This document shows positions 1 through 54,031 of a stretch of DNA of 54,031 nt, piece by piece. Source of the stretch: Pseudomonadota bacterium (GTDB lineage Bacteria > Pseudomonadota > Gammaproteobacteria > Pseudomonadales > Moraxellaceae); contig JAJZUM010000002.1 in assembly GCA_021848605.1 (NCBI GenBank), forward strand, positions 1-54,031, written 5' to 3'. The translations under genes were made by a program, and so were the position numbers. The notes under the pieces were generated by a model that saw only the letters and a program-made list of their open reading frames with translations, did no database searches and was not told where the DNA came from. Each line of letters starts with the position of its first letter. The stretch's first letter is position 1.

Positions 1-51
1 TATTCGAGCGAGTCAGCAGGTAATTGAAACGTATCCATCATGCAATCCATC

Positions 52-65
52 ACGACAATTGTCGT
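52..65. promoter_or_regulatory. Perfect 14-bp palindrome ACGACAATTGTCGT
   Basis: Every base pairs with its mirror in this palindrome. It lies just upstream of a possible divergent start codon (50, minus) and about 180 bp upstream of the sigma-54 element. It has the form of a dimeric repressor or activator operator. No regulator can be assigned from the sequence. Confidence 0.35.
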
Positions 66-109
66 AAATTGTACCGAATTCTTCCAGCCATATCCAGTTA
101 GCATTCCTA

Positions 110-142
110 TGCATCAACGCCCAAAAAGAGTGCCTTGATGCA
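110..142. promoter_or_regulatory. Inverted repeat TGCATCAA-N17-TTGATGCA, possible enhancer
   Basis: Two exact 8-bp inverted arms (110-117 and 135-142) are separated by 17 bp. They lie about 100-130 bp upstream of the sigma-54-type promoter, the usual position for enhancer-binding protein sites. The arms do not match the NtrC consensus (TGCAC-N7-GTGCA) well, so the bound protein is unknown. A hairpin role cannot be excluded. Confidence 0.3.
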
Positions 143-241
143 CACAAACACAGCAGAAACCAGAGTGCCGAACAAGAAACCGCCCCAAAAAATAAAATTA
201 TTATTCTTATAAATCAGTATATTAAATCAATTTATATTCTA

Positions 242-257
242 TGGCACATGTTTTGCT
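242..257 (+). promoter_or_regulatory. Sigma-54 (RpoN) promoter, TGGCAC-N5-TTGCT
   Basis: The element has the invariant GG (243-244) and GC (255-256) exactly 10 bases apart, with TGGCAC at -24 and TTGCT at -12. Transcription would begin near 268, giving a leader of about 47 nt before the ABC operon. Sigma-54 promoters require an enhancer-binding ATPase such as NtrC and commonly drive nitrogen-scavenging genes, which fits the genes downstream. Confidence 0.75.
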
Positions 258-314
258 AATTGTCTCCGGTATTACTTTAGTTTGAATGAGTAACACCAAA
301 CCAAGGAGTCCTCT

Positions 315-1313
315 ATGAATATCAAACAATTCAGTCGTAGCTTGAAGTCAGCTTTATCCCGACTGGCCATTCCGGCACTTGCTGTACTTGCTGTTTCCTC
401 ACATGCGGCACAGCCGCTCAAGATTGGTTATAGCGACTGGCCAGGATGGGTCGCATGGCAAGTCGCTATTGACAAGGGCTGGCTTAAGGAAGCGGGTGTC
501 AATGTTGACTTCGAATGGTTTGACTATTCGGCATCGATGGATGCGCTTTCTGCTGGAAAAATTGATGCGGACCTAATGACGAACGGAGACACTCTGGTTA
601 CGGGTGCAGCCGGTGGCAAGAGCATCATGATCATGTTGACCGACTATTCCGATGGTAACGACATGATTGTCGGAAAACCAGGCCTCAACTCCCTCAAAGA
701 TCTCAAAGGCAAAAAAGTTGCTGTCGAAGAGGGTTTGGTCGAGCACTTGCTTCTACTCGATGGCCTGAAAAAAATGGGAATGAAAGAATCTGATGTCACT
801 CTGGTCAACGCCAAGACCAATGAGATGCCACAGGTTCTGGCGTCTGGGGACATTGCTGCTGTCGGGGCTTGGCAACCGGTAGCTGGGCAAGCCATGAAGG
901 CACTCCCTGGTTCAAGACCTCTGTTCACTTCTGCACGAGAACCCGGACTGATTTATGACGTCCTTGCGGTTAATCCTGCCAGTGCTGAACAGCATCGCGC
1001 TGAATGGCTCAAGGTTTTAAAAGTATGGGATCGGGTCGTGCATTACATTAATGACCCAAAGACACAGCCTGATGCCGTACGAATCATGGCAGCCCGTGTT
1101 GGCATTTCTCCGAAAGCCTACCTTCCCCTCCTGCGTGGAACCAAGCTTCTTGATCTGAACGCCGGCAGAAAAATATTCGTCAAGGGACAGGGATTCAACT
1201 CCCTCTATGGCTCCTCGAAGGTTGCCGACGACTTCAACGTCGCCAACAACGTTTACAAGACACATCAGGATATTGACAGCTACATTGACCCTTCGTTCAT
1301 CAACAGCAAGTAA
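315..1313 (+). CDS. ABC transporter substrate-binding protein (urea carboxylase-related, SsuA/NMT1 type)
   Basis: Periplasmic binding protein of 332 residues with a Sec signal peptide (basic start, hydrophobic core at about 18-28, cleavage near SSHAA). The mature protein opens with [15 protein letters not shown], the signature of the binding proteins annotated next to bacterial urea carboxylase genes, which many now link to guanidine. NMT1/SsuA folds also bind taurine, sulfonates or thiamine precursors, so the ligand is not proven. An AGGAG ribosome site precedes the ATG. It is the first gene of an operon with permease, ATPase, creatininase-family enzyme and GlnT-type synthetase behind a sigma-54 promoter. 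The likely role is scavenging a small nitrogen compound, with guanidine or a relative as best guess because a guanidine operon lies at 13-20 kb. Confidence 0.85.
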
Positions 1314-1336
1314 CGGATCCATCGTTCTTGGATCCG
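1314..1336 (+). repeat. Intercistronic hairpin CGGATCC-N9-GGATCCG
   Basis: A perfect 7-bp inverted repeat with a 9-nt loop starts directly after the stop codon of the binding-protein gene and ends 3 nt before the GGAG ribosome site of the permease gene. No T-tract follows, so it is not a classical terminator. Such hairpins often protect the upstream message or limit downstream translation, so that binding protein is made in excess over permease. Confidence 0.5.
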
Positions 1337-1348
1337 TTTGGAGCAGAT

Positions 1349-2317
1349 ATGAGCACGTTCTTCACAAAACAGTCCGGTATCGGACGCCCTGAATCCGCTA
1401 AACGCATTGGACTTGTTCTGGGCTCATTTCTGCTTCCATTACTGATCTGGAGTCTGGTCAGTTACGTACCGTTTGTTTGGCATCCCAAGGTCGACATCAC
1501 GGACCCCGGCGGAGTGGATTACTTTCAGGTGGACATGCTGGTTGACAGGGCCATGTTCAACCAGGAGGTTTCCAATATGGAGCGAGAATACCAGCCTGTT
1601 CCCACTGGAATTCCAGCCAATCCGATTTATCTTCCTACTCCCGGCCAGGTTGCTCGTGCCTTGTTCAATGGGTTCGTTCACCCTCCATTAGATAGTGATA
1701 TTCCTTCGATGCCGCAAAGCTTATGGCACAGTATTCAGATCATTTTTTGGGGATTTCTGATCTCATCGCTGATCGGTGTACCACTTGGGATTATGTCAGG
1801 AACCTACGATACTGTTCGCCGACTGAATGAGCCCTTCATCGAATTTTTTCGTTATCTGCCCGCACCCGCATTTGGTGCGCTGGCTGTTGCCATTTTGGGC
1901 ATTTATGACGGACCAAAGATTGCCATTATTGTTATTGGAACCTTGTTCCAACAGATTCTGATTATAGCCAATACGACCCGAAAGCTGGATGGAACCATCA
2001 TTGAAGCGGCACGAACTCTTGGCGCCCGTAACATACAACTTCTGACCAAAGTCGTGATTCCCGGCATTCTTCCAGATTTGTACCGGGATCAGCGTATTCT
2101 GCTCGGCTGGGCCTGGACTTATTTAATTGTTGCCGAATTGATTGGCACTAGTTCCGGTATTACCTGGTTCATTACCCAACAGGCCCGCTACCAACACTTT
2201 GACAATGTCTATGCCGCCATTATCACCATTGGCCTCATCGGTTTTGGCACAGATGTCTTGCTGGCACGACTGGGTCGAAGACTATTTCCCTGGGATCGCA
2301 CTCAGGATCAGGACTAA
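1349..2317 (+). CDS. ABC transporter permease (SsuC/TauC-like)
   Basis: Inner-membrane permease of the BPD_transp_1 family (322 residues). A first membrane segment is followed by an unusually long periplasmic stretch (about residues 25-100), then the core segments. The EAA loop is visible as EAARTLGARNIQ, followed by a conserved GWAWTYLIVAEL segment typical of urea carboxylase-linked permeases. I chose the ATG at 1349 because TGGAG precedes it by 5 nt; an in-frame TTG at 1328 lies inside the upstream hairpin. It pairs with the ATPase at 2384 and the binding protein at 315 as one importer. Confidence 0.85.
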   Translation: MSTFFTKQSGIGRPESAKRIGLVLGSFLLPLLIWSLVSYVPFVWHPKVDITDPGGVDYFQVDMLVDRAMFNQEVSNMEREYQPVPTGIPANPIYLPTPGQVARALFNGFVHPPLDSDIPSMPQSLWHSIQIIFWGFLISSLIGVPLGIMSGTYDTVRRLNEPFIEFFRYLPAPAFGALAVAILGIYDGPKIAIIVIGTLFQQILIIANTTRKLDGTIIEAARTLGARNIQLLTKVVIPGILPDLYRDQRILLGWAWTYLIVAELIGTSSGITWFITQQARYQHFDNVYAAIITIGLIGFGTDVLLARLGRRLFPWDRTQDQD

Positions 2318-2383
2318 AGCACGGGATCACTTCAACCCTGATTTGATCACCCTATCCCACTTTAACTTGCCGGAGGAAGCATC

Positions 2384-3301
2384 ATGAACCATGCAACAGG
2401 GATGACTATCAGCTATCTGGACCAGTCTCCCGAAGTACAAGCACGGTTTGAGCGTATTCGCCAGCGCGATGTCATTCTGGAAGTCCGTCATCTGGGTAAA
2501 CGCTATCGCTCCAACCAAGGCGAAGTTGAAGCCTTGCGCGATATAAATTTCAGCATTCACCGACGTGAATTCGTCTGCGTGATTGGTCCATCGGGATGCG
2601 GAAAATCCACCCTCATTCGCATACTTGCTGGTCTGGACCACCATACCTCAGGTGAGGCACTGCTTGATCAACAACCCATACGGGGTCCAGGACTGGATCG
2701 TGGCATGGTGTTTCAGGGATATTCCCTGCTGCCATGGCTAACCGTCAAAAAAAATGTCATGTTTGGACCCCGTATGAAAGGCCAGGGTATTGTCGAAGCT
2801 GAACGCGATGCACTGCTCTGGCTGGAACTGGTCGGCCTGGAAAAATTTGCTGATTCCTATCCACATCAATTATCCGGAGGCATGCGTCAGCGCGTTGCCA
2901 TAGCTCGCGCCTTGGTCAATCAGCCCCGTATTCTGCTGATGGATGAGCCATTTGGCGCCCTGGATGCCCAGACCCGATCACGCATGCAGGCCCATTTGAT
3001 TGATATCTGGCGCAATATCGATGTCACGGTCCTGTTTATTACCCATGACCTTGATGAAGCCATCTATCTTGCCGATCGCATCCTGGTTCTTTCAGCTCAT
3101 CCTGGTGAAGTGCAGGAAATCATTGAAGTACCTGTACCAAGACCTCGCAGCCCAGAGCAGTTCAGCACCAGCGCGTTCCGGGCAACGAAAGCGCGTCTGG
3201 AAGCCTTGATTCACCCAGCACCGACGGTAGAAAGCGACGATGAAGGCAAAATTTATCCGCACCTGATCCGTCTGACCAATGTTCATGACAATGTGGAGTA
3301 A
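2384..3301 (+). CDS. ABC transporter ATP-binding protein (SsuB/TauB-like)
   Basis: Cytoplasmic nucleotide-binding subunit of the importer, 305 residues. It has Walker [10 protein letters not shown], the Q-loop region [13 protein letters not shown], the signature [15 protein letters not shown], Walker [13 protein letters not shown] and the switch histidine in FITHDLDEA. About 45 residues extend past the usual nitrate/sulfonate-type ATPase core. A strong GGAGG lies 7 nt before the ATG. The creatininase-family gene follows after 3 nt, so the operon is tightly coupled here. Confidence 0.9.
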
Positions 3302-3304
3302 GCC

Positions 3305-4084
3305 ATGAAATGGTCTGATCTTGCCTGGTCTGAAATTCCAGATGTACTTGCTCATTGTGGTCAGGCTGCCCTTTTACCGGTTGGAGCCACCGAACAACAT
3401 GGCCCTCACCTAGGTACAGGTGTTGACTTCATCATCGCCGAGCAACTCTGTTTCAAAGTAGCCGAGCAAACGGGCGTTCCCGTTCTGCCTGTGGTGCCCT
3501 ACGGTTGCTCCATCGGCCATAGTCAGCGCTGGCCAGGCACTCTAGGCCTCCAACCTGTTACGCTCATCCAAATGATCAAGGAAATTGGAGATTGGGCATG
3601 GCATAGCCATATACGCCGACTTTTTATCATCAATGCCCACGTTACCAATGCGGCCCCTTTGCGATGCGCACTTGAAATGCTACGTGCCGAGCATGATGGC
3701 TTTATGGTTACGGTGCTGAACACGGCAACCCTCAGTGAACGTGTTCGTACCTTCCATGCTCAAGACGCCGTGGACTGGCATGCCAATGATGCCGAAACCT
3801 CACTGATGATGCATATTGCACCGCAGGCTGTCCGCCCTGAATTATGCATTCATGCCGATGACCCTGACCGTACTACCCACTGTGTCTTTGCCCACCCAGT
3901 CAACCGAACCAGTCTGAATGGAGTCACGGGCTACCCAAGCCAGGCTTCGGCTACCAAAGGCGCTGAGTGGTTCGACTGGATGGTCCAGGATCTTGCTCAA
4001 CTCGTACAAAGAGGTATCTCTGAACATCCCCCCTTAAACAACCCCTATCATACCTTGCCGGAAGGAAACCATCATGAACACTGA
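3305..4084 (+). CDS. Creatininase-family amidohydrolase
   Basis: 259-residue member of the creatininase/MftE family, metal-dependent enzymes that open cyclic or linear amide bonds. The metal-site motif [14 protein letters not shown] (residues about 29-43) and the late [11 protein letters not shown] element are clear. The family's usual NGHGGN is replaced by NAHVTN, which keeps the histidine. Because it sits between an importer and a glutamine-synthetase-like ligase, it probably hydrolyses the imported compound or a derivative to release an amine or ammonia. Creatinine is one possibility, but the family is too diverse to name the substrate. The stop codon lies 11 nt inside the next gene, implying translational coupling. 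Confidence 0.75.
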
Positions 4085-5435
4085 ATCATCCACCCTCGAT
4101 CTGCAGCAAAAATTTTCAAGTCAAGGTATCAAATACTGCATTGGAGCCTACGTAGACATTCATGGCATACCTAAAGCCAAGGTTGTACCGATAAGCCATT
4201 TGGGTCAGATGGCCAAGGGATCCGAGCGCTATACGGGATACGCTCTGGACGGACTCGGGCAGGCACCCAACGATGATGAATTGACATCCGTGCCTGACCT
4301 TGATCGAGCCATTCAGTTGCCATGGGAACCCAAAATTGCCTGGATTCCTGCTGACAACCACTTCAAGGGACAACCGTACGCACTGAATACTCGTGTTGCC
4401 CTGAAAAACCAACTCGCTGAAGCCGCCAAACTCGGCTACGGCATGAACCTTGGCATTGAGTGTGAAATCTTCCTGCTCAAACAACAGGAAGATGGACAAC
4501 TTGGCATCCCAGATCCTGAAGACCTGTTGCACAAGCCTTGCTATGACGTACGTAGTTTTGTGAACAATTTCAGCTGGCTTGACAAGATGGCAACCGCCAT
4601 CGACAGCCTGGGATGGGACCTTTATTCCTTCGATCACGAGGATGCCAATGGGCAGTTTGAGTTCGATTTCCAGTACGCTGATGCGTTGACAACCTGTGAT
4701 CGTTTAACTTTTTTTCGATTTATGGCCAAGCACTATGCCCGAGAGGAAGGACTGCTTGCCACCATGATGCCCAAACCATTTGCCAACAGAACCGGCAATG
4801 GCGCCCACTTCAACATGTCCCTTTATGATCGGGAAACGGGAAAAAATCTTTTCGCCTGCCATCCCTCTGAGGATCCTAATGGCTTTGGTCTCACCGAACT
4901 CGGCTACCATTTCGTTGCTGGCATTCTCAAGCATGGTCGAGCCCTGTGCGCTGTCTTTGCACCCACCGTCAATAGCTACAAACGCCTCGTTCGTCGTGGC
5001 GCCATGAGCTACTTTTCCTGGGCTCCCGTCTTCAACTCATATGGCTCAAACAACCGGACCAATTCGGTACGTATCCCAGCCGGTGGTGGACGCTGCGAAT
5101 CCCGTAATGCCGATGGTGCAGTCAATCCTTATCTGGCTGCAACACTGGTTCTGGCAGCCGGTCTTGATGGGATCAAGGAAGGACTTCATCCCGGCAAACC
5201 CAATGAAGATAATCTCTACGAGATCAGTGAACAAGAACGGACAGAGCGCGGCATCCAGTTCCTGCCGCAGACACTTCAGGAAGCAATTGCCGCCTTTGCC
5301 GCTGATCCTCTGGTTGAAAAAACTTTGGGGCGTGAACTGCGCGATGAGTTCATTCGCTATAAAACGATGGAATGGGAAGCCTACCATTTATCCGTATCTA
5401 AATGGGAGATTGACCGTTATTCCTATATGTTTTAG
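4074..5435 (+). CDS. glnT: Glutamine synthetase family protein, GlnT/GmaS-like
   Basis: 453-residue ATP-dependent ligase that joins ammonia or an amine to the gamma-carboxyl of glutamate. Opening motifs ([15 protein letters not shown]), the [14 protein letters not shown] block, the metal/substrate motif NGAHFNMSL and the late [16 protein letters not shown] block match the GlnT/gamma-glutamylmethylamide synthetase branch rather than housekeeping GlnA. It overlaps the creatininase gene by 11 nt. The product could be glutamine or an N-substituted gamma-glutamylamide; the sequence does not decide. In this operon it would capture nitrogen released from the imported substrate. The symbol is by family resemblance. 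Confidence 0.8.
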
Positions 5436-5533
5436 TGTTTCATGCGAAAGGATAAAGGATCGGACTGGCTGGGTTGTGCTCAATGCATTACCCAGCCAGC
5501 ACACAGCAGATATTCAGGACACCAGCAGAACCC

Positions 5534-5980
5534 ATGTCAAAGCCAGTCAGCCGAATCAGCATTTCACTCCCACCCGATCTGCTTGACGAACTCGATCATA
5601 TGGTTTCCCATCGCGGCTATGGCAGCCGCTCCCACGCCATCACGGAGATGATTCACTATCAATTGGCTGAACACAGCCGCGCCATGGGCAATGAGGTCAT
5701 GGCAGGCACCCTCACTCTGCTTTACAACCGAGCCAAACGTGGACTGCAAGGTAAACTGGCCGACCTGCAATACCAATATGTCGCCGAAGTGATCAGTTCA
5801 CTGCATGTCCACTTGACCGAAGATCATATGCTGGAAGTACTGTTGGTACAGGGACCCGCCAACCAACTACAATCCATCGCGCATCAAATGATCTCACTCA
5901 GCGGCGTGATTACGGGGCATTTACAACTGTTGCGTGCCGCCATTCCCCCCCTGCACAATCCTGACGAACCGATTCCCTGA
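5534..5980 (+). CDS. NikR-like ribbon-helix-helix regulator with altered metal site
   Basis: 148-residue protein with an N-terminal ribbon-helix-helix DNA-binding domain (ISISLPPDLLDELD, then GYGSRSHAI) and a C-terminal ACT-like NikR domain. Aligned by eye with E. coli NikR, the ligands His87 and His89 are kept in SLHVH, but His76 aligns with Tyr and Cys95 with Met. High-affinity square-planar nickel binding is therefore doubtful. I took the ATG at 5534 because RHH proteins start just before the first strand; in-frame TTG 5474 and ATG 5483 would add an unconserved tail. It lies 98 nt after glnT on the same strand and may control this operon, perhaps responding to another metal or ligand. Confidence 0.75.
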   Translation: MSKPVSRISISLPPDLLDELDHMVSHRGYGSRSHAITEMIHYQLAEHSRAMGNEVMAGTLTLLYNRAKRGLQGKLADLQYQYVAEVISSLHVHLTEDHMLEVLLVQGPANQLQSIAHQMISLSGVITGHLQLLRAAIPPLHNPDEPIP

Positions 5981-6104
5981 AACATGCCAAGAACGATAGC
6001 GTCATTTCAGACAGGATGTCTGTGGACGGCCTGATGTTGATCTGCCAAACACGGCAAGTCCAGTAGCATAATTTGCTTTCGATCAATATGAAGAGTATGA
6101 GGTC

Positions 6105-7295
6105 CTAAAAAACATCCCCAGGTATACGCACCCACCCTTCCATCAGTACACGCGCACTACGACTCATGATCGCTTTCGTTACCTTCCATTCCCCATTGAC
6201 CTCAGCAGCCTCAGCACCGACACGCAGTGTACCTGAGGGGTGTCCAAAACGCACCGAACTCCGTTCACCTCCCCCTGCTGCCAAATTGACCAGTGTCCCC
6301 GGAATGGCTGCAGCTGTGCCAATAGCCACTGCTGCCGTACCCATCATGGCATGGTGCAATTTGCCCATGGACAAGGCCCTGACCAACACATCAATATCGC
6401 TAGCCAGCACCTTCTGCCCACTGGATGCCACAAAATCTGAAGGTGGTGCTACAAAAGCCACTTTAGGGGTATGTTGACGTCGAGCGGCCTCATCGAGATG
6501 CTTGATCAGACCCATGCGCAAGGCTGCATGCGCCCGTATGGTCTCAAACATGACCAGTGCTTTGGGGTCGCTGTTGATGTCATCCTGCAGTTCTGTTCCG
6601 GTATAACCAATGGCCTCAGCATGAACAAAAACCGTGGGTATACCCGCATTGATCATTGTCGCCTTAAGTGTACCTATTCCCGGGACTTCCAGATCATCAA
6701 CTCGATGGCCTGTCGGAAACATGGCTCCGCCGCCACCCTCTTCATCCGCAGCAGGATCCATGAACTCCAGAATGACTTCCGCCGCAGGAAATGTCACACC
6801 ATCCAGTTCAAAATCACCTGTTTCCTGAACCTGCCCTTGCACCATCGGCACATGAGCGATAATGGTTTTACCAATATTGGCCTGCCAGATCCGGATGGTC
6901 GCCGTACCATCGTGGGGAATACGATGAGCATCAATCAGGCCTTTGCTGATAGCAAAGGGGCCTACGGCCGCAGAAAGGTTGCCACAGTTTCCACTACAGT
7001 CCACAAAGGCCTTATCAATGGCAACCTGACCAAACAGATAATCAACATCATGATCCGGCCGGTTACTGCGGGCGACAATTACCGTTTTGCTGGTACTGGA
7101 GGTCGCTCCTCCCATGCCGTCTATTTGCTTGCCATAAATGTCCGGACTACCGATGACGCGCAGTAACACAGCGTCTCGCGCCGGCCCTGGGTCTTGTGCG
7201 GTCTGAGGTAGATCATTAAGACAAAAGAATACGCCTTTACTGGTGCCTCCACGCATATAGGTGGCAGGAATCCGGATTTGGGGTGCATGTACCAT
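6105..7295 (-). CDS. prpF: PrpF, aconitate isomerase-like protein of the AcnD methylcitrate pathway
   Basis: 396-residue member of the PrpF/DUF453 family (diaminopimelate epimerase fold), recognised by the start IRIPATYMRGGTSKGVFF and the GNCGNLSAAVGPFA motif with its cysteine. PrpF is needed with AcnD to replace PrpD: AcnD makes the trans isomer of 2-methylaconitate and PrpF isomerises it to the form that aconitase uses. It is the last gene of the prp operon, 23 nt after acnD with a GGAGG-like ribosome site between. No convincing terminator follows; the only nearby hairpin (6008-6022) lacks a T-tract. Confidence 0.93.
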   Translation of the reverse strand: MVHAPQIRIPATYMRGGTSKGVFFCLNDLPQTAQDPGPARDAVLLRVIGSPDIYGKQIDGMGGATSSTSKTVIVARSNRPDHDVDYLFGQVAIDKAFVDCSGNCGNLSAAVGPFAISKGLIDAHRIPHDGTATIRIWQANIGKTIIAHVPMVQGQVQETGDFELDGVTFPAAEVILEFMDPAADEEGGGGAMFPTGHRVDDLEVPGIGTLKATMINAGIPTVFVHAEAIGYTGTELQDDINSDPKALVMFETIRAHAALRMGLIKHLDEAARRQHTPKVAFVAPPSDFVASSGQKVLASDIDVLVRALSMGKLHHAMMGTAAVAIGTAAAIPGTLVNLAAGGGERSSVRFGHPSGTLRVGAEAAEVNGEWKVTKAIMSRSARVLMEGWVRIPGDVF

Positions 7296-7318
7296 CAGTA
7301 TCCTCCAGGTTATTACAC

Positions 7319-9913
7319 TCAGGCTACGCTGGCCGACTCAAGAAAATCCTTAGCAAAGCGTTGTAAAACGCCCCCAGCTTCATAAATCGATACTTCTTCA
7401 GCCGTATCCAGCCTACAGGTAACAGGCAGCTCAACAAGTTTGCCATGACGACGATGTATGACCAGGGTCAGAGTTGCCCGAGGCGTTCTGGCACCAACCA
7501 CATCGAAGGTTTCCGAGCCGTCGAGCCCAAGAGTCCTGCGATTCGTTCCTGCCAAAAACTCCAAGGGTAGGACCCCCATGCCGATCAGGTTCGTGCGATG
7601 TATGCGCTCAAAACCTTCAGCCACAATAGCTTCGACGCCGGCCAGACGTACGCCTTTGGCGGCCCAGTCTCGAGAAGATCCCTGACCATAATCAGCGCCT
7701 GCAATAATGATCAGCGGTTGCTTGCGCTCCATATACGTTTCAATCGCTTCCCACATACGGGTGATATGACCCTCTGGCTCGATACGAGCCAGCGAGCCCT
7801 GAATGACCTGGCCCGATGCATCCAGCACCATCTCGTTGAGGAGCTTGGGATTGGCAAAAGTGGCCCGCTGCGCCGTTAAGTGATCACCACGATGGGTTGC
7901 ATAGGAATTATAATCTTCTTCTGGCAAACCCATCATAGCCAGATACTCACCTGCCGCTGAATCAGCCAGGATGGCGTTAGAAGGGGACAAATGATCCGTG
8001 GTGATATTATCACCCAGTATAGCAAGAGGACGCATACCTTTCAGGGTACGTTCTCCCGCCAATGCACCCTCCCAATAAGGAGGTCGACGTATATAGGTAC
8101 TTTGCGGCCGCCACGAATATAGAGGACTTACTGATTGCACTGTACTATCCCTATGTTCAAACATGGGAATGTAGACCTGCTTGAACTGATCCGGCTTTAC
8201 TGCAGCCTGGACCACCGCATCAATCTCTTCATCACTGGGCCAGATATCTTTCAGACGAATGTCCTGACCCTCGAAGTGCCCCAGTACATCCTTCTCAATA
8301 TCAAAGCGCACAGTACCGGCAATGGCATAGGCTACGACCAGAGGCGGGGAAGCCAGGAATGCCTGTTTGGCATAAGGATGGATCCGGCCATCAAAGTTTC
8401 GGTTACCGGACAATACCGCCGTCGTGTAAAGATTTCGCTCGATAATTTCTTGCTGAATCGCAGGATTCAGTGCCCCCGACATACCGTTACAGGTCGTGCA
8501 GGCAAAGGCAACAATACCAAAACCGAGTTGTTCCAACTCTGATTTCAGGCCAGCCGCTTCAAGATACAAGGCAACCGTTTTCGATCCTGGAGCCAGTGAA
8601 GTTTTTACCCAAGGTTTGCGGGTTAAACCAACACGGTTGGCATTTCTTGCAAGCAGGGCAGCAGCGATAACGTTGCGTGGATTACTGGTATTGGTACAAC
8701 TGGTAATCGCAGCAATAATCACGGCTCCATCCGGCATTTGACCCGGCACTTCTTGCCAGGGCGCAGCGATACCTCGGGTTGCCAACTCCGAAGTAGGCAG
8801 CCGCTTGTGCGGATTGGATGGTCCAGCCATATTACGTACAACGCTGGACAAATCAAATTCGAGCACGCGTTCATAATCGGCTCGCTGCAGGGTATCCGCC
8901 CATAAACCAGCTTGCTTGGCATAGATTTCCACCAAACGCACCTGCTCATCTTCACGACCTGTCAAGCGCAAATAATCCAGGGTCTGCTGATCAATGAAAA
9001 ACATCGCTGCAGTAGCACCATACTCGGGCGCCATATTAGAGATTGAGGCACGATCCCCCAGAGTCAGAGATGCTGCTCCAGGTCCATAAAACTCAAGATA
9101 AGCGCCGACCACTTTACGCTGACGCAAATACTCAGTCAGCGCCAGAACCACGTCAGTAGCCGTTATTCCAGGCTGTGGCTTACCCTGCAGCTGAACGCCG
9201 ATGATTTCAGGTAAACGCATCCATGAGGCACGACCTAACATCACATTTTCAGCTTCCAGCCCCCCAACACCAACGGCGATCACGCCCAAGGCATCTACAT
9301 GAGGCGTATGACTATCCGTACCGACCAGAGTATCGGGATACGCTACACCTTGATCAACATGAACCACCGGTGACATCCGCTCGAGATTGATCTGATGCAT
9401 GATGCCATTACCCGGAGGAATCACATCAACATTCTTAAAAGCCAGTTTGGTCCAGTTAATAAAATGAAAGCGATCTTCATTGCGTCGGTCTTCCACCGCC
9501 CGGTTCTTGGCAAAGGCATCCGGGTCATAGCCGCCACATTCTACTGCCAAAGAGTGATCAACAATCAGTTGTACCGGAACCACCGGATTAACCTGTGCCG
9601 GATCACCACCTTGTTCGGCAATAGCATCACGTAAGCCGGCCAGATCAACTAAGGCCGTCTGCCCTAAAATATCATGGCAAACAACTCGAGCTGGGAACCA
9701 GGGAAAATCGCGGTCACGACGACGATCAATGATCTGCCTGAGGCAATCACTCAAAATCTCCGGCTCACAGCGTCGAACCAGGTTCTCTGCATGGACACGG
9801 GACGTATAGGGCAAATGATCCCAGGCCCCTGCTTGCAACTCGTTAACAGCGGCACGAGCATCAAAATAATCCCATGCGGTACCTGGAAGGTTTTTGCGGA
9901 AGCGACTGTTCAT
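7319..9913 (-). CDS. acnD: AcnD, Fe/S-dependent 2-methylcitrate dehydratase
   Basis: 864-residue aconitase-superfamily enzyme, the length expected of AcnD. It shows the catalytic RNEDRFHFINWTKLAF region, the GTDSHTPHVDALGVIAVGVGG block, 4Fe-4S cluster cysteines (TSCTN and ACTTCNGMSG) and the C-terminal swivel domain with GADYGQGSSRDWAAKG. It dehydrates 2-methylcitrate in the cytoplasm. It differs from PrpD, which has no iron-sulfur cluster, and pairing with prpF confirms the AcnD type. It starts 2 nt after the prpC stop, so it is translated from the same message. Confidence 0.95.
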   Translation of the reverse strand: MNSRFRKNLPGTAWDYFDARAAVNELQAGAWDHLPYTSRVHAENLVRRCEPEILSDCLRQIIDRRRDRDFPWFPARVVCHDILGQTALVDLAGLRDAIAEQGGDPAQVNPVVPVQLIVDHSLAVECGGYDPDAFAKNRAVEDRRNEDRFHFINWTKLAFKNVDVIPPGNGIMHQINLERMSPVVHVDQGVAYPDTLVGTDSHTPHVDALGVIAVGVGGLEAENVMLGRASWMRLPEIIGVQLQGKPQPGITATDVVLALTEYLRQRKVVGAYLEFYGPGAASLTLGDRASISNMAPEYGATAAMFFIDQQTLDYLRLTGREDEQVRLVEIYAKQAGLWADTLQRADYERVLEFDLSSVVRNMAGPSNPHKRLPTSELATRGIAAPWQEVPGQMPDGAVIIAAITSCTNTSNPRNVIAAALLARNANRVGLTRKPWVKTSLAPGSKTVALYLEAAGLKSELEQLGFGIVAFACTTCNGMSGALNPAIQQEIIERNLYTTAVLSGNRNFDGRIHPYAKQAFLASPPLVVAYAIAGTVRFDIEKDVLGHFEGQDIRLKDIWPSDEEIDAVVQAAVKPDQFKQVYIPMFEHRDSTVQSVSPLYSWRPQSTYIRRPPYWEGALAGERTLKGMRPLAILGDNITTDHLSPSNAILADSAAGEYLAMMGLPEEDYNSYATHRGDHLTAQRATFANPKLLNEMVLDASGQVIQGSLARIEPEGHITRMWEAIETYMERKQPLIIIAGADYGQGSSRDWAAKGVRLAGVEAIVAEGFERIHRTNLIGMGVLPLEFLAGTNRRTLGLDGSETFDVVGARTPRATLTLVIHRRHGKLVELPVTCRLDTAEEVSIYEAGGVLQRFAKDFLESASVA

Positions 9914-9914
9914 C

Positions 9915-11069
9915 TTAGTGGCGATCCTTTAACGGAACGAATTTTTGATCCTCAGGACCGGTATAGTTGGCACTGGGACGGATGATTTTACCGTCGATGC
10001 GTTGTTCAATGACATGCGCCGACCAGCCACTGGTACGGGCAATAACGAATAACGGCGTAAACATAGCTGTAGGTACCCCCATCATGTGGTAACTGACAGC
10101 ACTGAACCAGTCCAGATTGGGAAACATTTTTTTCACTTCCCACATCACTGACTCCAGTCGCTCTGCAATATCAAACATTTTCATATTGTGCTGTTCAGCA
10201 CTGAGTTGGCGAGCGACTTCCTTGATGACCTTATTACGCGGATCACTCACGGTATACACCGGATGGCCAAAGCCAATAACGACCTCCTTGCGACTTACCC
10301 GATCACGAATATCAGCCTCAGCCTCTTCTGGATTGTTGTATCTTTTCTGGATCTCAAAGGCCACTTCATTGGCACCACCATGCTTGGGGCCACGCAAAGC
10401 TCCAATACCTCCGGCCAATGCTGAGTACATATCCGAGCCAGTACCTGCGACCACGCGGGATGTAAAGGTCGAAGCATTGAACTCATGTTCGGCATACAGG
10501 ATCAAAGAGGTATGCATCGCACGGATCCAACTCGCACAGGGCTGTTTACCATGCAGGAGATGCAGAAAATGACCACCGATGGAATCATCGTCGGTTTCAA
10601 CATCGATGCGTTTGCCGTTATGGCTGAAATGGTACCAGTAGAGCAACATGGAACCTAAGGAAGCCATCAGCTTATCGGCGATATCACGAGCCCCTGGGTG
10701 ATTATGGTCATCTTTTTCCGGAGCAAGGCATCCGAGTACAGAGACACCCGTCCGCATGACATCCATGGGATGGGCCGATGGAGGTAATTGTTCCAAAGCC
10801 ACCTTAAGCCCTGCAGGCAGACCGCGTAACGACTTGAGTTTCGCCTTGTAGGCCGTCAGTTCAGCGATTGTAGGCAATTTTCCATGCACCAGAAGGTGAG
10901 CTATCTCTTCAAACTCACACGTTGTTGCCACGTCCAGAATATCATAACCACGGTAGTGTAGATCGTTACCACTACGACCCACGGTACACAACGCCGTGTT
11001 CCCGGCCACGGTACCGGACAAGGCGACTGATTTTTTCGGCTTGGGGAGAACGTTAGGGGTCTCGCTCAT
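9915..11069 (-). CDS. prpC: PrpC, 2-methylcitrate synthase
   Basis: 384-residue citrate synthase-family enzyme condensing propionyl-CoA with oxaloacetate. The segments [14 protein letters not shown] and [10 protein letters not shown] near the start are PrpC-like, and the active-site histidines and aspartate lie in [16 protein letters not shown] and the late DWFSAVSYH region. I chose the ATG at 11069 (GAGG 9 nt upstream); a GTG at 11075 would sit only 3 nt from it. It lies between prpB and acnD in the prp operon. Activity on acetyl-CoA as well is common in this family. Confidence 0.95.
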
Positions 11070-11123
11070 ATTCACTATCCTCTGCTGGGCTAATATTGAC
11101 GGTTTGCTATCGTTGCGCTGAAT

Positions 11124-12008
11124 TTACGTGCCTTTGGAAAACAGCTGATCAATCTTGGCTTCATAGGCGTGGTAACCTAAGAACTCATACAGTTCCTGGC
11201 GCTGCTGCATGGTATTGAGAACACCTTCTTGTGTGCCATGCTGACGAATTTCCCTGAAGACATGAAGTGCAGCTTTTTGCATGGCTCGCGTTGCTGAAAG
11301 TGGGTAGAGAACCATGGCCACACCCTGTTCACCCAACTGCTGGGTCGAATAATAAGGTGTACTGCCAAACTCCGTGATGTTTGCAAGTACAGGAACACGC
11401 ACAGCGTCACAAACTTGTTTATACATAGTTAAATCGGTCATGGCTTCTGCAAAAATCGCATCGGCCCCAGCCTCCACATAAGCGCAAGCACGGTCGATAA
11501 CCCCTTGCAAACCTTCCTTCTGCAAAGCATCCGTACGTGCCATCAGTACAAAATCAGCATCTGTTTTGGCATCTACTGCGGCTTTAACCCGATCCACCAT
11601 TTCATCAACCGCAACAATTTCCTTGTTGGGGCGATGCCCACAACGCTTGAGCGCAACCTGATCTTCAAGATGTACGGCTGCAACCCCTGCCCGTATCATT
11701 TCTCGGATAGTACGAGCAATATTGAAAGCTCCCCCCCACCCAGTATCAATATCCACTAACAATGGTGTATCCACCGCCGCCGTAATACGACGGGCATCAA
11801 TGAGCACATCATCCAGTGAAGTCATACCTAAATCCGGCAACCCATAGGAATAATTAGCAACGCCTGCACCCGACATATAAATAGCGCGATATCCCACCTG
11901 AGTGGCCATCATCGCTGCGTAGGCATTTACAGTTCCCATCACCTGCAAGGGCTTTTCTTCGACCAGAGCCCGGCGGAAACGGGCACCTGCTGACAACTGA
12001 TGACTCAT
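11124..12008 (-). CDS. prpB: PrpB, 2-methylisocitrate lyase
   Basis: 294-residue member of the isocitrate lyase/PEP mutase superfamily. It cleaves 2-methylisocitrate to pyruvate and succinate, the last step of the methylcitrate cycle. The catalytic cysteine loop is visible as KRCGHRPNK, and the magnesium site as [19 protein letters not shown] chose the ATG at 12008 because GGAG precedes it by 7 nt; a GTG at 12011 is also possible. The ribosome site overlaps the end of the regulator gene, which places the regulator and the enzymes on one transcript. Confidence 0.95.
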
Positions 12009-12019
12009 CACTTCACTCC

Positions 12020-12745
12020 TCAGTTTTGACCTGGCGATACCTGCTCGGCCAGATCTGAAAAATGCTCTTCGATATTGCGACGCGCGGCACCGATATGGCG
12101 TTGCATAAGTATTTCGGCCATTTCACCATCGCCAGCCGCTATGGCTTCAATAATGTTATGATGTTCCTGGAAAGCTTTGTGCGGACGACCTTCCGTCACA
12201 GAGAATTGATAACGATACAAACGCACGCGGTGGTATAACTCCCCACACAGCATCTGCATCAGCACACCATTGCCCGAACCCTGAACGATGCGATAGTGAA
12301 AGTCAAAATCACCTTCGCTTTGAAAATAAGCACGCCCCTCCTGTAACTCGGCCTGCTGCTGGTGCATACGTAGAACTTGTCTCAGACCTTGTACTTGATC
12401 CGCGGTCATATGCCGAGCTGCCAGTCGAGCAGCCATACCCTCAAGCTCCTCACGAACCTGATAAATTTCGATCAGTTCAGTCATTGACAGAGAGATTACC
12501 CGCACCCCGACATGAGGGATACGCGTAATCAGCTTGCGCCCTTCGAGACGACGCAAAGCCTCACGCAAAGGACCTCGCGATACACCATAACGCGACGCTA
12601 AATCAGCCTCAGACATCTTACTGCCTGGCTTCATTTCACCTTTGACGATCGCATCCTGAATAGCAGAAAACACCCGATCCGCTCGGGTTATACCACCACC
12701 AGCGTCTTCAGTATCCTGTAAACCAACCACAAGCGCTTCAGACAT
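12020..12745 (-). CDS. prpQ: GntR/FadR-family regulator of the methylcitrate operon (PrpQ-like)
   Basis: 241-residue FadR-subfamily regulator. The N-terminal winged helix includes [20 protein letters not shown] and [15 protein letters not shown]; the C-terminal all-helical FCD domain (about 95-220) would bind a propionate-pathway metabolite. It is the first gene of the prp operon. Two TTGT-N4-ACAA-type palindromes flank its own promoter (12755-12766 and 12827-12838), so autorepression with release by 2-methylcitrate or a relative is likely. The symbol follows the name used for GntR-type methylcitrate regulators and is inferred from context. No good Shine-Dalgarno precedes the ATG. Confidence 0.85.
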
Positions 12746-12754
12746 AAAAGAGGT

Positions 12755-12766
12755 ATTGTCAACAAT
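12755..12766. promoter_or_regulatory. prp operator 1, ATTGTCAACAAT
   Basis: This palindrome (arms ATTGT and ACAAT) lies between the predicted transcription start (about 12775) and the regulator's ATG, where a bound repressor would block transcription. It matches operator 2 at 11 of 12 positions and the TTGT/ACAA form typical of FadR-like GntR proteins. Confidence 0.7.
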
Positions 12767-12781
12767 ATTTATGATAAATGA

Positions 12782-12810
12782 AAATTACAAGATCATTTTC
12801 TTGCTGTCAA
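12782..12810 (-). promoter_or_regulatory. Sigma-70 promoter of the prp operon
   Basis: Reading the minus strand, TTGACA (12805-12810) is followed after 17 nt by TAATTT (12782-12787). Start of transcription would be near 12775, about 30 nt before the regulator's ATG. The promoter sits between the two palindromic operators, whose centres are 72 bp apart. Confidence 0.6.
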
Positions 12811-12826
12811 TGGATGTACCCTTAAA

Positions 12827-12838
12827 ATTGTCGACAAT
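12827..12838. promoter_or_regulatory. prp operator 2, ATTGTCGACAAT
   Basis: A perfect 12-bp palindrome about 20 bp upstream of the -35 element of the prp promoter. It is nearly identical to operator 1. The pair suggests cooperative or looping repression by the GntR-family protein. The rest of the gap (12839-13015) shows no gene or clear terminator. Confidence 0.7.
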
Positions 12839-13015
12839 ATACTCGGAAAGCATGACTTACACCACGGGATTATTTTCGCAACCATGCCGAGATCTTCAGA
12901 TTGTCCATTAACACACAATATTTCCCCAGATGGATCTGCACCCAACAGTTTCCTCATCATCAGCTGACTCTGTCCCTATTCTTTCGAGTGAATCGATAGG
13001 GGGAACGCTTGCAAT

Positions 13016-13450
13016 CTAGTCGTAGACGCTGTGTGTAGCTGCTGGATTCGTTTTGGCATTCAACCAGGCGCGCCAGCCACCATACTCTGAAATATCCTGT
13101 GCATCCTGGGTTGCAATCCATTCACACAAAAATCCTTGTATCCAGTCACCTTGCTCAAGTCTGATGGTTCCTATACCAAGAGGGGCCGGAATACCCGTTA
13201 CAAAATCGCCCCAGGCATGCAGTGGCAACTGCCAGACTTCAACTTCAATTGCGACACCCTGCTGAGCGACTCGCAACAAACCCGGCCTTTGGGGTGGCCC
13301 TCCCGCCAAGGCGAAGAGTCGATACTCTGGCAGGGTTCGGGTTGACTGAACCCAGATAGCCCCTCGGTCAACCAACTCATGATTAAGAGCCAGTCCCGTC
13401 ATATGTGCACCACATACCACGATTTTTTGCATCCGCTCAATCAAATTCAT
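13016..13450 (-). CDS. Allophanate hydrolase C-terminal domain as a separate protein
   Basis: 144-residue protein matching the C-terminal domain of AtzF-type allophanate hydrolase (gamma-glutamylcyclotransferase-like fold). It has VVCGAHMTGLALNHEL at the start, PGLLRVAQQG in the middle and PAPLGIGTIRLEQGDWIQGF plus YGGWRAWL at the end. In most bacteria this domain is fused behind the amidase in one protein of about 600 residues; here the two pieces (450 + 144) sum to that length. Its ATG overlaps the amidase TGA in an ATGA junction, so it can be translated by re-initiation. In AtzF-type enzymes this domain is thought to act on the product of the amidase step. A past frameshift that made two working subunits is the simplest origin. 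Confidence 0.8.
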   Translation of the reverse strand: MNLIERMQKIVVCGAHMTGLALNHELVDRGAIWVQSTRTLPEYRLFALAGGPPQRPGLLRVAQQGVAIEVEVWQLPLHAWGDFVTGIPAPLGIGTIRLEQGDWIQGFLCEWIATQDAQDISEYGGWRAWLNAKTNPAATHSVYD

Positions 13451-14799
13451 GATTCAGAATCCTTGGTCATGCGCGCCCACTCCGATGCCCAATCGAGGAG
13501 ATCAGTATCCCGGAATGCAGGCGCAAAGAAAGTAACACCAAATGGCAGACCATCATTTTTGAATCCAGCCGGCATGGCAATTGCGGTATAATCCAGAAGA
13601 TTCATGAAATTGGTGTAATAACCCAACTCTGTATTTCTTGCCAGCGGCTCAGACTGGACCTCCTCTACCCGAAAAATACGTCCGGCGGTTGGCATCATCA
13701 TAAGATCAACCTCGGACCAGATACACTCAGCCCGGCGTTTCAATGCCTGGAGCCGATAGAGGGCACGAAACATGTCCGCAGCGGACTGTTCTCCTGCAGT
13801 AGCTACAACCTCCCGAATGACCGGAAGGATAGCCTCAGGGTGATCATGTAACAACTGCTGCATGATCAGATAGCGCTCGACGACCCATGGCCCCTGATAC
13901 AACATAGAGGCCACCTCAAAAAGACAACTGCAGTCCACCTCCTTGATCACGACCTCCGCACTGCCAAGACGGATACAGGCATGTTCATAGAGTCGAGCGT
14001 ATTCATGGTCTCCAAAAAATTGCAACTGATGCGATAGAGCCACACCGATTCGAAGTGGTTTTTGAAAAGAGGGCAACGGCGCGGGAAGGGTTCGGGCAAA
14101 GCTGTCTTGAGGATCAAAATGCACGATCCGATCAAAGACCCACCGTACATCTTCGACATTCTGGGCAAAAAGTGACACACAGTCCAGTGTTCGGCAAGCA
14201 GGTACGACACCTCGGGTAGAAATCAAACCCCGACTAGGTTTCAGTCCTACCAGATTATTGAATGCTGCCGGGATACGTCCTGAACCGGCGGTATCCGTAC
14301 CCAGACTAAAACTGACCCATTGGCTGGCAACAGATACCGCCGAACCCGAACTGGAACCACCGGCAATATAATCCGGATTAAAGAAATTGCGACAAACTCC
14401 ATACGGTGAACGCGTACCATTCAGGCCGGTAGCAAACTGATCCAGATTTGTCTTACCAATGGGAATAGCACCAAGCTTCACCAGGTGTTCCACAACCACA
14501 GCATTGCACTCTGGCCTATAGGCATAGGCAGGACAGGCCGCCGTCGTCTCCAACCCTTGCACATCAATATTGTCCTTGATCGCAAAAGGAATACCGTAAA
14601 GCGGCAACTGATCCGGCGAGGCCTTTTCCAGTTGATACGCCATAGCCATCAACTGCTCTGCAGAAAACCGACTGATCCAAACTCCTGCCCGATCCTCACG
14701 TTCCATTCGCCCTAGCAATTCATGTATCACCCTGGATGGCCTCATACCTTGGGCATATGCCCTCCTTAGGCTTTGTATGTCCATGGTTTCAGGAGGCAT
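13447..14799 (-). CDS. atzF: Allophanate hydrolase, amidase domain
   Basis: 450-residue amidase-signature enzyme hydrolysing allophanate toward ammonia and CO2. The Lys-Ser-Ser triad is complete: Lys in PFAIKDNID (about 75), Ser in [12 protein letters not shown] (about 150) and the nucleophile in [11 protein letters not shown] (about 173). I chose the ATG at 14799 (GGAG 9 nt upstream). It overlaps the carboxylase gene by 11 nt and ends before the C-terminal domain, which is encoded separately at 13016-13450. It is the last catalytic step of the guanidine/urea carboxylase pathway. The symbol is by family; the one-protein version is more usual. Confidence 0.85.
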
Positions 14800-17700
14800 G
14801 GACATCATCTCCAGACTGATCAAGAATCAATAAATCCTGACCGGGTGTAACCGCAGCACCTGGCTCGGTCATGATCCGCAGAACCAAACCGTCTGTCGGG
14901 GCATGGACCACTAATTCCATTTTCATGGACTCAATCAGCACCAGGGGGTCACCTGACTTCACACGACTTCCAGGCTCAACCAGGATTTTCCATATACTTC
15001 CAGGCACATGCGCCTTGATGCGGGATGCTCCATGGGGAAGAATATAGCTGGTATCCTCTGGGTCACTCATTTTTTCAACAAGGTGGCCATCTTGGCCAGC
15101 CAAACGCCAACGCTCACGTTCAGCATCAAAGGCCATCTGCTGGCGCTCCTTGAACAAACCGATGGCTTGTTCATGCTCTTTGAGCATGAACAGATATTCG
15201 GCAACGCAGAACTCACCCTCCTCAATTCTTAAGGTAAATCGGCCATTCAGAAAATCCCGGCGTAAGCGGAGCAGCTCCGCTTCAGAAACAGGATAAAAAC
15301 GAATCTGGTCAAAAAAACGCAATAACCAGGGTTTACCCGCCTCAAAATCAGCGGTTGTACGATAGCGGTTCCACATCTGTACCGTACGCCCGACAAACTG
15401 ATAACCCCCAGGGCCTTCCATGCCGTAAACACACATATAGGCACCACCAATACCCACAGCATTTTCTGGAGTCCAAGTCCGGGCTGGGTTGTATTTGGTG
15501 GTAACCAGCCGATGGCGGGGATCGACCGGAGTTGCCACAGGCGCCCCCAGATAAACATCACCAAGACCCATGACCAGATAACGTGCGTCAAAAACAATAC
15601 GTCTGACTTCATCAATTGAATCCAGACCATTGATTCGCCTTATGAACTCAATGTTGCTCGGACACCAAGGTGCGTCCGATCGCACGGATTTCATGTATTT
15701 GTCGATGGCTATTCGCGTTGCAGAGTCATCCCAGGATAGTGGTAACCAGACAGTTCGCGTCGGGACGCAGATCGACTCGGCCTGAGGCAAGACTGCTTCT
15801 GCCGCCACCAAAATCTCAAGAAGTTGTTCTCGAGACAAAATCCGGCTATCAAAATGTATCTGTAAAGAGCGTATCCCTGGGGTCAGGTCAAGGATACCCT
15901 CAATATTGGCCTGACCTATCCATTCCATCAAAACATGGACTCTCATTCTCAGCACAAGATCAAGAACCAGAGGACCATATTCCACCAAGAGATAGCGATC
16001 ACCCGCTTGCCGGTACACTACAGCCGGATTCTCGCCCTGCGCCGCTAAAGTTTTAAGCACCGGAGATGTTGGGGCCAACGATTCGGGCAAAGGAAGATCC
16101 ATGAGACGATCCAGGGAATCTATGGCTTCATCCTGCTGCCTTTCCCGATCATAGGCCGTTTGTGGATCTAAATTTACAAATCGAAGGGTATCACCTGGGC
16201 GCAATTGTCCAAGCTTCCACAACTCGGCATGTACCACCACTGCAGGGCAAACAAACCCGCCAAGACTGGGACCATCAGGACCCAAAATTACCGGCATGTC
16301 ACCTGTAAAATCAACGGCACCAATGGCATAAGCATTATCGTGGATATTTGAGGGGTGCAACCCTGCCTCACCGCCATCGGTTCGTGCCCATACTGGTTTC
16401 GGTCCAATCAAACGAACTCCGGTACGACTGGAGTTGTAATGCACCTTCCAGTCTGTTTTGAAAAATAGGTCGATGTCCCCTTCGGTAAAGAAATCCGGGG
16501 ACCCATGAGGGCCATAGAGCACACCTATTTCCCAATGGTTGACATATCGAGGACGTAACGGTTCGGCCAATCGCCGGTGTTCATGCTGATGCATTTCATG
16601 AATATGCAAAACATCCCCAAGACGTAAGGCACGACCAGCATGGCCACCAAATTGCCCAAGGGTGAAGGTTGACGCACTCCCAAGGTACTCAGGAACCTCT
16701 ATGCCACCCGCCAAGGCCACATAGGTCCTTGACCCATGCTCCTGTATGGAAGCCAGTTTAAGAACACTGCCCGCCGGCACCTTCAGGGATTGCCACATAG
16801 GTACCGGAACTGCGTCAAGAGTCGCCTCAATAGCCGCTCCGGTAATCGCGATCACCGTTGATACATGAAAGCGTAGAGTTGGCCCCACCATGGTACATTC
16901 CAAGCCGGCATGCCGATCACGATTACCGACCAGACGATTGGCAATCCGAAATGCTAATGTGTCCATCGGGCCGGACGGTGGAACGCCCACATTCCATAAA
17001 TGCAAGCGACCAGGATAATCCTGAATGGTGGTATGCACACCCCCATCAAGCACCTCGATGGTAGCTGGGCTATAATGAAAATCGCCCAGAAAACGGATTG
17101 TTTGCTTCCCGGCGACAAATACGCTGCTGGCCACAATTTGACGTAGATAATCAAGGTTCGTCTCGATTCCCGACAGTCGGGTTTGATTCAGCGCCACCTC
17201 TAGACGCTGCAGAGCCTGCTCTCGGGTTGGCGCATGAATAATCAGCTTGGCCAGCATGGGATCGTAATAGGGCGTTACCTCGGAACCCGTTACTACCGCA
17301 GTCTCAACCCGAACATGATCGGGAAATACAACCTCAGTCAACATGCCACTGGAAGGTTGAAAATCTTTGGCCGGATCTTCGGCATACAGCCGGACTTGCA
17401 GGGAAGCGCCTGAAAGTTTGGGTGAAAGGGAATGCAATTCAGGCAAATCTCCGCATGCGAGACGTACCATCCATTCAACCAGATCAACGCCCGAAACTTC
17501 TTCCGTCACCCCATGCTCTACCTGCAGACGGGTATTAACCTCGAGAAAATAAAATTGACCCGTCACCGAGTCGAGCACAAACTCCACAGTACCGGCTGAA
17601 CGATATGCAACAGCTTCCATGAGTCGGATCGCAGTGTTCTGCAACGCCATTCGCTGTGCATCATCAAGCCCAGGGGCCGGAGTTTCTTCAATAACTTTCT

Positions 17701-18403
17701 GATTGCGCCGCTGCACCGAACAGTCACGCTCCCCCAGGGCCAGAACTGTTCCTCTGCCATCTCCAAAAACTTGCACCTCAACATGTCGTGCTTCCTGGAC
17801 GAATTTCTCCAAATAAAGTCCGGATTCCTTGAAATTGGCACAAGCCAGTCGTTCAACGGACCGATACGCTTCAGGAAGATCCTCTTCGCGCCAAATCAGC
17901 CGCATTCCTATACCACCACCGCCCGCAGTACTTTTGAGCATAACCGGATAGCCAATAGAACGAGCCACTTCAATAGCTTCATCACTGCTTGATAAGAGGT
18001 TGCTGCCCTCCAGCAAGGGAACTTGATATTCCTTTGCCAGCGCTCGGGCGGTGTGTTTCAGACCAAAAGCCCGCATTTGCTCGGGCGTTGGACCAATAAA
18101 AACAACGCCGGCCATCTCGCAGGCCTCAGCAAAATCCGGGTGTTCCGAAAGAAATCCATAGCCCGGATGAATAGCCTCAGCACCTGTCTCCAACGCAGCA
18201 GCCAGTATTTTTTCAGCACACAAATAACTTTCTGCCGCAGATGCCGGTCCAATACACACCGCCTCGTCAGCAAGTTCAACGTGACGCGCATCCGTATCCG
18301 CTTCTGAATAAACCGCCACCGATACAATACCCAGGCGTCGCAATGTCCTGATGATCCGGCAGGCAATGGCACCACGATTGGCAATCAGTACTTTTTTAAA
18401 CAT
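14789..18403 (-). CDS. Urea/guanidine carboxylase (biotin-dependent)
   Basis: 1204-residue multidomain enzyme. Domains in order: biotin carboxylase (1 to about 450, with GGGGIGMRL), carboxyltransferase halves of the allophanate hydrolase subunit 2 and subunit 1 types (about 470-790 and 800-1010), a linker, and a biotinyl domain whose ESMKME motif places biotin on Lys1161. Such enzymes were called urea carboxylase. Those encoded with DUF1989 genes behind a guanidine-I riboswitch are known to prefer guanidine, giving carboxyguanidine. An Asp in the active-site region GAVDFTGD may mark the guanidine form, by memory of published work and to be checked. It follows two DUF1989 genes and precedes allophanate hydrolase. 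AAGAGG precedes the ATG just after a hairpin. Confidence 0.92.
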
Positions 18404-18414
18404 CCAAACCTCTT

Positions 18415-18432
18415 GGGCAGGTCGTCCTGCCC
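18415..18432 (-). repeat. Intercistronic hairpin 2 (GGGCAGG stem)
   Basis: A 7-bp GC-rich stem with a 4-nt ACGA loop on the message, ending only a few nt before the AAGAGG ribosome site of the carboxylase gene. There is no T-tract. It could tune initiation on the 3.6-kb carboxylase gene or protect the upstream message. Confidence 0.5.
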
Positions 18433-18447
18433 GGTTTAAAGTTAGTA

Positions 18448-18461
18448 GCGGGCCGTCCCGC
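18448..18461 (-). repeat. Intercistronic hairpin 1 (GCGGG stem)
   Basis: A 5-bp GC stem with a 4-nt ACGG loop, just after the stop codon of the second DUF1989 gene. It forms a tandem pair with the hairpin at 18415-18432; both have ACG-type loops. It may be a 3'-end protector for the deiminase message. Confidence 0.45.
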
Positions 18462-18469
18462 CTTCGCTT

Positions 18470-19141
18470 TTAAACACGTTGATCCGGTGTCTGAGGATCC
18501 CAAATCATCATTTCTACCGGCGTCGGGTTATAGGCATTACATGGATTGTTGAGCTGTGGACAATTGGAGACCAGCACAATCACATCGACCATGGCCTGCA
18601 TTTCTACATATTTTCCCGCCTCCGAAATGCCATCCGCAAAACGTAAGCCGCCCTCCGTTGTAACCGGTACATTCATAAAGAAATTGACGTTATGGCCGAG
18701 GTCACGTTTACTAAGGGGCGTTTGATGTTCTGCCAAAGCCAACAAAAAACTGTCCCTGCAGTTGTGCATAAACCTTTTCTCGAGAGCATATCGCACCATA
18801 TTGCTCTCGGCAGAACAGGCTCCGCCGAGAGTATCGTGGCGACCACAGGTATCGGCGACAATCTCGACAAGGACTTCTCCTTCAAGAGAAAGCAGTCTTG
18901 AACCAAATCCAAGATAAACATTACCCTGGGCACGGATCGTATCCACGGCACTGTATCGATCATACGGATTCACGGCATTAAAGAACAAGGTATCGACAGC
19001 CTGATTACCCTCAAGATCCACAATCCTCAGCACCTGCCCTGCCTTAAGTTCATGAAGCCAATAATCTCCCGCTGAAACAACATGGCGATAGGTCGCTTGG
19101 TCTGGATCAAGCTTACTTTCCCGAATGCACAAGCCACTCAT
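18470..19141 (-). CDS. Carboxyguanidine deiminase subunit (DUF1989, urea carboxylase-associated protein 2)
   Basis: 223-residue DUF1989 protein. Conserved elements are the [21 protein letters not shown] start, [16 protein letters not shown], the cysteine/histidine motif [15 protein letters not shown], and [11 protein letters not shown]. The two DUF1989 proteins of these operons (CgdA/CgdB) form carboxyguanidine deiminase, which converts carboxyguanidine to allophanate and ammonia. I chose the ATG at 19141 because a perfect AAGGAGG sits just upstream; the longer frame to 19342 overlaps the previous gene. I leave the A/B assignment open. It lies between its partner gene and the carboxylase gene. 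Confidence 0.88.
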
Positions 19142-19151
19142 AGGAGCCTCC

Positions 19152-19892
19152 TTAATAAGCATGCTGGCAGAAACACCGCTGTGTGTTCTCCAGACCACGA
19201 ACATTTTCAGGTCTTGCCCGTCGACACAGGTCATCGGCATCAGGCAACCCGCAGTCCCAAACTTCCAACTGCACAGGTACGGTTCGATAGACCGGGCATG
19301 AATCCAGCGGATGAGGCGCGGTAGCCGCCACGACAAGAACATTCATATCGGCACGCAGATCGACAGTCTGTCCAGCCTTGGCATGTTCCGCGTCAAAATA
19401 CAATTGCCCCAATCCATCCACACTGACCTTGCTGAACAGATTGATGTTGGCGACGAGATCACGCTTACCAAGTCCGTATTTAGCCAACTCGACCAGCAAC
19501 AGATCACGACCATTGCGATGCCATTGATTACGTTCCTTCTGGTATCCATGTTCGCCATAGCGTTGGATCAACATCGAACCTGTACTGAGACCACAAACTG
19601 TGTCATGCCAGCCACAACTGTCAGCAATAATGGACATCAGGGCATGCCCCATATCTGAATAACAGATATGTCCCTGCGTGAGCATGAATGTATGCTGAGC
19701 CTTAAGGGTGTCGGGCATGTTATAACGTTCCAGCAGCTGATCTGCGTTGAACAGCAGGACACTGACATTGGCACCATCACCAAGAGCCGTCATACGCAAC
19801 GCATGACCTCTTCGGATGATCGAAGACCAACTCATACCGCCCTGCATCAACTCCCGCATACAAACCCGTTGCGGGTCATAGTTTGCACTCAT
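19152..19892 (-). CDS. Carboxyguanidine deiminase subunit (DUF1989, urea carboxylase-associated protein 1)
   Basis: 246-residue DUF1989 protein, partner of the product at 18470. It shows [20 protein letters not shown] near the start, [12 protein letters not shown] (cysteine/histidine motif matching that of its partner), and [12 protein letters not shown]. It is the first structural gene behind the guanidine-I riboswitch, with a strong AAAGGAGG ribosome site. The pair likely forms a heteromeric deiminase acting after the carboxylase. Its ATG overlaps the stop codon of a 73-codon leader ORF. Assignment as CgdA or CgdB is not made. Confidence 0.88.
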
Positions 19893-20110
19893 AAATACCT
19901 CCTTTCTGCATCACCATGCCTTGCATCCGTTGCCACAAAAAAGCTCAGAAGAACATGATTGTTTCTGAGCACAAACAGGTTTTCTGTTAAGCCAACTGAA
20001 CGCATTGCGCACAACATAAAATGCCGCACCCATATGCTTTGAATAAAAGGAAGGGTTGAGAAATCTGACAATACATGACGATTCAACACAGGCACCCCCG
20101 ACCGACACAT
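19889..20110 (-). CDS. Possible leader ORF between riboswitch and first gene
   Basis: A 73-codon frame starts with ATG 16 nt after the aptamer, has GGAG 4 nt upstream, runs through the terminator hairpin (19937-19970) and ends in a TGA overlapping the ATG of the first DUF1989 gene. The product (start MCRSGVPVLNR) matches nothing I know and its composition is not protein-like. It may be chance, but the coupling geometry would let a translating ribosome disturb the terminator. A second frame from GTG 20108 also crosses part of the region. Confidence 0.25.
   Translation of the reverse strand: MCRSGVPVLNRHVLSDFSTLPFIQSIWVRHFMLCAMRSVGLTENLFVLRNNHVLLSFFVATDARHGDAERRYL
19937..19970 (-). terminator. 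Intrinsic terminator in the riboswitch leader
   Basis: On the message, GCTCAGAA and TTCTGAGC form an 8-bp stem (plus ACA/TGT inside) followed by TTTTTT. It lies 45 nt before the first DUF1989 gene and about 155 nt after the aptamer. It is the likely regulated terminator of the guanidine-I riboswitch: guanidine binding should favour read-through. Confidence 0.75.
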
Positions 20111-20125
20111 GGAACTCCGCGACCT

Positions 20126-20240
20126 AAGTCGTTCAGTCTCCCGGGCTTTTATCCCTCCGTGTAACCTCCGGTCAGAAGGTCGGCCACTCTCGGACCAGAC
20201 GTTCTCATCAGAGAACCGGAACCCTAGTGACCTCTTCTTT
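20126..20240 (-). ncRNA. Guanidine-I riboswitch (ykkC class, subtype 1)
   Basis: On the minus strand the conserved blocks occur in order with family spacing: CTAGGGTTCCG (at about 20217-20227), TGGTCCGAGAG (20187-20197), ACACGG then GGGATAAAAGCCCGGGAGA (20137-20160). A GGTTCTC/GAGAAC hairpin lies after the first block. Outer arms AGGTC (20229-20233) and GACTT (20126-20130) can form P1. This class binds the guanidinium ion and turns on carboxylase, deiminase or exporter genes. Its presence identifies the downstream 'urea carboxylase' operon as a guanidine operon. Identification is from the consensus in memory. Confidence 0.95.
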
Positions 20241-20274
20241 ACAGGTATATATCTCCTGAAAGCACAACAAGTAC

Positions 20275-20290
20275 AGCAAATTCAATGCCA
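20275..20290 (-). promoter_or_regulatory. Sigma-54 promoter of the guanidine operon, TGGCAT-N5-TTGCT
   Basis: The minus strand reads TGGCAT, 5 nt, TTGCT, with GG and GC 10 nt apart as sigma-54 requires. Start of transcription would be near 20265, about 25 nt before the aptamer. The same architecture (TGGCA-N6-TTGCT) drives the ABC operon at 242-257. The gap 20291-20429 holds AT-rich sequence but no gene that I can see. Confidence 0.65.
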
Positions 20291-20429
20291 GAAAAACAAC
20301 TAATTGATATTGATAAAAAGATTAGATTAAACGCTTCAGTATTGATTGAACCATGCCCTGCATTGGGGCAACAATAAAGCAAGCGCACCAAAAATGTTCA
20401 AGCGCCTGTATATTCAGACCACGGGAGAC

Positions 20430-20861
20430 TCATTCATGAATGTGGCAACGAGGAAACAAGGCCATTGGCAGCGTCATCGGAATATTGATGGCGTTAAAAC
20501 TGGGGAATGAGCTGACAACTTCATAGCTTTGATAACATGTTGCCGATATCCGCACATCGAGAGTGGGGACAGGCATAAGTGGCCACCCCCACTGCCGCAC
20601 TTTGCCTTTCAACTGAAAAAAACCTTGCGAGTCCGTAACGACGTGTTCCTTGACTCCATCGCGACCCGAGACATCAACGATGGCTCCCGCAATAGGATTT
20701 TTAGTCTCTGCATTGATCACTTGGCCTCGTAGATTCGGAATCGCGGTATATGCACATCCGATAAGACATACAACGATGACCACGAACACCTGAACCCTGG
20801 CGATGTATTGAAAAACAGAAGACATGCCGTCATCACCAACATAGACCCTGTGTACCAGCAT
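20430..20861 (-). CDS. Lipoprotein with carboxypeptidase regulatory-like domain
   Basis: 143-residue protein whose hydrophobic segment ends in a lipobox (CLIGC, Cys near residue 38), so it is probably anchored as a lipoprotein. After the Cys comes a carboxypeptidase regulatory-like beta-sandwich: LRGQVINAETKNPIAGAIVD and VTDSQGFFQLKG. Such domains occur in surface and binding proteins with no single function. The ATG at 20861 has GAGGA 9 nt upstream; ATG 20819-20825 would give a more normal signal peptide. It stands alone upstream of the riboswitch promoter and marks the left end of an accessory stretch. Function unknown. Confidence 0.65.
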   Translation of the reverse strand: MLVHRVYVGDDGMSSVFQYIARVQVFVVIVVCLIGCAYTAIPNLRGQVINAETKNPIAGAIVDVSGRDGVKEHVVTDSQGFFQLKGKVRQWGWPLMPVPTLDVRISATCYQSYEVVSSFPSFNAINIPMTLPMALFPRCHIHE

Positions 20862-20990
20862 AGACAAAAATCCTCAGAAAATAGCTTTGGGTAGCCTTTT
20901 GGGACGACGGCTCGATGATCCACTAGGCACTGAAGTACTTTGCTGCGGATTGCAGAAACTGGATACTGCTTATTCGGCTCTACCTCGTTT

Positions 20991-21288
20991 TTACCCAGGA
21001 TGGCCCTCTGCGTGTATGGAAAATGCCATGACATCCACCGCAACGTTCCAAGTCAAGTGCGTATAAAGAACAGCTTTATCAGGGAGCATATAAAAAACGC
21101 CTCCAAAAGAAATCGTAGAAGCAATTTCTATGACTTCTTCTGCTTCAGCCTCGACATTGAGCATGGACAAGGGAGTATCTCCAAGAGCGAGATTCTTTTG
21201 AGTTAGCCATTCTTGCGTCAATTCATCTGAGCCAAAAGTCCCTTCAGCTTCCTGAGTGGTCTTTTTCGACGTTCGAAACTTGTTTCAT
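20991..21288 (-). pseudogene. Frameshifted DUF2384 (Xre/MbcA/ParS-type) antitoxin remnant
   Basis: The frame contains EWLTQKNLALGDTPLSML and EAEEVIE, the core of the antitoxin toxin-binding domain of Xre/MbcA/ParS proteins. The ATG at 21286-21288 (TGATG junction with the small ORF before it) starts a frame that stops after 14 codons. Removing one A from the A5 run near 21265 joins it to the antitoxin frame. The end after FGGVF also diverges from the family and runs on. No RES-type toxin lies beside it. I read this as a degraded antitoxin. Confidence 0.6.
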
Positions 21289-21395
21289 CAATGCCTCGTG
21301 TCCAGTTTGTACCAGATAATTGCAACACAGGCCATGCCGATGCATCCGAAACCAATGATATTCATAGAAAGCAAAAGTGCGTGATCCATGTCCAT
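21288..21395 (-). CDS. Small single-span membrane protein (35 aa)
   Basis: A 35-residue frame with AGGAG 7 nt before the ATG encodes a short acidic/His start (MDMDHALLL), one hydrophobic span (about residues 7-28, rich in Ile, Gly, Met and Cys) and a basic tail (WYKLDTRH). It overlaps the next ATG by one base (TGATG), suggesting coupled translation with the antitoxin remnant downstream. I do not recognise the family. A small membrane toxin or an accessory membrane peptide are both conceivable. Confidence 0.5.
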   Translation of the reverse strand: MDMDHALLLSMNIIGFGCIGMACVAIIWYKLDTRH

Positions 21396-21507
21396 GATAT
21401 TGCTCCTAACTCTGACTCAAGGGGGAACTGTAATTCGTGACAGTCCTTGAAATAGGCTTCCAATCTGTCGAACTCCGGCTGATGACAAGTCTAGAGCGCA
21501 AAAGCGG

Positions 21508-21726
21508 TCATGGCTTGTCCCCGTAGGGCACTGCTAATTCCTGCACCTGCGGCTCCGCCGTATCCGGCAGCGGTTTAATGTATTCGACAACCCCACCGCG
21601 ACTGACGATCAGTTCTGTTCCCGTTTGTGCGGCTAGTTCACGTGCGCGTTGCGCAGCACGCTGCAATGCCTGCCACGAGCCACGTAGATCCGCATTTTTT
21701 GCCTGGTTGATGGTCTTGGTATTCAT
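21508..21726 (-). CDS. Small partner of zeta-like kinase
   Basis: 72-residue protein starting in an ATGA overlap with the kinase gene before it. It has a helical N-terminal half rich in Ala and Arg (QALQRAAQRARELAAQTG) followed by a short beta-like segment (TELIVSRGGVVEYIKP). It carries no known catalytic motif. The fixed pairing with a P-loop kinase suggests a two-gene module in which this small protein may be the antidote or a partner. Small proteins of this shape often sit beside zeta-like kinases in proteobacteria. Function inferred from position only. Confidence 0.6.
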   Translation of the reverse strand: MNTKTINQAKNADLRGSWQALQRAAQRARELAAQTGTELIVSRGGVVEYIKPLPDTAEPQVQELAVPYGDKP

Positions 21727-22244
21727 CGCTCGCTCCAATCCAGTAATGCCGGCGCTTCGCCAGCGTTGTTGTACAGTGCCCAATCATCGACGGTCGGTGC
21801 GTAAAGCTGGTGGAAATTATTCAGTCCGGCACCAAAACGACGGCGAATCACTGCTTCCGGAATATCGTGTCCTCCCTGTCGAACCCGTTGCTGTACTCGC
21901 TCTACGGCCTCATCAGCATGGTTGAGTTGCAGAAAGATCAGTTCTACCCGATAACCCGATTGCTGCCATCGTCGAATGTGGCGCAAATAGGCACGACCCG
22001 CAAGGGTCGTTTCAAAGGCAAAGCTAACACCTGCCTGAAAATACCGTTCCAACTCTGCAAGCATCAAGCGCCCCGCTTGCACCGCCGCCGTCTCGGGTGC
22101 AAACGGCGCCAAACCTGCGGCGATCAAATCGGCATTTACAAACACCGGACAAGCCGCCTCGTTGGGCAGGAACTCGCGAGCAAAGGTGGTTTTTCCAGCA
22201 CCATTAGGGCCGGCAATGATGATGACCCTACGATCTAAATTCAT
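21723..22244 (-). CDS. Zeta toxin-like P-loop kinase
   Basis: 173-residue AAA_33/zeta-like kinase. Walker A is AGPNGAGKTTFAREFLP near the start, followed by FVNADLIAAGLAPF, the ETTLAGR substrate-loop motif and a LIFLQL strand with an R-rich lid (RVQQRVRQGGHDIPEAVIRRRF). Zeta toxins phosphorylate UDP-activated sugars and block cell-wall synthesis, but many chromosomal zeta-like kinases are unproven. I chose the ATG at 22244; a GTG at 22250 is in frame. The small ORF at 21508 follows with a 4-nt overlap. It probably belongs to a toxin-antitoxin-like pair in an accessory island. Confidence 0.75.
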   Translation of the reverse strand: MNLDRRVIIIAGPNGAGKTTFAREFLPNEAACPVFVNADLIAAGLAPFAPETAAVQAGRLMLAELERYFQAGVSFAFETTLAGRAYLRHIRRWQQSGYRVELIFLQLNHADEAVERVQQRVRQGGHDIPEAVIRRRFGAGLNNFHQLYAPTVDDWALYNNAGEAPALLDWSER

Positions 22245-22337
22245 ATCCACTTCTCTTCTCGGTTTCAGTTACCCGAAGTACAAATGCCTTGCCATCTTTG
22301 AGACCGTCATAGGTCATCTGATCAGCCTGCTCACCAA

Positions 22338-22450
22338 TCAAAATTGTATACTCCAAGGCGCCTCACGCCGGCTTTCCTGCCGCTGCAAATCCAGTTCATC
22401 GGTACTGACACGCAGATAAATGCAAGCTACTTTTACGGTTTGATAATTCT
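22338..22450 (-). pseudogene. Serine recombinase (resolvase) N-terminal remnant
   Basis: The minus strand encodes VKVACIYLRVSTDELDLQRQ, the opening strand and catalytic-serine motif of serine resolvases/invertases, and then diverges and stops at 22338. Only about 25 residues of the family survive. It marks past mobile-element activity in this island. The rest of the 22251-22535 gap shows a 29-codon frame (ATG near 22338) that I cannot support as a gene. Confidence 0.65.
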
Positions 22451-22535
22451 GAGGAGCAGTCTATATGGGTTGCATATGCCGTTTCGCTTCAACTTTCTGA
22501 GAACTGTAGCTTTCAGATTGAATTCGTGATGAACA

Positions 22536-22835
22536 TCAATGAGCAGCCACTCGCCTTGCTGTGATTTCAATACCTAGCGCCTTCATCACGGCCAACGTCG
22601 AGCGTAATGTCGGATTGCCTTCAGTGCTGAATGAGCGGTAGAGCTGCTCCCGAGATAGGCCTGTCTGATTGGCAATCTCCGTCATGCCCTTGGTGCCTGC
22701 GACAACACCCATTGCATGCGCGATGAATCCGGCATCATTGGTCTCAAACGCTCCAGCCATGAAATCTGCGATGGCCTGGTCTGAATTTATGTGCTCTGCA
22801 GTATCGAAAGTGGTTAGTTTCTTTGTCATGTTCAT
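22536..22835 (-). CDS. HigA-type addiction module antidote protein
   Basis: 99-residue antitoxin of the Xre-like addiction-module antidote family, with the helix-turn-helix TGLSREQLYRSFSTEGNPTLRS at about 58-80 and the FDTAEHINSDQAIADFM start typical of these antidotes. It follows the toxin gene with an ATGA overlap, the usual order for this family (toxin first). Its toxin at 22832-23123 is broken, so this gene survives as an orphan antitoxin or regulator. It may still bind the palindrome at 23133. Confidence 0.85.
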   Translation of the reverse strand: MNMTKKLTTFDTAEHINSDQAIADFMAGAFETNDAGFIAHAMGVVAGTKGMTEIANQTGLSREQLYRSFSTEGNPTLRSTLAVMKALGIEITARRVAAH

Positions 22836-23123
22836 TCGCTCCGTTCATCAGCAAGGCGCAGCACAGTCCTGATGTCTCGATCCTGTGACTTCTTGTCTCC
22901 GCCACAGAGCAGCAAATAGATCATGTCGCTTGAAATACACCCGGTAGTCGGGATCATAGTGAATGCGAAGCTCGCTGCCCCCCCCCTTCCCTAAGGACTC
23001 GGTGTCACCAGCATGTCCATAGGCCAGTCGCGCTAGCCGTAACGTAATGGCTGTGGTTGCCCGCTCATCCCAGTTCTAGGCCAACCACTTGCGAAAGGTT
23101 TCGGCCTGCTTCAATTCAATCAT
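22832..23123 (-). pseudogene. HigB/RelE-type toxin gene, inactivated by stop codon and frameshift
   Basis: In the conceptual frame the start MIELKQAETFRKWL, then RIHYDPDYRVYFKRHD and LLLCGGDKKSQDRD match the phage Gp49/HigB-like addiction-module killer family. Codon 16 is an amber TAG (23076-23078), where a Trp or Gly-type residue is expected. A run of nine G on the coding strand (22978-22986) puts the second half one base out of frame; eight would restore it. Two independent lesions argue for a dead toxin next to an intact antitoxin. It ends in ATGA with the antitoxin start. Confidence 0.85.
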
Positions 23124-23132
23124 ATGATAACA

Positions 23133-23148
23133 GTAGTCTACAAACTAC
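23133..23148. promoter_or_regulatory. Palindrome GTAGT-N6-ACTAC upstream of the higBA-like pair
   Basis: Inverted 5-bp arms lie 10-25 bp upstream of the toxin pseudogene ATG (minus strand). The location and form suit autoregulation by the HigA-type antitoxin. This is inferred from position only. Confidence 0.35.
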
Positions 23149-23285
23149 ACTCAAACAAGGAGGCAGGCCAAAATAGGTATGCATCAATAAGCCGAATCTA
23201 TACAGCATGGCTCCTATATTCAACAGCAATTCTAATTGGCCATGTGAATTTTGGCTACTCATATGAGCCATCTTTTGGTTTTGGA

Positions 23286-23314
23286 TTGAAACCTCACATT
23301 GAGGTGGGTATAAT
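23286..23314 (+). promoter_or_regulatory. Sigma-70 promoter of hicAB (TTGAAA-17-TATAAT)
   Basis: TTGAAA (23286-23291) and a perfect TATAAT (23309-23314) are separated by 17 nt. Start of transcription would be about 23321, one or two bases before the codon where HicA homologues begin. If so the hicA message is leaderless or nearly so. Confidence 0.6.
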
Positions 23315-23321
23315 AACCACC

Positions 23322-23513
23322 ATATATAGCAAAGACCTGATCAAGTTGCTTGAGGCTGACAGTTGGACCCTCCGTGGCTCCAAAGGAAGTCATCATGTGT
23401 TCATCCATCCGCACAAACCTGGTCATATCACCGTACCTCATCCAAAAAAGGACTTGGGTACTGGATTATCGTACAAGCTACTTATGCAAGCAGGATTGGA
23501 GAAGCTGCCATGA
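23322..23513 (+). CDS. hicA: HicA-type toxin, start codon lost or unusual
   Basis: About 63 residues match HicA mRNA interferases: YSKDLIKLLEADSW, RGSKGSHHVFIHP with the catalytic histidine pair, and TVPHPKKDLGTGL. At the position where homologues have Met-Tyr/Lys-Ser the DNA reads ATA TAT AGC. The frame has no ATG for 66 codons upstream; the nearest alternative is a GTG at about 23304 inside the predicted promoter. So either initiation uses ATA/GTG, or the start was mutated and the toxin is silent. The stop overlaps the hicB ATG (ATGA). HicA cleaves mRNA and HicB neutralises it. Confidence 0.8.
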   Translation: MYSKDLIKLLEADSWTLRGSKGSHHVFIHPHKPGHITVPHPKKDLGTGLSYKLLMQAGLEKLP

Positions 23514-23908
23514 AATTTATCATTGCCCTTGAGCCTGGAACAGAATCCACTGCCTGGGGTGTAGCTGTTCCTGATCTACCTGGCTGCTTCTCTGCCGGGG
23601 ACACGATGGAAGAGGCCATGGAGAATGCTCGCCAGGCCATAGACCAGCATATTGAAATCATGATTGAGGACGGTGTGACCATTCCTTCCGCTCGCTCCCT
23701 GTCTGAGATTCAAGCTGATCTAGAATTCTTAGGCTGGATCTGGGCCGTGGTGGATGTCCCTGTTGAGAAATACCTGGGGCCTGCTGAAAAAATCAACATC
23801 ACGGTTCCGCGCTTAGTTCTTGCACGCATTGACGAATATGCGAAGTCGCATGGTATGAGTCGCAGTGGCTTTCTGGTTGAGGCTGCGCGAGCCGCAATGC
23901 ATCAATGA
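23510..23908 (+). CDS. hicB: HicB antitoxin
   Basis: 132-residue HicB protein. The N-terminal half is the degraded RNase H-like fold (WGVAVPDLPGCFSAGDT, then EEAMENARQAI), and the C-terminal half a ribbon-helix-helix DNA-binding segment (INITVPRLVLARIDEYAK with SRSGFLVEAARAA). It neutralises HicA and represses its own promoter. The ATG overlaps the hicA stop codon, so its translation normally depends on hicA; internal promoters are known in other hicAB operons. Confidence 0.92.
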   Translation: MKFIIALEPGTESTAWGVAVPDLPGCFSAGDTMEEAMENARQAIDQHIEIMIEDGVTIPSARSLSEIQADLEFLGWIWAVVDVPVEKYLGPAEKINITVPRLVLARIDEYAKSHGMSRSGFLVEAARAAMHQ

Positions 23909-24017
23909 TCCGCCGGTTGTGTCACTGGCGTTGAAAGGAACTGCTCATGTTGTACTCTGTTTATTGCTTAATGCGATCGATGCCTAAACGATGTGTAATC
24001 TCCTTGGATGCTTACCC

Positions 24018-24107
24018 TCATGGTTGCTGACGCATATAAAGAGCTTCCCTGATGAGCAGCTCAGCTTTGCCCAATCGGCCCAGCTTTCGATAGAGCCATG
24101 CCAAATT
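24018..24107 (-). pseudogene. Tetratricopeptide-repeat fragment
   Basis: A 30-codon frame without a start reads NLAWLYRKLGRLGKAE and then LLIREALYMRQQP before a stop, the pattern of one TPR helix pair. Nothing before it continues the frame; the ssb terminator lies just upstream. I read it as a scrap of a TPR protein left by recombination. The rest of 23909-24172 holds no gene that I can see. Confidence 0.4.
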
Positions 24108-24109
24108 GT

Positions 24110-24132
24110 TAAAAACCCAGCATTAGCTGGGT
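24110..24132 (-). terminator. Intrinsic terminator after ssb
   Basis: On the minus strand ACCCAGC-TAAT-GCTGGGT (7-bp stem, 4-nt loop) is followed by TTTTT, 40 nt after the ssb stop codon. This is a classic rho-independent terminator for the ssb transcript. Confidence 0.85.
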
Positions 24133-24172
24133 GTTATCAACAAAACTTTACACTTATAGTCCTAGGTGAACC

Positions 24173-24700
24173 TCAAAACGGTATATCGTCATCCATGTCC
24201 ACCATGGGGGGCATTGCAGCGGGTGCCGGGCGGGCTTGTTGAGGTGCCGAACCACGTGCTGCCGGTCGTGCAACGGGGGTTCCTTCCTCCGGGAATGATC
24301 CAAAACCGGAACCATCACCTTCATAAGAGGGCATAGCCGAGTCAAAACCTCCCGACTGGCCTCCCTTGCTGTCGAGCATCTGCATGCTTTGGGCACGAAT
24401 TTCAGTGGAATAGCGATCCTGCCCTGTCTGTTTGTCCTGCCACTTTCGGGTCGTCAGTGAGCCTTCCACAAAGACTTTACTGCCTTTTTTCAGATATTCG
24501 CCAACAATTTCAGCCAATTTTCCAAAAAACACCACTCGGTGCCATTCGGTATGCTCCACGGCCTGACCTGTATTCTTGTCTTTCCACGACTCACTGGTCG
24601 CCAGGGTAATGTTGGCTGTAGCAATACCCGATGGCAAATAACGTACTTCTGGATCACGCCCCAGATTTCCAATCAGAATAACCTTGTTGACACCGCGCAT
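24173..24700 (-). CDS. ssb: Single-stranded DNA-binding protein
   Basis: 175-residue SSB. The OB-fold occupies about residues 1-110 ([20 protein letters not shown], then [21 protein letters not shown]), followed by a Gly/Pro/Ala-rich flexible linker and the acidic interaction tip DMDDDIPF at the C-terminus. It coats single-stranded DNA as a tetramer and recruits repair proteins through its tip. It lies 72 nt after the MFS gene on the same strand, with uvrA diverging upstream, an arrangement common in Pseudomonas-like bacteria. A strong terminator follows. Confidence 0.97.
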
Positions 24701-24772
24701 GCTCTTGGTCCTTTTGTCTTACCCAAGATGCTATTCTAGGCAGCTTGGCTGAAACTGGCTAGGGCTATTCTA

Positions 24773-26146
24773 CTAACTTCCCACAAAGGCAGTAACCGGT
24801 AAGCCTTGCAGAGATTCCGGTTTGAAGCTCTGTGCATCAGCTTTCATGTAAGCCCGATTCTGCTCTGCGTCATACAAAGTTTCCACAACCCCGGATACTT
24901 GGCCTACTTCAAGAAGGATCTTACTGATCTCCTCAGGGTTTTGAGCCGAAAAATGCAGGATATAACTTCGCAGAGGCCGAATTTCGCGCATGGTCGCTAG
25001 GATGACAAACCAGACCAGAAGCGGCAAGATCGCCAAAGCAATAACCTCTGCAGTAGAAATATGATGTACGAGTAAAAAGCCGCCCAACATTCCACCTACG
25101 GCTGGCCCCAGAAACTGGAAGGTCGAGAAGATACCCATGGCCGAGCCTCGAGCACCTGCAGGTGCCAGTTTGCTGACGACCGAAGGCAAGAGCGCCTCAA
25201 GCAAATTAAAGGCAAGGAAATACAGAAAAAGACCAACAACCAAGGGCCACAGTCCCTGATGTATGCCCCCTGCAATACCGAGTCCCGTCATCATGACCAA
25301 TACAGCAACGGCCATCATGGAGCGCAGATAAAACTTCTTTTCTGCAATAATGATAAAAGGCACGCTACCAACAAAGCCGAGCAGCATGACGGGTAAGTAC
25401 ACCCAGGCATGATGCGCCAAAGGCAGGTGCCCCTGCTGAACCAGGAGAAGAGGCATAACCATCCATACCGAAGCCATCACGGCATGCATGAACAGGACGC
25501 CAATATTGATACGCAACAGGTGTGGCTGAAATAATAAGCTGCCAAAGGATGACCGGTTCGGCGCTTTATAAATCGTATGAACTTGCGGAGAAGGCACAAA
25601 AACCGCACATATCAGTGCACCAAGCACCGCCAACAGAGCGGTCGTCCAGAACACAGCAGCCAACCCTCCCCAGCCCGCCAGAATTGGGCTGACAATAAAT
25701 GCGACCGAGAAGGAAAGACCAATGGTCATACCAATGACCGCCATGGCCTTGGTACGATGTTCATCACGAGTCAAATCTGCGACCAGCGCCATGGCTACTG
25801 CCGAAATGGCACCAGCACCTTGTAGGGCCCGCCCCAGAATGACCCCATGAATACTGTGCGACAGGGCTGATACTGCAGCACCAGCGGCAAAAATGAGCAT
25901 CCCTGAAATAATCAATGGTTTTCTTGGAACGCGATCCGAGAGTATCCCGAGAGGAATCTGCAGGATTGACTGCATTAGGCCATATATACCAATCGCCATG
26001 CCAACAAGTTCAGGTGTTGAACCCTGTAGTTGCCTTCCATAGAGGGCAATAACCGGCATGATCAGAAATAACCCCATCATTCGACTGGCAAAAACACCTG
26101 CCAGTGCAAAAACCGAACGTACTTCCCTTGCCGTCAGACCATTCAT
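24773..26146 (-). CDS. MFS transporter with cytoplasmic C-terminal domain
   Basis: Major facilitator with 12 predicted membrane spans (about 457 residues). Loop 2-3 carries the GILSDRVPRKPLI motif and span 4-5 the RALQGAGAISAVAMAL and DLTRDEHRTKAMA segments seen in the MFS proteins that neighbour uvrA and ssb in Pseudomonas. About 60 soluble residues follow the last span. The substrate is unknown; drug or metabolite efflux is the usual guess. I start at ATG 26146 (MNGLTAREV), since homologues begin close to the first span; the frame extends to an ATG at 26188. Confidence 0.8.
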   Translation of the reverse strand: MNGLTAREVRSVFALAGVFASRMMGLFLIMPVIALYGRQLQGSTPELVGMAIGIYGLMQSILQIPLGILSDRVPRKPLIISGMLIFAAGAAVSALSHSIHGVILGRALQGAGAISAVAMALVADLTRDEHRTKAMAVIGMTIGLSFSVAFIVSPILAGWGGLAAVFWTTALLAVLGALICAVFVPSPQVHTIYKAPNRSSFGSLLFQPHLLRINIGVLFMHAVMASVWMVMPLLLVQQGHLPLAHHAWVYLPVMLLGFVGSVPFIIIAEKKFYLRSMMAVAVLVMMTGLGIAGGIHQGLWPLVVGLFLYFLAFNLLEALLPSVVSKLAPAGARGSAMGIFSTFQFLGPAVGGMLGGFLLVHHISTAEVIALAILPLLVWFVILATMREIRPLRSYILHFSAQNPEEISKILLEVGQVSGVVETLYDAEQNRAYMKADAQSFKPESLQGLPVTAFVGS

Positions 26147-26274
26147 CACATTGCACCCACTTACCTTGGGGTTGAGATTGTACCGCATGTTTGCGTGATC
26201 TCATCAAACTCTTAACACAGATTCACGAAGCTGGCTGAATCGCCTAGAATGTCCCTTCCATCCTGGAGTCAGAT

Positions 26275-29097
26275 ATGGACTTTATTCGCATACGGGGTGC
26301 ACGCACCCACAATCTGAAAAATATCGACCTTGATCTGCCCCGAGATCAGTTGATTGTCCTGACGGGTCTGTCAGGCTCTGGGAAAAGTTCACTGGCTTTT
26401 GACACACTCTACGCCGAGGGACAACGACGCTATGTTGAGTCATTGTCTGCATATGCCCGACAATTTCTTTCGCTGATGGAAAAACCGGATGTAGATCATA
26501 TTGAAGGATTATCTCCAGCTATTTCTATCGAACAAAAATCAACTTCACACAACCCTCGCTCCACGGTCGGCACCATTACCGAGATTCACGACTATCTGCG
26601 ACTACTGTTTGCACGCACGGGAACGGCGCATTGTCCGGATCATGATACGCCTCTGATTGCGCAGACCGTAAGTCAGATGACTGATCAGATTCTTGGCTTA
26701 CCCCAAGAACAGGCGTTCATGTTGCTGGCTCCCGTCATAAGGGACCGTAAAGGAGAACATGCCCATCTCTTTGAACAGCTTCGAGCCCAAGGTTTTGTGC
26801 GGGTACGTATCAATGGCCTGGTTGTCGATCTCGATGATGTCCCTCAACTCGATAAACAAAAAAAACACCGCATTGAAGTCGTGGTCGACCGCTTTAAGAT
26901 TCGTGCCGAGCAACGTACCCGAATTGCCGAATCCCTTGAAACCGCTTTGCGTGTCGCCGAAGGCCTGGCTATTGTGGCACCCTGGAACGAGTCGGGTGAA
27001 GAAATCCTCTTTTCTTCTCGTTATGCCTGTCCCCACTGCGGTTATGCGCTGCTTGAACTGGAACCACGCCTTTTTTCTTTCAATAATCCAGCAGGGGCCT
27101 GTCCAACCTGTGATGGTCTTGGTGTGCGCCAGTTCTTTGATGAAAGCAAAATTGCCCAGCCTGATCTTGGCCTTAAGGACGGAGCCCTGGCACAATGGGG
27201 TCCGCAAAACAGCTATTACTACGGACTATTGTCCAGCGTTTGTCAGCATTATCATATCGACATGTCTATACCTTTCGGGCAGTTGCCCAGAAAGGTTCAG
27301 ACGCTGATTCTGCATGGTTCAAACCAGGAAGTGATTGAATTCCGACTCATGAATGATCGTGGGACGACTCTTGTCAAAAAACAACCATTTGAAGGAGTCC
27401 TACCGAATCTGGAACGACGTTTCCGCGATACAGAATCCCCTCAAGTACGCGAAGAACTTAGTCGCTGGATGAGTCACGCCCAGTGTTCCGAGTGTAAAGG
27501 CACCCGCCTTCGCCGTGAAGCTCGTCATGTACGCATTGGGGATCTGAATCTGCCATCGTTGAATGAGCTTCCTATTGATGCCGCTCTGGAACGGATTAAC
27601 CGTATTCAGCTTACCGGACAGAAAGGCGAAATTGCCGAAAAGATACTCAAGGAAATCCGGGAACGCCTGCAATTCCTGAATAATGTTGGCCTCAACTATC
27701 TGAACCTGTCCCGTTCCGCAGACACACTTTCCGGCGGAGAAGCGCAACGCATTCGTCTGGCCTCTCAGATAGGTGCCGGGCTGATGGGCGTTATGTATGT
27801 ACTCGATGAGCCGAGTATTGGCCTGCATCAACGCGACAATGAACGTTTACTGACGACGCTACGGCATTTGCGTGATTTGGGCAATACCGTTATTGTGGTT
27901 GAACATGATGAGGATGCCATCCGTCAGGCTGACTTTATCGTAGACATGGGACCAGGCGCAGGGATTCACGGTGGCCACGTTGTGGCCGCTGGCACACTGG
28001 CCAAAATTACCGCCGTAGCTGATTCCCTGACCGGACAATATCTGCAGGGTAGCCGCCGTATCGAATGCCCCCAAGCACGTACACCGATACAACGGGACAA
28101 GGTCCTGCGAATCATCAACGCTCGTGGACATAATCTGCAACAAGTCTCGGTGGATATTCCGCTTGGACTTTTGACCTGCGTCACAGGAGTTTCTGGCTCA
28201 GGGAAATCCACCCTCATGAACCGGACGCTGTATCCGCATGTAGCACGTTACTTCTATGGCTCCTCGACCGTTGATCCTGAACCCTGCGATCGTATTGAAG
28301 GTATAGAGCATCTGGATAAAATCATTGATATTGACCAGAGTCCGATAGGACGAACACCCCGTTCAAACCCAGCCACGTACACCGGTGTTCTGACACTGAT
28401 TCGCGAACTTTTTGCAGCCACTCCCGAGGCTCGATCACGCGGATATACTCCGGGACGATTCTCCTTTAATGTTGCGGGTGGACGCTGTGAAGCCTGTCAG
28501 GGTGATGGCGTGATCAGGGTCGCCATGCATTTTCTTGCCGACATGTATGTACCTTGTGATGTCTGTCATGGCTTGCGTTACGAACGGGAAACTCTCGAGG
28601 TACGCTACAAGGCTAAGAATATTGCCGACGTTCTGGCCATGACCGTCGAAGAGGCTTTTTCATTTTTCGAAGCCATCCCGGCGCTGAAACGCAAACTTCA
28701 GACCCTGATCGATGTTGGTCTATCCTATCTCAGCCTGGGACAATCCGCGACTACCCTGTCAGGGGGGGAGGCCCAGCGGATTAAGCTAGCCAAGGAACTT
28801 TCTCGCCGTGACACGGGTAAAACCCTATATCTCCTTGATGAGCCAACAACAGGACTACACTTTCACGATATTGCCCAGCTTTTGGTCGTCCTGCACCGCC
28901 TCAGGGATCACGGCAACACGGTCGTCGTTATTGAGCATAATCTTGATGTGATCAAAACAGCCGACTGGATTATCGACCTTGGACCTGAAGGAGGCTCAGG
29001 TGGAGGGCGGGTTGTGGCGACAGGCACTCCGGAAATGATTGCCGATCATCAGGATTCACATACCGGCAGGTTTCTTCGCCCCTTGCTAGGCAAGTAA
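26275..29097 (+). CDS. uvrA: Excinuclease ABC subunit A
   Basis: 940-residue UvrA, full length. Two ABC ATPase halves are evident: Walker [15 protein letters not shown] (about 31-44) and [14 protein letters not shown] (about 640-653), each with an LSGGEAQRI signature. Zinc modules occur at [14 protein letters not shown] and in the second half as [11 protein letters not shown] with CDVCHG. UvrA finds bulky DNA lesions and loads UvrB. It diverges from the MFS gene with 86 nt between the ORFs as first called; I saw no clear LexA box in that gap. Confidence 0.98.
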
Positions 29098-29156
29098 TTT
29101 TTATGAATATCTGTTAGGATTTTAAACTCAAGATGAGCAATTGACAGGAGGTCAGA

Positions 29157-29951
29157 ATGGTTGAACGTGTCAGCAAGGCGCGTGAACAGGCACTTCTGTC
29201 TGCTGAGTATACGATCGATGAACTTGCTCGAGCTGCCGGCACAACCGTGCGTAATGTTCGTGCCTATCAGGATCGGGGCTTGCTGCCGGCACCAGAACGG
29301 CGCGGGCGCACTGGCATCTACAAAGGTTCACATCTGGCACGGTTGCGACTGATTGGCAGCATGCTCGAACGGGGTTATACTCTGGCCAGCATTGGTGAAT
29401 TGCTGGATGCCTGGGTTGCTGGTCGGGATATTGCCCAAGTTATGGGACTCGAGGCAGCACTAACCAGTCCATGGAGTGACGAAGTTCCTGAGTACATGAC
29501 CATGCAGGAACTGATCGAAAAGTTTCAGGGGAATTTCACGGCTGAGGCATTACAAACAGCGCTTGCCCTTCAACTGATCGTTCCTGAACAGGAACGGGTC
29601 TGTATCCCCAGCCCACGGCTACTATCAGCCGGATACGAGTTGATGCAGTCGGGCATCCCGCTTCAGGAAACTCTTTCCATCGTGCAGTTGTTACGCGCCA
29701 ATGTTGAAAAAGCAGCCAATGAACTGGTACAGCGAGTCGCTACCTATGTCTTTGACCAACGCTACGGTCAACGCTTGCCCCCCCCTGAAGATGCAACCCA
29801 ACTTGCTGAAATTATCTGGCGATTGCGAGGACAAGTTGATTCTGCTGTATCGGCTGAAGTCGCCCGTGCCATGCAATTAGCCCTGGAAAACATTCTTGGC
29901 GACCGACTGACGGGTATTTACGAACAGTTGTACGGTCAGGAACCGGGTTAA
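29157..29951 (+). CDS. MerR-family transcriptional regulator
   Basis: 264-residue regulator with an N-terminal MerR winged helix (YTIDELARAAGTTVRNVRAY, followed by RGLLPAPERRGRTGIY) and a long C-terminal part of about 170 residues without a cysteine metal site. AGGAGG precedes the ATG. These large MerR-type proteins of proteobacteria are mostly uncharacterised. It lies 59 nt after uvrA and 15 nt before cpdA on the same strand, so it may share a transcript with cpdA. No target is evident. Confidence 0.85.
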   Translation: MVERVSKAREQALLSAEYTIDELARAAGTTVRNVRAYQDRGLLPAPERRGRTGIYKGSHLARLRLIGSMLERGYTLASIGELLDAWVAGRDIAQVMGLEAALTSPWSDEVPEYMTMQELIEKFQGNFTAEALQTALALQLIVPEQERVCIPSPRLLSAGYELMQSGIPLQETLSIVQLLRANVEKAANELVQRVATYVFDQRYGQRLPPPEDATQLAEIIWRLRGQVDSAVSAEVARAMQLALENILGDRLTGIYEQLYGQEPG

Positions 29952-29966
29952 GCAGGTCCTGTCATC

Positions 29967-30827
29967 ATGCTCGAATGCTCAACAACAGCCGCATGGACCC
30001 AGCAGCAATATCAAAATTCTGCAGCACCCGTCGTTGCTCGACTGGTCCAGATATCTGATTGTCACCTGTTTGCCGATCCTCATGCTGCCTTGCTCGGACT
30101 GAAAACAGATGACAGTCTGGACGATGTTCTCAATCATATCGATCATTTTGAAAAACACAAAGGCATCGATGCCTTTCTTGTAACGGGCGACCTGTCGCAG
30201 GATGGCAGTGCTCAGTCTTATCAGCGCCTGCTCAGGAAAACACAGCACCTTGGCCATTCGCAAGGATGGATTCAGGGAAACCATGATCTTGACCTACCCA
30301 TGCAGGCCTGCTCAGGATTACGGCCCATCCTTAGCCCCGGCATCCTTAAGCCCGCTCCTGGCTGGCAGGTTATCCTGCTCAACTCCAGTGTCGAACATCA
30401 AATCCATGGGCACATCAGTGACGAACATCTGCGTTTTCTTGAAGAGGCCTTGGCAAAGGCTGCCAGCATGCATTCTTTGGTAGTCACACATCATCCACCG
30501 TGTGCTATTGGCTGTGCATGGCTTGATCGCCAGTGCATCGACAATCCAGATCCCTTTGAACACATCATCAAACGCTACCAGGATCGTGTTCGGGCCATCC
30601 TTTGCGGACATGTGCATCAGCAAGCCGAAGTTCGTTTCGCTTCAACCCGTGTCTGGAGCACCCCTTCGACCTGTATCCAGTTCAAACCGGCAAGTGACGG
30701 GTTTGCTCTAGACCCAGTCGGTCCGGGATACCGCGTCCTGGAATTACACCAGAACGGTGGTATCCATACCTATGTATCCCGTGTCCAGTCCCGAGGTGAT
30801 CTGGATACCCATGCAGCTGGCTATTGA
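29967..30827 (+). CDS. cpdA: 3',5'-cyclic-AMP phosphodiesterase
   Basis: 286-residue metallophosphoesterase of the CpdA/Icc type. The binuclear metal motifs are all present: QISDCHLF (with D-x-H), [19 protein letters not shown] and CGHVHQ. It hydrolyses cAMP in the cytoplasm and lowers CRP/Vfr activity; a Vfr/CRP gene is also in this window at 50449. The first about 20 residues (before ARLVQISDC) are poorly conserved, so the start may be a little later. Its 3' end overlaps the convergent parC by 7 nt. Confidence 0.92.
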
Positions 30828-33031
30828 GCAGGCATGACCTCAAGTCGGTCAGCTTTCTGAAATCCCCGGGGCAACAAATGACCACGACGCCCCCGCTCGC
30901 TAAGATACAATTTCAGGTCGTTACCCTTGATGTGCGTAAAACGCGCACCAGCCGTGATTTTTAGTGCATCCTCTGATGTGAACAAAGTCATTGCAAGCAG
31001 GCGTTCCTCAGCAAGAAGCTGTATCAACTTGTTGCCTTTACCTTTGGCAAGTCGCGGCAGTTGGTCAACAGCAAAAACAAGCAAACGCCCCTGATCGCTC
31101 AACAAGGCTAACAATGTTGCATCATGTACCGGTAGAGGTGGCAACACCTGGGCATGCTCGGGCAGACTGATCAATTGTTTGCCGTTGCGATTGCCGGCCT
31201 CAATATCCTCCATTCGGGCAATAAATCCATAGCCGGCATCCGAGGCAAGCAACCAGTGATCATCCGTCTGCCCCATAAATACCGACTGAAAACTACTGCC
31301 AGACGGAGGGCTCAATCGGGTTGTCAACGGTTCCCCCTGCCCACGCGCTGAGGGCAAAACAGAAGCCTGCAAAGAATAACTACGTCCGGTGGAATCCAGA
31401 AAATGAACCAGCTGCTGACTTCGTCCCTCCGCCTTCATCATGAAGGAGTCTCCGGCGCGGAAGCTGGCGGTCGACACATCGACATCATGTCCTTTAGCAG
31501 CGCGAACCCAGCCCTTGGCCGAGAGGATGACGGTAATAGCCTCACTGGGCAACAACTCTTGTTCGGTCAGGGCACGCGCTTCGGGACGTTCCATAATCGC
31601 AGAGCGACGCACATCTGCAAAACGGGCACGATCCTGTTCCAGTTCCTTGATCAACTGCAGTTTCAATGCCTCTGTTGAACCCAAAAGTGTTTGCAACTGT
31701 TGACGCTCTGCTTCGAGCTCATCCATCTCACCACGGATCTTCATTTCTTCCAGTTTAGCCAGGTGTCTCAGCTTAAGCTCCAGGATGGCTTCGGCCTGCA
31801 TGTCGCTCAGCCCAAAACGCTGCATCAGGGCAGGTTTGGGTTCATCTTCATAACGAATGATGGCAATGACCTCATCAATCGACAAAAATGCGATCAGCAG
31901 ACCTTGCAAGATATGAATGCGCTGTTCAACCTTGTCGAGTCGATACTGCAAACGACGCGTCACTGTGCGCAAACGAAACTCAAGCCATTCGTTGAGAATA
32001 TGCAGCAAGTTCTTGACTTGGGGTCGACCATCAAGGCCAATCATGTTCAGATTGACCCGATAACTACACTCCAGATCGGTTGTGGCAAACAAATGGCGCA
32101 TCATGGCATCGACATCAACCCGTTGCGAGCGGGGCACAATAACAAGACGGGTAGGATTTTCATGATCTGACTCATCGCGTAGATCAATAACCATCGGCAG
32201 TTTTTTAGCCTGCATCTGTTCTGCGATCTGAGCCAACACACGCGCTCCCGATACCTGGTAGGGCAATGCCGTGACCACGACATCACCATCTTCAATCTCA
32301 TAGACCGCTCGCATGCGGTAACTGCCACGGCCTTGGGCATACATCGCCAGAAGTTCGTGGGCCGGTGTAATAATTTCAGCACGGGTTGGCAGATCCGGAC
32401 CTTTGATAAAAGTCAGAACATCATCAAGAGAAGCACCCGGATTTCGCAACAGGTGAATACAGGCATCCGCCACTTCACCGAGATTATGTGGAGGAATGTC
32501 CGTGGCCATGCCAACGGCAATACCGGTGCCACCATTAAGCAAAATATGGGGAAGACGGGCTGGTAATAGGGTTGGTTCCTGCAAACTGCCGTCGAAATTG
32601 CTGACCCACTCGACAGTGCCCTGTTCCAGTTCGGCAAGAAGGATATCCGCAAAGGCAGCCAGGCGTGCTTCGGTGTACCGCATCGCCGCAAACGATTTGG
32701 GATCATCTGCCGACCCCCAGTTGCCTTGACCATCAATCAACGGATAACGGTAACTGAATGGCTGTGCCATCAAAACCATGGCTTCATAGCACGCTGAATC
32801 ACCATGGGGATGATATTTCCCAAGAACATCCCCAACAGTACGTGCTGACTTTTTGTGCTTGGCAGCGTGTCGCAAGCCTAGTTCACTCATGGCATAGACG
32901 ATACGTCTCTGCACGGGTTTGAGGCCATCACCGATGTGAGGTAACGCTCGGTCGAGAATGACATACATAGAATAATCAAGATACGCCCGCTCGGCATACT
33001 GACGAAGCGGTATCATTTCAAACAGGGACAT
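30821..33031 (-). CDS. parC: DNA topoisomerase IV subunit A
   Basis: 736-residue ParC. The start ([20 protein letters not shown]), the catalytic tyrosine region with [10 protein letters not shown] (Tyr in RYTEARL), the HPHGD motif in [13 protein letters not shown] and the coiled-coil/C-terminal beta-propeller identify it. The quinolone-resistance region reads [11 protein letters not shown] chose the ATG at 33031 (GGAG 5 nt upstream) over the GTG at 33037. It decatenates chromosomes with ParE, encoded 63 nt upstream on the same strand. Confidence 0.96.
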
Positions 33032-33094
33032 CGTCACTCCTTTATGGACGAGTTCCTCCCGTCCATATGCTTCAATGATTCAAAATACGGCAAA

Positions 33095-34981
33095 CTAAAC
33101 TTGGGCCAAATGGCCGGAACGCTCAAGCCAAGCACGTCGATCTGAGGTTCGTTTTTTGGCAAGCAGCATATCCAGCAATTCAAAGGTTGGCGTATCCTCA
33201 TCAAGCACCAGTTGAACCAGTCGGCGTGTATCCGGATTCATCGTAGTCTCGCGTAACTGTAAAGGACTCATTTCGCCAAGTCCCTTAAAACGGGTAACCT
33301 GTGGTCTTAACCGTTTATGCTCAGCAGCCAGTCGATCCAGGATGCCATTGCGTTCAGCTTCATCCAGGGCATAAAAGACCTCCTTGCCTGCATCGATGCG
33401 AAACAGGGGCGGCATCGCCACGAATACATGTCCTTCCCGAACCAATGCCGGAAAATGACGCAGAAAAAGGGCACTGAGCAGCGTGGCAATATGTAATCCA
33501 TCCGAATCAGCATCTGCCAGGATACAAATCTTGCCATAACGCAGTCCCGACAGGTCATCTTGTCCGGGATCCGCGCCTAGGGCAACGGCAATATCATGCA
33601 CTTCCTGGGAGGCCAGAATTTCCCGGCTGTCGACTTCCCAAGTATTCAGAATTTTGCCACGTAAGGGCATAATTGCCTGAAAGATGCGATCACGTGCCTG
33701 TTTGGCTGAACCACCTGCGGAATCCCCCTCAACCAGAAAAAGTTCCGTGCGTTGCAAATCGGTCGATGTACAATCTGCCAGTTTTCCGGGCAATGCAGGT
33801 CCTTGGGTCACTTTCTTGCGCGCAACCTGCTTGCCTGTCCTGAGCCGCTTCTGGGCATGGACAATCGCCATCTCAGCCAGTTTTTCAGCAAGTTCAACAT
33901 GGGCATTCAGAAAAAGCGAAAATGAATCCTTGACAACCCCCGCCACAAATGCTGCAGACTCGCGCGAGGACAAGCGCTCCTTGGTCTGTCCGGCAAATTG
34001 GGGATCCTGCATTTTCAGAGAGAGGACAAAACTTAGCCTCTCCCAAACATCTTCGGGTGCTAGTTTCAGTCCTCGTGGCAACAGCGACCTGAATTCACAG
34101 AACTCACGAAGTCCCTCCAATAGTCCTGTACGCAATCCATTGACATGGGTGCCGCCCTGGGCGGTAGGAATCAGGTTCACATAGGATTCATTCAAAACCT
34201 CGCCACCCTCGGGAAGCCACTGAAGTGCCCAATCGACTTGTTCCCGTTCACCACGATACTGTCCAAGGAAGGGTTCTTCCGGCAAAGCAGGCCAATCAGC
34301 CGTCTGCTCACGCACATAATCGGCAAGACCTTCGGCATAACACCATCGTGAGCGCTCATCCGTTCCCTGATCCCAAAGATTGACCGTCAAACCTGGACAA
34401 AGGAGCGCTTTCGCCTTCAAAACATGCTTTAGACGAGGCAGCGATATGCGATCACTATCAAAATAGGACGGGTCTGGCCAGAAATGCACACAGGTTCCCG
34501 TTGATCTACGGGGTAATGTCTGCACTGCCTGGAGTGGCTGTGTGGGATAACCATTCTCGAACTCCATGCGCCAGAGCTGACCTTGACGCTCAACCTCAAC
34601 CACAAGACGTCGAGAAAGTGCATTAACAACCGAAACCCCTACGCCATGCAAGCCTCCGGCAAACTGGTAGGATTCATTGGAAAATTTACCCCCGGCGTGC
34701 AACTTGGTCAAAATCAGTTCAACCCCAGACACACCAAATTCAGGATGGGTATCAACCGGCATGCCCCGACCATTGTCGCGTACACGCACCGATTGATCGG
34801 CATAGACCTCGACATCAATCTGGCTGGCATAACCTGCTAAAGCTTCATCAACCGAATTATCAATGACTTCCTGGGCCAGATGATTGGGGCGAGTGGTATC
34901 GGTGTACATTCCAGGCCGCCGACGTACCGGATCCAATCCGGTTAATACCTCAATGGACTGGACATTATATTCTTTGGACAT
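33095..34981 (-). CDS. parE: DNA topoisomerase IV subunit B
   Basis: 628-residue ParE. The GHKL ATPase (start YNVQSIEVLTGLDPVRRRPG, then NSVDEALAGYA, DNGRGMPV and GGLHGVGVSVVNAL), the transducer, and the Toprim region (ELFLVEGDSAGGSAKQ, PLRGKILN and DADSDGLHIA) are complete. The shorter length distinguishes it from GyrB. I chose the ATG at 34981 (MSKEYNV), as homologues begin here; the frame opens at 35014. It supplies the ATPase half of topoisomerase IV with ParC, and the two genes lie together. Confidence 0.96.
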   Translation of the reverse strand: MSKEYNVQSIEVLTGLDPVRRRPGMYTDTTRPNHLAQEVIDNSVDEALAGYASQIDVEVYADQSVRVRDNGRGMPVDTHPEFGVSGVELILTKLHAGGKFSNESYQFAGGLHGVGVSVVNALSRRLVVEVERQGQLWRMEFENGYPTQPLQAVQTLPRRSTGTCVHFWPDPSYFDSDRISLPRLKHVLKAKALLCPGLTVNLWDQGTDERSRWCYAEGLADYVREQTADWPALPEEPFLGQYRGEREQVDWALQWLPEGGEVLNESYVNLIPTAQGGTHVNGLRTGLLEGLREFCEFRSLLPRGLKLAPEDVWERLSFVLSLKMQDPQFAGQTKERLSSRESAAFVAGVVKDSFSLFLNAHVELAEKLAEMAIVHAQKRLRTGKQVARKKVTQGPALPGKLADCTSTDLQRTELFLVEGDSAGGSAKQARDRIFQAIMPLRGKILNTWEVDSREILASQEVHDIAVALGADPGQDDLSGLRYGKICILADADSDGLHIATLLSALFLRHFPALVREGHVFVAMPPLFRIDAGKEVFYALDEAERNGILDRLAAEHKRLRPQVTRFKGLGEMSPLQLRETTMNPDTRRLVQLVLDEDTPTFELLDMLLAKKRTSDRRAWLERSGHLAQV

Positions 34982-35091
34982 GAAAACCCCAGACACTTCA
35001 TGAGCAGATGACACCTAAGAATAACACGAATGACAAAACACACAGCATCTTCCCTCCGATCAGTCTAAAACATCATTCAGACACCTGACAC

Positions 35092-35119
35092 TTGCATGGA
35101 TGGGGGAAATACATATAAT
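35092..35119 (+). promoter_or_regulatory. Sigma-70 promoter of rpmE-hslR
   Basis: TTGCAT (35092-35097) and a perfect TATAAT (35114-35119) with 16-nt spacing. Transcription from about 35126 would give a leader of about 127 nt before rpmE. This long leader could contain an autoregulatory L31-binding structure, as found ahead of some L31 genes; I did not establish one. Confidence 0.6.
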
Positions 35120-35252
35120 CACTGGCCTTGTTGTGTCTGGCTCGGACGAAGAGATGCTTCGGGTAGACCAAAAGAATGGCGGATTTCGTGCCGGGTTCGT
35201 GATTTGACCCCGGAGTAGCGAGCCTCTTTAAACCGTTCTTTGAGAGACGATC

Positions 35253-35471
35253 ATGCGTGCAGATATTCATCCTTCCTATGAAGAAGTAAACGTCACCTGC
35301 TCATGCGGAAGCAGTTTTGTTACCCGTTCAACACTTTGCAAGCCCATTCATCTGGACGTTTGCTCCAAGTGCCACCCCTTCTACACCGGCACTCAGAAAG
35401 TGCTTGATACCGGTGGTCGTATTGACAAGTTCAAGCAGCGTTTTGGTGGTCGCAGCTTTAGCAAGTCCTAA
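35253..35471 (+). CDS. rpmE: 50S ribosomal protein L31 (zinc-binding type)
   Basis: 72-residue L31. The four zinc-ligand cysteines are present as CSCG near residue 16-19 and [13 protein letters not shown] at 37 onward, so this is the C+ (RpmE) form rather than the zinc-free paralogue YkgM. The C-terminus has the basic VDTGG.../KFKQRFGG pattern in degenerate form. It sits on the large subunit near the intersubunit bridge. TAATG joins its stop to the hslR start, so both are co-translated. Confidence 0.97.
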
Positions 35472-35878
35472 TGACCACAGACCGGGCAGAACCACAGGAT
35501 TCAGCCAGCCGCAAGGTACGGATGGATCTCTGGTTGTGGGCTGCCCGGTTTTTTCGTACTCGAAGTTTGGCAAAACAGGCGATTGAAGGTGGAAAGGTTC
35601 ACGTTCAGGGACAACGAGTCAAAGTCAGTACCACCGTCCACAAGGGTATGTTGATTGAAGTTCGTCAGGGATGGGATGAACATGAAGTTGAAGTACTGGA
35701 TCTCAGTGAAGTGCGAGGACCAGCGACTGTGGCTCGACAGCTCTACCGTGAGACACAGGCCAGCATAGACCGCAATCTCCTGAAAGCAGAAGAACGTCGC
35801 GCCCATCCAGCGCCTGATCATCGACCTGACAAACGTGAACGGCGCCAAATCATGCGCTTTAGAGATATTCAGGGTTAA
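35471..35878 (+). CDS. hslR: Ribosome-associated heat shock protein Hsp15
   Basis: 135-residue S4-domain protein. The RNA-binding motif VRMDLWLWAARFFRTRSLAK, then GGKVHVQGQRVK, is the Hsp15 signature, followed by a basic C-terminal tail (about 95-135) rich in Arg, Lys and Glu. Hsp15 binds free 50S subunits that carry a stalled nascent chain and helps recycle them. Its ATG overlaps the rpmE stop (TAATG). The 3' end overlaps the convergent FAH gene by 4 nt. Confidence 0.92.
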   Translation: MTTDRAEPQDSASRKVRMDLWLWAARFFRTRSLAKQAIEGGKVHVQGQRVKVSTTVHKGMLIEVRQGWDEHEVEVLDLSEVRGPATVARQLYRETQASIDRNLLKAEERRAHPAPDHRPDKRERRQIMRFRDIQG

Positions 35879-36558
35879 CGAACCCAAGTCTGAAACGACC
35901 ATCGATCTAGCTGAAGATCCAGCACATCTCCAGGCTGCAGTGCCGCAACACCCTCAGGTGTTCCCGTCATAACAACGTCACCCGGCGTCAGAGTGAAGAT
36001 GGCACTGATCTCAACAAGCAACGCAATGATTGGAGTCAGCATCAACCGGGCATCACCAACCTGGCGAACGCTGCCATTAACCTTCAGCCCGAATTGAATC
36101 TCTTGCCAGTCAGTTTCCAGATCAGACACAGGCACAAAAGGCGACAAAACCGCTGAACCATCAAAGGCTTTGGCACGTTCCCAAGGATGTCCCGCTTTTT
36201 TTAGCTGATCCTGCACATCACGCAGGGTCAGATCCAACCCGATCCCGATCCCAGCCACCGCTTGACGTACCCGGTCCGGGTTAGCCTTGCTCAAGGTGGC
36301 ACCAATCAATATCGTCAATTCGGTCTCATGATGGCAACACCCTTCCTGCTTTGGCCAATCAATACCTGCATCAAAACGGCAGATGGCTTCACGGGGTTTC
36401 ATGAACAGCAGTGGTCGATCAGGAACGGCATGGCCAAGTTCCCGAGCATGGGCTACATAGTTTCGCCCGACACAGACAATTTTACCAGCCGCCCAGGGAC
36501 AGGCTGTCTGGTCCAGCCAATGATGGTATGGTACAGGCACAATATGGGCCAAGATCAA
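35875..36558 (-). CDS. Fumarylacetoacetate hydrolase family protein (YcgM/FAHD1-like)
   Basis: 227-residue FAH-family enzyme of the short FAHD1/YcgM branch. The family motif VCVGRNYVAHARELG, the metal ligands in HHETELTILIG and the GLDLTLRDVQ segment, and the C-terminal PGDVVMTGTPEGVAAL are present. Members are acylpyruvases or oxaloacetate decarboxylase/tautomerases, so a role in 2-oxo acid turnover is likely but not specified. ATGA overlap with the isomerase gene upstream places it last in a three-gene operon with a FAD-linked 2-hydroxyacid dehydrogenase. Confidence 0.85.
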   Translation of the reverse strand: MILAHIVPVPYHHWLDQTACPWAAGKIVCVGRNYVAHARELGHAVPDRPLLFMKPREAICRFDAGIDWPKQEGCCHHETELTILIGATLSKANPDRVRQAVAGIGIGLDLTLRDVQDQLKKAGHPWERAKAFDGSAVLSPFVPVSDLETDWQEIQFGLKVNGSVRQVGDARLMLTPIIALLVEISAIFTLTPGDVVMTGTPEGVAALQPGDVLDLQLDRWSFQTWVR

Positions 36559-37115
36559 GCCCTCTTCAGCGCATGTTCAAGCAGGAAAAGGCGATCCTCG
36601 CCAAAATACAATTCATCTTCCAGAAAGAATGAGGGTGCACCAAAAGCCCCACGCATGACCGCCTCATCTGTGGCATCCTTAAGGCTGACTTTGACAGCAT
36701 CGGTTCCAGCCCGTTCCACAACTTCCTTGCCAAGCAGACTAACGAGAACTTCGGGATCACCGACATCCCGATCTTCAACCCAGTAGGCTTCGAAAAGCGC
36801 CATGCTGGTGACATCGACAACAGACGGTTCAACAGCATGCAGGGAGCGCATGGTAAGCAGCGTATTAAGCGGAAACCGGGAAGGCATCTGAAATGGAATG
36901 CGGTAAAACGCCGCCAGACGTTCCAGATCCTTGCGTAAATAAGGAGCCCTGGCAGCGAGCATGGCTGGAGGCTGATTACCGGTCGCCTTGAAAACCCCCC
37001 CGATCAAAAAGGGACGCCAGTGTACTTCCGCAAGGGAAGCAAGCCGGCTCACTTGCGTTGCCGCAATATAACTGTAGGGACTGCCAATATCGTAAAAGAA
37101 ATCGACTCGTTGCAT
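36555..37115 (-). CDS. 2-Hydroxychromene-2-carboxylate isomerase family (DsbA-like, kappa-GST)
   Basis: 186-residue thioredoxin-fold protein of the HCCA isomerase/kappa-class GST family. The N-terminal DFFYDIGSPYSYIAA motif carries the serine that replaces the DsbA cysteine pair, and the C-terminal RGAFGAPSFFLEDELYFG with the flanking GEDRLFL is typical. These enzymes isomerise glutathione-activated aromatic ring-cleavage products; many homologues in non-degraders have unknown substrates. It is the middle gene of a minus-strand operon, 9 nt after the FAD dehydrogenase. Confidence 0.85.
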   Translation of the reverse strand: MQRVDFFYDIGSPYSYIAATQVSRLASLAEVHWRPFLIGGVFKATGNQPPAMLAARAPYLRKDLERLAAFYRIPFQMPSRFPLNTLLTMRSLHAVEPSVVDVTSMALFEAYWVEDRDVGDPEVLVSLLGKEVVERAGTDAVKVSLKDATDEAVMRGAFGAPSFFLEDELYFGEDRLFLLEHALKRA

Positions 37116-37124
37116 GATACACCC

Positions 37125-38531
37125 CTAGAGTGGTTCAGCATCAAAGATTTTACCGGGATTCATGATCCCATAGGGATCAAATGCCTGCTTAATCGCCCGC
37201 AGATAGACCATCTCTTCTGGGCTACGGGTATATCCCAGATAGGGTTTTTTCAGTAACCCAACCCCATGCTCCGCCGAGATGGATCCTCGATAACGTTGTA
37301 CGACCGCAAAAACCTGTGTATTGACAGCTTGACAACGCTGCACAAAGTCCTCAATCGACAGATGATCGGGCTTGAGAATATTCAGATGCAAGTTGCCATC
37401 GCCAATATGACCAAACCATACAACCAGCCAATCCGGATATTCCCGAGCAACAATAGCGTCTATATCATTAATAAAATCAGGAACATGACGAATCATGACC
37501 GAAATGTCATTCTTGTAAGGGGTAAAACGGGAAATCGTTTCCGAAATATCTTCGCGCAAACGCCACAAATTACGAAACTGGGTCTCGTTCTGACTGAGGA
37601 CACCATCAACCACCCAGCCCTCTTCCAGAGCACTATGAAAACACTGCATCGCCTGCTCTTCAATCTGAGGCGACTCGGCATCAAACTCAAGCAACACATA
37701 AAAGGGCGTTGCTTCGGTAAAGGGACGAGACAATCCGGTATGGGCGGTTACCAGTTGTACCGCCAGATCGGAAAAGAACTCAAATGCACTCAGATCCAAC
37801 TGACGTTGAAAAAGGTCGAGCAAACGCATGATGGGCGCAAACTCAGGCACACCCAAAACCATAACTCGGGGCTGTTTCGGTAGACGTGTCAGCGCCAGTG
37901 TTGCTTCAACCACGATCCCCAACGTTCCCTCAGAACCGATAAAGAGATGACGCAAATCGTACCCTGTGGCATTTTTCATCATGCCACCATTAAGTTCAAG
38001 GATATCACCACGGCCGGTCACAACCTTAAGACCCATGACCCAATCACGGGTCATACCGTAGCGAATAACCTGAATACCTCCAGCATTGGTACCAATATTG
38101 CCACCAATCTGGCTTGAACCAGCACTGGCAAAATCAACAGGATAATAAAGACCATATTCCTCGGCAAACTCCTGGACCTGCTGGGTTACGACTCCAGCCT
38201 GAACACGGACGCAACGATCCTCAGGGATAAACTCCAAAATACGGTTCATGCGATCAAGCGAGATGACGATTTCACCTTGCGTGGCTGCAGCGCCACCGGA
38301 AAGACCCGTTCGCCCACCCGAGGGAACAAGGGACCACCCCTGAACACAGGCAGTACGAACTACCGCCTGAACATCCTCAACCGTACGTGGAAAAACGACA
38401 ACCGAGGGGCTTGGTCGGTATTGGCGGGTCCAGTCTCGCCCGTAACGAGCCAGATCATCCTCTGCAACACTGAACTGATCAGGCGCCAGCAAGGTACGCA
38501 AAACATCCAGGACCTGTTGTCTTTCTACCAT
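37125..38531 (-). CDS. FAD-binding 2-hydroxyacid dehydrogenase (GlcD/D-2-hydroxyglutarate type)
   Basis: 468-residue flavoprotein of the FAD_binding_4/GlcD family. The FAD-binding region shows VPSGGRTGLSGGAA and GSSQIGGNIGTNAGGIQVIRYG, with MKNATGYDLRHLFIGSEGTLG following; the C-terminal FAD-oxidase C domain has FGHIGDGNLHLNI and SAEHGVGLLK. D-lactate, glycolate or D-2-hydroxyglutarate is the likely substrate class. I chose the ATG at 38531 (GGAG 7 nt upstream); the frame extends to 38624. It leads the operon with the isomerase and FAH genes. The gap up to 38703 shows no gene. Confidence 0.85.
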   Translation of the reverse strand: MVERQQVLDVLRTLLAPDQFSVAEDDLARYGRDWTRQYRPSPSVVVFPRTVEDVQAVVRTACVQGWSLVPSGGRTGLSGGAAATQGEIVISLDRMNRILEFIPEDRCVRVQAGVVTQQVQEFAEEYGLYYPVDFASAGSSQIGGNIGTNAGGIQVIRYGMTRDWVMGLKVVTGRGDILELNGGMMKNATGYDLRHLFIGSEGTLGIVVEATLALTRLPKQPRVMVLGVPEFAPIMRLLDLFQRQLDLSAFEFFSDLAVQLVTAHTGLSRPFTEATPFYVLLEFDAESPQIEEQAMQCFHSALEEGWVVDGVLSQNETQFRNLWRLREDISETISRFTPYKNDISVMIRHVPDFINDIDAIVAREYPDWLVVWFGHIGDGNLHLNILKPDHLSIEDFVQRCQAVNTQVFAVVQRYRGSISAEHGVGLLKKPYLGYTRSPEEMVYLRAIKQAFDPYGIMNPGKIFDAEPL

Positions 38532-38703
38532 CGCCCGTCTCCAAAGCATCGCAGCAGTGGAATATACTACAGAGCCAGCTCGGCTGAAAGTCAGCGAATA
38601 ATATTGACCACCCTGGTTGGTCAAGGTCGGTATTCGTGCAACTTAGCTTTGCAGAAACATCAACCGGATCGACTCCAATCCACAATGCCTCCAGATAAAA
38701 CCC

Positions 38704-38723
38704 TCACGCAAAAGCAAGCGTGA
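38704..38723 (-). terminator. Hairpin terminator after the esterase gene
   Basis: TCACGC and GCGTGA (6-bp stem, 8-nt loop) lie 2-22 nt after the esterase stop codon. On the minus strand GGG separates the stem from TTTTAT, so termination is plausible but weak. On the plus strand the stem is followed by TTTTAG. Confidence 0.4.
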
Positions 38724-38725
38724 TT

Positions 38726-39739
38726 TTAGTGTGCTTCAAATGCATCACGATTGAGCTCAACATCACGCACAAATCGAGCGATATGAGCATAAGCCTTGCG
38801 GGACTCGGGCACAAACGAAGCGAACAACGGAAATACGTGCGGCATGGCAACCCATTCTTCATAGACAACCGGCACACCATAGGCGCGGGCTCTTTGCGCC
38901 ACTCTCAAAGCATCATCCCTTAGTACTTCCGTGGAACCTACCATAATCATCAGGGGTGGAAATCCTGAAAGATCAGCACGTGCCGGTGAAACCCATGGAT
39001 GCTCCAGATCAACGCCATGCCCAACAAATCGACCAACACCCGAAACCGCCCGAGCAGCGAACATGGGATCATAGTGGCGATTGCGGTGCATGGATTCGCT
39101 TGCCCCCGTCATATCGGTCCAAGGGGAAAGACAGATGCAGGCATTGGGTAAGGGAAATCCTTGGTGACGCAGAGACTGCAGCATGACAAGGACAAGATTG
39201 CCCCCCGCTGAATCACCCGCCACAATGATATTGTGGGCTTTGTAACCGCGTTCAAGAAGATGGACATAAGCCGTGACCGCATCCTCGAGCCAGTGGCGAA
39301 ATTGAAATGCGGGTGCCATGCGATAATTGATCGCAAGAACCGGACGCTTGCAAACCTGCGACAATCGCCATGTCACAGGGCGATGTAATGCAGCCGAACT
39401 AAAAAAATAACCCCCTCCATGCAGATACAAAAGCACTTTGTTTTCATCAAGAAATGGCCCTGACCGAATCCACTCGCCGGTAAAGTGGGTAAATTCAACA
39501 TCTTGCCGGTCAACATGTTGAGGTAATGCACTCATTAATGGAGCGGTAAGACTGTAGAGCCTTTCTGCCAGCCAGATCGTTCTTCTGGAAACACTGACAC
39601 GGGAAAGAACCGGTTTGACCGTCGACTTGAGTGTCAGATTAAGGGCGCGAGCCTGCCAGCTCAGTGGCTCATGAATCCTGTGATCATGTGGGTGCCACTC
39701 TTTCTGCTGAACATGTACTGCACGATTTTCAGCCTGCAT
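38726..39739 (-). CDS. Alpha/beta hydrolase, hormone-sensitive lipase family esterase
   Basis: 337-residue esterase. The oxyanion motif HGGGYFFSSAA and the nucleophile elbow GDSAGGNLVLV are those of the HSL (family IV) lipases. The acid and base are likely the Asp in EVLRDDA and the His in MPHVFPLF. It probably hydrolyses short-chain esters in the cytoplasm. I chose the ATG at 39739 because GGAG lies 7 nt upstream; the frame goes on to 39805. It stands alone, divergent from phoH with a 172-nt gap. Confidence 0.85.
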   Translation of the reverse strand: MQAENRAVHVQQKEWHPHDHRIHEPLSWQARALNLTLKSTVKPVLSRVSVSRRTIWLAERLYSLTAPLMSALPQHVDRQDVEFTHFTGEWIRSGPFLDENKVLLYLHGGGYFFSSAALHRPVTWRLSQVCKRPVLAINYRMAPAFQFRHWLEDAVTAYVHLLERGYKAHNIIVAGDSAGGNLVLVMLQSLRHQGFPLPNACICLSPWTDMTGASESMHRNRHYDPMFAARAVSGVGRFVGHGVDLEHPWVSPARADLSGFPPLMIMVGSTEVLRDDALRVAQRARAYGVPVVYEEWVAMPHVFPLFASFVPESRKAYAHIARFVRDVELNRDAFEAH

Positions 39740-39911
39740 GGCTAGTCTCCGGACATTCTCTTTATTCACTATGGCACAGGCTGCTCTGTTCAGCCAAGCA
39801 TTCACAAAAATAATTGTACGAATGTTCCAACCGATGACAAAAGCTTCAGATGACTTTTCAAGTAGAAATCGCTATGCTTGATCTTATATTTGGCCCGAGG
39901 AAACGACATCC

Positions 39912-40910
39912 TTGAACACCCCCCAAGATGGCCCCTTGCAATGGACCATTGAGCCTTATGACCCCAGTCGGGTAGCAGCCCTGTGTGGGCAATTCCACGA
40001 ACACATCCGCCTCATTGAACAAACATTGGGTGTTGTCATACATCATCGTGAACACCACTTCCTAGTCCGGGGCTCTCAGGCCCAACGGGCGATAGATCTG
40101 CTCATTCGTCTGTATCAAGAGCTACATCTCAAGCCCAACTTCAATGTTGATGATCTTCATGTTCAGTTGCGACTTTGTCAGGAACATGGTAGCGAGCCTG
40201 AACCGCGCCTGCTTTCCATGCGAAAGACCACCATTACACCCCGAGGCACTCGTCAATGCGCCTACGTTGACAACATTCTGAACTCGGATATCTGTTTCGG
40301 CATTGGACCTGCTGGAACGGGTAAAACCTGGCTGGCGGTTGCCTGTGCGGTCTTCCTGCTTGAGCGCGAAAGTATTCAGCGACTTCTTCTGGTCCGTCCC
40401 GCGGTTGAAGCCGGTGAAAAACTGGGTTTTTTGCCGGGAGATCTGACTGAAAAAATTAATCCCTACCTACGCCCGCTCTACGATGCCCTCTATGAGATGC
40501 TGGGTTTTGAACGCGTGGGCAAGTTGATTGAACGCAACATCATCGAGGTTGCTCCCCTTGCTTACATGCGAGGTCGTACCTTGAATCAGTCTTTTGTTAT
40601 TCTTGATGAAGGCCAGAACACCACACCCGAACAAATGAAAATGTTTCTTACCCGTCTTGGCCGAGGATCGAAGGCGGTCATTACGGGGGATATTACGCAG
40701 GTGGATCTGCCCAACGGCCAACTCTCTGGTCTTCGCCATGCCATGGAGGTTCTGAAAGATATTCCTGACATTCCTTTCACGTTCTTCAAGTCGCAGGATG
40801 TCGTCCGTCATGAAGTCGTACAACGTATCGTTGAAGCCTATGACCGATGGGATACAGCACACCCCAACCCCAATCTTCGCAATGGGCGCAATCATGCCAC
40901 ACCTCGTTGA
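39912..40910 (+). CDS. ybeZ: PhoH-like ATPase (YbeZ)
   Basis: 332-residue PhoH family protein. The KH-like N-terminal part is followed by an ATPase domain with Walker A GIGPAGTGKTWLAVA and Walker B FVILDEGQNTTPEQM, and KAVITGDITQVDLPNGQLSG as sensor region. YbeZ works with the endoribonuclease YbeY in ribosome maturation and quality control. The first codon is TTG (39912) with GAGGAAA upstream; no better start was seen. The 3' end overlaps ybeY by 17 nt. Confidence 0.93.
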   Translation: MNTPQDGPLQWTIEPYDPSRVAALCGQFHEHIRLIEQTLGVVIHHREHHFLVRGSQAQRAIDLLIRLYQELHLKPNFNVDDLHVQLRLCQEHGSEPEPRLLSMRKTTITPRGTRQCAYVDNILNSDICFGIGPAGTGKTWLAVACAVFLLERESIQRLLLVRPAVEAGEKLGFLPGDLTEKINPYLRPLYDALYEMLGFERVGKLIERNIIEVAPLAYMRGRTLNQSFVILDEGQNTTPEQMKMFLTRLGRGSKAVITGDITQVDLPNGQLSGLRHAMEVLKDIPDIPFTFFKSQDVVRHEVVQRIVEAYDRWDTAHPNPNLRNGRNHATPR

Positions 40911-41382
40911 CCTGCAGTGTGTTGTTCACAATCCTGAACTTCCTGACTCAGCATGGTTTGAAGCATGGGTTGAGCGCACCTTGCCACCTAAGCCCCAGGT
41001 GGAACTATCCATTCGTTTAGTCGATGAACACGAGATGCAGGAACTGAACCGAGACTTTCGAGGCAAAGACTACCCCACCAATGTCCTTTCCTTCCCTGCT
41101 GATCTTCCTGATGCCATTCAGGAGCAGTTTGAATATGATTTGCTTGGTGATCTGGTGCTGTGCATTCCGGTCGTTCTCAGTGAGGCCGCCGATCAACATA
41201 AAAATTGGCGCGATCATCTCGCCCATTTAGTCGTACATGGTTGCCTCCATTTGTCAGGCATGGATCATGAAACCGAATCTGAAGCCAGCATGATGGAAGA
41301 AAAAGAAATCAGCATTCTGGCCGAGGGTGGCATTGATAATCCTTATGAAATAAAACCGGAGGGCAACCAGCAACCATCATGA
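40894..41382 (+). CDS. ybeY: Endoribonuclease YbeY
   Basis: 162-residue YbeY metalloprotein. The zinc site HLVVHGCLHLSGMDH (H-x3-H-x5-H type) lies near the C-terminus, after RDFRGKDYPTNVLSFP, the conserved central motif. It acts in 16S rRNA 3'-end processing and 70S quality control. I chose ATG 40894 (MPHLVDLQ); an earlier ATG at 40882 and an upstream open frame overlap the ybeZ end. It joins corC by an ATGA overlap. Confidence 0.93.
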   Translation: MPHLVDLQCVVHNPELPDSAWFEAWVERTLPPKPQVELSIRLVDEHEMQELNRDFRGKDYPTNVLSFPADLPDAIQEQFEYDLLGDLVLCIPVVLSEAADQHKNWRDHLAHLVVHGCLHLSGMDHETESEASMMEEKEISILAEGGIDNPYEIKPEGNQQPS

Positions 41383-42218
41383 GTGAAGATCGAAGTCGGA
41401 CCCTTTCGTGGTGGGATCGTCTCACTGCCATACTCAGTGGTGAACCACGTAATCGCGAGGATCTCCTTGTCCTTATTCAAAATGCTTCCGACCGGGGACT
41501 GGTCGATGCCGAATCCATGTCGATTATCGAATCCACCTTGCTGGTTTCTGAGCGCCTAGTCCGTGAGATTATGGTCCCTCGCGCTCAAATGGTCAGTATT
41601 CGTGATGATGAAGAACTATCCTCTTTTCTGCCGACCCTACTGCAAAGCGCCCATTCGCGTTTCCCAGTTCTGGCTGATGATGATTCCGATGAAGTCATGG
41701 GGATTCTGTTTGCCAAAGATCTGCTACGTCGGCTAACCCAGGATAACCAGGACAAATTCGAGTTAAAAGATTATTTGCGTCCAGCGCTTTTTGTTCCAGA
41801 AACCATGCATCTGGATCGGCTGATCCGGGAGTTTCGGCTCAAACACAGCCATATGGCCATCGTTGTCAATGAATATGGCGGTGTTGTGGGCTTGGTCACC
41901 CTTGAAGATGCGCTTGAACAAATTATTGGCGAAATCGAAGATGAACATGATCACGAGGATGAGGAAGACAACCTGATCCGTGAAACCGCGCCCGGTGAAT
42001 TCCTGGTTGCCGCCATCACACCACTGGATGAGTTCAATACTTATTTTGGTTCCGAATTCAGCAATCATGATTTTGATACCATCGGTGGCATCATCACCCA
42101 TGCATTTGAGCGCTTACCCAGCAAAAATGAGGTGATCCGGCTGGCTGGTATGACCTTTAAAGTCATTGATGCCGACTCCCGAACCATTCGCCAACTTAAA
42201 GTTTTTCGCTCCTCATGA
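41379..42218 (+). CDS. corC: CorC/TlyC-type transporter-associated protein
   Basis: 279-residue soluble CorC. It has two CBS domains (about 65-190; [15 protein letters not shown], then [21 protein letters not shown]) and a CorC_HlyC C-terminal domain. No membrane region is present, so this is the short form found next to lnt. It is linked genetically to magnesium/cobalt efflux and to apolipoprotein acylation. The acidic hinge ([11 protein letters not shown]) is notable. The stop codon overlaps the lnt ATG by 4 nt. Confidence 0.93.
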
Positions 42219-43708
42219 GTCTTGCCCAACGACTTCAGATACCTGAGCCAAAAAAACTTGGCCTCGCCCTGGTCAGTGGTTTGTTTTATGTACTTGGTTT
42301 GGCACCCTGGGATTTCTGGCCCATAAGTCTGTTAAGTGTTGTGGCATTGTACACACTTTTGGCTGAGCAGCCTCCCGCTCAAGCGGGCTGGCTTGGCTGG
42401 GCATGGGGAACCGGAATGTGGCTAAGTGGGGCTGCCTGGCTATGGGTCAGTATCCATGAATTTGGCAGTACCTCAGCACCAGTGGCATCTGCAATGCTGC
42501 TTGTCGTAGCCGTCATCATGGGATTCAGCACGGCTCTGCAATCACTTCTTTGGCGCAGCCTCGGCAAACAACGCTGGCCCATACTTGGCTTCACTGCGCT
42601 CTGGGTTGTCTTTGAGTGGTTACGCTCCTGGGTTCTCACTGGGTTTCCCTGGCTCTATCTTGGCTATGGTTTTCTGGATACTTCTCTAGCAGGCTTTGCA
42701 CCGGTTGGCGGGGTATTCATGGTTTCGGCGCTGGCTTTAATGAGTGCACTGCTTGTCATGCGCATGCGCCCCACAGGTTGGGTTATTGTTGGCCTGATCT
42801 GGCTAGGAGGGTCAACCCTTCGTCATCACGCCTTCACCTACGCCTGGGGACCTACCATTTCAGTCAGTATTGTCCAGGGAAATATCCCCCAGGATGAAAA
42901 ATGGCAAGATACGGAGCAGGATGCCATTATCAAAATCTACCGAGATCTCAGCCGCAATGAATGGGGTCGAGACATCGTGCTCTGGCCTGAGGCGGCCATC
43001 ACTAAATTTTATGATGATGCTGCCGCTGATCTTCTCGATCTGGATACCCAAGCAGCAAAGCATCACTCGACGCTCATTACCGGAATACCTTATGTATCTG
43101 AAGACGGTCCACCTTACCGATACTACAACAGTATTATTGCGCTCGGAAATGGACGTGGTTTGTATGAAAAACAGCGTCTGGTTCCCTTTGGAGAGTACAT
43201 CCCATTTGAGCAGGAATTGCGAGGTTTGATGCCTTTTTTCAACCTGCCCATGTCCAGTTTCAGCTGGGGCCCTGACAAGCAACAGCCCCTGCGTGCCGGC
43301 CTGTACAGGGTACAGGGTTCAATCTGCTATGAAATTGCCTATCCTGCATTGATCCAGCATCAGGCAGCTCAAGCTGATTTCTTTGTCATCATCAGCAATG
43401 ATGCCTGGTTTGGCGGCTCGCATGGACCTTGGCAACATTTTGAGATGGTACGCATGCGGGCACTCGAAAATGGACGTTATTTCCTGAGTGGCACAAACAA
43501 CGGAGTTTCTGCAATCGTTGATCCCAGCGGCCATGTCGTGCGTGAAGCGCCCCAGTTTCGCGCAACCGTGCTAAGAGGAACCATTCGTGCCATGACAGGA
43601 CTCACACCTTGGACCGTCTGGGGCAACAAACTGATTCTGATACCAAGCTTCACAATCCTTGCCCTTATGGCTTACCGGGCCCGACTTCAGCGTCGTTTGC
43701 GCTCCTGA
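42215..43708 (+). CDS. lnt: Apolipoprotein N-acyltransferase
   Basis: 497-residue inner-membrane enzyme that adds the third acyl chain to the N-terminal cysteine of lipoproteins. About six spans fill residues 10-210, then a nitrilase domain with the catalytic Glu in LWPEAAITKFY, the Lys in LYEKQRLVPFGEYIPF and Cys in GSICYEIAYP; a last span ends the protein. The triad is intact. It follows corC in a common gammaproteobacterial order. The 3' end overlaps the convergent rlmJ by 22 nt. Confidence 0.95.
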   Translation: MSLAQRLQIPEPKKLGLALVSGLFYVLGLAPWDFWPISLLSVVALYTLLAEQPPAQAGWLGWAWGTGMWLSGAAWLWVSIHEFGSTSAPVASAMLLVVAVIMGFSTALQSLLWRSLGKQRWPILGFTALWVVFEWLRSWVLTGFPWLYLGYGFLDTSLAGFAPVGGVFMVSALALMSALLVMRMRPTGWVIVGLIWLGGSTLRHHAFTYAWGPTISVSIVQGNIPQDEKWQDTEQDAIIKIYRDLSRNEWGRDIVLWPEAAITKFYDDAAADLLDLDTQAAKHHSTLITGIPYVSEDGPPYRYYNSIIALGNGRGLYEKQRLVPFGEYIPFEQELRGLMPFFNLPMSSFSWGPDKQQPLRAGLYRVQGSICYEIAYPALIQHQAAQADFFVIISNDAWFGGSHGPWQHFEMVRMRALENGRYFLSGTNNGVSAIVDPSGHVVREAPQFRATVLRGTIRAMTGLTPWTVWGNKLILIPSFTILALMAYRARLQRRLRS

Positions 43709-44562
43709 AGGTCAATCCACCGAACGGCATGCCGACCCATGCCTGCCGGACTGAGCAACGACCATAATTCCTGTTGGGCAACCGCAGCTTCCTCAGCAAA
43801 AGTCCAGGGTGGGTTTATCAACAGCAAAGCGCTGCCATTCAGGGCCAAGGCATTATCAGTTGCATGCACGGAACATTCTGCCAGCAGAACCTTGTCGATG
43901 CGTTCGGGCCATTGTTCCTGCCTTAAAAAACGGACAATACGCTCCAGTTGTTGCTGTTCCTTAATCGGTAGCCAGAGCATATAAACACCCTCAGGCCAGC
44001 GCCTGACCCAACGGGCCAGGGCAGGGATTAGCTTTGAAAACTCGTCCTCTTCAGATTCGTAGGGCGGATCAACCAACACAATTCCACGCTTCTCCCGTGG
44101 AGGGATCAGACCATAAATACCCTCGTAGCCATCACGCTGATGCAACGCACACTGTGCATGATGCCGAGCCCATTGCCGCAGAGCCTCAGCTTCTTCCGGA
44201 TGCTTCTCAAGAAGAATCTGTCGATCCTGAGTCCGAAGCAATTGGGCAACCCACGCTGGTGAACCTGGATACCCCTCGACCAATCCTGTGGATTTTCGCC
44301 AATCCTGGAGCAACTGATGGTAATCACGCAGCCAGGGGTGTTCACGTTGTTCGGCATGACAAATCTTGCCGACACCCTGACGAAACTCAAGCGTGGATTG
44401 CGCCTCGCGCGTCGACAGATCATAGATGCCGCGACCGGCATGGCTATCCAGACAGACCAATGGTGTCGGCTTGCGCTGCAAATAACGGATCAGGGCCACA
44501 AGAAACATGTGCTTGTGCACATCCGCAAAGTTTCCGGCATGATAGGCGTGACGATAATTCAT
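43687..44562 (-). CDS. rlmJ: 23S rRNA (adenine-N6) methyltransferase RlmJ
   Basis: 291-residue N6-adenine methyltransferase. The start MNYRHAYHAGNFADVHKH is highly characteristic of RlmJ (YhiR), and the catalytic motif is GIVLVDPPYESEEDEF (DPPY). It methylates A2030 of 23S rRNA. It is single, convergent with lnt, and divergent from the acyltransferase gene with 178 nt between them; that gap must hold both promoters, though I found no clear boxes. Confidence 0.95.
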   Translation of the reverse strand: MNYRHAYHAGNFADVHKHMFLVALIRYLQRKPTPLVCLDSHAGRGIYDLSTREAQSTLEFRQGVGKICHAEQREHPWLRDYHQLLQDWRKSTGLVEGYPGSPAWVAQLLRTQDRQILLEKHPEEAEALRQWARHHAQCALHQRDGYEGIYGLIPPREKRGIVLVDPPYESEEDEFSKLIPALARWVRRWPEGVYMLWLPIKEQQQLERIVRFLRQEQWPERIDKVLLAECSVHATDNALALNGSALLLINPPWTFAEEAAVAQQELWSLLSPAGMGRHAVRWIDLQERKRR

Positions 44563-44740
44563 CGGACAGAACAGCTTGTTGTGGAATGACTGGCATCCTA
44601 TCGGTAATTGTCCGAGCTTTCCAGTTGAAAATGTTTGGAAGAAACCATGATTTCAAAGATTGCAGCGCTGCAACATGTCGACCTTTTGGGCAGCCATGCT
44701 AGAATCATGAAGAATCTAACTGTTTTCAGTAGCGATCTTC

Positions 44741-46648
44741 TTGAATCAAGAATCTTTTACTCATCATGCAAACTATCGTGCCGATATTGATGGATTGCGT
44801 GCGGTCGCTGTTTCACTGGTACTTTTGTACCATGCATTTCCCCATAAAGTTCCTGGGGGGTTTGTCGGCGTTGATTTGTTCTTTGTGATTTCTGGTTATC
44901 TGATTACGGGCATCCTGCTCAGGGAACGTCAACAAGGCACCTTCAGTATCCTGAGATTCTATCAACGAAGGGTTCTGCGCATTTTTCCGGTTTTGATTCT
45001 GGTCCTATTCAGTTGTTTTATTTACGGCTGGTGGACCTTGATGGCCAGTGAGTTCGCGCAACTTTGTACCTTGATTGCGGCAAGCGCCTCTTTTGTGGCC
45101 AATGAAGCATTGAGGGAGCAAAGTGGTTACTTCGACTTTGCTTCTAGCAGCAAACCCTTGCTACACCTTTGGTCTCTAGGCATTGAAGAACAATTCTACT
45201 TGATTTGGCCCACACTACTGGCACTGACCGTTTCTTTCAGCGCCCGGCGTCAGAAAATATGGGCATGGGTACTCATGCTGCTCAGCTTTCTGCTCAACCT
45301 TGGCTTCGTGCACCAATTTCCTGAATCCGTCTTCTACAGCATACCAACCCGGTTTTGGGAACTGATGGCTGGAGGCATGTTGGCTCTTGACCAGTTTGAA
45401 AAACCGTTTCGACCTATGCCGAATCCTGAGCTTTGGGCGCTTATTTCCATTGCACTACTCCTTGTCCCAGTGTGTCTGATCACTCCAGACTCGGCATTTC
45501 CAGGCTGGTGGGCTGGCCTTCCTGTTCTCTCTGCCGTGGGATTGATCGCCTCAGGACCCAAGACTCGGGTACACCGCCTGCTCAGTGCACCTCTTCCTGT
45601 GACCATTGGACTGATCAGCTATCCGCTTTACATCTGGCACTGGCCTATTCTGGTGTTCATGAAACAAGCTGAATTTGGCTACACCCCGCCTTGGCTGAGA
45701 GTGATGGCCCTGGCCCTTAGCCTGATACTGGCATGGCTGAGCTATCGCTGGGTTGAACGCCCAATTCGTTATGCTGATCATGATCGTACGACCATCACCT
45801 GGGTTCTTGTTAGCCTCATGCTTGCCATTGGCATCACCGGATGGCTGGGGCGCGAATTGGATGGTTTTCCAAATCGACATCAAGCCTTACGTTACACAGA
45901 TCAGGACGATGCCTCTGGAGACTGGAATTATCCTGCAATTGGATTTGATGGTATCCATCTGCAGACCCACCGATTAGCCGGGACGACTGCCCAGAAGATT
46001 GTATTTCTGGGCGACAGCCACATGGAGCAGTTCTGGCCTCGCCTCAGCCATCTCTATGCCAAGCATCCAGGTCCCTATACATTAGTGTTCGCAACCTACG
46101 ATGGTTGTCCCTTTATTCCAGGCCTGAATCGTCCCGCCGCGCCCGAAGTTCCTGCTGGCGGCTGTGCCCGTGTCTATCTGGCTGCTCTTGCGTTGGCGGA
46201 AAAACCTGGAGTTGTTCGTGTCGTTGTTGATAATTACTGGGAACGCTATCAATCTTGGCCTGGTTTTAACCAAGCCATGCTCGCTCTTGGCAAGCAACTC
46301 CTTTTCTGGACAAAAACCGGCAAAACAGTGTACGTACTTGCCAGCAATCCCTCTGGTCGTTTTTTCGTGCCTCAAAACCAGGTACAGCGACTTCCTTTTA
46401 TGCATCAACAGATCAATCAGGTTCCCCGTGCACGCGTTGAGGCGGGACGAACCGCGATGCCTCAGGTATTGGCATTGACCTCGTTCAGTCACGCTCAGTT
46501 GATTGATCCGGTTGATGAATTGTGTGACGATCATTTCTGTCCCACGGTTGATGAGAACGGTGATCCCATCAATAAAGATGCCAATCATTTTCGAGCAGGG
46601 TGGGCTGAGGATGAAGCTGATTTGATTGATCAGACTGTGCTACCATAA
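44741..46648 (+). CDS. Acyltransferase 3 (OafA/YrhL-like) with SGNH domain
   Basis: 635-residue membrane O-acyltransferase. The opening YRADIDGLRAVAVSLVLLYH and GVDLFFVISGYLIT motifs mark the Acyl_transf_3 domain with about ten spans (to about residue 370). A C-terminal SGNH-hydrolase-like domain follows, with FLGDSHMEQFW near 424 and DANHF near the end. Such fusions O-acetylate lipopolysaccharide O-antigen or other envelope glycans. The start is TTG at 44741 because an in-frame TAA lies just upstream (44717) and no ATG falls between. Single gene, substrate not evident. Confidence 0.88.
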   Translation: MNQESFTHHANYRADIDGLRAVAVSLVLLYHAFPHKVPGGFVGVDLFFVISGYLITGILLRERQQGTFSILRFYQRRVLRIFPVLILVLFSCFIYGWWTLMASEFAQLCTLIAASASFVANEALREQSGYFDFASSSKPLLHLWSLGIEEQFYLIWPTLLALTVSFSARRQKIWAWVLMLLSFLLNLGFVHQFPESVFYSIPTRFWELMAGGMLALDQFEKPFRPMPNPELWALISIALLLVPVCLITPDSAFPGWWAGLPVLSAVGLIASGPKTRVHRLLSAPLPVTIGLISYPLYIWHWPILVFMKQAEFGYTPPWLRVMALALSLILAWLSYRWVERPIRYADHDRTTITWVLVSLMLAIGITGWLGRELDGFPNRHQALRYTDQDDASGDWNYPAIGFDGIHLQTHRLAGTTAQKIVFLGDSHMEQFWPRLSHLYAKHPGPYTLVFATYDGCPFIPGLNRPAAPEVPAGGCARVYLAALALAEKPGVVRVVVDNYWERYQSWPGFNQAMLALGKQLLFWTKTGKTVYVLASNPSGRFFVPQNQVQRLPFMHQQINQVPRARVEAGRTAMPQVLALTSFSHAQLIDPVDELCDDHFCPTVDENGDPINKDANHFRAGWAEDEADLIDQTVLP

Positions 46649-46689
46649 TTTTGGTGCCAATACCCAGTCCTTCCCTGCCGAGTCTTGCT

Positions 46690-47034
46690 ATGTCTGATTG
46701 TATTTTCTGTAAAATTGCCAAGCATGAGATTCAGGCCAACATCATCTACGAAGACGAGATGCTGGTTGCCTTTCATGATCTTTTTCCACAAGCGCCTCTT
46801 CACATACTGATTATTCCTAAAAACCATTATGCCACTCTGAATGACGTCCCTACCGGTGAATTTGGCATTTTGGGGCAAATGATGCAAACCGCCCAACAAC
46901 TGGCAAAGAGCCAGGGCTTCTCTGAACAAGGCTTTCGTCTGGTCATGAACTGCAACAGTGATGGTGGACAAAGCGTGTATCATATTCATCTACACCTGTT
47001 GGCTGGACGCACCCTACTTTGGCCACCGGGTTAA
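46690..47034 (+). CDS. HIT family nucleotide-binding hydrolase (HinT-like)
   Basis: 114-residue histidine-triad protein. The HIT motif appears as YHIHLHLLAGR, and the N-terminal DCIFCKIAKHEIQAN is typical of HINT proteins. They hydrolyse purine nucleoside phosphoramidates in the cytoplasm. I chose the ATG at 46690 (MSDCIFC); an upstream frame from 46651 has no conserved residues. coq7 follows after 2 nt, so the two may be co-transcribed. Confidence 0.9.
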   Translation: MSDCIFCKIAKHEIQANIIYEDEMLVAFHDLFPQAPLHILIIPKNHYATLNDVPTGEFGILGQMMQTAQQLAKSQGFSEQGFRLVMNCNSDGGQSVYHIHLHLLAGRTLLWPPG

Positions 47035-47036
47035 TC

Positions 47037-47681
47037 ATGATGAATCGAAGGCTAAGCACGATAGACCGGTTCATCCTGCAAGCGGATCGAGCCTTAAAGA
47101 CACTTATACCGCAGAGCGTGCAGAGCACTCGCCCCAATCCCGTCGATGGCCTGGATGAAACCCTGCTTTCTGATGAACAAAAACGTCATATTGCTGGACT
47201 GATGCGCATTAACCATACCGGCGAGGTCTGTGCCCAGGGACTTTATCAGGGACAGGCTATGACAGCTGATCATCCTCATCTTGCTGCAGCCCTTGAAAAA
47301 GCCGCTGAAGAAGAACTTGATCATCTGGCTTGGTGCGAGCAACGTGTTCAGCAACTGGGTTATACAACCAGCCTGCTGAATCCTCTTTGGTATCTGGGCT
47401 CGGTCGGTATCGGAGTAGTGGCGGGTTTGGCTGGGGATGCCATTAGCCTTGGATTTGTCGCCGAGACCGAACATCAGGTTCAAGCGCATCTGGAGCATCA
47501 CTTGAGTCAACTCCCAGTTGACGATCATCGGACACGAGCTATCGTAGAACAGATGAATCTGGATGAACGGCAACATGCTGAAATGGCCTTAGCCGCAGGT
47601 GGAAAACCCCTGCCGCCGCCCATCAAAGGAGCCATGCATCTTATGTCCCGGGTGATGACGACACTGGTTTATTATTTTTGA
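47037..47681 (+). CDS. coq7: 2-Polyprenyl-3-methyl-6-methoxy-1,4-benzoquinol hydroxylase (Coq7)
   Basis: 214-residue di-iron hydroxylase of ubiquinone synthesis, of the Coq7 type that replaces UbiF. Iron ligands are visible as EVCAQGLYQGQ, EEELDHLAWC, ETEHQVQAHLEHH and NLDERQHAEMAL, in the two-fold ExxH pattern of this family. It hydroxylates the demethoxy quinol before the last methylation. Its presence indicates respiratory ubiquinone and matches Pseudomonas-type genomes. I chose the ATG at 47037; the second ATG at 47040 is also possible. The 3' end overlaps the convergent sulP by 10 nt. Confidence 0.94.
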   Translation: MMNRRLSTIDRFILQADRALKTLIPQSVQSTRPNPVDGLDETLLSDEQKRHIAGLMRINHTGEVCAQGLYQGQAMTADHPHLAAALEKAAEEELDHLAWCEQRVQQLGYTTSLLNPLWYLGSVGIGVVAGLAGDAISLGFVAETEHQVQAHLEHHLSQLPVDDHRTRAIVEQMNLDERQHAEMALAAGGKPLPPPIKGAMHLMSRVMTTLVYYF

Positions 47682-49306
47682 GCGGACGTATTCAGGATCG
47701 CCTGAACCGTTTCATCAACACTGAATACACTGAGACACTGCTTCGGAAGAGCTGGTTCAAGACGCTGCAGTCCAAGAAAAGCTCGATCCTTGATACGAGC
47801 CAGCACCAGTTGAATCCCCTGCTGGTGCAGCCTGGTATAAAGATTCGCCATACTCTCTAACGCTGTACTATCCAGGTCAGGGGACTCTTCGAGGCTGAAA
47901 ACCAAAGTATGCACTTGCTCACGCTGTCGACATGTCTGCTCAAAGGCCATTTGTGCAATACGATCGACATTGGCAAAAAACAGGGGTTCACCCGGACGAA
48001 GTATGAGCAATCCGGGAACCGGATGCGCCTCTGGATGCAATGCCAGATCCATGTAATCATGCCCTCCCTCCAGGTGTCCAAGCTGCGCCAGTAGCGGTTG
48101 GGAAAATCGCCGCAGTGTAACCAGCAGACTGAAAAGAATACCGACCATCAAACCATCAAGAACACCAAGAAACATCACTGCCAGAATCGCTGCCGCCACC
48201 ACCGAGCGATCTCGATGCAGTTGTCGGTACGGGCGAAAAACAGCCGGATTGAGGGTATGACCCAGAACATGAATGACAATAGCACCCAGAACCGGGTTCG
48301 GAATTTGAGATAGGAATGGCCGAAAAATCCACACCATGACAGCAAGCACGGCTGCCGCAGCCAATCCTGCTGCCAGCGACCTCGCTCCTACTGCTTCATT
48401 GGCCGATGTTCCGGAATATCCTGCTCCTACCGGCATCCCCTGAAAAACACCAGAAAGGATATTAGCCATTCCCAATGCAATCAGATCCCGATTCGGCTGA
48501 AAACGATCACCATATTTGAGTGAAAACATCCGAATGGATCCATAAGACTCGGCATATAAAATAAGTACCATACCAAAACCGAGCTCGGTTAGACGCAACC
48601 AGGTTGCCTCCGAGAGTATCGGCACACCCGGATGAACCATATCCATATCCAGACTGCCCACAATACTGATACGCCATTGCGTCCAGTTTAACCAGTGTCC
48701 AGCCACAATACTGAGCACAATGACCATCAGAGTAGCCGGGAGGTAGGGGACTCGACCTGCTACCAGCAGAAAAAGCCAGGCCGTAAAACCAAGCACCAAG
48801 CCATAGATGTTCCAGTCATACAGATGTTCCAAAAGAAAAAAGGTGTAACGAAACAAATCCGTATAGGGGGGATGAACCTGTACCATGTCTGCCACTTGCT
48901 TGGCAATAATGACGAGTGCCAGACCGAAAGTAAAACCACGCAATACGGGTTTGGCGATATAGGTTGTCATATCACCCAATTTACCGACACCGGCCATGAT
49001 AAAGAGCACACCGGTAACCATCACCAATGCCGCGCTGAGCATCCAGATCTGCGCTGGGTTACTCCCACTGAGCACTAAAACGGCGGCTGCCATCACGGCA
49101 GCTGAAGATGAGGTTGAGGAGACAATGGCAAAACGACTTCTTCCCACCACTGGATAGAGCAGCAATCCTGCGAACAAGGCGACTACGCCGGCCTGAGGAG
49201 GCAGATGACCAATACGTGAATAGGCGACTGCTTCAGGGAGCAAAAGCCCGGCGATAGCAAGACCGGCCAAGAAATCCGAGCGCCAAGACGCGGGTAAAGA
49301 ACTCAA
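47672..49306 (-). CDS. SulP family anion transporter with STAS domain
   Basis: 544-residue SulP permease. About 10-12 spans occupy residues 15-410 (start LAIAGLLLPEAVAYSRIGHLP), followed by a cytoplasmic STAS domain (about 430-540, with DLDSTALESMANLYTRLH). SulP proteins carry sulfate, bicarbonate, chloride or other anions; the ion here is not evident. The frame starts with TTG at 49306; no in-frame ATG lies near. It is a single gene, with the palindrome TGTAAC-N3-GTTACA at 49363 about 57 nt upstream as a likely regulatory site. Confidence 0.88.
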   Translation of the reverse strand: MSSLPASWRSDFLAGLAIAGLLLPEAVAYSRIGHLPPQAGVVALFAGLLLYPVVGRSRFAIVSSTSSSAAVMAAAVLVLSGSNPAQIWMLSAALVMVTGVLFIMAGVGKLGDMTTYIAKPVLRGFTFGLALVIIAKQVADMVQVHPPYTDLFRYTFFLLEHLYDWNIYGLVLGFTAWLFLLVAGRVPYLPATLMVIVLSIVAGHWLNWTQWRISIVGSLDMDMVHPGVPILSEATWLRLTELGFGMVLILYAESYGSIRMFSLKYGDRFQPNRDLIALGMANILSGVFQGMPVGAGYSGTSANEAVGARSLAAGLAAAAVLAVMVWIFRPFLSQIPNPVLGAIVIHVLGHTLNPAVFRPYRQLHRDRSVVAAAILAVMFLGVLDGLMVGILFSLLVTLRRFSQPLLAQLGHLEGGHDYMDLALHPEAHPVPGLLILRPGEPLFFANVDRIAQMAFEQTCRQREQVHTLVFSLEESPDLDSTALESMANLYTRLHQQGIQLVLARIKDRAFLGLQRLEPALPKQCLSVFSVDETVQAILNTSAQK

Positions 49307-49362
49307 AACGCAATACTCAGGAGAATCATGACCTATGCCCCATGGAACAGGAAAAATATCTT

Positions 49363-49377
49363 TGTAACATCGTTACA
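49363..49377. promoter_or_regulatory. Palindrome TGTAAC-ATC-GTTACA upstream of sulP
   Basis: Perfect 6-bp arms with a 3-bp centre lie 57 bp before the sulP start codon, where an operator would act. The regulator is unknown. The rest of the 49307-49729 gap is AT-rich (about 49500-49575) and holds no gene. Confidence 0.45.
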
Positions 49378-49648
49378 GTTTAGCCCGTTCTTTTCCAGGG
49401 CCTACATCGCTCTTTTGAATTTAAATCCCTGCTGACCCAAAACATGACACAGGTATTCCCGTATCAGCCTATGAAATATAACGGATACGCACCGCACCAC
49501 AAAGTGACCAATAACTCGAACACGAATTAACACAATGATAATAAAAACATTTTATTAATAACATACTAAACATCTTTTCACCAGAACAACCATGCTTTCA
49601 CTTGATTTCAGCTGCACTGACCGCATGATTGTCTATGGGATTCAGCAG

Positions 49649-49677
49649 CATGCCTCGTTCAAAGAACAACAGGCATG
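49649..49677 (+). repeat. Leader hairpin upstream of bacteriohemerythrin
   Basis: CATGCCT pairs with AGGCATG and GTTC with GAAC around an AAA loop, giving an 11-bp interrupted stem that ends 52 nt before the hemerythrin ATG. No T-tract follows. It may shape the 5' leader or be an operator. Confidence 0.4.
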
Positions 49678-49729
49678 AAACCCAAGTGGCGCAACACCTT
49701 TCATAAAAACGCTCTGGAGGAGTTTAATA

Positions 49730-50212
49730 ATGAAATTCTTAAATTCAGAACCTGAACCGAATAAAGCATCAAAGTTGAGCACCACGCCCCATTCACTTAT
49801 AAGTTCTTCTCGAGACATCAGGCGCCTGATTGACGAACCATTCCTGAACATTCATCGAAAAATTGATCGATATGTATTCGATCTTCGCAAAGGTCATTAC
49901 CGCAAAGTCGCTCGATGTCGGGAAGATTTGACGGATTATGCATTTACACAGTTTCATCAGGAAGAGCGCCTCATGCTGCATTATGGCTATGATCGAAAAT
50001 GGACACAGTCGCACATCAGTGATCATCTGGCATTCTGGGGACTACTGGATCAGCTTTCCCACTCGACCCTTAATGCTCTTGAAACTCTCGAAGTTGTTAA
50101 ACAATGGCTCCTTCACCATCATGATAGTCACGACCAGTTGTTCCTGGATGCACTACAGGCACAAGCAAGAAAAAACCTGCGGACTTGTCAGTCTCCTGAA
50201 GTTGCCGCCTGA
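49730..50212 (+). CDS. Bacteriohemerythrin
   Basis: 160-residue hemerythrin-fold protein with a non-conserved tail at the start (about 30 residues). The di-iron ligands follow the family pattern: FLNIHRKID, FTQFHQEERLM (H-x3-E), SHISDHLAFW and LLHHHDSHDQLF (H-x4-D). It binds oxygen or senses oxygen/redox state in the cytoplasm. GGAGG precedes the ATG. It lies alone between sulP and vfr, near an AT-rich region that may carry its promoter. A role in oxygen delivery or in nitric oxide/iron handling cannot be told apart by sequence. Confidence 0.87.
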   Translation: MKFLNSEPEPNKASKLSTTPHSLISSSRDIRRLIDEPFLNIHRKIDRYVFDLRKGHYRKVARCREDLTDYAFTQFHQEERLMLHYGYDRKWTQSHISDHLAFWGLLDQLSHSTLNALETLEVVKQWLLHHHDSHDQLFLDALQAQARKNLRTCQSPEVAA

Positions 50213-50448
50213 TTCAATGGGCATATTCACCGAATCATACAGGGCTAAGCTTTGTGCAAAAGGGATCAAACAAACACGTGCAACCAGTTCGATACACTTA
50301 TGACGGTTCCCACACGTGTGGTTTCGCAGATTTTAGGCATGCCTGGGGCACTGTGTTTATGGCAGCTGCTTGGAATCTCAGGAAATCTGGACGAAGTTAT
50401 GGACATAGCTCTACACTGCATGAACAAGAATTACTGTCGGAATAACCT
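50213..50448. other. Intergenic region before the vfr/crp gene, with 12-bp palindrome
   Basis: No supported gene. It contains the perfect palindrome CCACACGTGTGG at 50310-50321. Overlapping short frames from about 50252 and 50254 give 63-73 codons but look random. The Vfr-like gene starts right after with GGAA upstream. I see no clear CRP site (TGTGA-N6-TCACA) for autoregulation. Confidence 0.4.
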
Positions 50449-51084
50449 ATGTCCCGTTTACCTCGTCATCTGAATATTCCAGAAATCGAGCTTTTCCTGG
50501 CTGCCTGCCAAAGACGACACATCCCTGCCCGTTCCACTCTGGTCAAGGCAGGTGAATCGTCGGATTGTCTCTATTTTGTCATTTCGGGGACACTTGCTGT
50601 GGTCATTGAAGATGATGAAGGTCGGGACCTGATTCTGGCCTATCTTAATCCTGGAGACTTTTTTGGTGAAATGGGTCTTTTTGAGGAAAAACCGGTTCGC
50701 TCTGCCTGGATTCGGAGTCGAACTCCCTGTGAAATTGCCGAGATCAGTTACAGCCGTTTTCGGGAACTGGCACGTCAACATGCCGGGTTGCTGTTTGCCT
50801 TATCTGCCCAAATGGCTGGGCGCTTGAGAGCAACCAGCCGCAAGGTTGGAGATTTGGCATTTCTCGATGTGACCGGACGCATCGCTCGTGCTTTGCTCGA
50901 TCTATGCAAACAACCCGATGCCATGACTCACCCCGATGGGATGCAGATCAAGGTGACGCGCCAGGACATTGGCCGTATGGTCGGGTGTTCCCGGGAAATG
51001 GCTGGTAGGGTTCTCAAAACACTGGAAGAACAGGGCTTGATCCTGGCCCATGGCAAAACCATTGTGGTCTATGGAACCCGCTGA
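50449..51084 (+). CDS. vfr: cAMP receptor protein family regulator (Vfr/CRP-like)
   Basis: 211-residue CRP-type regulator. The cyclic-nucleotide domain (about 10-125) has the cAMP pocket [18 protein letters not shown] with the conserved Glu and Arg-Ser. The long helix and winged HTH follow, with [20 protein letters not shown] as recognition helix. It is nearer Vfr than Fnr or Crr and has no iron-sulfur cysteines. The convergent gene trpC overlaps its 3' end by 16 nt, the Pseudomonas order vfr-trpC. Its signal would be degraded by the CpdA encoded at 29967. Confidence 0.92.
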
Positions 51085-51866
51085 ATTAATTGTTTGAGCG
51101 CAGTGCCTGGATCAGGTTGTCTCATTAGCGACTCGCCAACCAGAAAAGCATGAATGCCATTTGCCTGCATCAACAAAATATCTTCAGGTTTTTTTATGCC
51201 ACTTTCGGTGACCACTATACAGTCTTGCGGGACTTTGGCTCGCAGCGACAGGGTGACATTAAGACTGACTTCAAAAGTATGCAGGTTACGGTTGTTTATG
51301 CCCACCAAATAGGGATTGATACGCAGGGCCGATTCCAGTTCGCGCGCATTATGGACCTCAACCAGTACATCCAGACCCAGCTCCGTGGCTTCAGCATAAT
51401 ATTCTTGCAACTGTTCCTGACTTAATGCCGCAGCAATCAGAAGGACAGCATCGGCACCGATACCTCGACTTTCGGCAATCTGATAGCGATCGACCACAAA
51501 ATCCTTGCGCAGTACAGGAAGCGTACAGGCTGCCCGGGCCTGCTGCAGATAGAGGTCTGAACCCTGAAAAAAAGCTTCTTCTGTCAATATCGAAAGACAT
51601 GCAGCACCGGCATGCTCATAGGCAACGGCAATGGCAACAGGATCAAAGGGATCCCGAATCAAACCCTGTGAAGGTGACGCCTTCTTGATTTCGGCAATAA
51701 CGGCAGCATCACCGCTGACTGTTTTTTTTTGCAAAGCCGAACGAAAACCGCGTGCCGGCGGCATCACAGCAATCTCCTCCATCCAGGAAGACCATGATCG
51801 TTGACGAACTCTGGACTGAACACGCTGTTTCTTGTCAGCCAAAATCTGCTGCAAAATCGTGCTCAT
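51069..51866 (-). CDS. trpC: Indole-3-glycerol phosphate synthase
   Basis: 265-residue TIM barrel. The start [35 protein letters not shown] (Lys with ring-closure role), [26 protein letters not shown] and [12 protein letters not shown] are classical TrpC elements, and [23 protein letters not shown] the phosphate-binding end. It makes indole-3-glycerol phosphate for tryptophan. I chose the ATG at 51866 in an ATGA overlap with trpD. It is a monofunctional enzyme, unlike the TrpC-TrpF fusion of enteric bacteria. Confidence 0.96.
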
Positions 51867-52900
51867 GACAAACTCCCTGCACAAGCACGACTAAAAGCGA
51901 CCAGATCCTGTAGTTTCTCCAAAGCCTGACCGCTGGACTGAACATCCTGAGCCAGATGCACGCCTTGCTTCCAGGTTCGGGTGATACCACTTACGTACAG
52001 AGCTGCCCCGGCATTCAATGCCACAATTTCTGAGAGTGCTCCCGAATCAGCACGCAGGGAAAGACGCAATTTTTCAAGTGACTCCGCAACGGATTGAACT
52101 TCGAGGGCAGAACGGTCCGTTGTCTGTAAACCAAAGTCTTCGGGCTTGACCCTATACTCAGTCAACTGACCTTCTTTGAGTTCAACGATACGTGTAGGCG
52201 CACTGATGCTCACTTCGTCCATGCCGTCCTCGGAATGCACCACAAGGACCGAGCGCGACCCCAGTCGATGCAAGACCTCGGCAACCGGCATTTGCCAGCG
52301 TTCGGCATAAACACCCAACACCTGATAAGGAGCATCAGCCGGATTGGTCAATGGCCCGAGCAAATTGAACAAGGTACGAATTCCCAGTTCACGACGCGGT
52401 TCAACTGCAAAACGAGTTGCACTGTGGTGACGGGGCGCGAACAGAAAGCCAACCCCGACATTCTGGATACAACGAGCGACTTGCCCTGCATCGAGATTCA
52501 GGTCAACTCCAGCGGCTTCAAGCACATCAGCGCTCCCAGAACGACTGGATATGGCCCTATTGCCATGTTTTGCCACCGTACCACCTGCAGCCGCCACAAC
52601 AAAGGCTGCCGCAGTTGATATATTAAAAGTTGTGGAGCCATCACCACCTGTACCACAGGTATCAACAACATGGGGCAAATTGGGCAAAGACACAGGTACC
52701 GCAAGTGAACGCATGACACGAACCGCTCCTGCAATCTCGTCAACCGTTTCTCCTTTTACGGCCAAACCCATCAACAGAGCGCCAATCTGAGCAGGGGATG
52801 CCTCTCCATTCATGATCTGGCGCATCAGATGCATCATTTCTTCTTCGGAAAGGTGTTCATGTCCGGCAATCTTGCGAAATGCCGCCGCAAAATCAATCAT
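51863..52900 (-). CDS. trpD: Anthranilate phosphoribosyltransferase
   Basis: 345-residue TrpD with the PRPP-binding motif [34 protein letters not shown] (catalytic loop), and the C-terminal [11 protein letters not shown]. It joins phosphoribosyl pyrophosphate to anthranilate. It overlaps trpC by 4 nt (ATGA) and follows trpG by 4 nt overlap, so trpGDC form one coupled set. It is not fused to TrpG as in enterics, consistent with the Pseudomonas-type order. Confidence 0.96.
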
Positions 52901-53487
52901 GATGCCGCTGACCTCCGCAAAAAATTGGCCAGTAACTGATGGCCTTGTTCAGTAACCACAGATTCCGGATGAAACTGAACGCCTTCAACATCAAGTTGAC
53001 GATGCCGAACCGCCATGATCTCATCCTCACTACCGTCTTCCTTGCACGTCCAGGCCGTAACTTCAAGTACCTCGGGTAATGTTGACCGTTCAATGACCAA
53101 TGAGTGATAGCGCGCAACCTTCAAGGGATTGTTCAAACCTGAGAAAACCCCAGTACCTGAATGATACACCGGAGAAATTTTTCCATGCATGACCGTATGG
53201 GCCCGGACAACCTGACCACCAAAAGCCTGACCAATTGCCTGATGGCCAAGGCAAACACCCAGAACAGGTACCCTGCCCGCAAAATGCCGTATGACCTGCA
53301 GAGAAATTCCGGCCTCATTAGGGGAGCATGGGCCGGGAGAAATCACCATATGAGAAGGATGCTGCTGATCCAGGGTTTGCAGATCAACTTCATCGTTACG
53401 GAAAACACGAACCTCAGCCCCAAGCTCTCCAAAGTACTGGACGAGATTGTAGGTAAACGAATCATAATTATCGATGATGATCAACAT
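52897..53487 (-). CDS. trpG: Anthranilate synthase component II (glutamine amidotransferase)
   Basis: 196-residue class I amidotransferase. It shows [27 protein letters not shown], the nucleophile [13 protein letters not shown] and the His-Glu pair in VQFHPESV. It supplies ammonia to TrpE and, in many bacteria, also to PabB. I chose ATG 53487 with GGAGG 8 nt upstream; GTG 53493 would lie too close. It overlaps the trpE end by 20 nt and trpD by 4 nt. Confidence 0.95.
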
Positions 53488-54019
53488 CAGCACGACCTCC
53501 TTCCGCAGCCATAGCTAGATCTACTGCCCGGAAAAGGGCTCTTGCCTTGTTGCGAGTCTCCTTCCATTCCAGATCTGGACGTGAATCAGCGACAACCCCA
53601 GCTCCAGCCTGAACATGAATATTGCCATCTTTGACAACCGCTGTGCGTATGGTGATGGCCAGATCCATGGCCCCCTGAAAACTCAAATACCCCAGTGCTC
53701 CACCATAAACACCACGCTTGACGGGCTCAAGTTCGTCTATGATTTCCATGGCACGAACTTTAGGAGCTCCGGAAAGGGTTCCAGCCGGTAATGTTGCCCG
53801 AAGCACATCCATCAGCTGTGTACCCTGCCGCAGTTTTCCCTCGACATTCGAAACAATATGCATGACATGAGAATAACGTTCCACAGCCATGGTCTCAGTG
53901 ACCCGAACCGAACCTATCTCGCTAATCCGGCCAACATCATTGCGCCCCAGATCGATCAGCATCAAATGTTCTGCAATTTCTTTGGGATCAGCCAGAAGTT
54001 CCTGCTCAAGGGCAAGATC
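53468..54019 (-). CDS. trpE: Anthranilate synthase component I, C-terminal part (cut by window edge)
   Basis: About 183 codons of the chorismate-binding C-terminal half. Conserved parts are [44 protein letters not shown] and [16 protein letters not shown]. The frame reads back through [18 protein letters not shown] up to GAT at 54017-54019, but the next codon (54020-54022) is TAA, in-frame, where homologues have a Glu. Only 12 bases of the window remain. A sequence error at a contig end is more likely than a true break. The start lies outside the window. Confidence 0.85.
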
Positions 54020-54031
54020 TTAATGACGTGA

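Follow-up and report, generated by a model that had tools for sequence, protein, structure and literature searches.

Among the first genes of the 54,031-nt stretch of DNA analysed here (the window), an ABC importer is followed by a creatininase-family amidohydrolase (CRE), a GmaS/type III glutamine synthetase-like ligase (GLNT) and a NikR-like regulator (NIKR). What does this importer carry, and to which signal do these genes respond? Comparative sequence analysis suggests, with a probability that we place at about 70%, that the six genes provide uptake and its control for a system of guanidine assimilation, in which a block by NIKR would be relieved by guanidine or a close metabolite.

A conserved module of six genes

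A prior sequence-only reading described the locus as a cluster of importer, creatininase-family, GlnT-like and NikR-like RHH genes. Inspection of the window reveals each of these to be intact and on the same strand, and the overlap of 11 nt between CRE and GLNT (4074-4084) was reproduced. The cluster itself is real, although it holds six genes and not the five that had been counted (Table 1). GLNT scores 667 bits against TIGR03105 (cut-off 469.6), CRE falls below all NCBIfam cut-offs, and the likely start of NIKR is the ATG at 5534.

Table 1. Features of the module and of the guanidine-carboxylase operon in the window
Feature	Coordinates	Strand	Remarks
Weak NtrC-like site upstream of promoter	119..133	+	2 mismatches to GCACYNNNNNRGTGC
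Sigma-54 (-24/-12) promoter element TGGCACATGTTTTGCT	242..257	+	0 mismatches
Predicted NIKR operator GTATTAC-N14-GTAACAC	269..296	+	1 mismatch to palindrome
SBP, ABC importer substrate-binding protein	315..1313	+	NitT/TauT family, NMT1/THI5-like; predicted guanidine binder
ABC permease	1328..2317	+	start TTG; ATG at 1349
ABC ATPase	2384..3301	+	
CRE, creatininase-family metal-dependent amidohydrolase	3305..4084	+	PF02633, 226 bits; accessory
GLNT, GmaS/type III GS-like gamma-glutamylamide ligase	4074..5435	+	TIGR03105; accessory
NIKR, RHH + NikR_C regulator without nickel site	5474..5980	+	predicted operon repressor
Allophanate hydrolase, two ORFs	13016..14823	-	amidase 13447-14823; C-terminal domain 13016-13450
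Guanidine carboxylase, annotated urea carboxylase	14789..18403	-	Asp698 = K. lactis position 1330
Guanidine-II riboswitch, between UAAP2 and carboxylase	18417..18464	-	35.6 bits with purpose-built model R2; no Rfam report at gathering threshold
UAAP2, carboxyguanidine deiminase subunit	18470..19342	-	called start too long
UAAP1, carboxyguanidine deiminase subunit	19152..19892	-	
Guanidine-I riboswitch, head of guanidine-carboxylase operon	20136..20238	-	98.3 bits vs threshold 63
Sigma-54-like element of guanidine-carboxylase operon	20275-20290	-	1 mismatch

The gene order of the module is kept in about 95 loci of alpha-, beta- and gammaproteobacteria, whose hosts include sulfur oxidisers, iron oxidisers and methylotrophs. 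Essentially all 80 CRE-bearing loci share it (contig ends excepted), and the same order was seen among matches from a wider genome search. Such recurrence argues that the arrangement is not due to chance. CRE and GLNT are neighbours in nearly all loci.

The module accompanies a guanidine-carboxylase operon

The importer had been described as joined to CRE and GLNT and not to a carboxylase. This separation does not hold, where a carboxylase operon lies ~7 kb from the module in the window and adjoins it in most relatives (68/96 loci). Signature residues and leaders identify the minus-strand 'urea carboxylase' operon of the window (13016-19892) as one for guanidine carboxylase that carries guanidine riboswitches. 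The Asp criterion for a guanidine-specific carboxylase was taken from PMC11410670; in the window enzyme, D698 aligns with N1330 of K. lactis and the Asp of GLGD aligns with D1584. Asp occupies position 1330 in all 68 carboxylases near a module, and of the 36 module genomes 35 have a carboxylase. In Methylobacillus arboreus (L099), which has the module, no carboxylase was found. Two further genomes (G454 and G625) combine both parts into one unit, operator-SBP-PERM-ATP-NIKR-UAAP1-UAAP2-GC-AH, which lacks CRE and GLNT.

Guanidine carboxylase operons with GC/CgdAB/AtzF, an ABC importer and guanidine riboswitches are known from Pseudomonas syringae, Klebsiella and Vreelandella boliviensis (PMC12186494, PMC12508155, PMC11410670). 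Like these, the window combines an Asp-signature carboxylase, UAAP1/2, allophanate hydrolase, Guanidine-I and -II riboswitches and an ABC importer. Unlike these, its importer SBP belongs to another subfamily, CRE and GLNT have been added, and the importer arm appears to be governed by a NikR-like protein and its operator in place of a riboswitch.

The importer is predicted to carry guanidine

The module SBP scores 132.8 bits against the canonical guanidine SBP model TIGR03427, which is below the cut-off of 333.9. The canonical TIGR03427 importer is also present in only 3 of the 36 module genomes; given the carboxylase in 35 of these, the module importer seems to replace the canonical one. Alignment of 22 module SBPs with two canonical-type guanidine SBPs reveals invariant residues at Trp45/48, Asp84/92/110/116/215 and Trp186, a candidate pocket defined by alignment. 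Solved structures were set aside as a guide to the ligand, where the best matches, TauA and SsuA, share an uninformative ~20% identity. We conclude that the importer is a predicted guanidine carrier. It may carry something besides guanidine, since L099 has a module without the carboxylase and three genomes hold both the module and the canonical importer.

NIKR has lost its nickel site

NIKR passes two NikR models and contains RHH_1 and NikR_C domains. The NikR-like fold assigned to the RHH regulator is thus upheld; the loss of its nickel site is a point that the previous description did not contain. At nickel-ligand positions 76/87/89/95 (E. coli numbering) the window protein carries Y76, H87, H89 and M95. 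Cys95 occurs in none of 74 NIKRs and His76 in five, His87 is kept in 68 and His89 in 66, and some members are missing His87, His89 and Cys95 together. In a class-wide sample, eight NIKR-like proteins have broken sites and belong to guanidine or module loci, and seven NikRs have an intact HHHC site, where three of the four inspected adjoin cobalt/nickel-type transporters.

The NikRs of E. coli and Pyrococcus horikoshii share with NIKR the RHH and NikR_C domains and a palindromic operator of similar spacer length. The E. coli NikR operator is GTATGA-N16-TCATAC. NIKR differs in the absence of ligands His76 and Cys95, in its half-site GTATTAC and in a regulon of guanidine genes; its operators sit at guanidine and module genes, not at nickel uptake genes. 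An ordinary nickel regulator, with a module that supplies or depends on nickel, would account for the domain architecture, the two model matches and the mostly retained His87 and His89, yet we regard it as highly improbable given the loss of Cys95 in 74/74 and His76 in 69/74 proteins, the members lacking three ligands at once, the typically single operator per genome located at the module, and the intact-site NikRs of the same class, which in three of four inspected loci sit beside cobalt/nickel-type transporters. We predict instead that NIKR is a protein that senses guanidine or a metabolite of its pathway. Its ligand could be another metabolite of the pathway, or a metal bound differently, where His87 and His89 persist.

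One promoter, two kinds of switch

The sigma-54 element of the module is the sole perfect match on both strands of the 54-kb window. With at most one mismatch, such elements precede 62/70 NIKR loci and 13/13 Guanidine-I loci, compared with 0.3% of shuffles; for NtrC-like sites the corresponding values are 40/67 and 12/13, compared with 1.9%. The suggestion of a nitrogen module gains from this promoter and the NtrC-like sites; the module is conserved, and its predicted substrate class includes guanidine.

The predicted NIKR operator lies ~11 nt past the -12 element, where transcription is expected to start, and no second site at 1 mismatch occurs in the genome. Judged on the window by itself, the match lacks significance (0.8 expected at 3 mismatches); the call is made because the palindrome GTATTAC-N14-GTAATAC is conserved in 67/70 loci with NIKR, usually as one site per genome. 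Operators also lie at guanidine genes: G419 has them in front of the module, in front of UAAP1, and in the gap that separates the carboxylase from a canonical importer, and in G376 one operator precedes UAAP1.

Loci lacking NIKR present a different leader. Among the scorable loci of this kind, 11 of 12 have a Guanidine-I riboswitch, versus 1 of 70 with NIKR (Fisher p of 1e-11, a value that ignores relatedness), where a single locus (L101) contains both. The tree indicates at least five switches between NIKR and riboswitch. Four of five independent pairs have the leader where NIKR is missing and the reverse is never seen (sign test p = 0.125). That is to say, as read from these loci, the sigma-54 promoter of the module is followed by either the palindrome or a Guanidine-I riboswitch, and NIKR seems to fill the role taken by a guanidine-sensing riboswitch in related bacteria. 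We lean slightly towards the full form of this proposal, that a NikR-family repressor became a nickel-free guanidine sensor and repeatedly traded places with the Guanidine-I riboswitch downstream of the same sigma-54 promoter.

Proposed mechanism

Under nitrogen limitation, sigma-54 with NtrC could fire the promoter at 242-257. We infer that NIKR acts as a repressor, where the nickel-site-less protein would bind GTATTAC-N14-GTAATAC over the transcription start and block the promoter; binding of guanidine, or of a near metabolite of the pathway, to the ACT-like NikR_C domain would lift this block. The ABC importer would then take up guanidine, and the enzymes under riboswitch control (13016-19892), namely the carboxylase, the carboxyguanidine deiminase and the allophanate hydrolase, would convert it to ammonia and CO2. 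In lineages without NIKR and its operator, a Guanidine-I riboswitch after the same sigma-54 promoter would perform the same job. CRE and GLNT would be optional enzymes of the regulon that serve a side branch; its compound would most probably be an N-substituted guanidine or a derived amine or acylguanidine. Of this scheme, the genes and their order, the operator, the promoter, the riboswitches, the carboxylase signature and the missing nickel ligands can be read from the sequences, and the repressor direction, the ligands of NIKR and of the SBP and the reactions of CRE and GLNT are inferred.

According to a 2025 review, the known receptors of guanidine, transporters and enzymes aside, are all guanidine riboswitches, and guanidine-binding transcription factors were left to future work (PMC12186494). 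In the open-licence literature we found no paper tying creatininase, GlnT or NikR to guanidine operons. If the proposal is true, NIKR would be without precedent as a transcription factor that senses guanidine, and a natural case of protein standing in for RNA at one switch point; it provides a concrete candidate sensor with a 28-bp operator and a regulon. Repeated riboswitch/protein exchange at one promoter would offer a clear case in which to study the mutual replacement of RNA and protein sensors. Genes annotated as 'NikR', 'creatininase' or 'type III glutamine synthetase' at these loci would be reassigned as parts or accessories of guanidine nitrogen assimilation.

CRE and GLNT are probable accessories

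Creatininase hydrolyses an acylguanidine bond. Compared with creatininase (PDB 1J2T, 1Q3K) and MftE, CRE has the PF02633 fold and most metal ligands in common: Glu34, His36, Asp45 and His120 are kept in 96/96 proteins, and Glu122 is Thr in 95/96. Glu122, Trp154, Trp174 and Tyr121 of creatininase are not kept, where Trp154 is a gap in 96/96 and Trp174 is Ala/Gly. Creatinine was ruled out as the CRE substrate by this loss of creatininase-specific residues.

GLNT shares TIGR03105 with GmaS (PDB 7CQL, 9QUR) and conserves catalytic Asp177, Glu186 and Arg312 together with Trp300. Relative to glutamine synthetase (reference residues from PMC7948447), both lack the ammonium-binding Asp50 and carry Trp where the Glu flap has its Glu; in GLNT these positions are Thr54 and Trp316. 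The GLNT pocket departs from GmaS by Q175S and N188D (95/95 loci), A48T and H237N, whereas the GmaS beside mgsA has Gln175 and Asn188.

The sequence-only reading joined these enzymes into a self-contained pathway, in which the imported amide or guanidine derivative is hydrolysed by CRE and GLNT captures the amine on glutamate; under such a scheme the regulator would sense this substrate, and the neighbouring guanidine pathway would handle freed guanidine only. Adjacent CRE and GLNT, creatininase-type release of guanidine, the carboxylase-free module of M. arboreus and the three genomes with both importer types are consistent with such a scheme. Against it, the G454 and G625 operons unite NIKR, importer and guanidine pathway without either enzyme, the G504 operon does so with GLNT and no CRE, CRE and GLNT of G532 stand beside a different, canonical-type guanidine importer, and the module is under Guanidine-I riboswitches in several lineages. 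We consider the pathway distinctly unlikely; the G454, G625, G504 and G532 arrangements point to CRE and GLNT as accessories of guanidine assimilation.

As accessories, CRE and GLNT have a parallel in the mgdH/mgdL methylguanidine demethylation genes of V. boliviensis (PMC12508155), which are likewise extra enzymes within a guanidine operon with a role on a guanidine derivative; as a 2OG dioxygenase and a lyase they are unrelated to CRE and GLNT. Vreelandella uses methylguanidine through its guanidine operon (PMC12508155), which would suit a GLNT that captures the methylamine freed from methylguanidine by gamma-glutamylmethylamide synthetase activity, as would its retained catalytic residues and the fact that its nearest solved relatives are glutamate-methylamine ligases. 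This role is unlikely: the GmaS pocket residues Gln175 and Asn188 are replaced throughout, and CRE is left with no role. Methylglutamate synthase genes do not occur beside GLNT, and a close homologue (at least 69% identity) of a subunit of this enzyme is found in only 11/38 module genomes; methylamine capture was rejected as a general role because the synthase, needed to use the product, is missing from most module genomes.

One coherent version of the accessory role would be a make-and-hydrolyse pair, in which GLNT would store guanidine as a non-chaotropic acylguanidine by joining it to glutamate, and CRE would release it again by hydrolysis on demand. Creatininase-type chemistry agrees with the second step, and the loss of Asp50 and the Glu flap, with the carboxylate and room added by Q175S and N188D, agrees with the first. 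We hold this cycle to be tentative and rather unlikely, where G504 has GLNT without CRE and the T/S/D/N pocket is not guanidine-specific. To our knowledge, gamma-glutamyl-guanidine is not a known metabolite.

The T/S/D/N pocket was rejected as a guanidine signature where the same pattern is present in the paralogues L169 and L170, outside visible guanidine operons. L169 has no visible guanidine context, and the L170 paralogue adjoins a putative trimethylamine mono-oxygenase.

Gene content and conservation of the module

The six module genes and the 11-nt overlap of CRE and GLNT proved to lie exactly where the sequence-only reading had placed them, all on one strand (Table). They encode an NMT1/THI5-like importer protein (SBP) that scores under all NCBIfam cut-offs, a permease (PERM) and ATPase (ATP) of the NitT/TauT kind, a creatininase-family protein (CRE), a GmaS-like ligase (GLNT; TIGR03105, 667 bits) and a NikR-like regulator with RHH_1 and NikR_C domains (NIKR). 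A CRE scan across genome contigs retrieved 80 loci; with further genome-search matches, the module spreads over alpha-, beta- and gammaproteobacteria, including Thiobacillus, Methylotenera, Methylovorus, Gallionellaceae, Aquabacterium and Parvibaculum. Where contigs extend far enough, the genes almost always follow the order SBP-PERM-ATP-CRE-GLNT(-NIKR). Horizontal transfer of the window's module is possible, since its importer genes are closest to those of MAG LL7.bin33 (92%) and then Thiobacillaceae, while CRE of module-bearing members of its own order is only about 57-62% identical.

Coordinates of features in the window and in related loci (L-numbers)
Feature	Source	Position	Strand	Remarks
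Sigma-54 -24/-12 element	window	242-257	+	perfect match; only one in the window, both strands scanned
Six-gene module	window	315-5980	+	
2-Methylcitrate (propionate) operon	window	6105-12745	-	prpF-like and acnD-like genes, prpC, prpB, GntR regulator; between the two guanidine operons
UAAP1/UAAP2/carboxylase/allophanate hydrolase operon	window	13016-19892	-	opposite strand to module
Allophanate hydrolase, C-terminal-domain ORF	window	13016-13450	-	few-base overlap with amidase ORF
Allophanate hydrolase, amidase ORF	window	13447-14823	-	
ORF resembling zeta-toxin-like kinases	window	21723-22250	-	P-loop at start (IIAGPNGAGKTTFAREFLP); between guanidine operon and ssb
Gd-I leader with NIKR gene	L101 (Gallionellales)	6875-12150		
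GLNT paralogue locus	L170	1569-10324		
Guanidine/NIKR loci with extra genes (gammaproteobacteria)	L107	5584-7395		
	L015	11399-13316		
	L193	11780-15366		
	L110	4970-8557		

The module as the probable importer arm of guanidine assimilation

Carboxyguanidine deiminase subunits (UAAP1, UAAP2), a 'urea' carboxylase and allophanate hydrolase recur beside the module in related loci. The window's carboxylase operon has a Guanidine-I riboswitch at its head and a Guanidine-II riboswitch just before the carboxylase gene, whose product carries Asp at K. lactis position 1330, the criterion separating guanidine from urea carboxylase (PMC11410670). These recurrent neighbours, the same Asp in 68/68 carboxylases of related loci, and the genome-wide presence of the carboxylase in 35 of 36 module genomes (broken or fragmentary at contig ends in 3) against 3/36 for the canonical TIGR03427 importer argue that the module is the importer arm of guanidine assimilation. 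The sole module genome in which no carboxylase was found genome-wide, Methylobacillus arboreus, has the entire module, including NIKR and a perfect operator. The window's allophanate hydrolase, one protein of about 590-600 aa in relatives, is split here, owing either to fission of the gene or to a frameshift introduced in assembly.

Although just 23-24% identical overall to two guanidine SBPs of the canonical type, SBP has Trp45, Trp48, Asp84, Asp92, Asp110, Asp116, Trp186 and Asp215 in common with them; its confident AlphaFold model (pLDDT 90.7) resembles TauA/SsuA. Whereas genes and their order, signature residues, riboswitches, promoter, operator and co-occurrence are seen directly in sequence, guanidine as the ligand of both SBP and NIKR is our inference, as are the CRE and GLNT reactions.

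Predicted NIKR operator and Guanidine-I riboswitch as probable substitutes for one another

An unsupervised dyad search upstream of SBP recovered the palindrome GTATTAC-N14-GTAATAC in 67 of 70 NIKR loci. This predicted operator occurs once per genome in most genomes, at the module, and mostly starts 3-13 nt past the -12 element, covering the expected transcription start; NIKR would act by repression rather than activation. The sigma-54 element itself occurs, allowing up to one mismatch, in 62/70 NIKR loci and 13/13 loci with a Guanidine-I (Gd-I) leader, versus 0.3% of shuffled sequences, and NtrC-like sites are enriched ~100 nt upstream of it.

Inspection of the module leaders reveals a Guanidine-I riboswitch in 11 of 12 scorable loci lacking NIKR versus 1 of 70 with it (Fisher p = 1e-11, a statistic that ignores kinship). 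The SBP+PERM+ATP tree requires at least five NIKR/riboswitch switches, and in four of five independent pairs, too few for significance alone, the riboswitch is present where NIKR is missing, the reverse occurring in none. L101, which combines a Gd-I leader and NIKR gene without a NIKR operator before SBP, may be an intermediate of this exchange.

NIKR is a candidate guanidine receptor

Judged by its site (E. coli numbering), NIKR does not appear to be a nickel regulator. Cys95 is missing in 74/74 NIKRs and His76 in 69/74, and some lack all four nickel ligands (Y, N, N, T in L180). Among 369 genomes sampled across the class, the site is broken in each of the eight proteins closest to NIKR, every one of them from a guanidine or module locus, whereas the next seven all keep His-His-His-Cys; three of the four intact-site neighbourhoods inspected adjoin cobalt/nickel-type (CbiM/CbiQ-like) transporters, and the fourth does not.

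Genome comparisons indicate that NIKR belongs with the guanidine pathway rather than with CRE/GLNT. Two genomes (G454, G625) carry operator-SBP-PERM-ATP-NIKR-UAAP1-UAAP2-carboxylase-allophanate hydrolase, with CRE and GLNT both absent. In G419 operators precede the module and UAAP1, with another between the carboxylase and a canonical guanidine importer, and in G376 UAAP1 is preceded by one; GLNT occurs without CRE in one operon (G504), and CRE and GLNT accompany a canonical-type importer in G532. NIKR is of interest as a candidate because known guanidine receptors comprise riboswitches, transporters and enzymes, with no others known (PMC12186494); our literature search, covering papers outside subscription, found none describing this link.

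CRE, GLNT and further enzymes

CRE keeps creatininase Glu34, His36, Asp45, His120 and Glu183 in 96/96 sequences, but Glu122, Trp154, Trp174 and Tyr121 are replaced, which rules out a true creatininase and points to a creatininase-fold amidohydrolase. GLNT carries the GmaS catalytic residues but neither of two glutamine synthetase residues, Asp50 and the flap Glu (residue roles from PMC7948447). In 95/95 sequences Ser and Asp replace GmaS pocket residues Gln175 and Asn188, a pattern that marks a subfamily broader than guanidine loci. A paralogue with the same T/S/D/N pocket (L170), from a genome also carrying the module, neighbours trimethylamine-type flavin mono-oxygenase-like and TMAO demethylase-like genes, named by eye from sequence. 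Methylamine capture is unlikely as a common GLNT role, because most of the module genomes searched lack methylglutamate synthase. CRE and GLNT may instead serve a side stream of N-substituted guanidines, for which a gamma-glutamyl-guanidine ligase/hydrolase pair would be one coherent option.

Four gammaproteobacterial loci (L107, L015, L193, L110) add a membrane protein resembling fatty-acid desaturases and a TIM barrel resembling xylose isomerase, with an MBL-fold hydrolase and EamA transporter in the latter two. Partly equipped with NIKR operator-like sites of their own, these genes are candidates for further enzymes acting on substituted guanidine.
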